In this document: in pieces, positions 1 through 64,000 of the stretch | Layout of the letters: each line of letters begins with the position of its first letter | Position numbering within the stretch: position 1 is the first letter of the stretch | Assembly: GCF_019801965.1 (NCBI RefSeq) | Contig: NZ_JAHVIA010000006.1 | Span: 310,001 to 374,000, forward strand | Source: Salipiger bermudensis | GTDB taxonomy: Bacteria; Pseudomonadota; Alphaproteobacteria; Rhodobacterales; Rhodobacteraceae | DNA length: 64,000 bases | Direction: 5' to 3' | Notes under the pieces: generated by a model | Database searches by the model: none | Told to the model about the DNA's origin: nothing | Seen by the model: the letters and a program-made list of their open reading frames with translations, nothing else | Program-made: the position numbers and the translations under genes

Positions 1-609
1 GACGGTGGCTCCGCCGCCTTCGTCAAGACCGATGTCTCGCGTGCCAGTGACGTCGAGGCGCTGGTGGAACAGGCGGCAGCCCATAGCGGTCGCCTCGACA
101 TTCTCGTGAACAACGCCGTGCTGCGCGCCGGCAAGCCGCTGGTCGAAACCGAGGAAGCCGACTGGGACCGCGTGATGGACGTGAGCCTCAAGGGGGCCTA
201 CCTCTGCGCCCGGGCTGCCGTTCGCCAGATGATGACGCAGGAGATCCGCAACGAAGTGCGCGGCCGCCTGATCCACATTTCCTCCCAGCACGGCCACGTC
301 TCGGCGCCCGAGGATTTCGCCTACGGTGTCAGCAAGGCGGGCATCGCCTACATGACCCGTCAGATCGCCGCCGATTACGGGCCGCACCAGATCGTCTCGA
401 ATGCCGTCGCGCCGGGCAAGATCCTAACCGGCAAGGGCGGCCGCGCCGTGGAGCCGCGCTGGCTCGACTATTCCAACCAGCGCACCCCCTGGCCCCGCCT
501 CGGCACCCCAGACGACGTCGCCCGCGCGGCGCTTTTCCTCGCCAGCGACGAGGCGACCTATCTCACCGGGCACAATCTCTTCGTCGATGGCGGCTGGATG
601 GCCGCCTGA
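1..609 (+). CDS. SDR-family NAD(P)-dependent oxidoreductase, 5' truncated by window edge
   Basis: Short-chain dehydrogenase/reductase that would oxidise an alcohol or reduce a carbonyl with NAD(P). The reading frame is open from base 1, so the glycine-rich cofactor motif and the start lie outside the window. Visible SDR landmarks are the LVNNA motif, the ISS segment carrying the catalytic serine, the YGVSK motif with catalytic Tyr and Lys, and a C-terminal GHNLFVDGGW segment typical of classical SDRs. About 202 residues remain of a usual 250 or so. It is convergent with the aminotransferase gene of the neighbouring minus-strand operon and may belong to the same catabolic locus. The substrate cannot be told from sequence. 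Confidence 0.93.
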   Translation, partial: DGGSAAFVKTDVSRASDVEALVEQAAAHSGRLDILVNNAVLRAGKPLVETEEADWDRVMDVSLKGAYLCARAAVRQMMTQEIRNEVRGRLIHISSQHGHVSAPEDFAYGVSKAGIAYMTRQIAADYGPHQIVSNAVAPGKILTGKGGRAVEPRWLDYSNQRTPWPRLGTPDDVARAALFLASDEATYLTGHNLFVDGGWMAA

Positions 610-1146
610 TCCACGCAAACGGGCGCCGAAGATTCCCGGCTGCGAGTTCGTCACCCCGGGGCGGCCACATGGTCACCGCCGCCGCCGAGCGCGTCTCACC
701 AGCGGCGCAGGCAGGACCGGGCGATCTTTGGCGCGCTCCAAAAGTGGCGCGCACGGCATGTGATCTCGGATCAGGTTGCCTTCGGCGCACGGGCGATCTC
801 GACCGGTCGGGGCAGTTTCGAGACTGTGTAGGTGGAGAGTTTGCAGCGAGGCCGCCGCCGACATGGGCCCCGGCTACTGAGCCTTTGTGGCTACGTTCAA
901 TGCAGGGGCCATTGCGCGCGGATCGTGATCACAGGGGAATGCGACGCGCCTTCAAGCGCCGTCATCCAGACTCCGCGTCTTACCCCGTCCAGCCGGGGCC
1001 ACGGCTTCTGACCTCTGGAGCGGCGACGCTCCAGAGCCGACTGTTTGAAAACAGAGAACGCCCAGAATCTCAAGCAGGCGCGAGCAAGCAGTCACTGCCT
1101 CTGCACCGGGTGATCATGTGTCCAAGCGCAGCGTGGAGCGGCACGG
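610..1146. other. Convergent intergenic region, no gene seen
   Basis: This 537-bp stretch separates the ends of the SDR gene (plus) and the class IV aminotransferase gene (minus). Open frames within it have no family features and look like GC-driven noise. It holds at least two inverted repeats, a weak one at 983-998 and a better one at 1013-1036. Confidence 0.6.
1013..1036 (-). terminator. Hairpin, possible terminator of the minus-strand uptake operon
   Basis: A perfect 9-bp stem (CTCTGGAGC / GCTCCAGAG) closes a 6-nt loop. It lies about 110 bp past the stop of the class IV aminotransferase gene, the last gene of the operon. There is no T-run on either side, so intrinsic termination is uncertain. 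Confidence 0.4.
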
Positions 1147-2103
1147 TCACACGGTGACCGGCGTCGCGTGCCAGCCGTCTGCCCGCCTGCGCCAATAGCG
1201 CGTGCGCAACTGCTCGGTGAGCGGCCCCGGTGCGTCGTTGCCCAGAACCCTCTCCCCGATCCGGCGAGCACCCCAGATGCCGCCCGCGGTGGTGGCGCAG
1301 AAAATCTCGTCAGCAGCCACGAACTCGGCCTCGGAGATGTCGCGCTGTTGGAAAGGCACGCCGATCTCCTCGCAGAGCTCGAACACCGAGCGCCGGGTGA
1401 TGCCCTCGAGCGCGCCGCTTCGCGGGCTCGAGACCACGCCGCCCGAGACGCTGAACACGTTGAAACCCGGCCCTTCCGTCACATGGCCGTCGCCGTCGAG
1501 CAGGATCGGGAAATCGGCCCCCTCCGCCTCGGCCTCGAACAGCCCCTCGGTCAGGTCGCCCCAGTGGAAGTTCTTCACCCGCGCGTCGAAGCTCGACATC
1601 GGGATGCGGCGGACCTCGGGGATCATCAGTGTCACGCCGCGCCGCTGCTGCTCGGGGCTGGCGACCCAGGTCCAGGGCAGCGCCTGGCACAGCAGCCAGG
1701 GACGGGCCGAGGACGGCAGCCGGGGCGCGCCCGGCGGCGGCGTGCCGCGCAGGCAGTCCATCGCCACATAGGCCGAGCGCAGGCCCGAACGCCGTACGCA
1801 TTCGATCAGGATCTCCCGGATCTCGGCGTTGCTTTCCCGCGGGCGCAGGCGCAGGCGGTCCATCGACGCCCGGAACCGGGCAATGTGATCGTCGAGCCGG
1901 AAGAAGCAGCCGTCCCAGACCCCGACCACGTCATAGGTCACGTCCGAGCGCCGGTAGCCCCAGTCGCTCGCCGGCAGGCGCGCCTCGGAGGCCGGCATGA
2001 AGGCGCCGTCCATGTAGGCGGCGCCCTGCGGCCACTCCGCCCCGTCGCGGGGCGGGGCGGCGGTCAGGTCGAGATGGGCCATTGCCGCAGCCTCCATACT
2101 CAT
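1147..2103 (-). CDS. Class IV (fold type IV) PLP aminotransferase
   Basis: A 318-residue PLP enzyme of the branched-chain / D-amino-acid aminotransferase superfamily, which transfers amino groups between amino acids and 2-oxoacids. The presumed PLP lysine is in FDARVKNFHWGDL, and the typical downstream LLDGDGHVTEGPGFNVF segment carries the conserved Glu-Gly-x-x-x-Asn pattern. I chose the ATG at 2103 because it overlaps the HyuB stop as ATGA, suggesting translational coupling; internal ATGs at 2097 and 2082 are alternatives. It is the last gene of the importer/HyuAB operon and probably acts on the hydantoinase-pathway product. The specificity (ilvE-like, D-amino acid or omega-amine) cannot be resolved. 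Confidence 0.9.
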   Translation of the reverse strand: MSMEAAAMAHLDLTAAPPRDGAEWPQGAAYMDGAFMPASEARLPASDWGYRRSDVTYDVVGVWDGCFFRLDDHIARFRASMDRLRLRPRESNAEIREILIECVRRSGLRSAYVAMDCLRGTPPPGAPRLPSSARPWLLCQALPWTWVASPEQQRRGVTLMIPEVRRIPMSSFDARVKNFHWGDLTEGLFEAEAEGADFPILLDGDGHVTEGPGFNVFSVSGGVVSSPRSGALEGITRRSVFELCEEIGVPFQQRDISEAEFVAADEIFCATTAGGIWGARRIGERVLGNDAPGPLTEQLRTRYWRRRADGWHATPVTV

Positions 2104-3890
2104 GCACGCAACGCGGCGGTGCCGTCTGCATCGACCTCGTAGAGCCCGGGCTCGCCGGCCTCGCGCAGGGCGACCTTGTAGACCTCGCGCGCCAGCGAGA
2201 GGCTGAGCCAGCCGCGATTGACGCTGGCCGCCACCCGCGCCGGATCGCGCGCTTCGGGAGCACCGTAACCGCCGCCACCGCAGGACGTGAACTCGCATTT
2301 TTGCCCAGCGGCAAAATTCTCCTCCGAGAATTCCGCCAGCGTGACGCGGGCCCCGTCCGGCTCGATCCGCACTGTGTCCGAGGCCCCGCCCGGCTGGCCG
2401 CCGAGCACGCCCTTGGGCGGGTTGACCTTGCCATCGGCGGCGTAGGCCACGGTCATCGTGTGGTCGAGCGGATAGAACACGCCGTCCATGCCCGGCGCGC
2501 CCTCGTATTCGCCGAAGCCCTGGCTGTCGGTCTTGACGCCGCGACGCTCGATGAGGATCGGGTACATGCTCTCGTCGACCTCGACGGAGTCGAGCTGGAT
2601 CAACCCGGCATTGGCCGGTCCGCAATAGGTCAGCCAGCCGTCATGGCCACTGTTGGCGCCGCCGCCGCCGTAGCCCACGAAAACCTGGTTGATGTAGCTC
2701 TTGCCCTGCTTGAACGGGTCGTCGCCAGAGATCACGCCGACGCCGGCGGGCAGGTGGAATGCGCTTTCGGCGTGGCCGTAGGGGGCGCCCATCTCCGAGA
2801 ACACCGCGTTACCGGCGATCATCAGGCGGTCGTTGACATTGGTGGTCGCGACCGAGGTGCCGACCGGGTATTTCGGTTTGCCGATGGCAGAGCCCTCGCG
2901 CATCTCGACCCGCACGCGGGACTTTGCGCCCTCGTTGTGCGGCACGCTCTCGTCGAGGTTGTTGAACACGCCGATCCGGCACGAGCCGGTGCAGGTGTTC
3001 TCCGACAGGTTCAGACCGCCGGGGACGCAGTCGATGTTGTCGCGCACGTCGACCACGATCTCGCCTTCCTCGGGATCGACCCGAACGGTGACGTTGATCG
3101 GGATCCCGTCATCGGCGACGCCGGGCACCGGGTCATGGGCCAGGCTGTAGGTGTAGTCGCCGGCCGGCAGCTTCTGGATCGCGGCCTTGGCGGCGCGTGC
3201 GCCGTAATCGAACCAGTCCTTGATGAAATCGAGCACGGTCTCGCGCCCGTAGCGTCCGCAGAGCTCGCGGATGCGGCGCTCGCCGGTGCGGCAGGCGCCG
3301 ATCTGCGCCCGCACGTCGCCGAGCCAGAGGTCCGGCACCCGGTTGCGCATCGATCCGATGCGCAGGATGTCGGCCTTCTCCTCGTAGTTCTCGGCGATCC
3401 TCACGCAGGGGAAATGCATGCCCTCCTCGAAGATGTTCTTGGCGAAAGGCAGGTAGGTCGACGGTGCCGGTGCACCGGTATCGGCATGGTGCGACAGCGC
3501 GACGACCCAGAACAGCGGAACGCCCTCCACGAAGACCGGCATTGCCATGATCAGGTCGGCGTGATGCGTGCCGCCGGTATAGGGGCAGTTGTTGACGAAG
3601 ATGTCGCCCTCGGAGATGTCGTCGAACAGCTCGGTGAGGGGCCGCGTCGCCATGTCCATCGACATGACGTGGATCGGCAACGCGTCCTCGACCGTCACCA
3701 GCTCGTGGTCATAGGTCAGGATCGCGCAGGAGAAATCGCGGGCGTTCTTGATGACGGCCGAGCGCGAGGCGCGCATGACCACGAGGGTCATCTCGCGCAC
3801 GATCGCCTCGAAGCGGCTCTTCAGCACCGAGATCATGAAGGGGTCGATGCGGCGGTCGCCCTCGGGGGCGGAGGTCAGGGGCATGTTCAT
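2100..3890 (-). CDS. Hydantoinase B / oxoprolinase family protein (HyuB-like)
   Basis: A 596-residue subunit of the HyuA/HyuB family, which includes ATP-dependent 5-oxoprolinases, N-methylhydantoinases and acetone/acetophenone carboxylases. Family landmarks are NCPYTGGTHHADL near residue 100 and a C-terminal glycine-rich SCGGGGYGAPEARDP block followed by VNRGWLSLSLAREVY. The length is normal. A good ribosome site (AGGAG) precedes the ATG. The gene starts 15 bp after the HyuA stop and overlaps the aminotransferase start by 4 bp. It probably works as a complex with HyuA in cytosolic ATP-driven opening of a cyclic amide or carboxylation of a related substrate. The exact reaction is unknown. Confidence 0.93.
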   Translation of the reverse strand: MNMPLTSAPEGDRRIDPFMISVLKSRFEAIVREMTLVVMRASRSAVIKNARDFSCAILTYDHELVTVEDALPIHVMSMDMATRPLTELFDDISEGDIFVNNCPYTGGTHHADLIMAMPVFVEGVPLFWVVALSHHADTGAPAPSTYLPFAKNIFEEGMHFPCVRIAENYEEKADILRIGSMRNRVPDLWLGDVRAQIGACRTGERRIRELCGRYGRETVLDFIKDWFDYGARAAKAAIQKLPAGDYTYSLAHDPVPGVADDGIPINVTVRVDPEEGEIVVDVRDNIDCVPGGLNLSENTCTGSCRIGVFNNLDESVPHNEGAKSRVRVEMREGSAIGKPKYPVGTSVATTNVNDRLMIAGNAVFSEMGAPYGHAESAFHLPAGVGVISGDDPFKQGKSYINQVFVGYGGGGANSGHDGWLTYCGPANAGLIQLDSVEVDESMYPILIERRGVKTDSQGFGEYEGAPGMDGVFYPLDHTMTVAYAADGKVNPPKGVLGGQPGGASDTVRIEPDGARVTLAEFSEENFAAGQKCEFTSCGGGGYGAPEARDPARVAASVNRGWLSLSLAREVYKVALREAGEPGLYEVDADGTAALRA

Positions 3891-3905
3891 GGCAACTCTC
3901 CTGGG

Positions 3906-6011
3906 TCAGGCCGGGATCTGGGCGGTGGTGACGGCGATGGCGCCGGCACGCGTGGCATCGACGGTGACGCAGAGATTGCCCTGCGCATCGAGCACGCCGT
4001 CATGCCCGGCCTTGAGATAGGCGGTGAAGGTCGGGGCCTCGACAAGGCAGGGTCCGGGCAGCGCCGCCCCCGCGCCGAGATCCGACAGATCGTAGACCGG
4101 CAGCTGCTCGATCTGCCTGGTCTGCTCGGAATAGACCCCGCGATGGCCCTTTGCCCGAGTCTCGCCCTGCTGCGCCGGCAGCGAGAAGCGCGACCACATA
4201 TCCTGCCCGGGGCGGTGCCCGATGGCGCGCAGCTTCCACGAGGTGAACTCCACCGTGTCGCCGTCGGTGCGGATCGAGTAGATGCGCTCGTGCATCCGGT
4301 GGAAGGCCTCGACCATCTCGGGCAGGTGCTCGGGCGTCAGCGGGCCGTCGATGGTGAGCGGCACTTCGATCTCGAAACTCTGGTACTCGTAGCGGCCCAT
4401 GAAGGCGATCTCGAAGCCGCGGGCCTCCTCGGGGACGCCGGCGTCTTCGAGGAAGGCGCTGCCCTGCGCTTTCAGGGCGTCGAGCGTCGTGTTGACCGCA
4501 TCGAAGTCGAACGCCGCATCCGAGGTCAGCGCCACCGCCGCCTCCTCGCGGCGGATGTCGGAGATCAGCCCGCCGAAGGCCGAGAGCCCCGCCATGAAGC
4601 GCGGGATCATGTAGCGGGTGAGCCCGAGGATATCGACCATCTCGGCGATGTGGATCGCCGTCGCGCCGCCGCCGCAAACGAAATAGCTGTCGCGGGGGTT
4701 GATGCCCTCGCGCACGGTGATCTCCTCGATGGCGGCGACCATGTTGTGGTTCGATGTGGTGTAGATCGAATAGGCCGCCTCCTGCAGCGACACGCCGAGC
4801 GCGGTGGCGATCTTTCCGACGGCGCGCTCGGCCGCGGCGCGGTCGAGCTGCATCTTGCCGCCGAGGAAGTAGTCGGGATCGACGATGCCGAGGATGACGT
4901 TGGCGTCGGTGACCGTCGGCTCCGTGCCACCATGGCCATAGCAGGCCGGACCGGGGCGCGCGCCGGCCGAGTGCGGCCCCACATGCAGCAGGCCGCCCGC
5001 ATCCACCGAGGCGATCGAGCCGCCCCCAGCCCCGACCGAGCGCACATCGACCTTGGGAATGCCGAGATTGTCATCGTGGATCATGCTGTCCGGCGTCACG
5101 ATGATCTGGTGATCGCGCAGCGCCGAGACGTCGAAGGTGGTGCCGCCCATGTCGCCCACGATGATGTCGGGCGCGTCGGAGAGCGCCAGCGCCGCCATCG
5201 GCGCCAGCGTCGGTCCGGACATCACCGAGTAGATCGGTTTGCGCAGCATCTCGGGCAGCGGCATCATGCCCCCGACGCAATTGGCCAGCAACAGCTCGCC
5301 GCCATAGCCCTGCGCGTCCAGCGCGGTCTTCAGATCCTCGATGTAGCGCCGCACGATCGGGCTGATCGAGGCGTCGATGGCGGCGGCGATGACGCGCTTG
5401 TACTCGCGTGGCATGGGGTTGATCTCGTGGCTGAGGGTGACCGGCACGCCGGGCATCTCCTCGGCGAGGATCTCGCGCACCCGCAGCTCGTGGACCGGAT
5501 TGACCACCGACCAAAGCAGCCCGACCGCGACCGCCTCGACCTTGCTCTCCGCGAGCTTTGCCGCGGCGGCGCGCACGGCGGTCTCGTCGAGCGGCGTCAG
5601 CTCGCGGCCGCGCGCATCGATGCGCCCGGGAACCGTGTGGGTCAGGTGGATCGGTACATAGGGCTCAGGGTAATCGATCTTCCACTGGAAGGCGCCCTTG
5701 CGGGGCCCCTCGCGCAGCACGAGGATATCGCGATGCCCCTCGTTCAGCAGCAGCCCGACCTTGACGGTCTTGCGCTCGACCAGCGCGTTGGTCGAGACGG
5801 TCGAGCCGTGAACGATCATCTCGATCTCCGAGAAGAACTGCCCGGGGCTGCGCCCCAGCCCTTCGGCGGCGACATGCAGCACGTTGATGAAGCCCTTCTC
5901 GAATTCGCCCGGCGTGGTCGGCGACTTGAAGATCGAGATGCCGCCGTCGGGATCGGAGACGAGGCAGTCTGTGAAGGTGCCGCCGATGTCGATGCAGACC
6001 TGGTAGCTCAT
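3906..6011 (-). CDS. Hydantoinase A / oxoprolinase family protein (HyuA-like)
   Basis: A 701-residue ATP-binding subunit of the HyuA/HyuB family. It begins with the actin-like phosphate-1 motif DIGGTFTD at about residues 8-15, followed by HGSTVSTNALVERKT. A second phosphate motif GDMGGTTFDVS and the segment GPACYGHGGTEPTVTDAN are both typical of the family. It would activate a cyclic amide or ketone substrate with ATP together with HyuB. The gene lies 25 bp after the inner-membrane permease gene in the same transcription unit, linking uptake to catabolism. Nothing in the sequence distinguishes oxoprolinase from hydantoinase or carboxylase activity. Confidence 0.94.
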   Translation of the reverse strand: MSYQVCIDIGGTFTDCLVSDPDGGISIFKSPTTPGEFEKGFINVLHVAAEGLGRSPGQFFSEIEMIVHGSTVSTNALVERKTVKVGLLLNEGHRDILVLREGPRKGAFQWKIDYPEPYVPIHLTHTVPGRIDARGRELTPLDETAVRAAAAKLAESKVEAVAVGLLWSVVNPVHELRVREILAEEMPGVPVTLSHEINPMPREYKRVIAAAIDASISPIVRRYIEDLKTALDAQGYGGELLLANCVGGMMPLPEMLRKPIYSVMSGPTLAPMAALALSDAPDIIVGDMGGTTFDVSALRDHQIIVTPDSMIHDDNLGIPKVDVRSVGAGGGSIASVDAGGLLHVGPHSAGARPGPACYGHGGTEPTVTDANVILGIVDPDYFLGGKMQLDRAAAERAVGKIATALGVSLQEAAYSIYTTSNHNMVAAIEEITVREGINPRDSYFVCGGGATAIHIAEMVDILGLTRYMIPRFMAGLSAFGGLISDIRREEAAVALTSDAAFDFDAVNTTLDALKAQGSAFLEDAGVPEEARGFEIAFMGRYEYQSFEIEVPLTIDGPLTPEHLPEMVEAFHRMHERIYSIRTDGDTVEFTSWKLRAIGHRPGQDMWSRFSLPAQQGETRAKGHRGVYSEQTRQIEQLPVYDLSDLGAGAALPGPCLVEAPTFTAYLKAGHDGVLDAQGNLCVTVDATRAGAIAVTTAQIPA

Positions 6012-6036
6012 GGGAAATGCCTTTCGTGAAGGGCGG

Positions 6037-6996
6037 TCAGCGGCGCGCGCCGTCCCGCCCGAGGATGAGGCTGAGCACGATGATCGCGCCCAGGAAAACC
6101 TGCTGGATGTAGCCGTCGACCTGCACGAGGTTCATGCCGTTCGACAGCACGGTGATGAACAGCGCCCCGAGCAGCGCCGAGCTGATGCCGCCTTCGCCGC
6201 CGGTGAGCTTGGCGCCTCCGACAACCGCCGCCGCGATGGATTCCAGCGTCAGGTTGCCGCCGAGATTGGGCTCTCCCGAGCCGGTCCGGGCGGTCAGCAG
6301 CAGCGCGCCGATGCCGGCGAGAAGTCCGCAGATCGCATAGGCCGCGATCAGCACCGCGGCGGGGCGGATGCCGGCCGCGGTGGCGGCACGGGCGCTGGCG
6401 CCGACGAGGTAGAGCCTCCGGCCAAGCGTGGTGAAGCGCAGCATCAGGCCGATCGCCAACAGAACGATCAGCGCGACCCAGATCGCCGCGCGGATGCCGA
6501 ACAGGCTGCCTTGCGCGAAGATCGCGTTGAACGCGGGCGGCAGCGGGGCAACCGGGAAGCCGCCGCTCAGGGTCGAGGCCAGCGCCATGACGACGTAGGA
6601 GGTGCCGAGCGTTGCGACGAAGGCGTTGATCCCGATGGCGCCGATCAACAGGCCGTTGAACAACCCCACCGCCAGCGCGATGCCGCAGCCTGCCGCGAGC
6701 CCAGCGGCGACGCCGGCCGAGGTCATCGCCATGCCGGCCCCGACGCTGACCAGCGAGACCGTGACGCCCAGCGACAGGTCGAAGCCGCGGGTCAGCAGCA
6801 CGACGCATTGCGCGGCGGCGAAGATCGCGAGGAAGCTCGTCTGGAGCGCGATGTTGCGCAGGTTGGCGCCCGAGATCACCCGCGGCTCGATCAGCGCGAA
6901 GACGAGCAGCAGTGCAACGATGCCGAGAGGCAGGCTGAAGGGTTTGAGCCGGTCGGCCAGCGCCGGGGCGGAACGGCGTGTCATCACGTCGGTCAT
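6037..6996 (-). CDS. ABC transporter permease, RbsC/BPD_transp_2 type
   Basis: A 319-residue inner-membrane permease of the ribose/branched-chain class, with about eight to ten hydrophobic segments. The family segment around VVLLTRGFDLSLGVTVSLVSV (a TxG-DLS motif) and the later NLGGNLTLESIAAAVVGGAKLTGGEG loop are clear. The start overlaps the stop of the preceding permease as ATGA. With that permease it should form a heterodimeric channel driven by the double ATPase encoded upstream. The ligand is set by the TorT-like binding protein. Confidence 0.94.
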   Translation of the reverse strand: MTDVMTRRSAPALADRLKPFSLPLGIVALLLVFALIEPRVISGANLRNIALQTSFLAIFAAAQCVVLLTRGFDLSLGVTVSLVSVGAGMAMTSAGVAAGLAAGCGIALAVGLFNGLLIGAIGINAFVATLGTSYVVMALASTLSGGFPVAPLPPAFNAIFAQGSLFGIRAAIWVALIVLLAIGLMLRFTTLGRRLYLVGASARAATAAGIRPAAVLIAAYAICGLLAGIGALLLTARTGSGEPNLGGNLTLESIAAAVVGGAKLTGGEGGISSALLGALFITVLSNGMNLVQVDGYIQQVFLGAIIVLSLILGRDGARR

Positions 6997-8003
6997 TCTG
7001 TCTTCTCCCGCAGCACGAGCCGTTCGAGAGCCAGCGCCCCGAGCAGGACGAGGCCCAGCACCAGTGTCTGGAACTTGCTGTCGATGCGCATCAGGTTCAT
7101 CGCGTTGGCCATCACCGTCAGGAACAGTGCCGCCAGCGCCACCAGCTCTGCCCGCGCGACGCCGCCGCGCAGAGAAACGCCTCCGATCACCGCCGCGGCG
7201 ATGGTCTGCATGGCCAGGGTTTCGGCGATGGTGCCCTGCCCCGATCCAAGCCGGGCGGTCATCAGGAACCCGGTAACCCCCGCCAGCGCTCCGGCCAGAG
7301 CATAGGTCGCGATCAGCACCTTCGCCCTCGGCACACCCGAGAGCAGCGCGGCGCGCGCGTCGGAGCCCACCGCGTAGATATGCCGCCCGAAGCGGGTGCC
7401 GCGCTGCATCACGATGCCAAGGGCGACCAGCGCCAGCGCGATCAGCGCGACATAGGGCACCGGGCCGATGCGGCCGCGGCCGATCAGGTCGATGAAGCCC
7501 TCTGAGACGCCGTAGATCGGGATGCCCTGGGTCTGGAACAGCACCACGCCGACGATCGCGGAGGCGGTGGCCAGCGTCACCATGAATGCCGAGATGTTAA
7601 AGCGCGCGACCAGCCAGCCGTTGAAGGCTCCGATCGCGAGCCCGAGCGCCAGCGCCGCCGCCAGTGCGGCAAGCACCGGCGCGACCCCCGCCTCCGGCAG
7701 GTCGGCCCCCATGCTGCGCATCACCAGCGCCGAGACCACCGAGCCGCTCGCCACGACCGCGCCGAGGCTCAGGTCGAACCCGCCGGTGGTCATCACCAGC
7801 ATCTGCGCCAGCGCCGGGATCGCGAGGAAGGCGAAGTTGCGCCCCATGTTCATCAGGTTCAGCTTGTTGAGGAAACGCGGCTCCACCGCCGCCGATACCG
7901 CGACGACCAGCACCAGCAGAACCAGCACCACGCCGCCGTTGACGAGAAACCCCTCGAGCCGGGACGGGCCGGCAGGGGCGGGATTGTCGGTCGTCACGCT
8001 CAT
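6993..8003 (-). CDS. ABC transporter permease, RbsC/BPD_transp_2 type
   Basis: A 336-residue permease paralogous to its downstream neighbour. It contains the TTGGFDLSLGAVVASGSV signature and the GSGQGTIAETLAMQTIAAAVIGGVSL loop. The open frame extends further upstream into the ATPase gene. I placed the start at the ATG at 8003 (MSVTTDNP), because it lies 4 bp after the ATPase stop and gives a normal family N-terminus with one short cytosolic tail before the first membrane span. It is the partner of the second permease in one importer. Confidence 0.93.
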   Translation of the reverse strand: MSVTTDNPAPAGPSRLEGFLVNGGVVLVLLVLVVAVSAAVEPRFLNKLNLMNMGRNFAFLAIPALAQMLVMTTGGFDLSLGAVVASGSVVSALVMRSMGADLPEAGVAPVLAALAAALALGLAIGAFNGWLVARFNISAFMVTLATASAIVGVVLFQTQGIPIYGVSEGFIDLIGRGRIGPVPYVALIALALVALGIVMQRGTRFGRHIYAVGSDARAALLSGVPRAKVLIATYALAGALAGVTGFLMTARLGSGQGTIAETLAMQTIAAAVIGGVSLRGGVARAELVALAALFLTVMANAMNLMRIDSKFQTLVLGLVLLGALALERLVLREKTE

Positions 8004-8007
8004 GCGC

Positions 8008-9489
8008 TCACTCCCCGAAATAATGCGATAGGATGGCGGTTTCCGAGGCCTCGTCCCGGGCGATCTCCTGCACCACCGCACCGCCGGCCATGACGTAGAT
8101 GCGGTCTGACAGGTGCAGCAGCTCCGGAAGCTCGGAGGTCGAGACGATGACGCAGGCGCCGCTCTCGGCCAGCTGCTTGATGAAGCGATAGACATCGGTC
8201 TTGGCGCCAACATCGATGCCCACAGTGGGCTCGTCGAAGAGGTAGACGTCGAAATCGTCGACCAGCCCGCGCGCCAGCATAACCTTCTGCTGGTTGCCGC
8301 CCGAGAAGGCCCCGGCCCGGCGTTCAGGCATCATCGGGCGCAGCCCGAGCTTGTCGAGCGGGCCGGCAACCACCTCGGGCTCGGCGCCCGCGCGCAGCAG
8401 GCCGCCCCGGCTCAGCTTGCGGAGCCGCAAGCCGGCCATCGACACGTTCTCGCGGGCCGGGCGGTTCAGCGCCAGGCCCTCCGCGGCGCGGTCGCCGGGG
8501 AAATAGCAGATCCCGGCCGCGATCATCCGGTCCGGGCGCGGCTTGGCCACCGGGGTCTCGCCCAGCACGACCTCCCCGGAGGAGATGTCTTCAAGTCCGA
8601 AGATCGCCCGGCAAAGCTCGGAGCGGCCGCAGCCGACCAGCCCCGCCAGACCGATCACCTCGCCCTTGCGCGCCTCGATCGAGGCGGCGCGGATGCTGCC
8701 TGTCGCTGTACTGAGATCGCTGACCCGCAGCGCCGGTGCGCCGGGACTGTTGTGGATCTCGGGAAACAGCTCGTCGACGGGGCGGCCGACCATCATCTCG
8801 ATCAGTTCGGCATCGGTCACGTCGGCGGTGTGCACGGTGGCAATCAGCCGCCCTCCGCGCAGAACGGTGACACGGTCCGAGAGCCGCCGGATCTCGGCCA
8901 TTCGGTGCGACACGTAGAGGATCCCGACGCCCTGCGCCTTGAGCCGTGCCACCGCCTCGAAGAGTTTCTCCGCCTCGCCATCGGTGAGCGAGGCGGTCGG
9001 CTCGTCCAGGATGAGGATCTTGGGCGACAGCCGCAGCGCCTTTGCGATCTCGACCATCTGCTTCTGGGCGCGCGACAGGCGCGACACCTTTTCGTCGAGC
9101 GGCAGGGAAAACCCGATCCGGCTCAGCAGCGCCTCGGCCTCGCGGCGCATCTCGCCGCGGCGCAGGAACGGCCCGCGCGTCGCCTCGCGCCCGAGGAAGA
9201 GATTGTCGAGCACGCTGAGCGCGGGTGCGAGGGAGAATTCCTGGAAGACCGGCGCCACGCCGACCTCGCGCACCCGCAGCGGCGAGAGGTCCAGCAGCGA
9301 CCGCCCGTCGAGCTGCACATTGCCCTCGGACGGTGGGAAGGTGCCGCAGATCGCGTTGATCAGCGTCGATTTTCCGGCGCCGTTTTCGCCCAGCAGCGCG
9401 TGCACCTCGCCCGGCAGGAGGGTGAAGTCCACCGCCTCCAGCGCCGTGAAGCCGCCGAAGCGCTTGGTCAGTCCCGATACGTTGAGCAT
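8008..9489 (-). CDS. Sugar-type ABC transporter ATP-binding protein with two nucleotide-binding domains
   Basis: A 493-residue RbsA/XylG-type ATPase with two fused ABC domains. Domain 1 has Walker A GENGAGKS, a signature region LSRAQKQMVEIAKAL and Walker B ILILDEPTASL. Domain 2 has the degenerate P-loop GLVGCGRSELCRAI usual for this class, the signature FSGGNQQKVMLARGL and YLFDEPTVGIDVG. The ATG at 9489 has CAGGA about 7 nt upstream; an upstream in-frame extension lacks family similarity. It energises the two permeases from the cytosolic face. Two hairpins separate it from the binding-protein gene, a common way to set a high binding-protein to ATPase ratio. Confidence 0.95.
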   Translation of the reverse strand: MLNVSGLTKRFGGFTALEAVDFTLLPGEVHALLGENGAGKSTLINAICGTFPPSEGNVQLDGRSLLDLSPLRVREVGVAPVFQEFSLAPALSVLDNLFLGREATRGPFLRRGEMRREAEALLSRIGFSLPLDEKVSRLSRAQKQMVEIAKALRLSPKILILDEPTASLTDGEAEKLFEAVARLKAQGVGILYVSHRMAEIRRLSDRVTVLRGGRLIATVHTADVTDAELIEMMVGRPVDELFPEIHNSPGAPALRVSDLSTATGSIRAASIEARKGEVIGLAGLVGCGRSELCRAIFGLEDISSGEVVLGETPVAKPRPDRMIAAGICYFPGDRAAEGLALNRPARENVSMAGLRLRKLSRGGLLRAGAEPEVVAGPLDKLGLRPMMPERRAGAFSGGNQQKVMLARGLVDDFDVYLFDEPTVGIDVGAKTDVYRFIKQLAESGACVIVSTSELPELLHLSDRIYVMAGGAVVQEIARDEASETAILSHYFGE

Positions 9490-9502
9490 GAATATCCTGT
9501 TC

Positions 9503-9555
9503 GCCCCGATCGCGGGGCTCTGGGGATCAGGCGCCCGCCCCGATGGGGCGGGCGC
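9503..9555 (-). promoter_or_regulatory. Tandem intercistronic hairpins between binding protein and ATPase genes
   Basis: Two perfect inverted repeats occupy the 73-bp gap. The one just after the binding-protein stop has an 11-bp GC stem (9531-9541 with 9545-9555, loop GAT). The second has a 6-bp stem (9503-9508 with 9513-9518, loop ATCG). They are placed to protect the upstream mRNA or to terminate part of the transcripts, as in other binding-protein operons; this role is inferred. Confidence 0.65.
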
Positions 9556-9562
9556 GGCGGCG

Positions 9563-10615
9563 TCACTCGACCGAGAACACCGGCTGCGTGCCTTCGGGGG
9601 CAAAGATCTGCGTCGTGTCGTACTCGGCGATGTTGTCGGCGGTCACGAGGCCCGGCGCCACCAGCAGCACCTGCTCGTAGGGCTCGCCCTCAAGCGCGCG
9701 GATCGCCAGATCGACCGAGATCTCGCCGATCATCACCGGGTACTCGGTGGCCACCAGCTGCACCTTGCCGTCCTCGATCATGCTCAGCATGGTCTGGTTC
9801 TCGTAGCTGGCAAAGATCGACACGTCGCCGTCCATGCCGGCATCGGCAAGCGCGCCGACGGCGGCCTCGGCAGCGGGCGCACCGCCCCAGAGCATGGTTA
9901 CGTCGGGGTTGCTCATCAGCGCGTCCTCGACGAGACGAAGCTGTGCCGGCACGCTGGCCTCGCCGAAATACTCGCCCGCCACGCTGATGCCCGCCTCGGC
10001 GGCGCCGTCGACGAAGCCCTGCAGGTAGGTCTCGGCCCAGCCGCTGCCCTGCGGCCCGGGGAAGGCGATGGCGCTTGCCCCCTCGCCCAGCGTCTCGCCG
10101 GCATAGAGCGCACCCTGGTAGCCCTTCTGGTAGTAGTCCGGCGTGATGCGCGCGGTGATCGGGGTCTCCAGCACCGGGTTGGCGAGGGCGATATTGACGA
10201 TGCCCTTGTCCATGCCCTCGGTGATCTTGGCCGCCATGCCGGCCTCGGAAATGGCTCCGATCAGGATCGCATCCGCCCCCGAAGCCATGCAGTCATCATA
10301 TTGCGCCACCTGGCGCGGCAGGTTGGCATAGCCGCCCGCCTGGTAGACCGTCATCTTGACGCCCTGGCGCTTGGCGGCGTCCACCAGGCCGTGATCGATC
10401 GCGACCCAGTAGCTGTCTTGCATGTGTGGAACCACGACGCAGAGGTTCCACGGTTTCGAGGCCTTTTCGAGCGGTTGGTAAGCGATGGTCTCGACGGTCT
10501 CAAGATTGCCGTTCTTGGCGGCGTTGATCTCGAACGGCCACCAGTCCTGCGCTTGCGCGGCGGTGCCGCCAACGACAAGAGCCAGCGCTGCGGAGGTCAG
10601 CTTCAGGGCAGTCAT
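9563..10615 (-). CDS. Periplasmic solute-binding protein, TorT-like
   Basis: A 350-residue periplasmic binding protein of the sugar-binding fold, with an N-terminal signal peptide ending near TAAQA-QDWW (about residue 22). It strongly recalls TorT, the TMAO-sensing periplasmic partner of TorS. The segment KPWNLCVVVPHMQDSYW, followed by a GLVDAAKRQGV helix and AGGYANLPRQVAQYDDC, matches the order of segments I remember in TorT. No TorS-type sensor kinase is near. Instead it heads an operon with ATPase and permease genes, so it is most likely the importer's receptor. The ligand could be a methylated or hydroxylated amine, but that is a guess. Confidence 0.9.
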   Translation of the reverse strand: MTALKLTSAALALVVGGTAAQAQDWWPFEINAAKNGNLETVETIAYQPLEKASKPWNLCVVVPHMQDSYWVAIDHGLVDAAKRQGVKMTVYQAGGYANLPRQVAQYDDCMASGADAILIGAISEAGMAAKITEGMDKGIVNIALANPVLETPITARITPDYYQKGYQGALYAGETLGEGASAIAFPGPQGSGWAETYLQGFVDGAAEAGISVAGEYFGEASVPAQLRLVEDALMSNPDVTMLWGGAPAAEAAVGALADAGMDGDVSIFASYENQTMLSMIEDGKVQLVATEYPVMIGEISVDLAIRALEGEPYEQVLLVAPGLVTADNIAEYDTTQIFAPEGTQPVFSVE

Positions 10616-10707
10616 GTCAGTGTCTTCCTCTGTTGGAACGCCGGTACGCCGGCTGCGTGTCTCGTTGCGGCGGGTCGGTATCCGAGGCGCCGATGATTCA
10701 TATCGTG

Positions 10708-10721
10708 TAATTTATAAATTA
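10708..10721. promoter_or_regulatory. 14-bp AT-rich palindrome, probable GntR operator upstream of binding-protein gene
   Basis: TAATTTATAAATTA is a perfect inverted repeat in otherwise GC-rich DNA. It lies 93 bp upstream of the binding-protein start. A near copy stands upstream of the kinase gene at 14037-14050, giving the shared form TAWTTTATAAAWTA. The GntR-family gene lies between the two sites. The AT-rich sequence may overlap the promoter. Confidence 0.6.
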
Positions 10722-10841
10722 TGACGTCAAGCGGCCGGGCCGAGGAGGCTCACGAAATTCATGATGGTGCTCAACGCGTAAGCAACTTTTCGGAGAGCCT
10801 TGCGGACTTTCGGGATTATGCGGGCGCACCGGTGCCGTCGT

Positions 10842-10857
10842 TGCGGACAGGTCCGCA
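10842..10857 (-). terminator. Short hairpin after the GntR gene
   Basis: TGCGGAC and GTCCGCA (7 nt each) form a compact stem with only AG between them. It begins 22 bp beyond the stop of the GntR gene on the minus strand. It could end the kinase/aminotransferase/regulator transcript. No T-run follows. Confidence 0.4.
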
Positions 10858-10879
10858 GCGAGCAGGCCCCCGGTGGCGG

Positions 10880-11587
10880 TCAGCCCTGCGCGTCTTGCCG
10901 GTCGAAATAGGCGAGGAAGCTCGCGGTGCCGTTGACGATGTCGGACTGGATCTGCAGCTCCGCCGCGGCGCCGTCGCCGGCGGCCAGTGCCGCCAGGATC
11001 GAGTCATGCACCTCGGCGCCGAAATAGCGCCGGCTGCCCGGCTCGTAGAACACCGTCAGCATCGGCCCCATCGCGACCCAGAGCTGCTCGATATGGCTGA
11101 TCAGCAGCGGCATCCCCGACAGCTGATAGACCCCGGCATGGAACTGACGGTTCAGCCGCGCGGCCTGCTCCGCCTGCTCGGGCGCCTCGGAGGCAGCGTA
11201 GGCGCGCTGGATCTCGCGCAGCGGCTCGAGATCCTCGGGCGTACAGCGCGTGGCGGCGATCCGGGCCGCGAGCCCCTCGAGCTCGATCCGCATGGCACGG
11301 ACCTCGAGATAGCGCTCGCGATCCATCTCCGGCACGAAGAGGAAGCGGCCCGAACGCAGCTCGAGCCCGCCTTCGCTGGCAAGCCGCATCGCGGCTTCTC
11401 GCGCTGGCGTGATCGAGGTGCCGAAATGATCTGCCAGGTCTTGCAGGATCAGCCGTTGTCCAGGTGAAAATTCACCTTCGATCAGCCCCCGCCGCATCGC
11501 TTCGTAAGCGCGTGCCGAGAGGCTCCCCGACGCGATGGGCTTCAGGTTGCCGGTGCGCGACATGCTCGGCTTGGCAGTGTCTGGCAT
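10880..11587 (-). CDS. GntR-family transcriptional regulator, FCD (FadR) subfamily
   Basis: A 235-residue regulator. The N-terminal winged helix covers about residues 20-85 (SLSARAYEAMRRGLIEGEFSPGQRLILQDLADHFGTSITPAREAAMRLASEG region). An all-helical FCD ligand domain follows, with the usual metal-binding histidines in NRQFHAGVYQ and EVHDSILAAL. The ATG at 11587 is chosen for its strong GAGGAG site. It starts 10 bp after the class III aminotransferase gene and is probably co-transcribed with it. It most likely represses both minus-strand units through the two palindromes and is released by a carboxylate intermediate of the pathway. Confidence 0.93.
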   Translation of the reverse strand: MPDTAKPSMSRTGNLKPIASGSLSARAYEAMRRGLIEGEFSPGQRLILQDLADHFGTSITPAREAAMRLASEGGLELRSGRFLFVPEMDRERYLEVRAMRIELEGLAARIAATRCTPEDLEPLREIQRAYAASEAPEQAEQAARLNRQFHAGVYQLSGMPLLISHIEQLWVAMGPMLTVFYEPGSRRYFGAEVHDSILAALAAGDGAAAELQIQSDIVNGTASFLAYFDRQDAQG

Positions 11588-11597
11588 GAATCTCCTC

Positions 11598-12911
11598 TCA
11601 CGCTCGCTGCGGAGCGCCCCTCCCGGATCGAGCGCCGAGAATGTGGCAAAGCCCGTCCTGCGACAAGCCCTCATCGAGCGCAGTGAGCAATTCCGCGAGA
11701 TCGCCCTCGCCGAAGGGCAGTGGCGGGCGGATCTTCAGCGCCTGCCCGTGTGAGCCGCAGCTGCCCAGAAGCACGCCGCGCCGGCGCATGTCGTTGAGCA
11801 GCCAGCTGATGCCCTGCCCGGCGGTCTCGGGGGCGCCGCGCAGTTCGAGCGCCGCGTAGAGCCCGGTGCCGCGCACCTCCGCGACCACCTCGGGATGACG
11901 TTCCGCCAGCGTTGCAAGACCCTGCTGCAGAGACCGGCCCACGCTTGCGGCATTGTCCTGCAGGCCCTCGTCTCGGATCACGTCGAGCACCGCGAGCCCC
12001 ACCGCCGCCGACACCGGGTTGCCGCCGAATGTATTGAAATAGCGGGTTTTCGCGCCAAACTCTGCCAGCAAGTCGGGCCGGATCACCATCGCGGCAAGCG
12101 GGTGTCCCGCGCCCAGCGGCTTGCCCAGCGTGACGATGTCGGGCGTCACTCCGTGGCGTTCATAGGCCCACATATGCGAGCCGACCCGGGCCAGCCCCGC
12201 CTGCACCTCATCGGCGATGAACAGGCCACCGGCCTCGCGGATCGCGTCGACCGCGCCCGCGATGCAGCCCGGCGGATCGAGATAGACCCCGTCGCTGGCA
12301 AACACCGTGTCGAACAGCAGCGCCGCCGGACGCAGCCCTGCCGCCTGCAGCGAGGCGATGGCGGCCCGTACTTCGGCGGTGAAGCCCGCACCGGCGTCGG
12401 CCGCCGAAGGCGGCGCCACGGTGCGCACATGCGCACCCAGCGGGTTCGCCGTGCCCAGCGAGGGCGAGAGCTCGGCCAGATCGGCGGTGACGCCATGATA
12501 GGCGTTCGAGGTCACGATGATGCCGGTGCCACCGGTCACCGCGCGCACCACCCGCAGCGCCAGATCGTTGGCCTCGCTGCCGGTGCAGGTGAACATCACC
12601 TGCGACAGGGCCGGATCGAACAGTGCCGTCAGGCGCTCGCCATACTCGACGATCCTGGGATGGATGTAGCGCGTGTGGGTGTTGAGCTCGGCCGCCTGCG
12701 CGGCCAGCGCCTCGACCACGCGCGGGTGGCAATGCCCGACCGAGGGCACGTTGTTGTAGGCATCGAGATAGGCCCGCCCCTCGGCATCGTAGAGCCGGAC
12801 CCCCTGCCCGCGCACCGGGTGCAGCGGGGCGTCGTAGAAATGCCGGTAGGCGGGGCCGAGGGTGCGGCTGCGGCGCGCCATCAGGGTGGTCTCGAAAGCG
12901 GGCTCAGTCAT
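11598..12911 (-). CDS. Class III PLP enzyme, phospho-lyase / aminotransferase type
   Basis: A 437-residue fold-type I PLP enzyme. The PLP lysine is about Lys264 in [11 protein letters not shown], with upstream [14 protein letters not shown]. The N-terminal block [19 protein letters not shown], then [19 protein letters not shown], matches the ethanolamine-phosphate and phosphohydroxylysine phospho-lyase branch (ETNPPL/PHYKPL) as I remember it, more than ordinary omega-transaminases. The gene overlaps the kinase gene by 8 bp. Kinase plus PLP enzyme would phosphorylate a hydroxylated amine or amino acid and then eliminate phosphate and ammonia to give an aldehyde. A plain aminotransferase remains possible. 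Confidence 0.9.
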
Positions 12912-14007
12912 GGCAAGGCGTGTCCAGGTGGGATCTGTCGAAGGCAAAGGGGGCCCGGCCCGGGCTTCCCTCCGGGGGGAGAAGCCGCTCGGCCAGCGCG
13001 CGCCCGGCATCGAAATGGCGCAGCAGATAGGCGCGGTTGGCGGGGAACAGCGCGCTGCGCCAGAGCGGAATGATCAGCCGCAGGAGCATCCGCGCGAGCA
13101 TGGCGTCGGGCAGCGCCGCGAGTTCGTCATCGCCAAGCGCGATGACCTCTTCGTAGCCGGCCACGAGGTTGGCGAGCTGCGGCGCGAGCGGGCGGTCCGG
13201 GAGGGTGAAGTAGCTGGCGGCGATCGAGATGTCGTTGATGCGCGGTGCGATCACCATGTCGCCGAAATCGAAAATTCCGCTCAGTGTCAGAGGGTTGTCT
13301 TCCGCCACCAGCATGTTGCTCTGGCTCAGGTCGTTGTGGATCAGCTGCGCCGGCAGGGCGCCGAGGGCCGGCATCCGGTGTTCGAGATGGTCCATGCCGC
13401 CGAGGATGCGGGCGCGCAAGGCGGCATTCTCGACCATCTCCGCCGCTTCCCGCAGGCGTGGCGCATTCATCTGGTCCCACAGCAACACCCGGTTTGCCGC
13501 CGGACAGTCGAGCCCGCGGAGCGCATGGTGCAGCTCGGCGATGCCGCGCCCGATCATGCGCTGTTGCGCGGCACTCCCGTCCGGCTGCGGCGCCCGGCCC
13601 GGCATCAGGTCGATCAGCACCGCGTGGAAAGTGCCGCCCTCGGCGTCCGTGACCACCGCCTCGAGGGCGCCGTCGCGGGTCGGGTAGATCTTCGGGGTAA
13701 GCCCGATGTCGCTGCGCTCGAGATGCAACATCACCTGATGCTGAAACGCCCGGACCTGGGCTTCGTCGTCGGGGCTGAAGATCTTCAGGACGAGACGGCG
13801 GCCGCCGGCAAGCTCGACGCGTGTGTTGCAGTCCCGCTCGCCGCCAAGGTCAGTCAACGTGCCTTTCAGCTCCCAGCCGTCAAACAGGATCCGTGCGAGC
13901 CGGTCATCGGCAAAGGCGGGGCGCGGCGCAAGAAAGCCGCCCGCGGCGGTGGCCAGCAGGGGATCCTTGAAGTCGGGCCAGTAGGCGTGGAGAGCGCTGG
14001 AGGTCAT
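12904..14007 (-). CDS. Aminoglycoside phosphotransferase (APH)-fold small-molecule kinase
   Basis: A 367-residue kinase of the APH/choline kinase/hydroxylysine kinase fold. Catalytic motifs are HNDLSQSN (His224-Asn231, catalytic Asp226) and the metal-binding DFGD (Asp247-Asp250). A GTG at 14016 is an alternative start; I prefer the ATG at 14007, which has GGTGA just upstream. The gene is first in a minus-strand operon and overlaps the PLP phospho-lyase-type gene, as hydroxylysine kinase and its lyase work in sequence in animals and as fused APH-aminotransferase proteins occur in bacteria. It is unlikely to be an antibiotic-resistance gene in this catabolic setting. Confidence 0.88.
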   Translation of the reverse strand: MTSSALHAYWPDFKDPLLATAAGGFLAPRPAFADDRLARILFDGWELKGTLTDLGGERDCNTRVELAGGRRLVLKIFSPDDEAQVRAFQHQVMLHLERSDIGLTPKIYPTRDGALEAVVTDAEGGTFHAVLIDLMPGRAPQPDGSAAQQRMIGRGIAELHHALRGLDCPAANRVLLWDQMNAPRLREAAEMVENAALRARILGGMDHLEHRMPALGALPAQLIHNDLSQSNMLVAEDNPLTLSGIFDFGDMVIAPRINDISIAASYFTLPDRPLAPQLANLVAGYEEVIALGDDELAALPDAMLARMLLRLIIPLWRSALFPANRAYLLRHFDAGRALAERLLPPEGSPGRAPFAFDRSHLDTPCHD

Positions 14008-14036
14008 GATCTTCACCGGTTTGGGCAGTTCTCTTA

Positions 14037-14050
14037 TATTTTATAAAATA
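14037..14050. promoter_or_regulatory. 14-bp AT-rich palindrome, probable GntR operator upstream of kinase gene
   Basis: TATTTTATAAAATA is a perfect inverted repeat 29 bp upstream of the kinase ATG. It differs from the site at 10708-10721 only at the symmetric third and twelfth positions. Placement close to the start fits repression by the co-transcribed GntR protein. Confidence 0.6.
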
Positions 14051-14558
14051 AGCGCCCGCAAGCGTGATCGCGTCTGCGACCGTCGCACAAATCTGGCGAT
14101 GGACGGCGCTGGTCGTGACGGCGCTTTTCCGTGGGACGGATGCGGTCCGTCCTGCGCTCGGCGATGGGTCGCAGCGGCAGCCTGCGGTTTGCAGCCGGGT
14201 CAGGACATGAGGCGTCGAGTTGGCATCGAAGGCGCTGGCGTGATCGCGGCGCCGCAAGCGGGCAGGGTCTGGGCGGTCATCGGGGTCTCTGGTCGAGGGG
14301 GGGGCTCGGCGATGCAGGTCACGAATCTCACGGGGCACGCGCCCTGTCGCCGCATTGATCGAGTGGGTGGTTTTGCGCCCGGCAACACCATAGGCCTGCG
14401 AGCGGTCTGTACCGCAATTCTGCCGAACGGGCGTTCACGCCCGGCCATGATGGCGACGGTCCTCCGTCGCCCGCCCGCCGGAGCAGACCCCAAAGGCGGA
14501 GCCAGCGACCGCGTCCGTGCGAGCGGACGGAGAACCAGTTGGCAGGAGCAGGCATTGC
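14051..14558. other. Intergenic region without a recognisable gene
   Basis: About 0.5 kb lies between the kinase promoter and the terminator of the FAD monooxygenase gene. Frames here give arginine- and proline-rich noise in every direction and I recognise no family, RNA gene or repeat. Confidence 0.5.
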
Positions 14559-14585
14559 TCCGGCGCCTTTCTGCAAGGCGCCGGA
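14559..14585 (-). terminator. Hairpin terminator after the FAD monooxygenase gene
   Basis: A perfect 11-bp stem (TCCGGCGCCTT / AAGGCGCCGGA) closes a 5-nt loop. It starts 26 bp past the monooxygenase stop on the minus strand. The stem is strong but lacks a U-tract. Confidence 0.55.
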
Positions 14586-14611
14586 ACGGTCCTGCGCAGG
14601 GGTCTCCAGGA

Positions 14612-15838
14612 TCAGGTGACGTGCAGTTCCTTGAGGTTCAGCGACATCACCTCGGCATCGGCGAGATAATCCTTGGTGATGAGCTTCTCGAGCACCCTGG
14701 TGTTGTCGAAGACCATGTCGCGCAGAATGCCGACTGGCGCGGCGGCATGGTGAAACTGCTGGCCGAGCTTGCGGGCGAATTCCACGTGGTGGTTGACGTA
14801 GGACACCCGCTCGCGCTCGTAGCGGGCGAACGCCTTGCTGACAGCGGCCCGGTCCGACAGATCGCAGCCCCCGAGCGCGCGACCGAGGAAATAGCCGTCC
14901 TCGATCGCCATGCCCATGCCATAGGCGGCATAGGGCGAGACCGGGTGCACGGCATCGCCGACGCAGGCCACGCGCCCCGTCGTCCAGGAGGTCAACGAGG
15001 GGCGATTGTAGATCTCCCAGCGGAACACCTGCGTGGAGAAATCCGTGCGCTCGGCGAAGGCGGGCAGCGGTGCCGCGAAATGCGACAGGCGCTTGCGCAG
15101 GTGCGCCTCGACATCTTCGGGCGCCTCGGCCGTCTCGCCGGACTTCTCGACGATCCACCACTCCCAGCCGGGCTTGCCCTCGTGCAGCATCGGGAAATAG
15201 CTCGCTTGGACATCGCGGGCATGGGTGATCGCGCCGGTCGATCGGTCGAGCCCGCCCCAATCCTCGCACCAGGCCAGCCAGACCCGCAGCCCGACGTGAA
15301 ACAGGCCGGGATCGCCGAAGGCCTGCGCCGAGACCTTCGAGCGGATGCCGTCGGCGCCGATCAGCAGGTCGGCCTCCACCGGCGCCGCGTTTTCAAACAC
15401 GACCCGGATGCCCGCACTCGTATCCTCGTAGCCGCTGACCGCCCGGTCCGGCACGATCACCCCGTCGGGCAGCAATTCGAGCATCTTGCGAAAGGCGGTC
15501 GCGCGCAGCACGCCATAGTGCCAGCCGTCGATCCCCAGCGCGCTCTCGACCTTCTCGTTGAACGGCAGCCGGGCACGGACCTTGCCCTTGTTGTTGCGGA
15601 ATTCGACCAGGGTCTTGGAGCCGAAGCTCGGCCCCACGTCGACGCCGTAATGCCGCAGCACGGCCAGCACGGGCGAGGACAGCAGCACCGCGCCCCCGAG
15701 CGGTTTCGGCTCGGGGGCCTTTTCGAAAACCCGCACGTCATAGCCCTGCCGCAGCATCTCGAGCGCCGCGGAAATTCCGCCGGGCCCCGCCCCGGCGATC
15801 GCCACCCGGCGGCCGGGCCGCCACGCCATCTCAGTCAT
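14612..15838 (-). CDS. FAD-dependent aromatic-type monooxygenase (PHBH fold)
   Basis: A 408-residue class A flavoprotein hydroxylase, which would use NAD(P)H and oxygen to hydroxylate an aromatic ring. Features are the N-terminal Rossmann motif VAIAGAGPGGISAALEM with FEK at the end of strand 2, the DG motif DLLIGADGIRSKV and the FAD-ribityl motif GDAVHPVSPYAAYGMGMAIED. The ATG at 15838 has GGGGAG upstream; the frame extends further but without family sequence. It lies downstream of the outer-membrane protein gene on the same strand and probably serves the neighbouring LysR-controlled pathway. The substrate is unknown. Confidence 0.93.
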   Translation of the reverse strand: MTEMAWRPGRRVAIAGAGPGGISAALEMLRQGYDVRVFEKAPEPKPLGGAVLLSSPVLAVLRHYGVDVGPSFGSKTLVEFRNNKGKVRARLPFNEKVESALGIDGWHYGVLRATAFRKMLELLPDGVIVPDRAVSGYEDTSAGIRVVFENAAPVEADLLIGADGIRSKVSAQAFGDPGLFHVGLRVWLAWCEDWGGLDRSTGAITHARDVQASYFPMLHEGKPGWEWWIVEKSGETAEAPEDVEAHLRKRLSHFAAPLPAFAERTDFSTQVFRWEIYNRPSLTSWTTGRVACVGDAVHPVSPYAAYGMGMAIEDGYFLGRALGGCDLSDRAAVSKAFARYERERVSYVNHHVEFARKLGQQFHHAAAPVGILRDMVFDNTRVLEKLITKDYLADAEVMSLNLKELHVT

Positions 15839-15943
15839 GTCTCTCTCCCCAGAGCAACAGGCTGCGCCTTGCATATTTGTGCAGGTCACAGCCCGGACGC
15901 CCGCCCCCGACGAATGGTCGCCGAAACCCGGGCAAGTTTCCAT

Positions 15944-15982
15944 GCGTGGCGCAGCGGCACCCTGCCGGCCGCCGCGCCACGC
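15944..15982 (-). terminator. Inverted repeat just after the outer-membrane protein gene
   Basis: GCGTGGCGC and GCGCCACGC form a 9-bp stem around a 21-nt GC-rich loop. It begins 3 bp past the stop of the barrel-protein gene. It may attenuate transcription into the monooxygenase gene. Confidence 0.45.
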
Positions 15983-15985
15983 GCC

Positions 15986-17116
15986 TCAGAAGGTCACCCC
16001 GAAGGCGACCACGAAGGCCTCCTTCTGACGATTGCCGTTGAAGCCGTCGTAGCGGCCGTAATTGACGTTGAGCAGCGCGCTTTGCGACAGCTTGACCATC
16101 GCGCCGACGAAGCTGTTCAGGTAGGTGCTCTCGTCGACGTAATCGGCGTAGGAATTGACGTATTCGTGGTCGAGCCCGAGCCCGATATAGGGATGCACCT
16201 TGCCGAGACCGCCGAAGGACAGCGCGGCATTGGCATAGATCGACCCGTATTCGTCCGAGCTCTCGCCGCGCGGCCCCTTCTCGACCTCGCCGAAGGAATT
16301 GGTGGTTTCCTCGAACCAGGTCTTCTGCCAGGCGGTGCCGATGGTCGGACGCAGCATCCAGCCCTCGGGCAGCGCCGGGATGTCGGCCTTGGTGAAGGTG
16401 CCCACCGCGTCGGCCTGGAGGTAGAGCCGGGACGCGTCCTGCTCGACCTCGAGCATGCCGAAGGGCAGCGGGATCTCGGTCTCCGAGGTCTCCTCGAACC
16501 AGCCGGCGCGCAGCGCCACGCCCCAATTGTCGTTGAGCTTCTTCAGCACGTCGCCACGCAGGGCGATCTGGCGGATCTCGGCTTCGCCATCGGCGTGGCG
16601 GATGTCGACCTCGTTGCGGTCGATCTCGACGCCGATGCCCACCATCAGGTCGGTGCTCGGGGCAAAGAGATACTGCAGGCCGAAGCCATGCGCCTGGCTA
16701 TCGGATTCGAGCTCGGCCACGCCGTTGCGGGTCGGCCAGCCGTTGGACCAGCGGTTGCTGGACGAGAAGCGCAGATAATGCGCGCTCTCGCTCGGTCCCT
16801 TGTTCAGCTGCACGATGGCGCTGAGCGGCGCCAGTACGTCGGTGATGCCGTCGCCGTAGCCGTCCTCCGGGTTGCCCGGCACCTCGGTCAGCGCCGACAT
16901 TGCGCGGCCGAGCGCCACGCGCGACTGCACCGTGCCGTAGCGCTCGTTCGAGGCCATCGTGCCGAGCAAGCCCGAGCGGCCCATGTTGGCGAGCGCCCGG
17001 ATTGACATGGGCGGCATGTTCTGCGCCCCCGCCGCGGGCTGCTGCTGCGCGATAGCAGGTGTCGAAAGGCACAGAATGGCTGTGCCCAGAGCGAGGGTCG
17101 CTTTGAGTTTGAGCAT
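15986..17116 (-). CDS. Outer-membrane beta-barrel protein, autotransporter-barrel-like
   Basis: A 376-residue exported protein. The ATG at 17116 follows GGAGGAG and opens a signal peptide ending near STPAIA-QQQ. The rest alternates aromatic and polar residues in beta-strand fashion (for example AHGFGLQYLF, WGVALRAGWF, VHPYIGLGLDHEY) and ends in VTF, the terminal phenylalanine expected of outer-membrane barrels. The C-terminal 270 or so residues resemble an autotransporter barrel, but there is no room for a passenger, so a channel or porin for the catabolic substrate is more likely. It is followed by the FAD monooxygenase gene on the same strand. Confidence 0.8.
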   Translation of the reverse strand: MLKLKATLALGTAILCLSTPAIAQQQPAAGAQNMPPMSIRALANMGRSGLLGTMASNERYGTVQSRVALGRAMSALTEVPGNPEDGYGDGITDVLAPLSAIVQLNKGPSESAHYLRFSSSNRWSNGWPTRNGVAELESDSQAHGFGLQYLFAPSTDLMVGIGVEIDRNEVDIRHADGEAEIRQIALRGDVLKKLNDNWGVALRAGWFEETSETEIPLPFGMLEVEQDASRLYLQADAVGTFTKADIPALPEGWMLRPTIGTAWQKTWFEETTNSFGEVEKGPRGESSDEYGSIYANAALSFGGLGKVHPYIGLGLDHEYVNSYADYVDESTYLNSFVGAMVKLSQSALLNVNYGRYDGFNGNRQKEAFVVAFGVTF

Positions 17117-17555
17117 TGGGCTCCTCCCTGGTTGTCTGGCCTCTCCGGCCCGGACGGCCGCGCCCTGCCCTGCAATGGGCAGCCACGTGCCGGCGCCTGC
17201 TGCAGCGTGCGTCAGGCGGTATTGGTGCCGTGGCCGGACATGTGCAGGCCGCAGGAGGCCTGCCCGCGCGCCCGGGCCGCGGTTGTCGATCGACATGATG
17301 ATGTGCGTGTCGCGGCCCGGGCCGGCGCCTCAGCGCGGGCTCAGCCGCTCATCGTCCCCGCTAACGCGGGGAGCCTGAGTGTCGCATTCTGTCCTCCATC
17401 AGCGCGCGTTGCCTCCCCCGACAACGCTTCGTCGCGCTTGAGGACAGACCCTATGCGTCGGCACTGGGGAAAGAAAAATTGATTCTATCTCATATACCTA
17501 TTCACGCGATAAATGGGTCGGCATTTGTCGCCATGATGGGTCGGGGAGGGGGGCG
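17117..17555. other. Promoter-bearing intergenic region upstream of the outer-membrane protein gene
   Basis: A 439-bp gap between two minus-strand genes. It is GC-rich except for an AT-rich patch at about 17470-17515 where a promoter for the outer-membrane protein gene could lie. A 7-bp hairpin (TCCCCGC / GCGGGGA, 17355-17372, loop TAAC) is 184 bp past the LysR stop. I see no gene. Confidence 0.5.
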
Positions 17556-18473
17556 TCACTCCGGGCCGCCCGGACGCGGCGGCACGGAGTCGTGGATCAG
17601 CTGCCGCATCCAGGCCAGCGCGGGGTCGCGGTTGCGGTGCGACTGCCAGCGGATGCTCTGCTGCAGCAACGGGAAGTCGAAGGGGGCGGGCTTGATCACC
17701 AGCCCGCCCCGCGCCACCTCGGGCTCCGCAAGCCTGCGCTGGATCAGCGCCACCCGGTCGGTGCCGCGGATCAGCGCGGGGATCGACGAGAAGACATAGG
17801 TCGAGAGCACCTTGGCGGGCGTCACCCCGGCCTGTCGCATCGACACCGCGGAGAAGCTGTCCTGCCCGGTGAAAGGCTCCATCAGCACGTGCGGCGCCTC
17901 GGCGAAGCGCTCCACGGTCATCTCGGCCTGCGCGTGCGGCCCCTCTGCCGCGACCAGCACAACCAGCTCGTCCTCGAAGAGGATTTCGTGCTCTTGACTG
18001 CTGCCGCCAAGATAGTCCGGCACGACTAGAAGATCGGCCTCGCCCCGGTCCAGCAGCAGGCTCGGCTGCGCGTGCTGCGGGCGCAGGTTGAGCCGCACAT
18101 TCGGTGCTTCGGCGGCCAGCCGGCGCGACAGCCCCGGCCCCAGCACGGTCAGCGAGTAATCCGAAATCACCACGTTGAAGGTCGCGCTGTCCTCGGCCGG
18201 ATCGAAGTGCGGGCGGATGCGCGTGGCGCTTTCGACGCGCACCATGATCTCGCGCACCGGCTCCTGCAGGCTCTGCGCCAGCGGGGACAGCTCCATCCCG
18301 CGCCCGACCTGCACCAGCAGCGGATCATCGAAGAACGTCCGAAGCCGCCCCAGCGCGTTGGACATGGCCGATTGGGTGATGAACATCTCCTCCGCCGCAC
18401 GGGTGACGCTGCGGGTCTTCAGCAAAATATCCAGCGCTGCCAGCAGGTTCATGTCGAGCTTGTTGAAACGCAT
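17556..18473 (-). CDS. LysR-family transcriptional regulator
   Basis: A 305-residue LysR regulator. The N-terminal helix-turn-helix spans about residues 5-64 (LDILLKTRSVTRAAEEM, then ITQSAMSNALGRLRTFF), in the NodD/NahR-like style with FxxLDxNLL. The effector domain follows. A strong GGGAGGAGGG site precedes the ATG. It is divergent from the VOC-led operon and is its likely regulator, responding to a pathway substrate or intermediate. It may also act on the outer-membrane protein and monooxygenase genes behind it. Confidence 0.95.
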   Translation of the reverse strand: MRFNKLDMNLLAALDILLKTRSVTRAAEEMFITQSAMSNALGRLRTFFDDPLLVQVGRGMELSPLAQSLQEPVREIMVRVESATRIRPHFDPAEDSATFNVVISDYSLTVLGPGLSRRLAAEAPNVRLNLRPQHAQPSLLLDRGEADLLVVPDYLGGSSQEHEILFEDELVVLVAAEGPHAQAEMTVERFAEAPHVLMEPFTGQDSFSAVSMRQAGVTPAKVLSTYVFSSIPALIRGTDRVALIQRRLAEPEVARGGLVIKPAPFDFPLLQQSIRWQSHRNRDPALAWMRQLIHDSVPPRPGGPE

Positions 18474-18500
18474 ACGGTCCCTCCTCCCAGCAATTCAGCT

Positions 18501-18521
18501 GATCAATGTCAGACATTCATC
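18501..18521. promoter_or_regulatory. Dyad in the divergent LysR promoter, probable LysR binding site
   Basis: Two 10-nt arms, GATCAATGTC and GACATTCATC, flank a central A and pair at nine of ten positions. The dyad starts 28 bp upstream of the LysR ATG and ends 99 bp before the VOC start. That is the usual place for an autoregulatory and activating LysR site. Confidence 0.65.
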
Positions 18522-18619
18522 AAAGCAATTTTCTAAATACCTCTGCCAAAGCTACACGATTGGCAAGCAGGATTCGCACCCAACCCGAGGCGGGTGCAGG
18601 CAGACGGAGGAGGCTGACC

Positions 18620-19570
18620 ATGCGCATCATCGGACCCGATTACCTGGTGTTCGGGGTGGACGATCTGGAGGGATCGAAAACCTATCTCGAGGATTTCGGC
18701 CTGACACCTGTGCAACTGGACGAGACCGGCTGGCTCTATGAGACGCTAGACGGCACCGGCGTGATCATCCGCCACCGCGACGATCCCAGGCTGCCCGTGC
18801 CGTTGCAAACCAAGAATATGCTGCGCCAGCAGGTCTACGGTGTAGAGGATGCGGCCACGCTCGATGCGATCGAGGCGGAGATGTCGAAGGATCGCCGCGT
18901 CACCCGCCTGTCGGATGGCGGGCTGGAGTTCAGGGACGACCTCGGCTTCGAGCTGCGCTTCCAGGTGACCATCCGCCGGGAGCTGTCGATGCCCGCCGAG
19001 AAGATCAACGCCCCCGGCGCCCCGGCGCAGCGCGCGGCGAACGAGCTTGGCGTCACCGACGACATGGCCGCCCTGCCCCGCACGCTGAGCCACGTGGTGC
19101 TCTTCGTGCCCGATATCGACAAGATGGTCAGCTTCTTCTGCGACCGACTGGGCTTTGTCATCACCGACGTGCTGTCCGGCGCCGGCCCGTTCCTGCGCCC
19201 GGCGGCAAACGATGACCACCACACGCATTTCTTCATCCGCACCCCTGCCTACATGCAGGGCTGCGAGCATCTTGCCTTCCACATGGGCGGGCCGACCGAG
19301 CTGATGGTGGCGGGAGATCGCTTCGTGCGGAAAGGCTACCAGAGCTTCTGGGGGCCGGGCCGGCACAAGTTCGGCTCGAACTGGTTCTGGTACTTCAACA
19401 GCCCGCTCGGCTGCCATTTCGAATACGACGCCGACATGGACAAGCACGACGACACATGGGTGGCGCGCGAGGCGCCGAACGGCCCCGAGGCGAGCCAGAT
19501 GTTCTTGCTGCAGTGGCGCGAGAAATGGGCGCCGGGCGGCGGGCCCGAGGGCGGCTCCGGCACGCCATGA
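18620..19570 (+). CDS. Two-module VOC-family protein, possible extradiol dioxygenase
   Basis: A 316-residue protein with two vicinal-oxygen-chelate modules, the layout of type I extradiol dioxygenases. The first covers about residues 1-110 (MRIIGPDYLVFGVDDLEG). The second starts at LSHVVLFVPDIDKMVSFFCDRLGF. In the second, His of LSHVVLF, His in CEHLAFH and Glu in CHFEYDADMD could form the 2-His-1-Glu metal site. The ATG at 18620 is preceded by GGAGGAGG. As first gene of the divergent operon, it could cleave a dihydroxylated ring next to the hydroxyl groups. Lyase or isomerase activity of the same fold cannot be excluded. Confidence 0.85.
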   Translation: MRIIGPDYLVFGVDDLEGSKTYLEDFGLTPVQLDETGWLYETLDGTGVIIRHRDDPRLPVPLQTKNMLRQQVYGVEDAATLDAIEAEMSKDRRVTRLSDGGLEFRDDLGFELRFQVTIRRELSMPAEKINAPGAPAQRAANELGVTDDMAALPRTLSHVVLFVPDIDKMVSFFCDRLGFVITDVLSGAGPFLRPAANDDHHTHFFIRTPAYMQGCEHLAFHMGGPTELMVAGDRFVRKGYQSFWGPGRHKFGSNWFWYFNSPLGCHFEYDADMDKHDDTWVAREAPNGPEASQMFLLQWREKWAPGGGPEGGSGTP

Positions 19571-19944
19571 GCGCCGGGCAACTGAGGCTTTGCCACCGTG
19601 ACGACGTTCCCGAGGGCGCGGCCCGTGGCTTCCTGCCCCGGCCCGGCGCCGCGCGCAACGTCATCGTGGTGAAGCGCGAAGGGAGACTGCATGGCTACAT
19701 TGATTCCTGCCCGCATTACCGCGGCGGCACGCCAATGGCCTGGCGCAGGGATGCCTACCTCAACGGCGACGGCACGCATCTGGCCTGTCACGCCCATGGG
19801 GCCCTATTTGACATCGAGACGGGGGCCTGCGTGTCCGGCCCCTGCCTGGGACGGAAACTGACCCGCGTGCCCCTGAGCGAGGCACCGGACGGGTCTATCA
19901 GCGTCCCGGCGCAGGTCGCCGGACGCGCAGCACGGGAGGGCTGA
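19567..19944 (+). CDS. Rieske [2Fe-2S] ferredoxin-like protein
   Basis: A 125-residue cytosolic protein with one Rieske cluster site. Cys48-Pro-His50 and Cys74-His-Ala-His77 give the C-x-H / C-x2-H ligand set, followed by ALFDIETGACVSGPC as in Rieske ferredoxins and oxygenase domains. Its start overlaps the VOC stop (ATGA). It would pass electrons within the pathway, perhaps to one of the oxygenases or to keep an Fe(II) dioxygenase reduced. No dedicated ferredoxin reductase or Rieske oxygenase alpha subunit is visible nearby, so the partner is unclear. Confidence 0.88.
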   Translation: MSAGQLRLCHRDDVPEGAARGFLPRPGAARNVIVVKREGRLHGYIDSCPHYRGGTPMAWRRDAYLNGDGTHLACHAHGALFDIETGACVSGPCLGRKLTRVPLSEAPDGSISVPAQVAGRAAREG

Positions 19945-19946
19945 TT

Positions 19947-21077
19947 ATGGGAGAGGCAAAGAAGGTACTGGTGATCGGCGGCGGCTTTTCCGGCATGTCC
20001 GCGGCGATCATGCTGGCACGGGGCGGCATCGAGACCGACCTCGTCGAGATCGACGCCGGCTGGCGCAGCTACGGCGCGGGCATCAGCCTGCACGGCGCGA
20101 CGCTGCGGGTCTTTGCCGAGCTCGGGATCCTCGACGCGTTCAAGGCCACCGGCGCGGCGACGGACGGCCTGGTGGTGCGCATGCCGCACAACGATGAGGT
20201 GATCGTCACCATCCCGACTCCGCCGATGCCCGGCACCGGCCTGCCCGGCAATGCCGCGATCATGCGCCCGGCGCTGGCGGCGATCCTCGCAGAGGCCACC
20301 CGCGCCGCCGGTGTCTCGGTGAGGCTCGGCTGCAGCTTCGAGACCCTCGCGCAGGACGAGGCAGGCGTGGATGTCACCTTCACTGACGGCAGCGGGGCGC
20401 GCTATGACGCCGTGATCGGCGCCGACGGGCTCTATTCCAGGACCCGGGCCATGCTGATGCCCGATGCGCCGTGTCCCGAATATGTCGGGCAGGCGGTGTG
20501 GCGGGCCGAGATGGCCACGCCTGAGGGCATCGAAACCCTCAACATGTGGCTCGGCGAGGGGCTCAAGGTCGGCATCAACCCGGTCTCCCACGGCCGTTCG
20601 TACATGTTCGTCACCGAGGACCGCCCGACCAATGACTGGGTCGAGGCATCCGATCTTCTGCGGCAGATGACCGCGCTGCTCGACCGGTTTCCGTCGCCGA
20701 TCCTGACCGGCGTCCAGGAGGGGCTGAGCGCCGACAGCAAGCTGATCTACCGCCCGCTCGAGAAGATGCTCCTGCCGCAGCCGTGGCACGCTGGCCGGGT
20801 GATGCTGATCGGCGACGCGGTGCATGCGACCACGCCGCATCTCGGTGCCGGCGCCTGCATCGGGATGGAGGACGGGCTGGTGATCGCCGAGGAACTGCTG
20901 CGCGCAGATACCGTGGCCGAAGCCTTCGCCGCGCATGAAGCGCGCCGCTGGGAGCGCTGCAGCATGGTCGTCAACAATTCCGCGCGGCTGTCGGAGATCG
21001 AAGTCACCGGCGGCGACCAGCAGGAACACAACGCGATCATGGGGCGGTCGATGATGGCCCTCGGCGCGCCGGTCTGA
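19947..21077 (+). CDS. FAD-dependent monooxygenase / oxidoreductase
   Basis: A 376-residue class A flavoprotein of the PHBH fold. The N-terminal motif VLVIGGGFSGMSAAIMLARGG ends with VEID, the DG motif is AVIGADGLYSRTR, and GDAVHATTPHLGAGACIGMED binds the FAD ribityl chain. It starts 2 bp after the Rieske gene with a GGGAGGG site 6 nt upstream of the ATG. It probably hydroxylates an aromatic intermediate. It is a different branch from the monooxygenase at 14612-15838, so the locus may use two successive hydroxylations. Confidence 0.93.
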   Translation: MGEAKKVLVIGGGFSGMSAAIMLARGGIETDLVEIDAGWRSYGAGISLHGATLRVFAELGILDAFKATGAATDGLVVRMPHNDEVIVTIPTPPMPGTGLPGNAAIMRPALAAILAEATRAAGVSVRLGCSFETLAQDEAGVDVTFTDGSGARYDAVIGADGLYSRTRAMLMPDAPCPEYVGQAVWRAEMATPEGIETLNMWLGEGLKVGINPVSHGRSYMFVTEDRPTNDWVEASDLLRQMTALLDRFPSPILTGVQEGLSADSKLIYRPLEKMLLPQPWHAGRVMLIGDAVHATTPHLGAGACIGMEDGLVIAEELLRADTVAEAFAAHEARRWERCSMVVNNSARLSEIEVTGGDQQEHNAIMGRSMMALGAPV

Positions 21078-21112
21078 CCGGGCTGCGATCGGGACGAGTT
21101 CAGGGGAGGAAG

Positions 21113-21129
21113 GCCGGCGGGAGGCCGGC
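21113..21129 (+). promoter_or_regulatory. Intercistronic hairpin before the MFS gene
   Basis: GCCGGC repeats inverted around a GGGAG loop, 35 bp after the monooxygenase stop and 19 bp before the MFS ATG. It is small and may be incidental, but similar 5-nt-loop hairpins fill the next two gaps. Confidence 0.35.
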
Positions 21130-21148
21130 TTATCAGGGAGGACGACAC

Positions 21149-22312
21149 ATGTCGGAAACACAAGTTCACGCCGGGGCGGTCCCGGCGCCAAGCGAGCTGC
21201 GCAAGATGGGGGCCGCGGCGCTGATCGTCGGCCATTGCGCGGGGCTGATCGACCTCGTCGCCCTGCCGGTCTGGGTCGGTGCGCTGATCGCGCGCTTCGG
21301 CTTCGGCCCGCGCGGGGCCGGGGCGCTGGTGACGCTGTTCCTGATCGGCGCGGTGATCGCCAGCGTGCTGACCGCGCGCAACTTCAACCGCCTGCCGCGC
21401 AAGGCGCTGGCGGTGGCGGGCTACGGGCTTTCGGCGCTGGCTTTCGTGCTGGCCGCCGGACAAAGCGGCTTCGCGCCGCTGGCGGCGCTGCACCTGCTGG
21501 GCGGCATCGCGACCGGCATGGCGCTGAGCCTGGTGCATGGCAGCATGGGGCGCGCGGCCAACCCGCACCGGCTGTTTGCCTTCGCGGGCGCGGGGCTTGG
21601 CCTGTTCGGGGTGATCTACATGGGCGCGGTGCCGCAACTGCTGGCGCTGCACGGCGGACAGGTGCTGTTCTACAGCTTCGGCGCGATCATGGCGGTGGCG
21701 GCGCTGGCGATGTTGCTGGCCTTCCCCACGGTGGCCGGGCAGGCCGAGGGCGTGCCGAGCCGTGCCCCTTTCGCTGCGGGCGTGCTCGCGGTGGTGGCCG
21801 GCGTCAGCCTGATGACTTTCAACCAGGCGATGGTGTTTTCCTTCGTCGAGGTTATCGGCAATGCGCGTAACTTCACGCCGCAGGCCATCGTCGGCACGCT
21901 GATCGCGCTCGGCATCGTCAACTTCATCGGCCCCGCGCCGCTCGCCGCGCTGCTGGAAAACCGCCTTTCGGCGCGCAGCGTGGTGCTGGCCGGGCCGGTG
22001 GTGCAGGCCAGCCTCGCGCTCGTGCTGACCTTCGTCACGGTCCTGGCCGTCTGGGCGCCGGTCGCGGCGATTTTCGTCGCGGTGCAGATCTTCACCCACA
22101 CCTTCGCCTTCGGCCTGCTGGCGCGCATGGACCGCAGCGGCCGCGCTGTGGCCGCGACCCCGGCGATGCTGATGACCGGCTCGGCGCTCGGCCCGATCAT
22201 CGGCGGCATCCTGATGGAAAGCTTCGGGATCGGCGCGCTTGGCGTGACCGCGGTGATCGTTGCCGCGCTCTCCGTCACCTGCTTTGCCCGCGGCACCCGC
22301 GCGCAGGGCTGA
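21149..22312 (+). CDS. MFS transporter
   Basis: A 387-residue inner-membrane protein with about twelve hydrophobic segments and a basic cytosolic loop ARNFNRLPRKALA after the second span, the position of motif A in the major facilitator superfamily. It carries a GGGAGGA site before its ATG. It probably moves the pathway's substrate or a product across the inner membrane. Importer versus exporter cannot be told. Confidence 0.9.
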   Translation: MSETQVHAGAVPAPSELRKMGAAALIVGHCAGLIDLVALPVWVGALIARFGFGPRGAGALVTLFLIGAVIASVLTARNFNRLPRKALAVAGYGLSALAFVLAAGQSGFAPLAALHLLGGIATGMALSLVHGSMGRAANPHRLFAFAGAGLGLFGVIYMGAVPQLLALHGGQVLFYSFGAIMAVAALAMLLAFPTVAGQAEGVPSRAPFAAGVLAVVAGVSLMTFNQAMVFSFVEVIGNARNFTPQAIVGTLIALGIVNFIGPAPLAALLENRLSARSVVLAGPVVQASLALVLTFVTVLAVWAPVAAIFVAVQIFTHTFAFGLLARMDRSGRAVAATPAMLMTGSALGPIIGGILMESFGIGALGVTAVIVAALSVTCFARGTRAQG

Positions 22313-22323
22313 CCAAGACCAAG

Positions 22324-22346
22324 GGGTCCGCCAGACCGGCGGACCC
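22324..22346 (+). promoter_or_regulatory. Intercistronic hairpin between MFS and MBL-fold genes
   Basis: A perfect 9-bp stem (GGGTCCGCC / GGCGGACCC) with loop AGACC fills most of the 57-bp gap. It could lower expression of downstream genes or stabilise the upstream mRNA. Confidence 0.55.
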
Positions 22347-22369
22347 GAGACCGAGGAGGAGACCCCAAC

Positions 22370-23317
22370 ATGATCAAACGAACCGCAATGGCGCTGGCCC
22401 TTGCCGCGCTGGCCACGCTCCCCGCGGCCGCCGAGACGACCTTCACCGTGCTCGGCAGCGGCGGTGGCCCGATCGCCCGCCCCGACCGTTCGCAACCCGC
22501 CAACCTTCTGCAGGTCAATGGCCGCAACATCGTCGTCGATGCCGGCGATGGCCTGTCGATCCGTCTGGCCGCGAAACGTGTGCGCATGGGGGCTGTCGAC
22601 GACGTGCTGCTCAGCCACCTGCATTTCGACCATGCCGGCGGGCTGCTGGCGGTGCTCGGACAGCGCTTCCAAACGAACCCGGACAAGCCGGTGATGATCT
22701 ACGGCCCGCCGGGGACCGCGGCGCTAATCGACGGCATCGTCGCGGGCATGGGCCCGGCCATGGAAGCCGCCTACGGCATGGAGGATGCCCAGATCATGAC
22801 GCCCGAACAGCTGGTGCAGGTGCAGGAGATCCGTGACGGCGCCAGCTTCATGCTCGGCGACGTGACGGTGACCGCGGCGAAGAACTCGCACTACAGCTTC
22901 GCCCACGGCTCCGACCTCGAGGCCAAGTACGAGTCGCTCTCCTTCCGCTTCGACACGCCGGACCGCTCGATCGTCTACACCGGCGACACCGGCTGGTCAG
23001 ACGCGGTGATCGCGCTGGCCAAGGATGCCGACCTTCTGGTCACCGAACTGATCGACCTGCCGTCGGTGATGGAGAACGTGCGCCGCACCGCGCCCGAGCA
23101 TCTGATCGAAGAGATCGAGTGGCACCTGTCTGAGCACCATGTCAGCCCCGAGCAGATCGGCCGCATGGCCGCGGCGGCAGGGGTGTCCAAGGTCGTCGCC
23201 ACGCACCTGGTGGCCGGGGCCCGCATCACCCCGGAGCAGACCGAGAGCTGGGCCGAACTGATCCGCGCCGGCTTCGATGGCGAGATCGCAATCGCCGAGG
23301 ACCTGCAGGACTTCTGA
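22370..23317 (+). CDS. Exported metallo-beta-lactamase-fold hydrolase
   Basis: A 315-residue MBL-fold metallohydrolase with a signal peptide ending near LPAAA-ETT, so it should act in the periplasm. The zinc motif HLHFDH (His83, His85, Asp87, His88) is intact. Further metal ligands are likely in KNSHYSF and YTGDTGWSD, and the late segment VVATHLVAG completes the site. The arrangement resembles RNase Z-like/arylsulfatase-type MBL enzymes. It may hydrolyse an ester, lactone or sulfate of the pathway substrate before uptake. Confidence 0.88.
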   Translation: MIKRTAMALALAALATLPAAAETTFTVLGSGGGPIARPDRSQPANLLQVNGRNIVVDAGDGLSIRLAAKRVRMGAVDDVLLSHLHFDHAGGLLAVLGQRFQTNPDKPVMIYGPPGTAALIDGIVAGMGPAMEAAYGMEDAQIMTPEQLVQVQEIRDGASFMLGDVTVTAAKNSHYSFAHGSDLEAKYESLSFRFDTPDRSIVYTGDTGWSDAVIALAKDADLLVTELIDLPSVMENVRRTAPEHLIEEIEWHLSEHHVSPEQIGRMAAAAGVSKVVATHLVAGARITPEQTESWAELIRAGFDGEIAIAEDLQDF

Positions 23318-23323
23318 GCCGCA

Positions 23324-23352
23324 CCCGGGCATTCATCGCGTGAATGCCCGGG
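23324..23352 (+). terminator. Strong hairpin after the MBL-fold hydrolase gene
   Basis: CCCGGGCATTCA and TGAATGCCCGGG form a perfect 12-bp stem with a TCGCG loop, 6 bp after the stop. A T-rich stretch begins about 7 bp beyond the stem. It may be a partial terminator dividing the operon, since the next gene starts 98 bp further on. Confidence 0.6.
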
Positions 23353-23449
23353 ATCACACCTTTCCATTTTCCGAATGTGCGGGCCGCGTCTACCTCTCGG
23401 TCCGAAGGGCGAAGCGCCCGCCCCCTCCGACGATCCAAGGAGCCTCCCA

Positions 23450-24631
23450 ATGGCGATGTTCGACTATTTCCCCAATTATGTCTGGAACCTCACGGTCTCC
23501 ATCGCGCTCGCCTCGGGCGGGCAGATCGGCGAGATCATGGACATGTGCCAGCCGCTGCTCGAGAAGGCGAAGAATGGCGAGGACGCGGGCACCAAGGATT
23601 TCATGGTCGAATGGGTGCGCGTCGCGGACAAGCTGACCGCAATCGCCGCCGAAGAGGAATCCGACGGCAAGCTCTTCTCGGCCGGGGACAAGCGCAAGCG
23701 TGCGGCGCTCTACTACATCCTTGCCGAACGCATGCAGGGCCAGGGCGACCCCGAGCGCATGGTCACCTACAGGAAGGGGCTGGAAAACTTCCTGACGGGC
23801 ACGCGGGAGTCCGGCGAGGCCGTGCAGCGCTTCGAAGTGCCCTATGGCGACAAGGTGATCCCGGTGCTCTACACCCCGGCGCAGGGCGTCGAGGGGCCGG
23901 CACCGGCGGTGGTCTACCTGAACGGGCTCGATAGCTGCAAGGAGCTGCTCTACTGGTCGTTCCTGCCGCACGAACTGGCCAAGCGCGGCATCGCCACGCT
24001 CTGCGTCGACCAGCCCGGCACCGGCGAGAGCCTGCGCCTGCAGGATCTGCCCGCGCATTACGACAGTGAAACATGGGGCACACCGATCTACGAGTGGCTG
24101 GCTGCACGCGAGGACGTGGACGCGGATCGCATCGGCATCACCGGCATCTCGCTCGGCGGCTACTACGCGCCGCGGGTCTGCGCCAACGAACCGCGCTATG
24201 CCTCGGGCGCGGTCTGGGGCGCCAACCACAACTGGGCCGAGGTGCAGCAGAAGCGCCTCAAGCGCGAGGGCGAGAACCCGGTGCCACACTACTGGAACCA
24301 CGTGATGTGGGTGTTCGGCGCCGATGACATGGACAGCTTCCTCGCCAAGGCGGCGGGCTTCTGCCTCGACGGGCAGATGCAGAAGATCAAAGTGCCCTTC
24401 CTCGTCACCCACGGCGCCAACGACCGGCAGATCGCGCTCGACTACGCCCATCAGAGCTATGACCAGCTGGTGAACGCCCCGCGCCGCGAGCTGAAGATCT
24501 TCACCGACCGCGAAGGCGGGGTCGAACATGTCGGTGCCGACAACATGACCTACGGCCGCAACTATATCGCCGACTGGTTCGCCCAGACCCTGTGCGGCCG
24601 GCTTTCGGCACCGACGGGCGCGGAGGGCTGA
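23450..24631 (+). CDS. Alpha/beta hydrolase with N-terminal helical domain (DHPON-hydrolase-like)
   Basis: A 393-residue serine hydrolase. About 140 residues of mostly helical sequence precede the alpha/beta domain, as in 2,6-dihydroxypseudooxynicotine hydrolase, a C-C bond hydrolase of nicotine degradation, and in FrsA-type esterases. The nucleophile is probably Ser234 in GITGISLGG. The acid is likely Asp in VTHGANDRQ, and the base is His in VEHVGAD near the C-terminus. The ATG at 23450 has AAGGAG upstream; an in-frame extension is not family-like. It may split the side chain of a ring-cleavage or acyl-aromatic intermediate. Ester hydrolysis is the alternative. Confidence 0.88.
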   Translation: MAMFDYFPNYVWNLTVSIALASGGQIGEIMDMCQPLLEKAKNGEDAGTKDFMVEWVRVADKLTAIAAEEESDGKLFSAGDKRKRAALYYILAERMQGQGDPERMVTYRKGLENFLTGTRESGEAVQRFEVPYGDKVIPVLYTPAQGVEGPAPAVVYLNGLDSCKELLYWSFLPHELAKRGIATLCVDQPGTGESLRLQDLPAHYDSETWGTPIYEWLAAREDVDADRIGITGISLGGYYAPRVCANEPRYASGAVWGANHNWAEVQQKRLKREGENPVPHYWNHVMWVFGADDMDSFLAKAAGFCLDGQMQKIKVPFLVTHGANDRQIALDYAHQSYDQLVNAPRRELKIFTDREGGVEHVGADNMTYGRNYIADWFAQTLCGRLSAPTGAEG

Positions 24632-24632
24632 C

Positions 24633-25604
24633 ATGCGCTTCGCTACCCTGCCCGACGGCAGCCCGGACGGGCGGCTGCACCTCGTCAGCCGTGACAACAC
24701 GCGCTGCATTCCCGCCGAAGGAGTGCAGACGCTGCTGGCCCTGATGGACGACTGGGACGCCCACGCGCCGGCGCTCGAGGCGCAATACGCGGCGCTCAAC
24801 GCCGGCGGCGGCGCGCCCTTCGATGCCGCCGCGGCGCGCGCGCCCCTGCCCCGTGCCTGGCAATGGCTCGACGGCTCGGCCTATGACAGCCACGGCGATC
24901 TGATGCAGAAGGTCTTCGGCCTCGATCCCAATCCCAGGGGCCGCCCGCTGATGTACCAGGGCATGTCCGACCGCTTCTATGGCGGCACCGACGACATCCC
25001 GCTGCCCTCGGAGGAGGACGGCATCGACTTCGAGGGCGAGTTCGGCGTGATCTGCGACAGCGTCCCGATGGGCAGCACGCCCGCCGAGGCCGCCGCGCGG
25101 ATCCGGCTGGTGGTGCAGATCAACGACTGGTCGCTGCGCCGCCTCGCGCCCATCGAGATGAAGACCGGCTTCGGCTGGATCCAGGCAAAGCCCGCCTGCT
25201 CCGTTGCGCCCGTCGCGCTGACGCCCGGCGAGCTGGGCGATGCCTGGCGCGACGCCCGCGTCGACCTGCCGCTGACGGTCGCGCTCAACGGCGCCCCCTT
25301 CGGCCATGCCGAGGGCTATCCGATGAGCTACGGCTTCGACGAACTGCTCGCCCACGCCGCGCAGTCGCGCGACCTTGTGGCCGGAACGGTGCTCGGCTCG
25401 GGCACCGTCTCCAACGACGACTACCGCGAGGTCGGCTCCTCCTGCCTTGCCGAGCGCCGGGCCATCGAGCTGCTCGACGAGGGGGCGCCGCGCACGCCCT
25501 TCATGCGCTTCGGCGATCGCGTCACCATTGAGTGCCGCAGCCGCGACCGGGCACCGCTGTTCGGCACCATCGACCAGATGGTCATCAAGGGAGGACGGAC
25601 ATGA
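24633..25604 (+). CDS. Fumarylacetoacetate hydrolase (FAH) family protein
   Basis: A 323-residue FAH-family enzyme, which uses a divalent metal to hydrate or hydrolyse C-C bonds of oxoacids. The metal-binding acidic pair is in DFEGEFGVICD, with the Asp of QINDWSLR downstream. The catalytic-loop lysines are probably in EMKTGFGWIQAKP, and LVAGTVLGSGTVSND is the usual late family segment. It begins 1 bp after the alpha/beta hydrolase gene. In a meta-cleavage-type route it would act late, as hydratase, decarboxylase or acylpyruvate hydrolase. Confidence 0.92.
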   Translation: MRFATLPDGSPDGRLHLVSRDNTRCIPAEGVQTLLALMDDWDAHAPALEAQYAALNAGGGAPFDAAAARAPLPRAWQWLDGSAYDSHGDLMQKVFGLDPNPRGRPLMYQGMSDRFYGGTDDIPLPSEEDGIDFEGEFGVICDSVPMGSTPAEAAARIRLVVQINDWSLRRLAPIEMKTGFGWIQAKPACSVAPVALTPGELGDAWRDARVDLPLTVALNGAPFGHAEGYPMSYGFDELLAHAAQSRDLVAGTVLGSGTVSNDDYREVGSSCLAERRAIELLDEGAPRTPFMRFGDRVTIECRSRDRAPLFGTIDQMVIKGGRT

Positions 25605-26374
25605 GCCGCAGGATCATCGACCTTTCGGTCACGCTGACCGACGCGCTGCCCGCCGACCCGCCGGGCATGGGGCCCCGGATCGAGTACATGGCGCATTCGG
25701 CCGGCGCCCTGGAATACGCGCAGATGTTCGGCATCCCCGTCGCGCATCAGCTCGACGGCGCCGGGGCCGCGGTCGAGCGTCTGACGCTGACCACCCACAA
25801 CGGAACGCATCTCGACGCGCCCTGGCACTACCACCCGACGATGAACCGGGGCGAGCGTGCCATCACCATCGACGAGGTGCCGCTCGAGTGGTGCATGGGG
25901 CCCGGCGTGAAGCTCGATTTCCGCGACGTGCCCGACGGCCACGTTGTCACCGCCGGCGAGATGGAAGCGGAGTTCGCCCGCATCGGCCACGACCTGAAAC
26001 CGGGCGACATCGTGCTTGTGAATACCCGCGCCGGCGCGCTCTACGGCCAGCCCGGCTACGTCGCCGCGGGCTGCGGCATCGGCCGCGAGGCCACGCTCTG
26101 GCTTGCCGAGCGCGGCATGAAAGTCTGCGGCACCGATGCCTGGAGTTGGGATGCACCGCTGAAGGCAGTGGCCGAGAAGGCCAGGGCGACGGGGCGGTGG
26201 GATCTCTTCTGGGAGGGCCACAAGGCCGGGGCCGAGACGGTCTATTGCCACATGGAGAAGCTCGCCAACCTTGACCAGTTGCCGGACACCGGCTTCGAGG
26301 TCATCTGCTTCCCGGTCAAGGTCGCCCGCGGCTCGGCAGGCTGGTGTCGCCCCGTGGCCCTGCTTCCCGGCTGA
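25601..26374 (+). CDS. Cyclase-family metal hydrolase (kynurenine-formamidase-like)
   Basis: A 257-residue protein of the cyclase family, which includes bacterial kynurenine formamidase and isatin hydrolase. The family metal motif H-x-G-T-H-x-D is seen in THNGTHLDAPWHYHP. The start overlaps the FAH stop (ATGA). It probably hydrolyses an N-formyl or cyclic amide intermediate, which hints that the pathway substrate contains nitrogen. It is the last gene of the plus-strand operon. Confidence 0.92.
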   Translation: MSRRIIDLSVTLTDALPADPPGMGPRIEYMAHSAGALEYAQMFGIPVAHQLDGAGAAVERLTLTTHNGTHLDAPWHYHPTMNRGERAITIDEVPLEWCMGPGVKLDFRDVPDGHVVTAGEMEAEFARIGHDLKPGDIVLVNTRAGALYGQPGYVAAGCGIGREATLWLAERGMKVCGTDAWSWDAPLKAVAEKARATGRWDLFWEGHKAGAETVYCHMEKLANLDQLPDTGFEVICFPVKVARGSAGWCRPVALLPG

Positions 26375-26451
26375 CCTGCGGCCGCCCCGCCCCTCCTTGC
26401 GGAACCAGGTGCCACCCCCAGGCTTCTTCTGGCCAAAAATATCCCGGGGGA

Positions 26452-26487
26452 GTCCGCGCCCCCGGCGCGGACGGGGGCAGCGCCCCC
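26452..26487. terminator. Back-to-back hairpins between convergent genes
   Basis: Two adjoining inverted repeats lie about 80-110 bp past the cyclase gene. One is GTCCGCGC / GCGCGGAC with a 5-nt loop (26452-26472). The other is GGGGGC / GCCCCC with loop AGC (26473-26487). They follow a short AT patch (CCAAAAATATCCC, from about 26433). The composite looks like an intergenic repeat and could terminate both convergent units. I see no gene in 26375-26682. Confidence 0.55.
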
Positions 26488-26682
26488 ACCGATGCCCTGC
26501 CGAAAGCCACCAAAGCCTGCGCTACGCGCAGTTCGACCGGCGTCGGTCCCCGGGCGACGGATCCGCAAAGATCCAAGAGACGACCAATCCACCTTTGACG
26601 AAGCCGCCCCAAAGCCCCGCGCCCTTCCGTGCGGCACTCGAGCGCGCCCGGCATTTTGCCGTGTCCGCGCCGGGCGCCGGGC

Positions 26683-27495
26683 TCAGTTCGAGGCCTGATC
26701 GAAATCGACGGTGCAGCGGGTGCCGGCCGGGATGTCGGTGCCCGGATTGGCCATCTCGAGCTGCACGCCGAATGTTCCCGAGGCGGCGTCGAAGACGCGA
26801 TCCACGGTCCGCACCGTGGCCTCGAAGAGGCCGTCGAGCGGCGCCACCTGCGCGACCTGGTAGCTGTCGCCAACCGCGATGCGGTCGAAATAGTCGAGCG
26901 GCACGAAGACCTCGACCAGCAGCGGGTCCATCTCGGCCAACACCAGCATTTCCTCGGTGTCCGAGGCAAATTCGCCCGCCGCCGCCTCGACCGAAAGCAC
27001 GATGCCGTCGACCGGGCTCGTGATCGTGCGCCGGTCGAGCAGGGCGCTGGCCATGCGACGCTCGATCTGCGCCATGTCGCGCGCCAGCAGCGCCTCCTCG
27101 AGCGCCATCTCGCTGAGGGTCAGCTCGATGCGCTTGTCCTCGACCGAGGCCTCGGTCACGGTCTCCTTGGCAAACAGCCGCTCGGAGCGCTCCAGTGACT
27201 CGCGCCGGAATGCGACCCGCGCCGCCGCGGCGCGCAGCTCCACGTCGGTGCCGGCCTTGGCGCTGGCCATCTCGAGCTGCAGGCTCTGGATGGTGTCCTC
27301 GAGCCGGATCAGGGGCTGGCCCGCGCGCACCCTGTCGCCGCGCCGCACCAGCACCTCGTCGATGCGCCCCTGCTCGGTCGAGGTCAGCGAAATCACCGCC
27401 TGCGGCTCGATCAGGCAATCATGCGGCTCTGCGAGCGCCGGCGATGCCAGCATCAGGCCAAGAAGAAGCGCCGAGATACGGGGGCAGGCGGGCAT
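26683..27495 (-). CDS. HlyD/RND-type periplasmic adaptor subunit, short
   Basis: A 270-residue exported membrane-fusion protein. A signal peptide ends near SPALA-EPH, after which comes a beta-strand/lipoyl half-motif (GRIDEVLVRRGDRVRAGQPLIRLED). A helical hairpin rich in Glu, Arg and Ala follows, then the returning lipoyl half (ITSPVDGIVLSVEAAAGEF) and a beta-barrel. The ATG at 27495 has GGAGGA upstream. It is shorter than classic adaptors and stands alone, with no pump gene beside it. It may belong to the secretion locus to its right, which contains two more HlyD-domain proteins. Confidence 0.88.
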   Translation of the reverse strand: MPACPRISALLLGLMLASPALAEPHDCLIEPQAVISLTSTEQGRIDEVLVRRGDRVRAGQPLIRLEDTIQSLQLEMASAKAGTDVELRAAAARVAFRRESLERSERLFAKETVTEASVEDKRIELTLSEMALEEALLARDMAQIERRMASALLDRRTITSPVDGIVLSVEAAAGEFASDTEEMLVLAEMDPLLVEVFVPLDYFDRIAVGDSYQVAQVAPLDGLFEATVRTVDRVFDAASGTFGVQLEMANPGTDIPAGTRCTVDFDQASN

Positions 27496-27576
27496 CTCAA
27501 TTCCTCCGATAAGACGCGGCGCCATGTTGCATGGGGCCTGCGGCTGGCGCAAGCTCCGGCGAAACCGGAGAGATGG

Positions 27577-28572
27577 ATGAACAACCGCGACCTGCAAGCC
27601 GGTGCCCGGCAACTCGAGGCGACCCTGCTTGGCGAGCTGCCGGCGCTCTCGGCCCTGCGCGCGGCGCTGCATCATCGCCTGTTCGACCGTCTGCCTGCGC
27701 CCGGCCCGCACCCGGAGGAGGCCTGGGCGGTGCAGATCCTTTCCGAGCGCGGCGCCCTGTTGGCCGGCGATGACGGCTGGTGCGCCAGCGCGGCGATGAC
27801 CGAGCTGCTGAGGGCGCAGGACGATCTGGCCGCGCTGGTCGAGTTCACCGCGCTGGCCGCCTGCGACATACTGCGCCACGGTCCTGCCTTGTCGTCGGGG
27901 GTGCGGGCGTTCCAGTCCCGTGCCGAGACCTTCGGCTTCTTCCGCTACGACCGCGCACGCGGCACCGGGGCTGCCCAGATCGAGGACACCGCGCCGTGGG
28001 TCGCCTATGTCACCGCGCTGTCGCGCCGCGAGGCGCCGGTGCTGGCGCCGCTGATCCCGCTCGACGGCTGCGCGCGGCTGCTCGAGATCGGCGGCAACAC
28101 CGGCGTCATGGCCGAGGCGCTGCTCGCGCGGCACCGGGCGCTGAGCGCCACGGTGCTCGATCTCCCGGCGGTCTGCCATCTCGGCCGCGCGCGGATGAAG
28201 CACCGGCCCGAGCCGCGCCTGAGCTTCCTGCCCGGCGATGCCCGCGAGACCGCATGGCCCGCCGCCGATGCGGTGTTGTTCAAGTCCGTGCTGCACGACT
28301 GGGCGCCAGACGACGCCCGCGCCCTGCTGCGACAGGCCGCCGCGCACCTGCCGCCCGGCGGTCGTGTCATCGTCTGCGAACGCGGCGCGCTGGCCGATGA
28401 GCCGGTGCCGGGCGGGCTCTCGGCGGCGGCCAACCTGGTGTTCGGACCGTTTTACCGCGCGCCGGCGGTCTACCGTGACTGGATGGTCGCCGCCGGGCTG
28501 CGCCCCCTGCCCCCGGTCGACGCGCAGCTCGACATGACCTTCCACGTCATCGCGGCGGAGAAATCTGCGTGA
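27577..28572 (+). CDS. SAM-dependent O-methyltransferase-type protein
   Basis: A 331-residue methyltransferase of the class that includes plant and bacterial small-molecule O-methyltransferases. An N-terminal helical, dimerisation-like part precedes motif I LLEIGGNTGVMAEALL, about two thirds along. Then come the acidic VLDLP and the family segment VLFKSVLHDWAPDDARALLRQ with LPPGGRVIVCER. The ATG at 27577 is preceded by GGAG. It is divergent from the HlyD-type gene and overlaps the kinase gene that follows. The substrate is unknown; a role in modifying the giant protein or a linked metabolite is possible but unproven. Confidence 0.87.
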   Translation: MNNRDLQAGARQLEATLLGELPALSALRAALHHRLFDRLPAPGPHPEEAWAVQILSERGALLAGDDGWCASAAMTELLRAQDDLAALVEFTALAACDILRHGPALSSGVRAFQSRAETFGFFRYDRARGTGAAQIEDTAPWVAYVTALSRREAPVLAPLIPLDGCARLLEIGGNTGVMAEALLARHRALSATVLDLPAVCHLGRARMKHRPEPRLSFLPGDARETAWPAADAVLFKSVLHDWAPDDARALLRQAAAHLPPGGRVIVCERGALADEPVPGGLSAAANLVFGPFYRAPAVYRDWMVAAGLRPLPPVDAQLDMTFHVIAAEKSA

Positions 28573-29141
28573 GGCGCCCTACCCTGATCACCCTCTCCGG
28601 CCCGCCGGGCAGCGGCAAGACGACCCTCGCAAGGGCGCTTGCGAACCGGATCGGTGCGACATTTCTGTCCTACGACGATTTCGAGACTTTCACCCGCAAC
28701 GGCCCCGTGGCGATGCGCGACTGGATCGCCCGCGGCGCGCCCTACGAGGAGATGAAGGCACCGGGCCTCGGGCGCGCCATCGACCGAGCGCTGGCCGGTG
28801 GTGCGAGGGTTGTCGTCGACACCCCGCTGGGCCCGCTCGATCCGGCGCTCGCGCAGCGACCGTCCGTTTCAATCTGGATCGAACTGCCCCTGGATCTGGC
28901 GCTCGCGCGGAAGCTGATGCAGCTGAACGATTCGGTTCCGAGCGGTCAAGAATCAAAATTCCTTGAGTGGCAGAATGGGTATCTTTCCGCCTACCGCGAT
29001 TTCGTCCATCTGGCCTGCGTGATACAGCGCCAGCGGCTCCGCCCATGCTGCGATTGCGAGATCGTCGGAACAGTTCAGCCCGAACACGCACTTACGCTCA
29101 TTGTCGAAAAACTGTCCACAGTCGGAATTCTCGCAGAGTGA
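28569..29141 (+). CDS. P-loop kinase / AAA-type NTPase
   Basis: A 190-residue P-loop protein of the small kinase class. Walker A is SGPPGSGKTTLARAL (residues about 10-24), and strand 3 carries VVVDTPLGPLDP as a Walker-B-like region. It starts with GTG overlapping the methyltransferase stop (GTGA), so the two are coupled. It probably phosphorylates a small molecule, or a protein, but there is no specific signature. Base composition falls in its last third, unlike the genes before it. It is the last gene before the giant ORF. Confidence 0.82.
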   Translation: MRRPTLITLSGPPGSGKTTLARALANRIGATFLSYDDFETFTRNGPVAMRDWIARGAPYEEMKAPGLGRAIDRALAGGARVVVDTPLGPLDPALAQRPSVSIWIELPLDLALARKLMQLNDSVPSGQESKFLEWQNGYLSAYRDFVHLACVIQRQRLRPCCDCEIVGTVQPEHALTLIVEKLSTVGILAE

Positions 29142-29309
29142 GATTCACGTCAGCAGACTTGCCCTAATTTCGATAGGAAAAATATTGCCGCACAACCCTT
29201 GGATGCGCATAGTAGCGTTGCCTAATCCGCATACGTCGGAAGACATGCAGCGCCTCGGGACAGGGTGGCGAGAATTGGGCAAATTGGAATTAAGTTCTGG
29301 AATACCGAT
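29142..29309 (+). promoter_or_regulatory. Leader region of the giant gene, probable promoter
   Basis: A 168-bp region clearly richer in AT than its surroundings. A weak sigma-70-like arrangement is possible at 29159-29187 (TTGCCC, 17 bp, ATATTG). I do not see a strong ribosome site before either candidate start of the giant gene. Confidence 0.35.
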
Positions 29310-32300
29310 ATGTCTTTCCCGTTCGCCCAGCAACGCCCCGGCCAGCTACCGCGGATTCCCTACACCCGTCGCATCAAGAGCCGGCTGAAACGGAAAGACA
29401 AACGGCGCTTCGCGGCCCTCGAACGGGCGGCGCGCCAGCTCATGCTCGACCCGCTGGAGCAGAGGGTCCTGCTGAATGGCGACGTTCTCGCGCTCGATCT
29501 GAGCGCCTATTATCAGGACAACCGCGACACCGACCTGCTGGTGCAACTGCACGAGGAGATCGAGACCGACGGCGATACCGCCACCGAGGTTCAGCGTGTG
29601 CAGATCCTTGATCGAAGCGGAGGCACCGTCCTGAGCTTCGGCGATCTGTCCGAGATTTCGGGCATCTCGATCATCGGCGGCGCGGGCAGCGATGTCATTA
29701 CCCTCGACGGGCTCAGCTTCGGCGACCAGACGCCACTCGCGTTCAGCTTCGACGGCGGTGGGGGGCTCGACAGCCTTGCCTTCGAGACGGCCAATGACGT
29801 CGAGTGGACCATTGGTCAGCCCGATGCCGGGGTCGCGACCGACGGCTTCGTCAACCTCAGCTTCAGCAATGTCGAGACCCTGGCCGGCGCTGCCAACAAC
29901 AACGACACCTTCACCCTCGATGTGAACGGCGCGCTTGCCGGCGGCATCGATGGCGGCGATGGCGGCTTCGATACGCTGGTGATCGACGGGCAGCGCGAGA
30001 GCGTCACCTACCTGCCGGAAGATCCCAACAGCGGCAGCTTCCTGATTGACGGCACCGAGCTGCGCTTTTCCGGGCTCGAGCCGGTCTACCTGACCAACAC
30101 CGCCAGCACGATCACCATCGACATGCAGACGCTTCTGCCGGGGCAGCAAAGCGCCTCACTCGATCTAGATCCCGGTGCGTTCGATTTCATCATCGACGGC
30201 CCCGGCATGGAGAGCCTGTCCTTCGACGCCCCGACCGACAGCCTTTCGATCGTCAGCGAGTTCGGCCTGCTCAACCCCGATGTCTCGCTCAGCATCGACG
30301 GCTGGGACAGCGCCGCGACCGTGGGCATGGATTTCACCGTCCAGACCGAGTCCATCACCCTTGCCAGCGGCGTCTCGCTCGGCACCGCGCTGAACCCGAT
30401 CGGCAACGTCACGCTCGAGGCGTCGAACTCGGCCTCCGGCTTCGGGCTGACCCTGCTCGAACTGTCCGGCATCGGCTCGGTCTCGTCCTCGCTCGACGTG
30501 CAGGGCAACATCCATTCCGCCGGCACCGTCGCGCTTTCGGCCCATGCCGAGCGCGTGCTCGACGCCACCGGCGATTTCTCGGATTTCAACTTCAGCGAGG
30601 GCAACCCGCTGCAGATGCCCACGGTCAGCGCCACCGCCAACGTGGCCGGCAGCTCCGAGATCACCGCCGCCGCCTTCAGCCTCGAGGCCTCGACCCTGCT
30701 CGATGTCGAGATCGACGGCAGCCAGTCGGTGCTGGGCTCCTTCGCCAATGCGGTGATCGCCGATGTCACGACCCATGCAACCGTGCAGTCGGGCGCCCAG
30801 GTGACGGTCGGCAGCGCGCTTCTGCAGGGGGAGTCCGTCTCGGGCCTCGTGCGGGCCAGTGACGATTCCTCGCTGATCCTCGACGTGACGCCCGACGAGG
30901 AGGGCACCGAGGGCGCCGACGCCACCGGCATCCTCAATTCCATGCTGGATGATTTCGAGGTCTCGATCGGCATCATGACGGTGAGCCGCGACACCCAGGC
31001 CATCGTCGACGGCACGATCACCTCGGGCGGCGCCTTCACCATCGAGGCCAAGAACGCGGGCACCTTCGAGAACAAGGTGCAGGCCTCGCTGATCGGCGCC
31101 ACCTATCTCTACGGCACCGACACGGTGCTGGCGAAGCTCACCGGCGATTTCGACGGTACGAGCCTGACCGTCGCCGCGCTCAACGAGTCGAGCTACGAGG
31201 TCGCCGCGAAGATCTCGGTCAACACCATCGGCGGCAGCACCCAAGCGCTGGTCGAGGGCGGCACGGTCACCCTCAGCGGCGCGCTCGACGTGTCGGCTCT
31301 CGACAGCACCAGCCTGACCTCGATGTCGTCGGATTTCGACGCCTATCTCGACGAGCTGACCGCCATCGATCTCGGCGAGCAGTCGAATGCCGACATCAAG
31401 GTCGCCGCGGCGATCTCGGAGATGGACAAGACCGTGGAGGCCGCCATCGACGGCGCCTCGGTCACGGCCACCGGCAATGTCACCGTCGAGGCCGAGAACG
31501 CCCAGACGCTGGTTTCGCATGCCGAGGCGCTGAGCGTGCGCGACACCCGCAATACGCCCACCAAGGCGAGCCTCGTGGCCAGCACCAAGACCGTCGCCTT
31601 CGGCGGCACGCTGGCCTTCAACGAGATGCGCGGCGAGACCATCGCGGCGATCCGCAACGGCGCCGACGTCTCCGGCGACACCATCGCCGTGGGCGCCACC
31701 AACGCCGCCATTCTCGATACCTTCTCCGAGGCCGCGACCAAGGTCACCAGCGGCAACAACTCGGCGGTCGGCGTCAGCATCTCGTTCAACCTGATCGGTT
31801 TCGACATCGACGTGCTCGATGCCTTCGCGCTCGGCATCGACACGCTGATCGGCATCAACCAGTATCTCGGCAACGAGGATCCCTCGAACGCCCACGCCTA
31901 CATCTCGGCCTCGGACGTGGCGGCGACCGGCGCGCTCAGCGTCAGCGCCCGCAACGAAAGCCTGATCGACGCCACGGTGACCAACTCGGCCACCTCGCAG
32001 GCCTCCGACAGCGCCACCGCGAACCCGCTCTACGATGCCAAGGGCATGGGCTTCGCGATGATCCTCGCCAACAACAAGATTGCCTCCGATGCGGTGGCCG
32101 AGATCGTCGACGCGCCCGCCGATGGCGCGATCACCGCCGGCGGCACACTCGAGGTCACCGCCGAGGACAGCACCACCCTCGCGTCGAACGCCAAGGTCAC
32201 CTCGTCGTCGGTCACCACCAATGATGGCGGGCTCTCCGGCGTCGATGCCGCGCTCGGCACGCTGCTGCCCGCGACCTACAGCACCAACGGTGCCGAGGTG

Positions 32301-35300
32301 GTGGATTCCTCTGGAGCGCCGGTGGCCGGACCGACATGGTCGGTCTCCTTCGGCGACCGCGTCGGGCTCGATTACGATTGGCTGGCCTTCAACGACGCCA
32401 ATGGCGAGGCCGGCACGATCTATCAATACATGGGCGACGGCACCGACCAGATCGACCTGCTCGACACCGATTTCGAGGACACCGATTTCTGGATGCGGGT
32501 GCCCGAGACCGAGCTGATCCCCACCGGCAACAACCTCACCGACAGCGACAGCGTCGGCGTCGGCGGCATGGCCGTGCGCAACACCTTCGACGCTCAGGCG
32601 GTGGCCCGGATCTCGAATGCCGATGTCGAATCCGTCGGCGACATGACCGTGAAGGCGGTCGAGATGGCGACGCTGACCTCGACCGGCGATGTCGGCGTGT
32701 CGAGCTCGGGCGGCGGCTCGGTGCAGGGCGACAAGGGCGACTCCGTCGCCGTGGGCGCGCTCATCGTGGTCAACACCGCCAATGCCAGCGCGCTGGCCGC
32801 GGTCGAGCAATCGGCCGATGTGCTTTCCACCGCCGGCGCGGTCTCCGTGCAGGCCGACAATATCGCCTCGCTCGACGCGCAGCTCGACGCGGCGGTCAGC
32901 TCGGCGGGCGACAGCGTCGGTGTGCTCATCGCCTTCAACACGCTCGGCTACGAGGCCGAGAACATCCTGTTCCAGACCGTCGATGCCCTGATCGGCACCG
33001 ATATCGGTGACAAGAGCTTCTCCGACGCCGAGGCCCGGATCATCGACAGCACCGTCGCCGGCCAGACCGGCGTTTCGGTCACCGCCACCAACGCCGCCGA
33101 GCTCACCGCCCGCATCGGCACCGATGTCAGCTCTGATCCCTCCGCCTTCCAGGGTGCCGAGGCGATGGCGGCGCAGGGCGTGCTGGCCTCCAACATGCTG
33201 GCCGGCGCCGCCACCGCGCGGATCGACGACACCGACAGCACCCCCTCCGGCGAGAGCGTGATCTCCGCCGCCGGCATGGTGCGCGTCGCCGCCAGCGACG
33301 AGGTCGTGCTCGAGAGCCAGACGCTGGTCGATACCGGCGCCTCGCGCACCAACGACCTCGGCCTCGGGCTGCTCAACAACCTCGCGCAGGAGCTGCTCGA
33401 CACCTACCAGTACACCACCGAGTCCGGCGCCCCGGCGCTGGTCTTCGGCGACCGGGTGTTCATCGGCACCAACCACGCCAACAGCGACTTGCACGGCAAG
33501 CGGTTCCAGTACATGGGCTCGGGCGCCTCGGTGCCGCTGGCGACCACCGATTTCACCGATATCGACCTCTGGAAGGAGCTCGACGAGACCAACGTCATCC
33601 CGCCCGCCCTGATCGGCGTGGCGGCCAAGGGCGCGGGCATCAAGACCGGCTCGGCCAAGGCCTATTACGTCATGGTCAGCCGCAACGAGGCCGAGGGCGG
33701 CGCCAGCGCCTATATCGACGATTACGATGTCACCGGCGCCTCGGTCTCGGTCGAGGCCCGCGAGCGCGCCACCATGAAGGCCGTCGACGGCTCGACGATC
33801 AACGCCACCGAGACCTATGGCGGCCTGATGGTGACCAACGAGCTGAATTCGCGCGCCTCCGCGCGGATCACCGAGAGCAACGTCACCGCCACCGCCGGCG
33901 ACGTGGCGGTCGAGGCGCTGAACCTCGCGGTGCTCGACGCCACCACGCTCAGCTCGATGACCGGCGCGAGCGACGCGATCAACGTGGTCGTGGCGTTCAA
34001 CTCGGTGGGCTTCGACGGCAGCAACGTGCTGTTCCAGACCATCGACGCGATCCTCGGCTCCGACTACCTGATCGAGGCCGAGCCGGTCGGCGCGCAGGCC
34101 TATATCGAGGATTCCGTGATCAACGCCTCGGGCGACGTCTCGGTCACCGCCGACACCAGCGCCGAGCTTACCGACATCGTCTTCAGCGACACCACCGCGC
34201 AGCTGCTCGACGACATGGCCGACGAGAAGCTGCTCGACGACGAGGACGCCGAAGGCGACGCCGCCGCGCTTGCCGATCTGCAGGCCGAGTTCGAGGCCGC
34301 CAGCATCGCCTTCGAGGGCAGTCTCTCGGTCGAGACGGTCGAGACCCAGTTCCGCTGGTATGTCTCCGACGAGGTCGGCCGCACCTGGATCATCGAGAAC
34401 CGCGAGGGCACCCTCGTGTTGCTCGAGGCCAACCTGCTCGACGCCCGCGTCGGCAACGAGACCTCGGCCATCGCCAAGAACAACCGCGCCCTGTTCGACG
34501 CTTATGTCGAAGGCTCCAAGGAGGACAACAAGGGCAAGGGCATCAAGGATCTGAAATACGGTGCCAACGGCACCGCCGGCGGCGGGCTGCTGGCGACCAA
34601 CCGCATCGCCTCCGACACCGCCGCATGGATCCGCAACACCACGACCACCACCCATGACGCCGCCGATACGCCGGCGACGCTGAGCACCGGCGACACGGTG
34701 AGCGTCGGCGGCGCGGTCTACGAATATGTCGGTGCCGATCAGGGTGCCGACCAGAGCTTCCTCTACTCCTCGCGCAGCGACGTGCAGCTCCTCGAGGCCG
34801 GCGACCGCATCCGCCTGCACGAGGATTACGGCATCTGGTCCGAGGGCGACATTCTGATCTATTCCGGCCCCACCCTCGCCTCGACCGAGACCGACCCGCG
34901 CGATCCGGGCTACGACCCGATCGTGCTCTTCGACGTGCTCGATGCCCAGCCCGGCGACTTCACCCTCGGCAACGCCGCGCTCAGCATCGATCTCAGCGAC
35001 GCAGCGCAGGATTATGCCAACAATGCCGACTGGCAGCTGAAGGACGACACCCTGCCCGAGGGCAGCGTCACCGCCGGCGGCAGCATCACCGTCTCGGCCT
35101 CCGACAACGCGCATATCCGCGCCGACAGCAATATCGAGATCTCGGCGGTCGTCTCCAACAACATGGACGCCTTCACCGCGCTGGCCAATCAGGCGCTGCA
35201 GAACGAGTATGTCTACACCTCGTTCTCGGGCAGCCAGACCCTGATCGAAGGCAACGTAATCTATATCGGCTCCAACGGCGGCGCCGAGGCCGGCAAGTAC

Positions 35301-38300
35301 TACCAGTATTCCGGCCCGATCCAGAGCTACGATCTCGCCGACATCCCGGGGCTCGGCCTCGACGACGAAGACAACTGGACGCTGCTCAACGGCACTGTCG
35401 AGCCGCAGGACATCTTCCCCAATGTCGGCAACCTCGCCGAGAGCAATTCGCGCGCGGTTGGTGGCATCGTGGTTACCAACGACGTGCGCTCCGAGGCCCG
35501 CGCCAGCGTCGACGCCATCGACCTGACGGCGACCTCCGGCGACATCACCGTTTCTTCCGAGGCCGATGCCACCATGCTGGCGCGCCTCACCTCCAACGTC
35601 ACCTCCTCGGGCGGCAGCGCCTGGGGCACCGGCGAGTCGCTCGCGGTCAACGCCACCATCTCCACCAACATGGTGCGCGCCTCGGCCAACACGCTGGTGC
35701 GCGACAGCGTGCTCGACGCGGGCGGCGCCATCGACATCCTCGCCGACAACCGCGCCGTGCTCGACGCCACCACCCAGACCGAGACCAACACCGGCGACAC
35801 CGGCGTCGGTGTGACGCTGGCGTTCAACACGCTGGGCTGGGAGGCCTCGAACCTGCTGTTCAACGCGGTCGACGCGCTGGTCGGCGATCCGCTGATCTCC
35901 GAGGCGCTCGACGGCGAAGACCCGTCGATGGCCCGCGCGCTGGTGATCGACAGCGGCCTCGCCGCCGGCACCGACATCACCGTCGAGGCGCTCTCGACCG
36001 AGAAGCTCAACGCCACAGTGTCGAACTCCACCGTCTCCGAGGCCTCGGCCCAGACCGACGCCACCGGCAAGAGCGTCGGCGTGGTGCTGGCCTCGAACAA
36101 GGTGAGCGGCCGCGCCTACGCGGTGATCGACAACGAAGACGCCCCTGCCCAGACCGAGATCAGCGCCGGCGGCAGTGTCACCGTGCGCGCCAGCGACGAG
36201 ATCGGCCTGTGGTCGAACTCCAAGCTGGTCAGCAGCTCGACCACCACCAACGATGGCGGTCAGGCGGTCGCGGCAGAGACCGTCAACGATCTCCAGCAGG
36301 CCGACTGGCTGGCGCTGAGCGGCGCCGGCACGCAGGAGGTCACGGTCAAGTTCGGCGAGCTGGTGCGGCTCGACGACGGCTATAGCGGCGGCGGCGTCGC
36401 GGGCGGGGTCTACGAGTATCTGGGGACCGAAAGCATCATCGATATCAATGATGTAAACTACGAGGACAAGAACCTCTGGAAGCCCACGCAGGTGACGCAG
36501 GGCATCCCGAGCTTCGGCAATGTCTCGAAGAGCGATTCCATCGGCGTCGGCACTCTGGTGGTTCTGAACGACCTGCGCTCCGACGTGCTGGCCGAGATCC
36601 GCGGCGCCACCGTGGGCGCCGATGACGGCGAGGTGATCGTCGAGGCGATCGAGGATGCCACGATGGAGGCCAATGTCGATGCCTCCACCTCCTCCTCGGG
36701 CGGCAGCAATCTCGGCGATGGCCAGTCCATCGCCTTCAACGGCGTCATCGCCACCAACGTCCTGCAGGGCGGCGCCGACGCCGCGGTGATCGACAGCGCG
36801 CTGAGCGCTGCCGACGACGGCAGCGGGCTCGGCAACGTCCGCGTCGAGGCGACCAACACCGCGAGCCTCACCGCCAACAACATCGCCATGGTCGGCAGCG
36901 GGGACACCGGCGTCGGCGTTCTCCTGGCCTTCAACTCGGTGGGCTGGGAGCCCTCGAACGTGCTCTTCAACACGATCGACGGCATCGTCGGCGATCCGCT
37001 GATCTCCTCGGCCTTCAACGGCGAGGCCCCGGTCGATGCCGAGGCCTACATCCTGAATTCCAGCGTCAGCGCCGACGGCAAGCTCGAGGTGCTGGCCACC
37101 AACGATGCCGACATCATCGCCATCACCAGCAACGAGGCCACCTCGGCCGCCGCAGCGCTCGAGAATGCCAGCGGCACCGCCGTGGGCGCCATCGTTGCGA
37201 CCAACAAAGTCTCCGGCGCGGCCAAGGCCTATATCGACGTGGCCAATCTCCGGCAGGGCGACGGCGAGCAGCGGGTCGAGACCGGCGACCGGGTCATCGC
37301 CCTCGACGGCACGGTCTACGAGTACAGCGGCCCCGAGGCGGTGATCGATCTCTCCGCCGCGACCTTCGGAGCCACGCTCTGGACCAATGTCGGCGACGAT
37401 ACCGGCTATGCCAATGACATCGACGCCGGCACCGGCGTCCGGGTCGAGGCCAATGACAGCAACCATATAAATGTCACCAACTCGCTCGAGGTGACCACCA
37501 CGGTCACCAATGACGCCGGGCTCGGGATCATCTTCACTTCGCTCGAAAACGTGGTGAACGAGTATCAATACACCACCCGTTCGGGCGTGCAGCGCGGCGT
37601 GACCTTCGGCGACATGGTCTATATCGCCGACGACTACGACGAGACCAAAGCCGAGCGCGAGGCGCTCTACATCTATTTCGGAGCCAACCAGACCGGCACC
37701 GATGTCGATCTCTCGACGCTCGATTACGATGCCGATGCCGACTGGGTGAAGGTCGATCCGCTCGACATCGAGAGCCTGCTGCCGCCGGGCATCAACCTCA
37801 ACTTCTCGGAGTCCGACGCCACCGCGGGCGGCGGCATGGTCGCCATGAACGACGTGCGCGGCGGCGTGATCGCCCGCGTCGACGAGGCCACCGTCGACAC
37901 CGCCACCGGCGACATCGTCATCATCGCCACCGAGAATGCCGGCATCGAAGCGCACAATATCGGCGACATCGCCGCCGATGGCGGCAGCGCCTTCGGCGAG
38001 GGCGGCACCACGCTTGCGGTCAACGCGCTCATCGCCACCAACGTGGTGCTCTCGACCGCCGAGGCCTCGCTCGTGGACAGCGATGTCGACAGCGTGCTCG
38101 GCGCGGTCAGCGTCAGCGCAACCAACACCGCGCAGATCGACAGCGACATCGACATGACCACCGTCGCCGAGGGCGGCGGAGAGAGCTATGGCATCGGCGT
38201 CACGCTGGCCTTCAACTCGATCGGGGTGAACAGCCAGAACGTCCTTTTCAACACCATCGACGCGCTCTTCGGCCTGCTGCCCGCCGACGAGACCCCGGCG

Positions 38301-41300
38301 ATGGCCTCGGCCAGCATCCTGCGCAGCGAGGTCTCCGCCGAGACCGGCGTATCGGTCTCCGCTCTCAGCGACATGGACCTGACCGCCGACATCCTGAACG
38401 CGGCGCTCGCCACCTCGATCGCGCTCGAGGACAACACCTCGATCACCGTGGCGCCCATCGTGGCGCTCAACCGCGGCAGCTCTGGCGCCGAAGCCTTGAT
38501 CATCGACGCCCCGATGGTCGAGACCGCGACCGGCGATGTCACGGTATCGGCGCGCGACACCAGCTTCATCCACGCCGAGAACATCGCCGCCTCCGCCTCC
38601 ATCGCGGTGGGCACCGGCAAGTCGCTCTCGGTGGCTGTGGCCACCTCGATCGCGCGCAACACCCTGCGCAACACCGTCGATGCGGGCATCGCGTCGAGCG
38701 GCGTCGAGGCCACCACCGGCGAGATCGCCATCATCGCCAGCCGCGACGGGGTCATCGAATCCACCGCGGCCGCCGTCGCCGCCAGCGTCTCGGGCGCGGC
38801 GGACGGCAATGCCGTGGGCGTCTCGGTCGGCGGCGCGGTCGCGGTCAACCGCCTGTTCGGCGGCGCCGAGGCCAGCATCGTGGACAGCACCCTGGTGGCG
38901 GACTCCGTCTCGATCCAGGCGGAATCCGTCTCGCGCATCGATGCCACCGTGGCTGCCGTGGCGGCTTCGGTCTCGGTCTCGCTCTCCGGCGACAGCACCG
39001 CCGTGGCGATCGGCGCCTCGGTCTCCGACAACATGATCGGCTGGCAGGACAGCGCCGTCGCCGCCGACCACCAGAGCGACGACGTCACCCCGCTCGCCGA
39101 GGGCGACGTGGTCGAGGTCACCGAGGGCGCCCATCGCGGGCGGTTCTACGAATATGTCGGCGAGGATCAGGCCACCGCCGTCGATCTCTCGATCGAGGAT
39201 TACGGCGACCCACAGAAATGGAAGCAGGTCGGCCTCGTGCGCGAGGGCGCGCTGACCTCGGCGCATCTCGATGACAGCAGCATCACCACCGGGCTCGGCA
39301 CCGATGCCTCGCTCGAGATCGAGGCGCTGACCCAGCAGAGCATCAGCTCGCTGGTGCTGGCCGGCGCCGTGGCGGTGGCGGTCGGCAAGTCCGGCCTCGC
39401 GGTCGGCGGCACCGGCAGCTTCTCGCGCAACCGCATCGCGTCGGATGCCGCCGCCTATATCAGCGGCGACGGCGGCAGCACGCTGGAGTTGGCCACCGGC
39501 CGGGTGCAGGCCTTCGACCGCTCCACCATCGACAGCATCACCGGCGCCGCCTCGGTCGCGGTGGGGGTCGGCACCTCGTCCAACGCCACTTCGGTCGCCT
39601 TCGGCGTGGCGATCTCGATGAACGAGATCTCCAACCAGGCCGAGGCCTATGTCGAGGATGCCGATGTCTCGGTGAGCGGCACCGGCGCGGTCGATCCGCT
39701 CGACACCGTCTCGCTGATCGTCTCGGCCGAGACCTCGGCGGGTGAGAGCTTCACCGTCAGCAGCCCCGGCTTCGACGGCGATGATCTCGACGACGCCGCC
39801 GAAGAGGCGATGGTCAACGACGACAACGGCACGCCCGACGATGACGAGGATGACACCGTTTCGCGCGATGCCTCCGACCTCGCCGGCGACACCGCGATCC
39901 TCGACGATCTGCGCGACGCCCTGAACGGCGAACTCGGCCCGCAGGACCAGATCTCCGCCACCGACACGTTGCGCGTCTCCAGCGCGGGCTTCGGCAAGTG
40001 GCTCGCCGTGGTCGAGGACAGCAATGGCGACGGAGAAGGCGCGGGCCGCAGCTTCCTGCTGGCCTTCGATGGCGGCGACCTGGTGGTCGAGCGCACCACC
40101 ATCAATGCCATCGCCGCCGCCGCTGCCGTTTCGGTCTCGGTCAGCTCCTCCAACTCGATCGCGGTCAGCGGCGCCGGCGCCTATGCCGAGAACGTGGTGA
40201 CCTCGGCCGCGCTGGCCCATATCGACGGCGCCACCATCGCCACCACCGGCGACGTGGTGGTCGACGCGCAGGGCGACAGCACCATCAATGCCGCCGTCAT
40301 CGCCGCCTCCGCCGCCGTGGCGGTGTCGGGCTCTACCGGCGTCGGCGCCTCCATCGGTGTCGCCATCGCGCGCAACTTCCTCGGGCAGGATCGCTACGGC
40401 AACGAGGACGCGCTCGAGGTGAAGGCCTATCTCTCCGACAGCAGCGTCAATGCCGGCGGCGATCTCCTCGTCACCGCGGATGCGGCGCAGAGCATCAACG
40501 CGCTGACCTTCGCTGGCTCGGTCGCGGTGTCGGTGGGCTCCACCGGCGTTGCCGTCTCGGGCTCGGGCGTGTGGAACGAGAACGCCATCAATGTCGATGT
40601 GCTCGCCGCGATCGACGGCGATGCCGGCGCCCTCGCGGTTGACACGCAGGGCGACGCGATCACCGTCTCGGCAACCAACAGTTCCGAGATCAACGCCTTC
40701 GCGGGTGCGGCCTCGGTCGCGGTCGCGGTGGGCAGCACCGGGGTGGGCGTCTCCATCGGTCTCGGCCTTGCCCAGAACGATATCGGCGGCACCGTCATCG
40801 CGCGCATCCAGGACGCCGACGACGGCGTGACCGCGCGCACCGGCGATCTGAGCGTCGCGGCGGACAACGCCGCCAGCATCTCGGCCTTCGCGGGCGCCGC
40901 CTCGATCGCCGCGGGCTTCGGCTCGACCGCCGTCGCGGTCTCCGGCGCCGGCGCCGAGGCCACCAACCGCATCGGCAGTGAGACCCGCGCGCTGATCTCG
41001 GGCAGCGACGTCACCTCAACGCTGGGCGGTGTCTCCGTCAGCGCCGGGGCCTCGGGCGAGATCGACGCCATTGTGATCGCCGCCTCCGCCGCGGTGGCCG
41101 TGGGCCAGACCGGCGTCGGTGCCTCGATCGGGGTCGCGGTGTCGCGCAACCTGATCGGCTACGAGCAGGGCGTCGTCGCCTATGGCAACACGACCGGTGA
41201 CAGCGTGACCCAGCTGACGCAGGATGCGACCACCGTCCTGATCGAACAGGGCGCCCGCAAGGGCGACGTCTACCGCTACATCGGGGAGACGGTGACCCAG

Positions 41301-44300
41301 GCCGACAATGTCATCGACGAAGACGGCAACACCGCGCCCTTCGCCCTCAACGCGCAGGATTACGGCAACACCGACCTCTGGGAGCTGGTCAACCTCTCCG
41401 AGGCGGCGGCCATCGTCGATGCCGCCATCGTCAGCAGCGATGTCACCGCCGATGACGGCGTCATCGTCGATGCGCTGAGCACCCAGGCGATCAAGGCGGC
41501 GAGCCTTGCCGGATCGGTCGCAGTGGCCGGCGGCCAGGTCGGCGTCGCGGTCTCGGGCAGCGGCTCTGCGGTCGAGAACCGCATCAACTCCGACGTCTCG
41601 GCCCGCATCGCCGGCGCCGCGAGCGACGTGCAGGCCGACCACGTGGTGGTCAATGCCGACGACATCTCGACCATCGACGCGGTCTCGGCGGCGATGGCCG
41701 TCTCCGCCGCCTTCGGCCAGACCGGGGTCGCGGTTTCGCTCGGAATTTCCATAGCGATCAACAACATAGCCAATGACGTCACCGCCACCATCGCCGATGG
41801 CGCGGTTAGCACCAGCGGGGCGCAGGGCATCATCATCAGCGCCTCGACCCCCGAGCTGCCGATCGATGCGCCGGTCGCCGATATCGTGATCCCGGTCAGC
41901 GTCAGCGATCTCGACGATCTCGCGGTCGCGGATATGGACGACGAGGACACCGCCAACGCCGCCGATCTCTCGGGCGATGCGAGCCTCGCGGTCAGCCTGG
42001 CCGACGCGCTCCGGGCGCAGGGCTTCGATCTGGTCGGCACCGTCAAGGTCGCAGCCCTCGAGGAAGGCGAGCGCTGGACCGCCGTCGACGAGGAAGGCAG
42101 CTCCGTCGCGCTCAGCCTGGTGAATGGCCAGATCCTCGCAAGCAAGGCCGGCATCAACGCGGTTTCCGGCGCGGCCGCGCTCTCTGTCGCCGTCGGTCAG
42201 GTCGGGGTCGGCATCGCCGGCGCCGGGGCGGTGGCGCTCAACGCCATCCAGACCAATGTCGCCGCCTCCACCGTGGGTGCCGATCTCACCACCACCGGCA
42301 GCGGCGACGTGGTGATCGACGCGCGCTCGGATGTCGAGATCAACGCCGCCGTTCTGGCGGTCTCCGCCGCCGTGGCCGCGGGCCAGGTGGGCGTCGGCGT
42401 GGGCATCGGCGTCTCGGTGGCTCGCAACTTCATCGGCCGAGACCTCACCGGCGACACCGTCGCCGACAGCGGCGCGGTCTCGGCCTATGCCTCCGACACC
42501 ACGATGGATCTCACCGGCGATCTGACGATCAACGCCGAGAGCGCCCAGTCGATCCGCGCCCTCACCTTTGCCGGAGCCGCCGCGGTTGCCGCCGGTCAGG
42601 TTGGCGTGGGGGTCGCGGGTTCGGGCGCCTATGCCGAGAACGTCATCGACGCGACTACCGAGGCCTATATTGACGGTGATGGCACCGGCATCAGCGCCGA
42701 CGCGGTGAGCGTCGCGGCCGAGGACAGCTCGACCATCGACGCCTTCGGCGGATCGGTCGCCGTCGCGGCGGGCTTCGGCATGGTGGGTGTCGCGGTCTCC
42801 GCCGGCATCGGCATCGGCTTCAACGCCATCGGCAGCGATGTACTGGCCGAGATCCGCAACACCGATGACGGCGTCGAGACCACCGTGGGCGACGTCACCG
42901 TCGAGGCGAAGAACACCGCCGCGATCACCGCCGGCACCGCCGCCGCGGCGCTTGCGGTCTCCGGCGGTCTGGTCGGCGTGAGCTTCGCCGGCGCCGGCGC
43001 CTATGCCGAGAACGAGATCACCGGCGCGACCACCGCGCGCATCACCAATGCCACCATCGACGCGCAGGACGACGTGCTGGTCAGCGCCGAGAGCGACGCC
43101 ACCATCGACGCCATCGTGCTCTCCGCCGCTGCGGCCATCGGGGTCGGCGCCGGCGGCTTCGGCGCCTCGATCGGCGTCAGCCTCGCCGAGAACCGCATCG
43201 GCAACGGCGACAGCACGGGCGTGTTCGCCGCCATCGACGGCAGCTCGGTCACCGCCGGCGGCGATGTCGACGTGCTGGCCAGCATGGACGACGCCACGAT
43301 CGACGCCACCGTCGTGGCGCTTTCCGTCGCCATCGCGGGCGGCGCCGTGGCCGGGGCCGCTGCCGGCAGCGGCTCGGACGCGCTGAACGAGATCGACTAC
43401 GCCGTCATCGCCGAGATCGACGACAGCGCCGTGGTGGCCACCGGCAACACCGTCACCGTCGATGCGCAGGACAATTCCGTCATCGACAGCTTCGTCGGTG
43501 CCGCCAGCGTTGCGGGCTCCGCCGGGCTCGTGGGCGGCTCGGTCTCGATCGCCGTCGGCCTGTCGGAGAACAGCGTCGACAACACGATCCGCGCGCAGGT
43601 CGACAATTCCGATGTCACCGCCGCCGATCTCGTGGTCAACGCCGAGGATGACAGCGATACCTACGCCGCCGCCGCGGCCGCTGCCGTCTCGGCCTCGATC
43701 TCGCTCGGCTTCAGCGTCGCCGGCGCCGGCACCGAGGTGCGCGGGCGCAACAGCTCGACCACCGAGGCGCTGGTCTCGGGCAGCGGCACCGACGACGTCC
43801 TGACCCTCTCGGGCGACCTGACCGTGACCGCCGAGGCACGCCCGCGGGTCGAGGCCGAGACCGTCACCGCCTCGCTCTCGCTGGGCTTCGCCGCCTTCGG
43901 CGCGGCGGGCAGCTATGTCGATCTCGACGTGACGCCGGAGGTCACCGCCAGCGTCAGCGGCGTGCTGGTCAACGCCACCGATGTGGAGATCGGCGCCACC
44001 TCGCGCACCGTGGCCGACGGCCTGGCCGTGGGCGTCTCGCTGGCCTCGGGCTTCGCGGCTTCTGCCAACTTCGTCGATGTCGACGTCGCCAGCGACGTGA
44101 CCGCCACCGGCGGCGGCACGATGAACGTGGATACGCTGAGCGTCGAGGCACGCACCGGCGAATTCAACAACACCACCAACGCGCAGGCCGAGGCCCATGC
44201 CGCTGCCGGCGGCCTGATCGGCGCCACCTCGACGCTGGCCGAAACCCGGATCGGCGACAGCGTCACCGCGCAGATCGGCGCCAATGCCGACATCACCGCG

Positions 44301-47300
44301 TTGATCGCCGTCGACGTCGCGGCCGTTGCCGACAGCTCGCAATATGCCGATGCCAACTCCGCGGCCTTCGGGCTCGTGGGCATCGGGGCCTCGATCGCCA
44401 ACGCGGTCGCCGATGTCAGCTCGCACGCGCTGGTCGGCAACAATGCCGATATCTCCGCCGCGCTGGTCAACATCAGCGCCGATGGCGAGGCCGAGGTTAC
44501 CGCCGACACCCGCGCGGGCTCGGGCGGGGCGGTTGCAGGCGCCGGGGCGGCGCCCACCGCCACCATCGATGCCGACGTGCTGGCGCAGATCAACGACGGC
44601 GCCGAGATCGAGGTCGCGACCAACAACGCCTCGATCCTCGCCTATTATGGCGGCCAGATCGACGAGCTGCCCGGCGGGCTCAACATCACCGCCGCCTTCA
44701 CCTCGCGCCCCAACGCGCTGGTCAAGACCGACAGCTACGGCCTGATCGCCGGCAGTGGCGCCGAGGCCAACACCGATGTGACCGCCAACGTGGTGGTGCG
44801 TTTCGGCACCGATGACGGCGACTCCACCGGCGCCACCGTCACCGCCGAGAGCATCTTCGCCGCGGCGACCAACACCGTCATCAAGGAGGGCGTGAGCGGC
44901 AACCATCTCGACGGCGATGCCGGCGGGCTCGCAAGCGGCGCGCTGTCCTCGTCGCAGATCGACATCGTGCTCAACACCCGCGTGATCATCGACGATCACA
45001 GCCAGATCACCACCACCGACGCATACGGCAGCTTCACCGCCGAGGCGTTCAACGCGCTCGACATCGAGGATGACGTGGCGCTGTTCACAGCCGGTGCGCT
45101 CTCGGGCGCCGGCGCCTATATCGACCTGCATGCCGACACGCTGCTGGCCGAGGTCGTGGTCGGCGACGACGCGGTGGTCGAGGCCGCGGGCCAGCTGATC
45201 TTCGAGGCCAACGGCCTGCACGAGATCGACCTGCACTCGAAATCCGAGACCTACGGTATCGGCACCGTTGCGCTCGGTCACGCCAAGATCGATCTCGCGC
45301 CCGACAACCTCATCACGATCGGTGGCAGCGTCACCGCCGGCCGCGACATCTACCTGACCGCCGGCACCGACATGGACCGCCGGATCTACGACCACAGCCT
45401 GAAGGCGCGGGTCGACAACTTCGCAGGCTCGCTGATCCCGATCGACGATCTCGAGACCCGCGCGGTGGTCATCACCGACAACACCATCAGCGTGCAGAGC
45501 GGCGCCCTGCTCGAGGGCTTTGCCAACATCAACCTGTTCGCCGACGAGAACGGCGTCGCCAATCTCGACGTGATGGCGAAGGGCGTGAACTGGGCCTCGG
45601 CGGTGGGCGATGCCATCGACGCGGCGCTCGGCGGCAACAACGCCAATCTCGGGCCGGGCTTCGGCGCGGCGGTGGCGCGTGGCAGCGTGGTCAATGACGG
45701 CACGATCCGTACGGGCGCGCAGCGCCACAAGGATCTGACGATCACCTTCGACAGCGCGACCAACAGCTTTATCGGCACCTCGACCACCAGCGCGGGCGTG
45801 CAGACCTGGACCTTCGATGCCGGCTCGATCACCGGCCCCGACAGCGCCGGCACCTTCAACCTGACGACCAATGGCCAGGAGTCGGACATTCCCTTCACGG
45901 TGCGGCTCGAGCAGGTCGAGACCACGCGCTCCGCCCAGCTCGACATCGCACGCGAGAACCTCGCGCTCTACAACGTCACCGACAATAACGGCGATCTGGT
46001 CAACCCCGACCTGGTGGCGTTCTACCAGAGCCAGATCGAGCGCATCCTCGAGGAGATGCTGGCCTTCGGCGAGGCCAACTGGCTCGACAACAACAACAAC
46101 GGCGTCATCGACATCGATCAGGACGAGCTGGTGCCGCTTCAGCCGACGGTGCAGGTCATCGAGGTCGATGCGGTCTTCGCGCAGGCCGGCCTCGTCGAGA
46201 TCATCACCGACCAGCTCTACGGCTCGGGCACCTTCGACACCCCGCGCGACGCCTCGATCAACATCACCAACCAGACCGCCGCCTACCTGGTGGTCAACGG
46301 GGCCGAGATCCCCGAGGTCAATGGCGGGGTCTATTTCAACAGCGTCGACGTCTCGCTGCTGAGCAATCCCGGGACCGCGATCACCGCCGAGAATGCAGAG
46401 GTCGTCGAGGAGGATGGCGGCTACTGGAGCACCATCGCCCCGAACTTCAGCTTTACCGCCGCCTCGACCACGCCTTCGGGCGGGGTCCCCGAGATCAACA
46501 TCGTCATCGATTACGACGCGCTCGGCGCGGTGCTCAACGATGGCGATCTCAACACCAATACCGCGGTCTGGCCCGACCTCTTCATCGAGGGCCCGATCCT
46601 GAACCTGCGCGGCGACATCACGCTCGACAACAATTCGGGCTACGGCTCCTCCACCGGCTCGGTGATCGTCAACGCCGAGGTCAACGGCCTCGACGTGCAC
46701 ATCCTGTCGAACGGAACCACGATCCTCGACACCGGCGCCACCCAGGATCACCTCGCCGGCGAGCCCTATTCCAAGTGGAAGACCTCGGATCTGACCGGCG
46801 ACGATTACGTCAACCGCACCGCCGGCATGCTGAACGCCGAGGCCATCGACCAGACCGCGATCGACGCATTCCTCGCCGTCGAGCCCACCGAGGCCTCGAT
46901 CACCGGCGACCGGATCTACATCGAGAGCCAGTATCTCAACATCAACGGCATCATCCAGTCGGGCGAAGAGGATTTCCACGTCGTCCTCGACGACACCACC
47001 CGCGCCAAGATCGACGAGCACCGCCAGAGCGGCTCCTCGACGACCATCCTGCTGCCGACCACCAACCCCGATTTCCAGATCTATTTCGACCCGACGGCGA
47101 ATGCCGGCCAAGGCGCGGTGCTGGTCACCCCGCTGCGCCCGGGCGGCGGCTATGTCGACATCACCGCGCGGGTGATGAACACCCGCAACGGCGAGATCAT
47201 CGTCTATGGCGGCTATCCCGATATCGAGATCACCAACAGCATGGTGTTCGCGAACGGCTACACGCCCGAGATCATCGTGCAGGAGCTCGACGCCACCACC

Positions 47301-50300
47301 CGCGGCATCGGCGAGCTGATCATCAAGGACCTGGCCAAGCCCTCCGTGGGAGGCGTGCCCTACACCACGATCTACCAGGTCAACGACCAGGGCGTCGTCG
47401 AGATCAGCGACAATGGCGGCGGCTTCGTCGGTCAGGGTTCCGACAAGGAATTCACCTACGATCCGGTGGCCGGCTACCGCTATGGCTGGATGCTGGCGCA
47501 GGGCACCCGCGAGGTGCTGGTCGAGGAATGGACCGAGGGCGACTGGCTCGGCATCGACGCCTTCGCGCCGGACAGCCGCGCTCCCGACCGCACCGACAGC
47601 ACCAAGACCGAGGGCGAGCTTGTCCCGGACTCCAATTACTTCTACCTCGACACCGCCAAGGATGGCGACGCCTACACCTATGACAGCGTCGAGGTGATCG
47701 GCAATGTGAACGGGCCCAACCGCACCGGCTATGACCACTGGTCGACCTGGTACGGCACCAATTACAGCTGGTTCCAGTACACCACGATCACCGACAGCGT
47801 CGAATACGTCACCCACACCATCGAGGCCGACCGCCCGGTGGGGATCACCTTCATCGGCCACGATGCCGGCTCCATCGTCGTCAATGCCGGTGCCTCCGAC
47901 ATCACCGTCGACGGCCCGCTGCGCAACGCCTACGGCCACACCCAGCTCAACACCACCGGGATCATCACCACCAATTCCGGCGGCGCGATCTCGGGCGAGA
48001 TCGGCGGCCGCACCATCGGCCTCGCCGCCTCGGCCATCGGAACCGAGTACGAGGCCGTGCGGGTCAACCTCTCGGATGTCGAGGGCGTCACCGGTCAGCG
48101 CATCGACGCCACCGCCAGCGACGGCATCGTCAACCTCTACGAGACCTTCGGCGACCTGACGCTGGGCACGATCTCGGCGGCGGATGGCGGCTACGACGCG
48201 ATCCTGACCTCGGCGGGCTCGATCCTCGCCGCCGCCACCGGCCACGGCATTACCGCCGATGCCATCGACCTGATCGCCGAGGACGGCGATATCGGCGCCT
48301 CGGCGCGCGCCATCCAGATCGACACCGGCACCCGCGACCAATCGCTGCTCACAGCGACGGCGCTGCAGGGCGCGGTCTACGTGGTCGAGACCGACGGCGA
48401 CCTGCGGCTGTTCAAGATCGAGGCCCAGGGCGACGTCTATGTCGGCGTGCTCTCCGGCGACCTGCTCGACGGCAACCAGATCGAGGAGACCGACGAACGC
48501 GCCGTCTCCGAGCTGCGCGACGGTGTCTGGGGTGCCCTCAAGCTCACCGATTACGAGACCGACGAGAACGGCGACGAGGTCTATACCGGCAACGCCACTG
48601 CGAAGGTCAACGAGGTCAAGGACACGCTGGCCAACGCCAAGACCTCGGAATACCGCCAGTACTGGCAGACCCGCCTGGCGCAGATCGAGGAATACCGCCT
48701 CGATCTGGCCGAGGCCAATCCCGGCTGGGACGACGCCACGCTCGACGCCGCGGCGGCGGATTTCTACCTCACCTTCCGCCCTTCGGCCCTCGAGTACGAC
48801 GCCGATCAGCTTCTGCTGCTGACCGCCGACGAAGAAGCCTATTACGAGGAGTTCTACACGGCGCAGGCGGTCTCGGAGGGCGCTGCCGACGTTCCGGCCT
48901 ACGTGGCCAACGCCATCCTCACGCTGCGCACCAGCCGCACCGAGCAATACCGCAACCTCGACGCGGTCTGGGGCAGCTACACCGGCGGCCTCTCGAACCC
49001 GCTCGATCCGGATGTCTATGACGCGGCGTGGGAATACGAACTCACCGACGAAGAGAACGAGCTGATCGAAGGTTCGATCAAGATCTGGACCGAGGACGAG
49101 CTGATCAACGCCATCGGCGCGGGCCTCCTGGTGCCGGTGACCGACACCGACACGGTGATCGAGGATGCCAACATCATCGGCGCCAATGTCGAGCTCGACG
49201 TCTCGGGCCAGATCGGCGCCACCGAGGGCTTCGAGACCATCGCCATCGACCCCGACACCGAGCTCACGCCTGAGGAGCGCGTGCTGCTCTCGGCGGCCGA
49301 GCGCGACGACCTGTTCTTCCTCACCACCGACCGCTTCGCCGCCACCGTCGATTTCGACGCCGCGGCCAACACCATCACCCGCAGCTCGGGCACCTGGGAC
49401 GACGTGCTCGTCGGGCAGGTCATCCAGGTCGAGGGCAACAGCGCCAACGCCACCGAGGAAGGCCCGTTCTACACCGTCACGGCGATCACCAATGGCGGCA
49501 CCACGCTGCAGCTCGACAGCTCGCGCGTGCTGCTGACGGCGTCGGAAACCAATGTCGCGGTGCATGTCTCGGGCCTCGCGCTCGATCCGCGCGGCGTCGA
49601 TCTCACCGACATGACCGTCGACATCTCCGGCAACACCATCACGCTGGTCAGCGGCGACGGCGATTTCTCCGACTACCGCGCCGGGATGAAGCTGATCCTG
49701 GCTGGCGACACCGAGAACGCCAACGACTACCTGTCGCTCTACGAGATCACCGCCGCCACCGCGACCACGATCACCCTGAACGGCCCCGCGCTGATCACCG
49801 AGACCGGCGTCACCCTCGACGTGAACGAATATGTCGAGCTGACCATGGTGCAGGTGCAGCTGCGCGAGGATCTCGACATCGTGGTGACCGGCCAGCTCGA
49901 TGTCAGCGCCGGCGGCGAGAGCTATCTCGGCTCGGAATACGCCATCGAGCTCGGCACGCTCGAGGTTGACGGCAACCTGCGCGTCAGGGCGCAGGGCGAG
50001 CTGAGCAATGGCGGCAACAGCGCGTCGACCAACATCACTTCCGACAATCTCGTTCTCGAGGCCGGCGATGGCGGCATCGGCAGCGGTGGCATGGTCTATG
50101 TCGACCAGACCGCCGGCGCGACCCTGACGGCGCGCGGCACCGGTGACATCAACATCACCGAGCGCGACGGCGACATGAACATCAACACCGTCTACTCGGC
50201 GGGCGAGGATGTTACGCTGGTGGCGGAGGGCTCGATCCTCGACCACAACAACACCGAGTTCGTCAATATCGAGGCCGACAGCATCACCCTGACCGCACAG

Positions 50301-53300
50301 ACCGGCTCGATCGGTGTCGTGGGCAATGCGCTCGAGGTCGAGGCGCGCGGCGATCTCGGCGACGATCTCGGCCTGCTGACCCTGACCGCCGAGGGCGATG
50401 TCATCGTCTACGAGCAGGAAGGCGACATGAACATCCGCAACGTGCTGTCGCGCAGCGGAGACGTGGAGCTCTACGCCCAGCTCTCGATCTTCGACGCTGT
50501 CGATCTCGTCGATCCGACCAATCCCGAGACGAGCACCGACGGCAACGACACCGGCTCGCGCCTCGCCGCCGACGTGCTGGCGGCGGGCAACATCACCCTG
50601 ACCGCCGATCTCGGCTATATCGGCGCCTTCGGCAACGAGCTCGACATCGACAGCCGCCGCTCTGGCAGCGATGGCGTGGTCACCGTGACCAGCCGCGAGA
50701 ACACCTTCCTGATCGAACAGGCCGGTGACATGTGGCTCAACACCGTCGAGGTGACGCAGAGCGACCCGCTCCTCGCCACCGCCTATCTCACCGCCGTGGT
50801 CGGCAGCATCTACAACGGCGTGCAGCCGCCCAACACCAGCAACGTGCTCGGCGGCCGCGCCTACCTGATCGCGCAGGGCGATATCGGCACCTCGGACAAC
50901 TGGATCTACACCGAGATCGGGGCGTTGCAGTCGCTCTCGACCACCGGCTCCACCTATGTCGACAACCAGGGCGCTCTGACGCTGCTGACCATCGACGGCG
51001 GCGCCGGCTACGGCCAGCAATCGGGCGGCGATATCTACACCGTCGCGTCGAGCCCGATCACCATCGCCAACGACATCCTCGCCGCCGGCGACATCATCGA
51101 GACGGCGACGGAATCGGCAGCCGATAACTACGACACCTTCACCATCAATGCCGGGGTCGAGGTCCGCTCGACCGGCGGCAACATCGTCTTCACCGCCGGG
51201 GATGACCTGCACGTGCAGACCGGCGCCAGCCTGATCGCCGAGACCGGCAGCATCACCCTCAACGCTGACCTCGCCGGCTGGGAGGGTATCGGGGCCGACC
51301 TGCTGATCGACGGCGCCGTCGAGGCCCTCGGCACCGTGGCGCTGAACACCGGCGCCTGGAACGACGCGGTCACCGTCAGCGCGACGGGCTCGGTCGTCGC
51401 CGGCACCCTCGCGATCTCCACCGGCTTCGGCACGGATGCGGTGAGCATCACCGGCACCACCGAGGCGACCGGCAACAGCACCATCGACACCGGCAGCGGC
51501 GAAGACAGCGTCACCATCACCGGCGCGATGAGCTCCGCCCTCGCGACCCTCATCGACACCGGCGCCGGGATGGACCTTCTCGACGTCTCCGGCACCGTGG
51601 CCTCGGGCACCACGCTCACCGTCAACACCGGCGAGGGCGAGGATGGCCTCGACGTCTCGGGCCTGCTCATCGCCGGCAGCGCGCTCACCATCGACACCGG
51701 CACCGGGATCGACCTTCTCGACATCTCCGGCACCCTGAGCGCTGGCAGCGGCCTCACCGTCAGCACCGACGAGGGCGAGGATCGTCTGGACATCTCCGGC
51801 CTGCTCATCGCCGGTAGCGTGCTCACCGTCAACACCGGCGCAACCCGCGATTTCCTCGACATCTCGGGCGATTTCGTCTCGGGCGGCAGCATCGCCATCG
51901 CGCTCGGCGGCGGCGATGACCAGATGGTGCTCACCGGCGGCTTCTCCGCCGCGTCCACGATCCTCGTCGAGGGCGGCGCGGGGGCGGATTCCGTCCGCTT
52001 CCTCGACGCCACCACGATGACCGGCCATGTCACGCTGCTCGGCGGCTCGGAGGATGATTTCGTCGAGATCGTCCGTCTCGTCAGCCAGGACCGCAGCACC
52101 GACAGCTTCCTGATCGACGGCGGCGACGGCTCCGACGCGATCCTGCTGCAGACCCACGGCTCGGTCGGCGGCGAGCTTGTCGACTACATCATCGACGTGG
52201 TCGACACCGGCGGACCGCTCGACGCGGACACCATGGTGGTTGTGGGCACCGAGGATGACGACGTCTTCCTCAGCCGCTCCAATTTCTTCGCGCTGCTGCA
52301 TGGCGATATCGACCAGATGCGCGGCGACGATCCGACCCGGCCGCAGACCGTCGAGCGGATCAACTACGACCGTGCCATCAACGGCCGGGTGACGCTGCTC
52401 GGCGAAGCCGGCAATGACAGCTTCATCGCCGATGACAACGCCGCGATCATGACCCTCGATGGCGGCATCGGCGACGACAGCTTCCAGTTCGGCCAGCTCT
52501 TCGGCAACGATCCCAACAGCGGCAGCGCCGAGAACGGCATCGCGCCGGGCGACGAGATCAATGCCGTGCTCACCACCCGCGGCTGGCTCTCGGACGGCAT
52601 CAGCTTCGCCACCGTCGCCTTCGGCGGCGAGGGCCAGGACAGCTTCACCGTCTATGCCAACCGCGCCCAGCTCAAGCTCGAGGGCGAGAGCGGCAATGAC
52701 GAGTTCACCGTGCGGGCCTTCCTGCTCGACAGCGATGGCAGCTCGTCGCTGCAGGACCAGACCGAGCTCAACGCCGGCAGCGGCGACGACCTGATCCGCT
52801 ACAACATCAACGCGCCGCTCGATATCGACGGCGGGGCGGGCTTCGACAAGGTCGTGGTGCTGGGCACCGAGGCTGACGACGCCTTCGTCATCACCGAGGA
52901 CGGCGTGTTCGGCGCCGGGCTCAACGTGTCGCTGTCGAATACCGAGGAGCTGCTCGAGGTCGACGGTCTCGAGGGCGACGACAGCTTCTTCATCCTGTCG
53001 ACCTCCGCGAACTCCGTGACCCGCGTCATCGGCGGTCTCGGCTCAGATACGTTCGACGTCACCGGCGATGTCACCGAAGAGATCGTCTCGGCGGATCTTG
53101 CCGGGCGCTCGGGCCTGATCAACCACCAGGCCAGCAGCGTCGATGACGATTACGACCAGACCTTCATCGAAGGGCTCGGCACCACCGTTGCCGACGGCAA
53201 CCAGGGCGCCATCTTCATCAGCCAGGAGGTGGCGGGCGACGCGACGCAGGGCGAGACACTGGTGAGCGAGACCGCCGGCGCGCGGACCGATATCTATTCG

Positions 53301-56300
53301 ATCCGCCTGACCGACGTTCCGACCGGCGTGGTCTATGTCACCGTCTCGGCGACCCGCGCCTCGAGCGCCGACCGCAACCTCGCGGTCCCCGCCGTGGCCG
53401 AGGGCACCGCGCTCAGCTTCGCGCAGGGCGGCAGCACGCTCACCCGCGACAGCGGCAGCTTCCTGGACGACGGCTTCGATACCTACCAGTCGATCCGTCT
53501 CTCGGGCACCACGGACGGGGATGCCGATGGCGTCTACAAGATCGTCTCGGTCACCGCGACGGAGATCGTGGTCGAGGAGACCTTCGCCATCGCCGCCAAC
53601 GGCGACGCCGGCATCTCCCTCACCGGACAGGAGGCGGATTCCGTCCTGCTGAGCGACAACGGCAGCGATTTCGCCGAGAACATCGTGCTGGCCTTCGATG
53701 CCAGCAACTGGGACCAGGCCCAGACCGTCACCATCAAGGCGCTCGACGATGCCGCCGCCGAGGGCACCCGCAACGTGGTCATCAGCCACTCGGTGCAGTC
53801 GGTCGACCCGGCCTTCGATGCCGCGCAGGTGCAGAACCTCGTGGTCGAGGTCCGCGACAACGATCTCGCCGAGCTGCAGATCACCGAGACCGGCTCCGAG
53901 ACGCTGGTGCTCGAGGGGGCGCAGGGCATCACCGACAGCTACGCGCTGAAGCTCTCCCGCGCCCCGGCGGCGGGCGAGACGGTGACCATCACCCTCACCG
54001 ACAACTCGAACTCCGGTGACCTGAGCTTCAGCCAGACGGTGTTCACCTTCGACGCCTCGAACTGGAGCGTCGCGCAGAGCGTCACCGTCACGGCCACGGC
54101 CAATGACGGTGCCGAGAATGCCGAGCGCATCATCGTCACCCACACCGTCAGCAGCGACGGCCCGACCTATGCCTCGGCCAGCGCGCAGGATCTCACCCTC
54201 ACCGCCATCGACGGCGACACCGCCGGCGTGCTGATCCAGGAGACGCAGGGCGACACGGTGGTGATCGACAGCGCCGACGATGCCTATGACGAGACCGACA
54301 GCTACACCGTGCGCCTGACCAAGGCGCCCACGCAGGATGTCACTATCTCGATCTTCGACGACGGCCAGACCCGGATCGTGCCCGGCGGGCGGGTGTCGCT
54401 CGTCCCGCTGGCGGACGAGACGCTTACGGTCAGCTTCGTCGAGGTCGAGGACGGCGCAGATTACATCGAGCGCAGCGACGGGCAGAGCTGGGCCGACAGC
54501 GGCTTCGGCTCGGGCCAGACGCTCGACATCTCGGGCAGCGGCGACAATGACGGCGCGGTGCTGATCGGCGCGGTCTCGGCGGATGGCACGCGGCTCTACG
54601 TCTCGGGGGGCAAGAGCCTCACCGACGAAAGCGGTAGCGCCACCTTCACCGTCACCGCGGCGCAGATCACCTTCACCACCGACAACTGGCACGAAGAGGT
54701 CGAGGTCACGCTCGAGGCCGATCCCGACTACGTGCCCTCCGAGACCGATTACATCACCAAGGTGTTCCCGGCCGAGGAGCACACCGCCTCCAAGGTCTTC
54801 GGCCCGCTGATCATCGAGGGTGCGCCGACCGAGGACCGCACCCTGCTGGCGCCGGTGATGCTGCCGACCGAAAGCGATCCGGGCCCGATCGAGCTCGAGA
54901 TCGTCACCGACGAGACCGAGCAGAACGACCGCGTCAACATCTTCAACGACACCGACGTCACCGGCGCGGCGGGCTACATGACCACCACCACCCTGCCCGA
55001 CGGCAGCGAGCGGCTGCTGGTCAACGGGCTAGGCATGGGCACCGGCACCGTCGATTTCGACGAGAGCATCGCGCAGGACGGCTCGGAGATCGTCAGCTAC
55101 GCGCAGGGCATCAGCATGAACAACGTCGAGATCGTCGACGTGCTGCTGGGCGACGCGGATGACGATTTCACGGTGCTCGCCACCAACACCTTCTCCGACA
55201 ATACCGTCGACCTGCCGATCACCGCGATCCACGGCGGCGGTGGCTCCGACGAGATCACAGTGCTGGGCGGCGGCGGACCCGAGAGCCTGCTGGTGATCTA
55301 TGGCGACACCGACACCTACGGCGCGCGCTACGATTATCTTGGCGGCGCGCCCACCGGCGGCGGGCTGGTGTTCGACGGCTGGGAATACCCCGAAGACCAC
55401 GGCGACCTGATCGACGCCTCGGCCATCGGCACCGCCGGCCAGCTCGGACTGGTGATCTATGGCGGCATCGGCAACGACACCATCATCGGCTCGCTGGGCG
55501 ACGACCACATCGCCGGCGGCAGCGGCAATGACGACATCTCGGCGCTCTCCGGGGCCGATCACGTCTACGGCGACAACGGCTTCACCGTCGACCTGCTGCT
55601 GCGCGACCTCGTGGTCAGCGACGACATCGTCACCACCCCCGCGCTCGACAGCGCCGACACCCGCCTGCCGGGCAGCGACAGCATCGACGCGGGCGCTGGC
55701 GACGACATCGTGATCGCCGATCTTGGTGTGATCGAGCAGGTCGCCGGCACCCAGCGCATCGTCACCACCGGCGCGGTGATCCGCGTCACCACCACCCGCG
55801 ACGCCTTCGGCGGCAATGACGAGATCCTCTCGGGCCTCGGCAACGACATCGTCCTGGGCGGCGCGGGCAATGACAGCGTCACAGACACCGGCGGCGCCAA
55901 CATCGTGGTGGGTGACAACGGCACCGTCGACATGGTGGTGCTCGACGGCGACGAGACCGACATCGACCACATCTTCACCGAGACCCCGGCGGTGGCCGGC
56001 AACGACACCATCACCACCGCCGCGGGCACCGACGTGATCCTCGCCGGCACCGGCGATGACGAGATCGACGCGGGCGACGGCGAGAACATCGTCTTCGGCG
56101 ATCTCGGCGAGGTCGTTGCCGAGGCCGCGTTTGATGCGCCGCAGCTCGCGGGCTTCGCGATGACCATCGCGGCAATCCGCAGCCAGACCACACTTTCCGG
56201 CGGCGACGACACCATCCTCACCGGCGCCGGCGGCGACGTGGTGCTGGGCGGGCTCGGCGACGACGGCATCGACGCCGGACAGGGCGCCAACCTCATCTTC

Positions 56301-59300
56301 GGCGACAATGGCGAGCTGCTTACCGGCACCGGCGCGGCAAATCTCGGCGCGCTGCCGCTCGAGCTTCTGAGCGCCATCACCCTGACCGAGGCCAATGGCG
56401 GCGACGACACCGTGACCACCGGGCTCGGCGAGGACATCATCCTCGGCGGCGCCGGCGGCGACACCATCACCACCGACATGGCGGACGATGCAGGCGGTAT
56501 CGACGGGGCTGATATCGTGCTGGGCGACGTGGGGAGGGTGACCTGGGTCAACATCGGCGACGGCACCACCGATCTCGCGCAGGAAATCGAGACGACTGAC
56601 TGGCGCTACGGCGGCGACGACGTGATCTCGACCGGCGCCTCGAACGACCTGATCATCGGCGGCACCGGCGGCGACCGCATCCTCGCGGGCGTCGGCAACG
56701 ATCTGGTGATGGGCGATCACGCCCGCATCGCCGGCGATATCGACGAGACCGCCCTGCCCCTGACCCTCGGGGTCATGCCCTTCGACGTTTCGGCCACCTT
56801 CACCGGCGGCGACCGGCTCGGCGGCAACGACACCGTCTTCGCGGGCGCCGGGCAGGATCTCGTGATGGGCCAGCAGGGCGACGACTGGCTGTTCGGCGAG
56901 GCAGGCGATGACGACCTGATCGGCGGCCACAACGTCGACACCGACAACGAGGGCGCGCTGGCCCATGATGGCGACGATGCCATCGACGGCGGCGCGGATG
57001 ATGACGTCATCCTCGGCGACAACGGCCTGATCTACCGCACCGGCGACAGCGTCGACGCGCGGATGCGGGCGCTCGACGGCACGCTGCTCTACGGCATCGG
57101 TGGCGCCGATGACGCGCAGGCGATGATCACCGCGACCCACATGGCGAACCCCGACGGGACGCAGCAGCGCGCCATCGAGCTCTTCGATCATTCCGATGTC
57201 GAAGACCCGGCCGAATATGGCGACGACTACATCGCCGGCGGCGCAGAGAACGACGTGATCTTCGGCCAGCTCGGCAATGACGTGATCCAGGGCGACGGCT
57301 CCATCGATCTCGACAGCGACGGCAACGCCGATCCCGGCGCCGTGGGCGCCTCGCGCGATACCCTGCTCACCACCCTTCCCTCGGTCGACGATTTCGCAGG
57401 CCAAGGTCGCGATGGCGACGACTACATCGAGGGCAATGGCGGCGAGGACGTGGTCTTCGGCAACCTCGGTCAGGACGACATCATCGGCGGCAGCTCGAGC
57501 CTCTTCGCCGGGCTCGCCGGTGACGAGAGCTTGCGCCCGGACGGTGCCGACCTGCTCTTCGGCGGCTCCGGCACCGCGGCGTCGCGCAACGATCTCGGCG
57601 ACGATGGCATCGACGGCCATGCCCGCGATGCCGACGTGATCCTCGGTGACAACGGCAACATCTACCGCATCGTCGGCACCAACGGCAGCGACAGCGGCAC
57701 CTATCTCGGCTTCAACTACGATACCTATGGCGGCGAGCGGATCATCGTCCGCGCCGTCGAGCTGATCGACTACACCGAGGGCGGCCCGGATTACGATGCT
57801 GCGGCGCTTTCGGATAACGGCGGCGATGACGAGATCCACGGCGAGGCCGGAGATGACAGCATCTACGGCCAGATGGGCAGCGACGCCCTGTTCGGCGACG
57901 GTCAGAACGACGACCTGATCGGCGGCTGGGGCAGCGACTGGATCTCGGGCGGCACCGGCACCGACGGCGTCATCGGCGACGACGGCCGGATCATGACCAG
58001 CCGCAACTCCACCAGCTACGGCGAGGATCTCTACGGCGTCGCGGCGCTCGCCAGCACCGACGACCTGATCACCGGCCCCAACAGCTTCAACTTCCGCTAC
58101 ATCATCAACGTGGACCAGCAGCTGAAGAAGTCGGTCAACCTGACGCCCTTCAACCTCGATCCCGCGGCGACGCAGGACAAGGAGTTCACCCCCGCCTATG
58201 CCGATGACGTCATCTTCGGTGGCTGGGGCGACGATTTCCTGCATGGCGGCGCCGGTGACGATGCCATCTCGGGCGCCGAGGCCCTGCCGCTTTCGGAGAA
58301 CCCGCAGGCGATGGACGGCACCATCGTCTCCTGGGATACCCCGGTGAACCCGGGCGGGCTTCTGGCCTACGATCCCACGGTGGAGGAGTTCGCGCATTAC
58401 GACGAGAACAACCCGCGCGCCAAGATTACCCCGAACGGCGGCACCTTCTTCCTCAACCACGACGCCTCGGAAGGCCCGGTCGATGCGCGCAGCTCGAACG
58501 GCGTGACGACGGATGGCGATGACGTGATCTTCGGTGGTCTCGGCAATGACGCCATCACCGGCGGCACCGGGCGCGACCGGATGTATGGCGGCTATGGCGA
58601 CGATTGGCTCAATGCCGACGACGTGCTCGAAACCGCCGGCGGCAGCAACGACGACACCGATACCGACGAGAGCTACGAGGACTACGCCCTCGGGGGTGCC
58701 GGCCGCGATGTGCTGATCGCCAATACCGGCGGCGACCGGCTGCATGACTGGACCGGTGAGTACAACAGCTTCATCGTGCCGTTCCGTCCCTTCGGCGCGC
58801 CCACGGTCAACCGCCTGATGGCCCCCGCCGCGATCGAGTTCTGGTATCTGCTGGGCGAGAGCGACGGCGCCGATCCGACCCGCGCGCTCGACACCGGCAG
58901 CGATCCGGCCCGCTTCGGCGAGCCCGAGGGCGAGCTGGGCATCGTCACCCAGTCGGATCCCGACTGGAGCGACACCCACGGCGCCCCCGCCGACCCGCAG
59001 CCCGGCAACGGCCCGGCGCAGCGCGACGTGCGGGTGACCGCCGCCAGCGGCGACGGCAACGATGCCCGCTCGGAGACCGCGGATTACGGCGGCGGCAGCG
59101 CTCCCGCTGCGGCCAGCGCAACGGCACCGACCGCCCCGGTCTCGGCGGAGCGCGCCACCCTGCCGGAGATTCAGTCTGCCATCGCGAGTTCGGAGATCCA
59201 GATCACCTTCCACGCCTCGCAGGCCAGCAAGAATCTCGGCAAGGGCTCCTACACCTACGACGCGGAGCTTGGCGAGTTCGTCAAGGACGTCACCTTCAAG

Positions 59301-59486
59301 ACCACCGCCGACACCCCGGCAGACTCGGCCTATACCCTGCTCGACGAGGACGGAGCGTTGTTTGCTTACATCGATAGCAAGGGCGGTCTCTGGGTGATCG
59401 ATGATCTGCTGGATAATGAGGGCGGTCTTGCCGATGATGACGAGGACGACTGGATCTTCGTCACCGATTACCAAACCGCCTACTGA
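29310..59486 (+). CDS. Giant LEPR-XLL/RTX repeat protein, about 10,058 residues, predicted secreted adhesin or surface-layer protein
   Basis: One uninterrupted 30-kb frame. I take the ATG at 29310 (MSFPFAQ); a GTG at 29265 would add 15 residues. There is no Sec signal. A basic N-terminus (RIKSRLKRKDKRRF) is followed by LEQRVLLNGD at residues 49-58, a LEPR-XLL-type motif. Next come beta-helix/filamentous-adhesin-like repeats in several families (residues about 700-4,900), a long non-periodic part with a helical insert, and a 23-residue tandem repeat (7354-7584). Calx-beta-like domains (about 7970-8510), RTX nonapeptides (about 8718-9770) and an acidic C-terminus complete it. I noticed no cysteine. 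The mixture fits type I-like export and calcium-dependent folding outside the cell. A role in attachment or self-coating is inference. Confidence 0.93.
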   Translation: MSFPFAQQRPGQLPRIPYTRRIKSRLKRKDKRRFAALERAARQLMLDPLEQRVLLNGDVLALDLSAYYQDNRDTDLLVQLHEEIETDGDTATEVQRVQILDRSGGTVLSFGDLSEISGISIIGGAGSDVITLDGLSFGDQTPLAFSFDGGGGLDSLAFETANDVEWTIGQPDAGVATDGFVNLSFSNVETLAGAANNNDTFTLDVNGALAGGIDGGDGGFDTLVIDGQRESVTYLPEDPNSGSFLIDGTELRFSGLEPVYLTNTASTITIDMQTLLPGQQSASLDLDPGAFDFIIDGPGMESLSFDAPTDSLSIVSEFGLLNPDVSLSIDGWDSAATVGMDFTVQTESITLASGVSLGTALNPIGNVTLEASNSASGFGLTLLELSGIGSVSSSLDVQGNIHSAGTVALSAHAERVLDATGDFSDFNFSEGNPLQMPTVSATANVAGSSEITAAAFSLEASTLLDVEIDGSQSVLGSFANAVIADVTTHATVQSGAQVTVGSALLQGESVSGLVRASDDSSLILDVTPDEEGTEGADATGILNSMLDDFEVSIGIMTVSRDTQAIVDGTITSGGAFTIEAKNAGTFENKVQASLIGATYLYGTDTVLAKLTGDFDGTSLTVAALNESSYEVAAKISVNTIGGSTQALVEGGTVTLSGALDVSALDSTSLTSMSSDFDAYLDELTAIDLGEQSNADIKVAAAISEMDKTVEAAIDGASVTATGNVTVEAENAQTLVSHAEALSVRDTRNTPTKASLVASTKTVAFGGTLAFNEMRGETIAAIRNGADVSGDTIAVGATNAAILDTFSEAATKVTSGNNSAVGVSISFNLIGFDIDVLDAFALGIDTLIGINQYLGNEDPSNAHAYISASDVAATGALSVSARNESLIDATVTNSATSQASDSATANPLYDAKGMGFAMILANNKIASDAVAEIVDAPADGAITAGGTLEVTAEDSTTLASNAKVTSSSVTTNDGGLSGVDAALGTLLPATYSTNGAEVVDSSGAPVAGPTWSVSFGDRVGLDYDWLAFNDANGEAGTIYQYMGDGTDQIDLLDTDFEDTDFWMRVPETELIPTGNNLTDSDSVGVGGMAVRNTFDAQAVARISNADVESVGDMTVKAVEMATLTSTGDVGVSSSGGGSVQGDKGDSVAVGALIVVNTANASALAAVEQSADVLSTAGAVSVQADNIASLDAQLDAAVSSAGDSVGVLIAFNTLGYEAENILFQTVDALIGTDIGDKSFSDAEARIIDSTVAGQTGVSVTATNAAELTARIGTDVSSDPSAFQGAEAMAAQGVLASNMLAGAATARIDDTDSTPSGESVISAAGMVRVAASDEVVLESQTLVDTGASRTNDLGLGLLNNLAQELLDTYQYTTESGAPALVFGDRVFIGTNHANSDLHGKRFQYMGSGASVPLATTDFTDIDLWKELDETNVIPPALIGVAAKGAGIKTGSAKAYYVMVSRNEAEGGASAYIDDYDVTGASVSVEARERATMKAVDGSTINATETYGGLMVTNELNSRASARITESNVTATAGDVAVEALNLAVLDATTLSSMTGASDAINVVVAFNSVGFDGSNVLFQTIDAILGSDYLIEAEPVGAQAYIEDSVINASGDVSVTADTSAELTDIVFSDTTAQLLDDMADEKLLDDEDAEGDAAALADLQAEFEAASIAFEGSLSVETVETQFRWYVSDEVGRTWIIENREGTLVLLEANLLDARVGNETSAIAKNNRALFDAYVEGSKEDNKGKGIKDLKYGANGTAGGGLLATNRIASDTAAWIRNTTTTTHDAADTPATLSTGDTVSVGGAVYEYVGADQGADQSFLYSSRSDVQLLEAGDRIRLHEDYGIWSEGDILIYSGPTLASTETDPRDPGYDPIVLFDVLDAQPGDFTLGNAALSIDLSDAAQDYANNADWQLKDDTLPEGSVTAGGSITVSASDNAHIRADSNIEISAVVSNNMDAFTALANQALQNEYVYTSFSGSQTLIEGNVIYIGSNGGAEAGKYYQYSGPIQSYDLADIPGLGLDDEDNWTLLNGTVEPQDIFPNVGNLAESNSRAVGGIVVTNDVRSEARASVDAIDLTATSGDITVSSEADATMLARLTSNVTSSGGSAWGTGESLAVNATISTNMVRASANTLVRDSVLDAGGAIDILADNRAVLDATTQTETNTGDTGVGVTLAFNTLGWEASNLLFNAVDALVGDPLISEALDGEDPSMARALVIDSGLAAGTDITVEALSTEKLNATVSNSTVSEASAQTDATGKSVGVVLASNKVSGRAYAVIDNEDAPAQTEISAGGSVTVRASDEIGLWSNSKLVSSSTTTNDGGQAVAAETVNDLQQADWLALSGAGTQEVTVKFGELVRLDDGYSGGGVAGGVYEYLGTESIIDINDVNYEDKNLWKPTQVTQGIPSFGNVSKSDSIGVGTLVVLNDLRSDVLAEIRGATVGADDGEVIVEAIEDATMEANVDASTSSSGGSNLGDGQSIAFNGVIATNVLQGGADAAVIDSALSAADDGSGLGNVRVEATNTASLTANNIAMVGSGDTGVGVLLAFNSVGWEPSNVLFNTIDGIVGDPLISSAFNGEAPVDAEAYILNSSVSADGKLEVLATNDADIIAITSNEATSAAAALENASGTAVGAIVATNKVSGAAKAYIDVANLRQGDGEQRVETGDRVIALDGTVYEYSGPEAVIDLSAATFGATLWTNVGDDTGYANDIDAGTGVRVEANDSNHINVTNSLEVTTTVTNDAGLGIIFTSLENVVNEYQYTTRSGVQRGVTFGDMVYIADDYDETKAEREALYIYFGANQTGTDVDLSTLDYDADADWVKVDPLDIESLLPPGINLNFSESDATAGGGMVAMNDVRGGVIARVDEATVDTATGDIVIIATENAGIEAHNIGDIAADGGSAFGEGGTTLAVNALIATNVVLSTAEASLVDSDVDSVLGAVSVSATNTAQIDSDIDMTTVAEGGGESYGIGVTLAFNSIGVNSQNVLFNTIDALFGLLPADETPAMASASILRSEVSAETGVSVSALSDMDLTADILNAALATSIALEDNTSITVAPIVALNRGSSGAEALIIDAPMVETATGDVTVSARDTSFIHAENIAASASIAVGTGKSLSVAVATSIARNTLRNTVDAGIASSGVEATTGEIAIIASRDGVIESTAAAVAASVSGAADGNAVGVSVGGAVAVNRLFGGAEASIVDSTLVADSVSIQAESVSRIDATVAAVAASVSVSLSGDSTAVAIGASVSDNMIGWQDSAVAADHQSDDVTPLAEGDVVEVTEGAHRGRFYEYVGEDQATAVDLSIEDYGDPQKWKQVGLVREGALTSAHLDDSSITTGLGTDASLEIEALTQQSISSLVLAGAVAVAVGKSGLAVGGTGSFSRNRIASDAAAYISGDGGSTLELATGRVQAFDRSTIDSITGAASVAVGVGTSSNATSVAFGVAISMNEISNQAEAYVEDADVSVSGTGAVDPLDTVSLIVSAETSAGESFTVSSPGFDGDDLDDAAEEAMVNDDNGTPDDDEDDTVSRDASDLAGDTAILDDLRDALNGELGPQDQISATDTLRVSSAGFGKWLAVVEDSNGDGEGAGRSFLLAFDGGDLVVERTTINAIAAAAAVSVSVSSSNSIAVSGAGAYAENVVTSAALAHIDGATIATTGDVVVDAQGDSTINAAVIAASAAVAVSGSTGVGASIGVAIARNFLGQDRYGNEDALEVKAYLSDSSVNAGGDLLVTADAAQSINALTFAGSVAVSVGSTGVAVSGSGVWNENAINVDVLAAIDGDAGALAVDTQGDAITVSATNSSEINAFAGAASVAVAVGSTGVGVSIGLGLAQNDIGGTVIARIQDADDGVTARTGDLSVAADNAASISAFAGAASIAAGFGSTAVAVSGAGAEATNRIGSETRALISGSDVTSTLGGVSVSAGASGEIDAIVIAASAAVAVGQTGVGASIGVAVSRNLIGYEQGVVAYGNTTGDSVTQLTQDATTVLIEQGARKGDVYRYIGETVTQADNVIDEDGNTAPFALNAQDYGNTDLWELVNLSEAAAIVDAAIVSSDVTADDGVIVDALSTQAIKAASLAGSVAVAGGQVGVAVSGSGSAVENRINSDVSARIAGAASDVQADHVVVNADDISTIDAVSAAMAVSAAFGQTGVAVSLGISIAINNIANDVTATIADGAVSTSGAQGIIISASTPELPIDAPVADIVIPVSVSDLDDLAVADMDDEDTANAADLSGDASLAVSLADALRAQGFDLVGTVKVAALEEGERWTAVDEEGSSVALSLVNGQILASKAGINAVSGAAALSVAVGQVGVGIAGAGAVALNAIQTNVAASTVGADLTTTGSGDVVIDARSDVEINAAVLAVSAAVAAGQVGVGVGIGVSVARNFIGRDLTGDTVADSGAVSAYASDTTMDLTGDLTINAESAQSIRALTFAGAAAVAAGQVGVGVAGSGAYAENVIDATTEAYIDGDGTGISADAVSVAAEDSSTIDAFGGSVAVAAGFGMVGVAVSAGIGIGFNAIGSDVLAEIRNTDDGVETTVGDVTVEAKNTAAITAGTAAAALAVSGGLVGVSFAGAGAYAENEITGATTARITNATIDAQDDVLVSAESDATIDAIVLSAAAAIGVGAGGFGASIGVSLAENRIGNGDSTGVFAAIDGSSVTAGGDVDVLASMDDATIDATVVALSVAIAGGAVAGAAAGSGSDALNEIDYAVIAEIDDSAVVATGNTVTVDAQDNSVIDSFVGAASVAGSAGLVGGSVSIAVGLSENSVDNTIRAQVDNSDVTAADLVVNAEDDSDTYAAAAAAAVSASISLGFSVAGAGTEVRGRNSSTTEALVSGSGTDDVLTLSGDLTVTAEARPRVEAETVTASLSLGFAAFGAAGSYVDLDVTPEVTASVSGVLVNATDVEIGATSRTVADGLAVGVSLASGFAASANFVDVDVASDVTATGGGTMNVDTLSVEARTGEFNNTTNAQAEAHAAAGGLIGATSTLAETRIGDSVTAQIGANADITALIAVDVAAVADSSQYADANSAAFGLVGIGASIANAVADVSSHALVGNNADISAALVNISADGEAEVTADTRAGSGGAVAGAGAAPTATIDADVLAQINDGAEIEVATNNASILAYYGGQIDELPGGLNITAAFTSRPNALVKTDSYGLIAGSGAEANTDVTANVVVRFGTDDGDSTGATVTAESIFAAATNTVIKEGVSGNHLDGDAGGLASGALSSSQIDIVLNTRVIIDDHSQITTTDAYGSFTAEAFNALDIEDDVALFTAGALSGAGAYIDLHADTLLAEVVVGDDAVVEAAGQLIFEANGLHEIDLHSKSETYGIGTVALGHAKIDLAPDNLITIGGSVTAGRDIYLTAGTDMDRRIYDHSLKARVDNFAGSLIPIDDLETRAVVITDNTISVQSGALLEGFANINLFADENGVANLDVMAKGVNWASAVGDAIDAALGGNNANLGPGFGAAVARGSVVNDGTIRTGAQRHKDLTITFDSATNSFIGTSTTSAGVQTWTFDAGSITGPDSAGTFNLTTNGQESDIPFTVRLEQVETTRSAQLDIARENLALYNVTDNNGDLVNPDLVAFYQSQIERILEEMLAFGEANWLDNNNNGVIDIDQDELVPLQPTVQVIEVDAVFAQAGLVEIITDQLYGSGTFDTPRDASINITNQTAAYLVVNGAEIPEVNGGVYFNSVDVSLLSNPGTAITAENAEVVEEDGGYWSTIAPNFSFTAASTTPSGGVPEINIVIDYDALGAVLNDGDLNTNTAVWPDLFIEGPILNLRGDITLDNNSGYGSSTGSVIVNAEVNGLDVHILSNGTTILDTGATQDHLAGEPYSKWKTSDLTGDDYVNRTAGMLNAEAIDQTAIDAFLAVEPTEASITGDRIYIESQYLNINGIIQSGEEDFHVVLDDTTRAKIDEHRQSGSSTTILLPTTNPDFQIYFDPTANAGQGAVLVTPLRPGGGYVDITARVMNTRNGEIIVYGGYPDIEITNSMVFANGYTPEIIVQELDATTRGIGELIIKDLAKPSVGGVPYTTIYQVNDQGVVEISDNGGGFVGQGSDKEFTYDPVAGYRYGWMLAQGTREVLVEEWTEGDWLGIDAFAPDSRAPDRTDSTKTEGELVPDSNYFYLDTAKDGDAYTYDSVEVIGNVNGPNRTGYDHWSTWYGTNYSWFQYTTITDSVEYVTHTIEADRPVGITFIGHDAGSIVVNAGASDITVDGPLRNAYGHTQLNTTGIITTNSGGAISGEIGGRTIGLAASAIGTEYEAVRVNLSDVEGVTGQRIDATASDGIVNLYETFGDLTLGTISAADGGYDAILTSAGSILAAATGHGITADAIDLIAEDGDIGASARAIQIDTGTRDQSLLTATALQGAVYVVETDGDLRLFKIEAQGDVYVGVLSGDLLDGNQIEETDERAVSELRDGVWGALKLTDYETDENGDEVYTGNATAKVNEVKDTLANAKTSEYRQYWQTRLAQIEEYRLDLAEANPGWDDATLDAAAADFYLTFRPSALEYDADQLLLLTADEEAYYEEFYTAQAVSEGAADVPAYVANAILTLRTSRTEQYRNLDAVWGSYTGGLSNPLDPDVYDAAWEYELTDEENELIEGSIKIWTEDELINAIGAGLLVPVTDTDTVIEDANIIGANVELDVSGQIGATEGFETIAIDPDTELTPEERVLLSAAERDDLFFLTTDRFAATVDFDAAANTITRSSGTWDDVLVGQVIQVEGNSANATEEGPFYTVTAITNGGTTLQLDSSRVLLTASETNVAVHVSGLALDPRGVDLTDMTVDISGNTITLVSGDGDFSDYRAGMKLILAGDTENANDYLSLYEITAATATTITLNGPALITETGVTLDVNEYVELTMVQVQLREDLDIVVTGQLDVSAGGESYLGSEYAIELGTLEVDGNLRVRAQGELSNGGNSASTNITSDNLVLEAGDGGIGSGGMVYVDQTAGATLTARGTGDINITERDGDMNINTVYSAGEDVTLVAEGSILDHNNTEFVNIEADSITLTAQTGSIGVVGNALEVEARGDLGDDLGLLTLTAEGDVIVYEQEGDMNIRNVLSRSGDVELYAQLSIFDAVDLVDPTNPETSTDGNDTGSRLAADVLAAGNITLTADLGYIGAFGNELDIDSRRSGSDGVVTVTSRENTFLIEQAGDMWLNTVEVTQSDPLLATAYLTAVVGSIYNGVQPPNTSNVLGGRAYLIAQGDIGTSDNWIYTEIGALQSLSTTGSTYVDNQGALTLLTIDGGAGYGQQSGGDIYTVASSPITIANDILAAGDIIETATESAADNYDTFTINAGVEVRSTGGNIVFTAGDDLHVQTGASLIAETGSITLNADLAGWEGIGADLLIDGAVEALGTVALNTGAWNDAVTVSATGSVVAGTLAISTGFGTDAVSITGTTEATGNSTIDTGSGEDSVTITGAMSSALATLIDTGAGMDLLDVSGTVASGTTLTVNTGEGEDGLDVSGLLIAGSALTIDTGTGIDLLDISGTLSAGSGLTVSTDEGEDRLDISGLLIAGSVLTVNTGATRDFLDISGDFVSGGSIAIALGGGDDQMVLTGGFSAASTILVEGGAGADSVRFLDATTMTGHVTLLGGSEDDFVEIVRLVSQDRSTDSFLIDGGDGSDAILLQTHGSVGGELVDYIIDVVDTGGPLDADTMVVVGTEDDDVFLSRSNFFALLHGDIDQMRGDDPTRPQTVERINYDRAINGRVTLLGEAGNDSFIADDNAAIMTLDGGIGDDSFQFGQLFGNDPNSGSAENGIAPGDEINAVLTTRGWLSDGISFATVAFGGEGQDSFTVYANRAQLKLEGESGNDEFTVRAFLLDSDGSSSLQDQTELNAGSGDDLIRYNINAPLDIDGGAGFDKVVVLGTEADDAFVITEDGVFGAGLNVSLSNTEELLEVDGLEGDDSFFILSTSANSVTRVIGGLGSDTFDVTGDVTEEIVSADLAGRSGLINHQASSVDDDYDQTFIEGLGTTVADGNQGAIFISQEVAGDATQGETLVSETAGARTDIYSIRLTDVPTGVVYVTVSATRASSADRNLAVPAVAEGTALSFAQGGSTLTRDSGSFLDDGFDTYQSIRLSGTTDGDADGVYKIVSVTATEIVVEETFAIAANGDAGISLTGQEADSVLLSDNGSDFAENIVLAFDASNWDQAQTVTIKALDDAAAEGTRNVVISHSVQSVDPAFDAAQVQNLVVEVRDNDLAELQITETGSETLVLEGAQGITDSYALKLSRAPAAGETVTITLTDNSNSGDLSFSQTVFTFDASNWSVAQSVTVTATANDGAENAERIIVTHTVSSDGPTYASASAQDLTLTAIDGDTAGVLIQETQGDTVVIDSADDAYDETDSYTVRLTKAPTQDVTISIFDDGQTRIVPGGRVSLVPLADETLTVSFVEVEDGADYIERSDGQSWADSGFGSGQTLDISGSGDNDGAVLIGAVSADGTRLYVSGGKSLTDESGSATFTVTAAQITFTTDNWHEEVEVTLEADPDYVPSETDYITKVFPAEEHTASKVFGPLIIEGAPTEDRTLLAPVMLPTESDPGPIELEIVTDETEQNDRVNIFNDTDVTGAAGYMTTTTLPDGSERLLVNGLGMGTGTVDFDESIAQDGSEIVSYAQGISMNNVEIVDVLLGDADDDFTVLATNTFSDNTVDLPITAIHGGGGSDEITVLGGGGPESLLVIYGDTDTYGARYDYLGGAPTGGGLVFDGWEYPEDHGDLIDASAIGTAGQLGLVIYGGIGNDTIIGSLGDDHIAGGSGNDDISALSGADHVYGDNGFTVDLLLRDLVVSDDIVTTPALDSADTRLPGSDSIDAGAGDDIVIADLGVIEQVAGTQRIVTTGAVIRVTTTRDAFGGNDEILSGLGNDIVLGGAGNDSVTDTGGANIVVGDNGTVDMVVLDGDETDIDHIFTETPAVAGNDTITTAAGTDVILAGTGDDEIDAGDGENIVFGDLGEVVAEAAFDAPQLAGFAMTIAAIRSQTTLSGGDDTILTGAGGDVVLGGLGDDGIDAGQGANLIFGDNGELLTGTGAANLGALPLELLSAITLTEANGGDDTVTTGLGEDIILGGAGGDTITTDMADDAGGIDGADIVLGDVGRVTWVNIGDGTTDLAQEIETTDWRYGGDDVISTGASNDLIIGGTGGDRILAGVGNDLVMGDHARIAGDIDETALPLTLGVMPFDVSATFTGGDRLGGNDTVFAGAGQDLVMGQQGDDWLFGEAGDDDLIGGHNVDTDNEGALAHDGDDAIDGGADDDVILGDNGLIYRTGDSVDARMRALDGTLLYGIGGADDAQAMITATHMANPDGTQQRAIELFDHSDVEDPAEYGDDYIAGGAENDVIFGQLGNDVIQGDGSIDLDSDGNADPGAVGASRDTLLTTLPSVDDFAGQGRDGDDYIEGNGGEDVVFGNLGQDDIIGGSSSLFAGLAGDESLRPDGADLLFGGSGTAASRNDLGDDGIDGHARDADVILGDNGNIYRIVGTNGSDSGTYLGFNYDTYGGERIIVRAVELIDYTEGGPDYDAAALSDNGGDDEIHGEAGDDSIYGQMGSDALFGDGQNDDLIGGWGSDWISGGTGTDGVIGDDGRIMTSRNSTSYGEDLYGVAALASTDDLITGPNSFNFRYIINVDQQLKKSVNLTPFNLDPAATQDKEFTPAYADDVIFGGWGDDFLHGGAGDDAISGAEALPLSENPQAMDGTIVSWDTPVNPGGLLAYDPTVEEFAHYDENNPRAKITPNGGTFFLNHDASEGPVDARSSNGVTTDGDDVIFGGLGNDAITGGTGRDRMYGGYGDDWLNADDVLETAGGSNDDTDTDESYEDYALGGAGRDVLIANTGGDRLHDWTGEYNSFIVPFRPFGAPTVNRLMAPAAIEFWYLLGESDGADPTRALDTGSDPARFGEPEGELGIVTQSDPDWSDTHGAPADPQPGNGPAQRDVRVTAASGDGNDARSETADYGGGSAPAAASATAPTAPVSAERATLPEIQSAIASSEIQITFHASQASKNLGKGSYTYDAELGEFVKDVTFKTTADTPADSAYTLLDEDGALFAYIDSKGGLWVIDDLLDNEGGLADDDEDDWIFVTDYQTAY
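29454..29483 (+). other. LEPR-XLL-type N-terminal motif of the giant protein
   Basis: Codes for LEQRVLLNGD, residues 49-58. It closely resembles the LEPRVLLS(A/G)D motif that marks the N-terminus of many very large bacterial surface proteins. It directly follows a basic amphipathic helix and precedes the first beta-rich domain, so a targeting or processing signal is plausible. Confidence 0.8.
31400..38560 (+). repeat. About 1.1-1.8-kb super-repeat in the giant gene, six copies
   Basis: A block with the core pattern hydrophobic-AFN-(S/T)-(L/V/I)-G followed by N(V/I)LFxT(V/I)DA(L/I)(I/V)G recurs at about 31770, 32910, 33980, 35805, 36910 and 38195. The first copy is the most diverged. Spacing is mostly 1.07-1.29 kb, with one gap of 1.8 kb that holds an inserted module. 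Each unit also carries GD(V/I)xVxA-type beta-solenoid strands. Confidence 0.75.
32340..41397 (+). repeat. Nine scattered GDxV...YxYxG...W modules in the giant gene
   Basis: Short modules (about 42-55 residues, one longer) share GD(R/V/M)V, then G-x2-Y-x-Y-x-G, then an acidic D-x-D/DY segment ending in W. They lie at about 32340-32501, 33438-33580, 34680-35043, 35238-35388, 36345-36489, 37275-37400, 37599-37755, 39091-39237 and 41235-41397. The aromatic spacing recalls small carbohydrate-binding modules, but I cannot assign a family. Confidence 0.65.
34215..42160 (+). repeat. Three acidic inserted modules in the giant gene
   Basis: At about 34215-34470, 39700-40110 and 41815-42160 an acidic, helix-prone stretch (DD, EED and DLxG segments) leads into a short beta unit with a W near D/E-E-x-G or a similar group, then L-x-x-G-x-L. 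All three interrupt the surrounding beta repeats. The first contains QFRWYVSDEVGRTW, the second KWLAVVEDSNGDGEG and the third RWTAVDEEGSS. Confidence 0.6.
38600..43800 (+). repeat. About 65-residue Ala/Val/Gly-rich repeats in the giant gene
   Basis: A motif of the form A-x-VAVG-x-(T/V)GV-(G/A)-x-SG-(S/A)G-x-x-x-N-x-I recurs roughly every 190-210 bp from about 40320 to 43700, with looser copies from 38600. Between them lie D(V/L)xVxA strands. Two alternating forms are seen, one ending SIGV-A-x-(A/S)RN and one ending SGAGAYAEN. The style recalls leukotoxin/filamentous adhesin beta repeats. Confidence 0.75.
46086..46130 (+). other. Single EF-hand/dockerin-like calcium loop in the giant protein
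   Basis: DNNNNGVIDIDQDEL has the D-x-N-x-N-G-x-I-D-x-D spacing of a calcium-binding EF loop. It follows a helical stretch (SQIERILEEMLAFGEANW). It is far from the RTX block and may be an independent calcium switch. Confidence 0.6.
48465..49140 (+). other. Helix-rich insert of about 200 residues in the giant protein
   Basis: This part is rich in Glu, Ala, Leu, Arg and Tyr (for example YRQYWQTRLAQIEEYRLDL and LLLLTADEEAYYEEFYTAQ), with few glycines. It is quite unlike the beta repeats on both sides. I cannot assign a family. It may be a spacer, a protein-binding domain or a functional cargo. Confidence 0.6.
49345..54655 (+). repeat. Four copies of a G-x-W/F-x-D beta module in the giant gene
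   Basis: Modules at about 49345-49560, 49615-49830, 53395-53630 and 54405-54655 share the order I-x-R/L-x-x-G-x-(W/F)-x-D, then Q-x-I/L-x-(V/I)-x-G, then a short loop, then V-x-x-(I/V) and L-x-(L/V). The first two are in tandem. The last two sit inside Calx-beta-like domains. Confidence 0.55.
51369..52061 (+). repeat. 23-residue tandem repeat in the giant gene, ten units
   Basis: Units begin at 51369 (24 residues) and then every 69 bp from 51441 through 51993. The consensus is (L/V)-(D/S/T)-(V/I)-S/T-G, a short turn, then (A/S)G-x-x-LT-(V/I)-x-TG-x-G-x-D. Units 4-7 are the most alike, also at DNA level (repeated GACATCTCCGGC and GGCCTGCTCATCGCCGG). The period suits one coil of a right-handed beta helix. 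Confidence 0.85.
53215..54830 (+). other. Calx-beta-like domains of the giant protein
   Basis: Three successive units share V/L-x-E-x-x-x-x-T-D-(S/I)-Y-x-(I/L/V)-(R/K)-L-(T/S), then P-x-x-x-V-x-(V/I)-(T/S), then F-(D/T)-x-x-N-W-x-x-x-x-x-(V/T). This is the pattern of Calx-beta-type calcium-binding sandwich domains found in many secreted adhesins. They sit between the beta-helix part and the RTX block. Confidence 0.65.
55461..58620 (+). other. RTX (haemolysin-type) calcium-binding repeat block of the giant protein
   Basis: Dozens of GGxGxDxx(x) nonapeptides (for example GGIGNDTII, GGSGNDDIS, GGAGNDSVT, GGWGDDFLH, GGYGDDWLN) occur in short runs separated by linkers of 20-60 residues. They should fold into calcium-filled beta rolls outside the cell. 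A block of this kind near the C-terminus is the usual companion of a C-terminal type I secretion signal. Confidence 0.93.
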
Positions 59487-59514
59487 CAACGGCACGGATC
59501 CACACGGCACGCAT

Positions 59515-59537
59515 GGCGGCCCCCGCAAGGGGCCGCC
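59515..59537 (+). terminator. Hairpin after the giant gene
   Basis: GGCGGCCCC and GGGGCCGCC form a perfect 9-bp stem with loop CGCAA, 28 bp after the giant gene's stop and just before the ribosome site of the next gene. It may terminate most transcripts or set the ratio between cargo and export proteins. Confidence 0.55.
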
Positions 59538-59563
59538 TTACGCACCAAAGGAGGGAGGACCAT

Positions 59564-59881
59564 TTGGCCAAGGACGAGAACGGAACCACGCCCCCGGTGA
59601 GCGAAGGCGGCGAGAGCCGCAGCTCCACCGTGGTCTGGAACGACGAGGCGATGCAGACCAGCTTTGCCAACGTGGTGAACGTGCAGGGCACGCGCGAGCA
59701 GGTCGAGGTGTTCTTCGGCACCAACCGGAGCTGGAACCCCACCGATACCGGGCCGCTACGGGTCGATCTGACCAACCGGATGATCATGACCCCGTTTGCC
59801 GCAAAGCGCCTGCACCAGATCCTCACCGGCGTGCTGCGTGAATACGAGGCCCGCCACGGCATCCTGAAGGTCGAGGACTGA
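59564..59881 (+). CDS. Small DUF3467-like protein
   Basis: A 105-residue soluble protein. From about residue 20 it has the DUF3467 pattern as I know it: SFANVVNVQGTREQVEVFFG, a short loop, then NRMIMTPFAAKRLHQILTGVLREYEARHG. The start is a TTG at 59564 behind a very strong AGGAGGGAGG site; no ATG fits the frame before the conserved part. The stop overlaps the next start (TGATG). The biochemical role of DUF3467 is unknown to me. Here it is the first gene of the presumed export operon, so a chaperone or adaptor for the giant protein is a fair guess. Confidence 0.8.
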   Translation: MAKDENGTTPPVSEGGESRSSTVVWNDEAMQTSFANVVNVQGTREQVEVFFGTNRSWNPTDTGPLRVDLTNRMIMTPFAAKRLHQILTGVLREYEARHGILKVED

Positions 59882-61767
59882 TGGAGGACGGGCTGGGCAT
59901 TCCCGGCTCGGCGCAGCACCAGACCGAGGCGCGGATCGTCCGCGAGGCGGGCCCGTGGCGCCGGCTCAGCCGCGCCGAGGCGCTCGACGAGGCCGCCCGC
60001 GCCTGGGCGCCGCTGATGATGGCGCAGGTCGATGGCGCCGAGGGCACCGCGGTGTTCCTCGCCGATCCCGATGGTGGCCGGCCGCGCGCGGTGGCCAACT
60101 GGCCCGAGTCGCGGATGCCCTCGGCGATCCTGCTCGCCGCCGCCGAGGCCGCGCTCGACAGCGATCGCGGCGTGGTCCGCGGCGCGGTGGGCGACGATGG
60201 CCGCCCCTCTGGCGGGCTGGTCGCGCTGGCGACACCGCTCACCGTCGAGGGCCGCACGCAGGGCGCGGTCGGGCTCGAGATCCTGCCCGAGGATGCCGCC
60301 GAGCTGCGCGCCGCGATGCGCAGCCTGCAATGGGGCGCCGCCTGGATGCGCGATCTCGTGCGGCGCGAGGCGATGCAGTCCGACCGGCAGCGCTATGACC
60401 ACGCCATCGAGGCACTCAACGTGGTCATCGCCGTGGCCGAGCGCGAGGACATCGCCACCGCCACCCGCGCCGCCGCCACCGATCTCGCCACCCGCTTCAG
60501 CTGCGACCGGGTCTCGATCGGGTTTCGCGGGGTGTTTTCCACCAAGGTCGCCGCGATCTCGCACTCGGCCCAGTTCGGCAAGCAGATGGCGCTGGTCCGT
60601 CTGCTCGGCGCGGCGATGGACGAGGCCATCGACCAGCGCGGCCCGGTGCTCTGGCCCGCCGAGGACAGCGCCGATCCGGTCGCCGCGCATCGCCATGAAA
60701 AGCTCGCCCGCGCGCAGAATTCAGGCCATGTGCTTACCGTCCCGCTTTACGCGATGGGCCATTTCATCGGTGCCGTGACCTATGAACGCCCCGCCGAAAC
60801 GCCCTTCACCCAGACCGATCTCGAGATCCTCGAAGCGGTCAGCACGGTGATCGCGCCGGTGCTCGACGAGAAGCGCCGCAACGACCGCTGGCTGATCACC
60901 AAGGCGGGCGTCGCGCTCGGTCAGCAGTTCACCCGGCTCTTCGGCCCCGGCCATGTCGGGCGCAAGCTGGCGCTGCTGGTGCTGGTCGGGCTCGGGCTCT
61001 TCGGCTGGTTCGCCACCGGGCCCGACCGGATCTCGGCCGAGGCGCAGGTCTCGGGCCGGGTGCAGCGCACCGTGGCGGCGCCCTTCGACGGCTTCATCGC
61101 CGCGGCCTTCGCCCGCGCCGGCGATCCGGTCGAGGCGGGCGCGGTGCTGGTGCAACTCGATGACCGTGATCTCGCGCTCGAGCGCCTGCGCCTGGTGACC
61201 GAGCGCCAGCGTCAGCTGATCGAGTATGACCGCGCGCTCGCCGCCCGCGACCGCGCCGAAACGCAGGTGCGCCGGGCCGAGATCGCGCAGGCCGAGGCCG
61301 AGATCGCGCTGATCGACAAGCAGCTCGAACGCACCCGGCTCACCGCGCCCTTCGACGGGTTGGTGATCTCGGGCGATCTCAGCCAGAGCATCGGCGCCTC
61401 TGTGGCGCGCGGCGATGCTCTGCTATCGATCGCGCCGCCCGGAGATTACCGCCTGACCCTCGACGTCGACGAGCGTCGCATCGCCGATGTGCGCCCCGGC
61501 CAGGCCGGCGCGCTGGTTCCGACCGCGTTGCCGGAGCAGAGCTTCGGCTTCGAGATCACCAAGATCACCCCGGTCGCCGAATATGCCGACGGCGCCACCA
61601 CCTTCCGCGTCGAGGCCGCCTTCACCGGCGCGCATCCCGAATTGCAGCCCGGCATGGAGGGCATCGCCAAGATCGACACCGGCGAGACGCGGCTGGTCGA
61701 GATCTGGGCCCGCCCGCTGATCGACTGGGCGCGGCTGTGGGCGTGGAAGTGGCTGCGGATCGGGTAG
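59881..61767 (+). CDS. GAF-domain membrane-fusion protein (GAF-HlyD fusion)
   Basis: A 628-residue inner-membrane protein. The N-terminal cytosolic part has a GAF-like region (about 25-165) and a second, clearer GAF region (about 185-335, ending in FTQTDLEILEAVSTVIAPVLDEKRR). A single membrane span follows at about 362-382 (ALLVLVGLGLFGWF). The rest is a HlyD-type adaptor with the lipoyl half VAAPFDGFIAAAFARAGDPVEAGAVLVQLDD, a coiled-coil helix at about 434-487, the returning half APFDGLVISGDLSQSIGASV and a beta-barrel. Coupling a sensor-type domain to an export adaptor suggests regulated secretion. The gene overlaps its neighbour by 1 bp. Confidence 0.9.
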   Translation: MEDGLGIPGSAQHQTEARIVREAGPWRRLSRAEALDEAARAWAPLMMAQVDGAEGTAVFLADPDGGRPRAVANWPESRMPSAILLAAAEAALDSDRGVVRGAVGDDGRPSGGLVALATPLTVEGRTQGAVGLEILPEDAAELRAAMRSLQWGAAWMRDLVRREAMQSDRQRYDHAIEALNVVIAVAEREDIATATRAAATDLATRFSCDRVSIGFRGVFSTKVAAISHSAQFGKQMALVRLLGAAMDEAIDQRGPVLWPAEDSADPVAAHRHEKLARAQNSGHVLTVPLYAMGHFIGAVTYERPAETPFTQTDLEILEAVSTVIAPVLDEKRRNDRWLITKAGVALGQQFTRLFGPGHVGRKLALLVLVGLGLFGWFATGPDRISAEAQVSGRVQRTVAAPFDGFIAAAFARAGDPVEAGAVLVQLDDRDLALERLRLVTERQRQLIEYDRALAARDRAETQVRRAEIAQAEAEIALIDKQLERTRLTAPFDGLVISGDLSQSIGASVARGDALLSIAPPGDYRLTLDVDERRIADVRPGQAGALVPTALPEQSFGFEITKITPVAEYADGATTFRVEAAFTGAHPELQPGMEGIAKIDTGETRLVEIWARPLIDWARLWAWKWLRIG

Positions 61768-61773
61768 ACGGCG

Positions 61774-63915
61774 ATGGTGCAGAGCTTTCTTTCGCAGGAC
61801 TGGTATCGCGTCGCGCCGCTGCGGCCGCGGCTGCGCGGCCATGTCGAGATCCACCGCCAGCGCTTCCGCGGCCAGACATGGTTCGTGGTGCAGGACAGCC
61901 ATTCGGGCCGCTATCACCGGCTGAGTCCGGCGGCCAACCTGATGCTCTCGCTGATGGACGGGCGGCGCACGGTACAAACGCTCTGGGAGGCCGCCTGCGC
62001 CCGGTTCGAGGATGACCCCCCGAGCCAGTCCGAGGTGATCCGCCTGCTGGCGCAGCTGCACGGCGCCGACCTGATCACCGGCGACGTCCCCCCCGACATC
62101 GCCGAGATGGGACGCCGGCACCACGATCAGGCGCGCAAGTCGCTGATCGCGCGGCTGCGCAACCCGCTCGCCATGCGCCTGCCGCTTTTCGACCCCGATG
62201 CCCTGCTCGACCGCACCGTGGCGCTGGTGCGCCCGGTCTTCACGATCTGGGGTTTCATTGCGTGGCTGATGCTGGTGCTCGCCGGGGTGACGCTGGCCGC
62301 GCTGCACGCGGAGGAGCTGCTTGGCGGCGTCATCGACCGGGTGCTCTCGGCCGAGAACCTGCTGCTGGTGGCGCTGGCCTTTCCTCTGGTCAAGGCGATC
62401 CACGAGCTTGGCCACGCCTATGCCACCAAGGCCTGGGGCGGCGAGGTGCACGAGATCGGGGTGATGTTCCTAGTGTTCATCCCGGTGCCCTATGTCGATG
62501 CCTCGGCCTCCGCCGCCTTCCCCGAGAAATGGCGCCGCGCCGTGGTGGGCGGGGCCGGCATCATGGTCGAGCTGGCCCTTGCCGCGATCGCGATGATCGT
62601 CTGGATCAATGTCGAGCCGGGGCTGGTGCGCGCCTTCGCCTTCAACGTCATGCTGATCGGCGGGGTCTCGACGCTGTTTTTCAACGGCAACCCGCTGCTG
62701 CGCTTCGACGGCTATTTCGTGCTGATCGACGTCATCGAGATCCCCAATCTCGGGCAGCGGTCGAACAAGTATTTCTGGTTTCTTGTACAGCGCTACCTGC
62801 TTGGCCTGCGCAACACGCAATCCCCGGTCACGGCCAGGGGCGAGCGCGGCTGGTTCCTGTTCTACTCGATCGCCGCCTTCCTCTACCGGGTCGGCATTTC
62901 GATCACCATCGCGCTGCTGGTGGCCTCGAAATTCTTCTTCATCGGGGTGCTTCTGGCGATCTGGTCGCTCTCCAACGTCTTCCTCTTCCCGCTCTGGAAG
63001 GGGCTCAGCTTCCTGTTCACCGCGGGCTCGCTGCGGGGCCGCCGACTGCGCGCCATCGCGATCTCTGGCGGGCTCGCCGCTGCCGTGGTCGCGGCGATCT
63101 TTGCCCTGCCGGTGCCGCACCGCACGCTCGCCTCCGGCGTGGTCTGGCTCGAGGACGACCAGATCCTGCGCGCCGCCACCGATGGCTTCGTCGCCGAGAC
63201 CCCGGTGGAGCAGGCCAGTGTCCGCGCCGGTGCCGAGCTGCTGCGCTTGGAGGACCCGATCCTCGATGCCGAGCGCGCGCTGGCCGCCGCGCGGCTCGCC
63301 GAGATGCGGCTCAAGCTCGCCGCCGTTGCCGCCTCGGACCAGGTGCAGGCCAAGCTCCTGCGCGAGCAGGTGGCGCATCTCGAGGGCCGGCTGAAGCTAT
63401 ACGACGAGCGCGCCGCGGCCCTCACCGTCACCGCCCCGCGCGCCGGCATGGCGCTGATCCCGCAGGCCGGCGACCTGACCGGGCAGCTGATGCACAAGGG
63501 CGCGGTGCTGGGCTACCTTCTGCCGGACGGCACCACGCGCTACCGGGTGGCGGTGCCGCAGCAGACCGCCGAACTGGTGCGCGCCACCGATCATGTCAGC
63601 CTGCGGCTCGAACGCCAGCCCGGCGTCGAGATCGAGGCGAGGATCGTCGGCCTCTCGCCCGAGGGGATCAACCGCCTTCCGTCGCCGGCGCTCTCCACCG
63701 AAGCGGGCGGGCCCTTCGCGCTCGATCCGGAGGATCCCGACGGCAACCGTACCGTCCAGAGCCTGTTCCTCTTCGATGTCGCCACCACCGCGCCCGGCGC
63801 CCTGCCCTTCGTTGGGGAGCGCGCCACCGTGCGCTTCGATCATGGCGACGCACCGGTCGGCTTCCGTCTGGGCCGGGCGCTGCGCCAGCTGTTCCTGAAG
63901 CGCTTCAATGTCTGA
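61774..63915 (+). CDS. PqqD-like / M50 metalloprotease / HlyD fusion membrane protein
   Basis: A 713-residue multi-domain membrane protein. Residues about 15-105 look like a PqqD-type winged-helix domain (YHRLSPAANLMLSLMDGRRTVQTLW). A site-2-protease-type M50 core has HELGH at 210-214 and NGNPLLRFDGYF near 305-316, with several membrane spans between about 158 and 450. From about 453 a HlyD-type adaptor follows (QILRAATDGFVAETPVEQASVRAGAELLRLED, then a coiled coil and beta part). PqqD-type domains bind leader peptides and M50 enzymes cut within the membrane, so recognition, cleavage and export of the giant protein may be joined here. It lies 6 bp after the GAF-HlyD gene. Confidence 0.9.
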   Translation: MVQSFLSQDWYRVAPLRPRLRGHVEIHRQRFRGQTWFVVQDSHSGRYHRLSPAANLMLSLMDGRRTVQTLWEAACARFEDDPPSQSEVIRLLAQLHGADLITGDVPPDIAEMGRRHHDQARKSLIARLRNPLAMRLPLFDPDALLDRTVALVRPVFTIWGFIAWLMLVLAGVTLAALHAEELLGGVIDRVLSAENLLLVALAFPLVKAIHELGHAYATKAWGGEVHEIGVMFLVFIPVPYVDASASAAFPEKWRRAVVGGAGIMVELALAAIAMIVWINVEPGLVRAFAFNVMLIGGVSTLFFNGNPLLRFDGYFVLIDVIEIPNLGQRSNKYFWFLVQRYLLGLRNTQSPVTARGERGWFLFYSIAAFLYRVGISITIALLVASKFFFIGVLLAIWSLSNVFLFPLWKGLSFLFTAGSLRGRRLRAIAISGGLAAAVVAAIFALPVPHRTLASGVVWLEDDQILRAATDGFVAETPVEQASVRAGAELLRLEDPILDAERALAAARLAEMRLKLAAVAASDQVQAKLLREQVAHLEGRLKLYDERAAALTVTAPRAGMALIPQAGDLTGQLMHKGAVLGYLLPDGTTRYRVAVPQQTAELVRATDHVSLRLERQPGVEIEARIVGLSPEGINRLPSPALSTEAGGPFALDPEDPDGNRTVQSLFLFDVATTAPGALPFVGERATVRFDHGDAPVGFRLGRALRQLFLKRFNV

Positions 63916-64000
63916 TCTCGCCGCCTCCCGCCCCGGTCCGCGCCTGACCCTGCCGCGCATCGCGGGCTATTCCGAGCGCCCCGAGAGCGAGGAGGGGCAG
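63908..64000 (+). CDS. Start of a further gene in the export operon, truncated by window edge
   Basis: An ATG at 63908 overlaps the stop of the M50 fusion gene by 8 bp, in another frame, and stays open for 31 codons to the end of the window. The visible part is rich in Arg, Pro and Glu and has no recognisable domain. The overlap argues for a real, translationally coupled gene. No ribosome site is obvious, as expected for coupling. Confidence 0.6.
   Translation, partial: MSDLAASRPGPRLTLPRIAGYSERPESEEGQ

Follow-up and report, generated by a model that had tools for sequence, protein, structure and literature searches.

Type 1 secretion, as in HlyB-HlyD-TolC and LapBCE-type adhesin export, relies on C-terminal secretion signals, and RTX repeats are the usual mark of its substrates. 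In the accessory Sec system of Gram-positive bacteria (SecA2-SecY2-Asp), a second SecA serves surface proteins of very large size whose N-terminal signal is unusual. Contact between SecA and the SecY channel is made by the two-helix finger in the C-terminal domain. The other described systems closest to the locus presented here are the tripartite pumps, including MacAB-TolC, and the PqqD/M50 proteases of RiPP pathways. Those passages of a tripartite-pump review that were available name ABC, RND and MFS pumps, contain no GAF domain and deal with SecDF where SecA occurs (PMC8277102). Neither SecA nor HlyD appears in the available text of a paper on huge proteins (PMC11573180), and the accessible passage that mentions a Vibrio LEPR-XLL protein some 8,000 aa long names no export system (PMC10868602).

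Locus organisation and domain content

The window, meaning the whole 64,000-nucleotide stretch of DNA analysed, is contig 6, 310001-374000, of a 4.83-Mb genome (features in Table 1). The preliminary description had placed four close-packed genes behind a 30-kb gene, and this arrangement is confirmed by ORF coordinates and Pfam matches. The DUF3467 gene begins 77 nt 3' of the end of the giant ORF (59486), at a TTG codon (59564) preceded by AGGAGGGAGGA. It is overlapped by the GAF-HlyD gene by 1 nt, the PqqD-M50-HlyD gene follows 6 nt downstream, and the SecA-like ORF overlaps the latter by 8 nt and extends past the window edge to contig base 375923. A scan of 58500-64000 revealed no terminator-like sites at the gene junctions and no promoter-like sites; the one terminator-like site in this interval, where 1.5 were expected from shuffles, lies within the M50 gene.

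Table 1. Features of the giant gene and of the genes behind it, in window coordinates unless stated otherwise.
Feature	Position	Strand	Details
Giant LEPR-XLL gene, presumed substrate	29310..59486	+	10,058 aa from ATG 29310; 10,073 aa from GTG 29265
N-terminal signal region: MSFPF, basic stretch, LDPLEQRVLLNGD	29310..29492	+	LEPR match 29439-29492
DUF3467 protein, 105 aa	59564..59881	+	TTG 59564 start; PF11950
GAF - transmembrane - HlyD-type adaptor, 628 aa	59881..61767	+	Pfam GAF, HlyD_3
PqqD - M50 metalloprotease - HlyD adaptor, 713 aa	61774..63915	+	HELGH 62401-62415; second motif NGNPLLRFDGYF
SecA-like motor gene, first 31 codons in window	63908..64000	+	full gene L005:5908-7923, contig 6 373908-375923, 671 aa

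The HELGH, HlyD, PqqD and GAF regions proposed earlier were all recovered by domain searches, with the M50 match borderline to its Pfam cutoff. DUF3467 matched PF11950 at 55 bits against a cutoff of 25, and a role as a chaperone would be a guess. In the GAF-HlyD protein, Pfam detected GAF (2.2e-9) and HlyD_3 (4.6e-16). Three GAF-HlyD counterparts, all from loci without a SecA relative, were scanned with Pfam and had no GAF domain, and a conserved GAF sensor was dropped from the mechanism on this ground. The PqqD-M50-HlyD protein matched PqqD (4.8e-9), HlyD_3 (5.8e-8) and M50 (2.3e-5); the M50 domain scored 24.3 bits, below the Pfam cutoff of 27.2, and in the genome search 26.4 bits, or 28.5 bits with frame neighbours, which is above the cutoff. 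HELGH corresponds to residues 210-214, and the M50 catalytic residues (HExxH and the distal Asp) were intact in 80/80 main-form and 11/11 other proteins. The HlyD part of the modelled M50 protein aligns with MacA of MacAB-TolC, with aligned rows spanning residues 445-700. Among the matches listed, its closest named relative is from Salipiger bermudensis HTCC2601 (92% identical).

The operon extends past the window edge: overlapping genes at L005:7920-12897 (window 65920-70897) encode an unknown protein of 248 aa and a 297-aa protein, together with a radical SAM protein, SapC and a flavoprotein of the tryptophan-halogenase family. The model of the 297-aa protein has an aromatic-prenyltransferase fold, common to cyanobactin enzymes such as PagF. 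Neither this protein nor the DUF3467 protein has a PDB sequence relative at E 1. The giant may be chemically tailored by these downstream enzymes.

The SecA-like motor

The product of the fourth gene matched SecA_DEAD (9.1e-99) and the SecA preprotein cross-linking domain (1.9e-26) in Pfam, and is 46% identical to the full-length SecA of the same genome over residues 65-559. At 671 aa it is without about the last 225 residues of SecA; the absent parts are presumably the wing domain, the two-helix finger and the linker. All 70 aligned full-length relatives kept the motor motifs, and none had residues aligned past position 680 of the genome's SecA (905 aa). Judged by its sequence, the fourth gene encodes a truncated SecA-type ATPase that has retained its motor. 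The 21 SecA relatives tested formed one group against 13 housekeeping and three Bacillota SecA proteins, with a support of 100/100. Scores of 411-549 bits to four SecA2 models were below every cutoff, and the cutoffs of the housekeeping SecA models were likewise not reached; together with the missing C-terminal part, the SecA2 scores rule out a plain SecA2. The window genome possesses one SecY, and one full SecA beside the truncated one. On plasmids, annotations of the SecA-like gene vary between 'prepilin peptidase', 'DEAD/DEAH box helicase' and SecA.

The giant protein and its N-terminal region

Translation of the giant probably starts at ATG 29310 (MSFPF) rather than at GTG 29265, the start of the longest frame. 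The LEPR-XLL model NF012209 matches residues 59-76 at 20.0 bits (cutoff 17); in the genome search the match scored 23.9 bits and was the sole LEPR match in the window genome. Pfam searches with two pieces of the giant returned only RTX calcium-binding repeats, located in the C-terminal half, and relatives of the giant carry Ig, cadherin and laminin-G domains.

A membrane-length hydrophobic stretch was absent from 27/27 LEPR N-termini (27 of 31, without L109, L112, L114 and L119), the best 17-residue Kyte-Doolittle mean being 1.62. An [AS]xPF motif was present 20-130 residues ahead of LEPR (LEPRxLLSAD) in 21/32 N-termini, where shuffles expect 1.8; these were 32 of 38 N-termini, without L109, L112, L114, L119, L143 and L121, and some of their sources are closely related. 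The window giant conforms to this pattern with MSFPF at 29310. LEPR frames in the family genomes range from 657 to 17,824 aa, and in genome G730 (contig 115, 112865-112924) a LEPR match lies within a 19,427-aa open frame.

Conservation of the gene set

Related loci were collected by scanning a genome collection with the M50 protein. The best 80 of at least 582 confirmed matches were kept, so that the sample leans to close relatives, and the neighbour profiles were built from the same loci in which presence was counted. Among these best 80 of 582, the GAF-HlyD counterpart was present in 71/71 loci that reach 2 kb upstream, the SecA relative in 67/68 loci that reach 2.5 kb downstream, and DUF3467 in 38/70 loci with 2.6 kb upstream. 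SapC (24/37) and the radical SAM gene (14/37) were counted in loci of the same sample that extend 9 kb to either side. A giant-like or LEPR ORF occurred in 32/38 loci with 8 kb on both sides; one of the six without a nearby giant, L023, has its giant slightly further out, on the same contig stretch as L125. A free HlyD-type adaptor, the third of its kind, was found in 53/81 loci, directly behind the SecA gene in 50/81, and is absent in the window's own group, with L008-L010 and the window locus lacking it. A TolC-type gene, searched with five query sequences, was adjacent in 1/81 main-form loci; TolC lies beside the set on Methylosinus plasmid pMSC49a and at L075, and the TolC-type genes of the window genome are on other contigs, none adjoining the set.

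Contigs with the labels Alpha-, Beta-, Gamma- and Deltaproteobacteria, Desulfobulbaceae, Nitrospirae and Nitrospinaceae show the same gene order. On pMSC49a it runs giant (8,847 aa), DUF3467, GAF-HlyD, PqqD-M50, SecA relative, adaptor, TolC. Distances among three proteins of the set correlate across 61 loci (Mantel r 0.86-0.92, permutation maxima 0.18 or less), as is expected of linked genes, and shared descent alone also raises r. A chance neighbourhood is ruled out by the widely recurring gene order, the conserved presence and the correlated distances. The set is plasmid-borne at L137-L140 (Rhodobacteraceae M382, Methylosinus pMSC49a, Pseudosulfitobacter pDSM107133_a and Pontibrevibacter), with the giant alongside in three, and this location fits a patchy spread.

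Co-occurrence with LEPR giants

For comparisons across genomes, a strong M50 protein was defined by at least 400 bits and a LEPR match by at least 21.9 bits, both limits being set after viewing the lists. Among 394 family genomes (393 genera), strong M50 proteins were present in 35, LEPR in 34 and both in 32 (Fisher 3e-41, a value that overstates independence, as the genomes are not independent). Among 299 phylum genomes the corresponding counts were 35, 39 and 30. The M50 protein and LEPR thus occur together in 32/394 and 30/299 genomes, which supports the preliminary description in its proposal of co-occurrence and of a machine dedicated to LEPR-XLL giants. Strong M50 proteins without LEPR at 21.9 bits numbered 3/35 (family) and 5/35 (phylum); LEPR without a strong M50 protein numbered 2/34 and 9/39, of which 1 and 8 hold a weak form. 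A LEPR frame of at least 1,000 aa occurs in 57 of the phylum genomes, 54 of which also have some M50 relative, and 30 phylum genomes have an M50 relative and no such frame. The LEPR gene was on the same contig for 35/43 strong M50 places, and within 57 kb for 34. In 289 class genomes, a strong M50 protein was found only in the window's own genome, and LEPR in that genome and one other (G050), where it lies in a 530-aa frame with no strong or listed M50 relative. The M50 protein and LEPR are both lacking in the one other genome from the window's genus.

A second form of the set contains weaker M50 relatives, which score about 110-360 bits and include fragments. A SecA relative was present in 0/16 weak-form genomes, 14 of which have a LEPR match; this hand-chosen sample comprised 13 of 49 weak-only phylum genomes plus G673, G448 and G523. 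In 15 strong-form genomes, also hand-chosen (14 of 35 phylum genomes plus G358), it was present in 13, one copy being interrupted by TAG, and missing in 2. At 11 loci (ten weak-form loci and L131) the SecA relative was absent within the 10-16 kb fetched, and genome-wide too for all but L124. Five of these 11 loci have a TolC-type gene within the set, each confirmed by Pfam. At locus L121, a variant of the set, genes for an adaptor, HlyD, M50, a TolC-type lipoprotein and a LEPRILLDAAA protein follow one another, and the SecA gene is lacking. Locus L131 encodes a strong-form M50 protein of 674 bits and a LEPR protein bearing DUF4347 and Ig domains, and the only SecA match in its genome is the housekeeping SecA. 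Since chosen weak-form genomes have LEPR and no SecA relative, some versions can evidently do without the motor. Both forms seem to share the adaptor-protease core, and the SecA relative would then be an addition or an alternative engine.

Proposed mechanism and alternative explanations

The reading favoured here, with a probability of roughly 0.6, is a dedicated trans-envelope exporter for giant proteins that is powered by the truncated SecA. The basic N-terminal region of the giant (M[AS]xPF ... LEPRxLLSAD), which has no classical hydrophobic signal peptide, would be recognised, probably by the PqqD domain. The truncated SecA-type ATPase, whose motor is evident from its sequence, would thread the chain. 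The GAF-HlyD and PqqD-M50-HlyD proteins may assemble into a periplasmic tube of mixed composition that sits on an outer-membrane channel of the TolC type, with the third, free HlyD-type adaptor joining in most relatives and not in the window's group; the domains of the tube components are supported by sequence and one structure model. The intact M50 site would cut the signal of the giant once engaged, or act on another membrane partner. A cut of the N-terminus within the membrane, as the preliminary description proposed, would have catalytic residues intact in 91/91 proteins behind it, but 27/27 LEPR N-termini are without a hydrophobic stretch of membrane length. The giant would arrive at the cell surface or in the medium, as its own RTX repeats and the Ig, cadherin and laminin-G domains of its relatives suggest. 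The export machine proposed in the preliminary description thus fits in its HlyD parts, in the third adaptor and in TolC at some loci. However, the SecA-like motor was missed because its gene lay outside the window, and it changes the energy source and the mechanism of the machine.

The route through the inner membrane is the point on which two versions of export differ. The missing SecY-contacting part of SecA favours a port other than SecYEG, whereas the forms without a SecA gene favour ordinary Sec. Tentatively, the set might represent a new, one-step class of secretion, in which the motor drives leader-tagged giants through an M50 port and an HlyD/TolC tube independently of SecYEG; in some genomes a cassette of linked radical SAM, prenyltransferase-fold and halogenase-family genes would act on the giant first. 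Somewhat less probable is a two-step route, in which the SecA-like protein is an accessory SecA bringing the giant to the single SecYEG, and the HlyD proteins then pass it to TolC. The retained DEAD motor and preprotein-binding domains would suit such a role, as would a genome with one SecY and one full SecA beside the truncated one, and forms without a SecA relative could rely on the housekeeping SecA. Against this stand the absence of the SecY-contacting two-helix finger from 70/70 aligned SecA relatives and of a membrane-length hydrophobic stretch from 27/27 LEPR N-termini.

Export of the giant by an ABC system encoded elsewhere, through its C-terminal RTX region, with the neighbouring genes only processing or regulating it, appears improbable. 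The RTX repeats in the C-terminal half and the TolC-type genes elsewhere in the genome agree with it, but the gene set is near one-to-one with LEPR giants and contains HlyD-type adaptors of its own, and 81 loci yielded no type 1 ABC gene. The last result rules out an ABC-driven type 1 system at the locus itself. Frames of at least 200 aa with ABC signatures occurred at 4/81 loci, only one exceeding 450 aa, and the sole frame of at least 450 aa with Walker A and ABC signature at these 81 loci encodes an oligopeptide-type ATPase (L049). The least credible alternative is that the set makes a small modified, RiPP-like peptide through PqqD and M50, and that the giant is merely linked. It would account for the daptide protease model NF041824 being the top NCBIfam hit of the M50 protein (163.6 bits, below the cutoff of 300), and for the radical SAM and aromatic-prenyltransferase-fold proteins of the same operon. 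However, the association of M50 relatives with long LEPR frames (54/57 phylum genomes) is hard to reconcile with it, and radical SAM genes occur in only 14/37 loci with 9 kb on both sides among the best 80 of 582.

If true, the favoured reading of a SecA-powered exporter would explain the export, by Gram-negative bacteria, of proteins several thousand to 19,000 residues long that lack an ordinary N-terminal signal peptide. It also gives a testable signal and gene set for predicting secreted giants in genomes. SecA would join the ABC, RND and MFS pumps, which the available part of the tripartite-pump review names (PMC8277102), in energising tubes across the envelope.

Comparison with known systems

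No description of this system was found among the matches listed in the full-text literature, a source with subscription papers and preprints largely outside it, and one may exist. Within this incomplete coverage, the earlier statement that no described system has this composition holds, and a SecA-driven HlyD/PqqD-M50 set for giants is a combination not found in the literature searched. Type 1 secretion resembles the set in its HlyD-type adaptors, in an RTX-bearing giant substrate and, at some loci, in TolC beside the genes. However, the set has a SecA-type motor and, at 81 loci, no type 1 ABC exporter gene, its two HlyD-family adaptors in the window are fused to PqqD-M50 and GAF, and the conserved region of its giants is N-terminal. 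The accessory Sec system is similar in that a second SecA is present in the window genome, but it is excluded as the identity of this system by the single SecY of that genome. Moreover, the SecA described here is without the C-terminal part, so that the helical scaffold, wing and two-helix finger of an accessory-Sec SecA have no aligned counterpart in 70/70 proteins, whereas a Lactobacillus plasmid SecA of 793 aa is encoded with its own SecY, SecE and SecG.

MacAB-TolC and other tripartite pumps differ in that the substrate here is presumed to be a protein of ~10,000 residues, and no MacB, RND or MFS transporter was noticed among the families recurring at the loci. The PqqD/M50 RiPP proteases (daptide NF041824, LiaK/YydH NF058609) have the same layout of PqqD and M50. 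However, the M50 protein of this set scores below both model cutoffs (33.1 bits against 225 for LiaK/YydH), and it carries a fused HlyD adaptor and co-occurs with giant LEPR genes.
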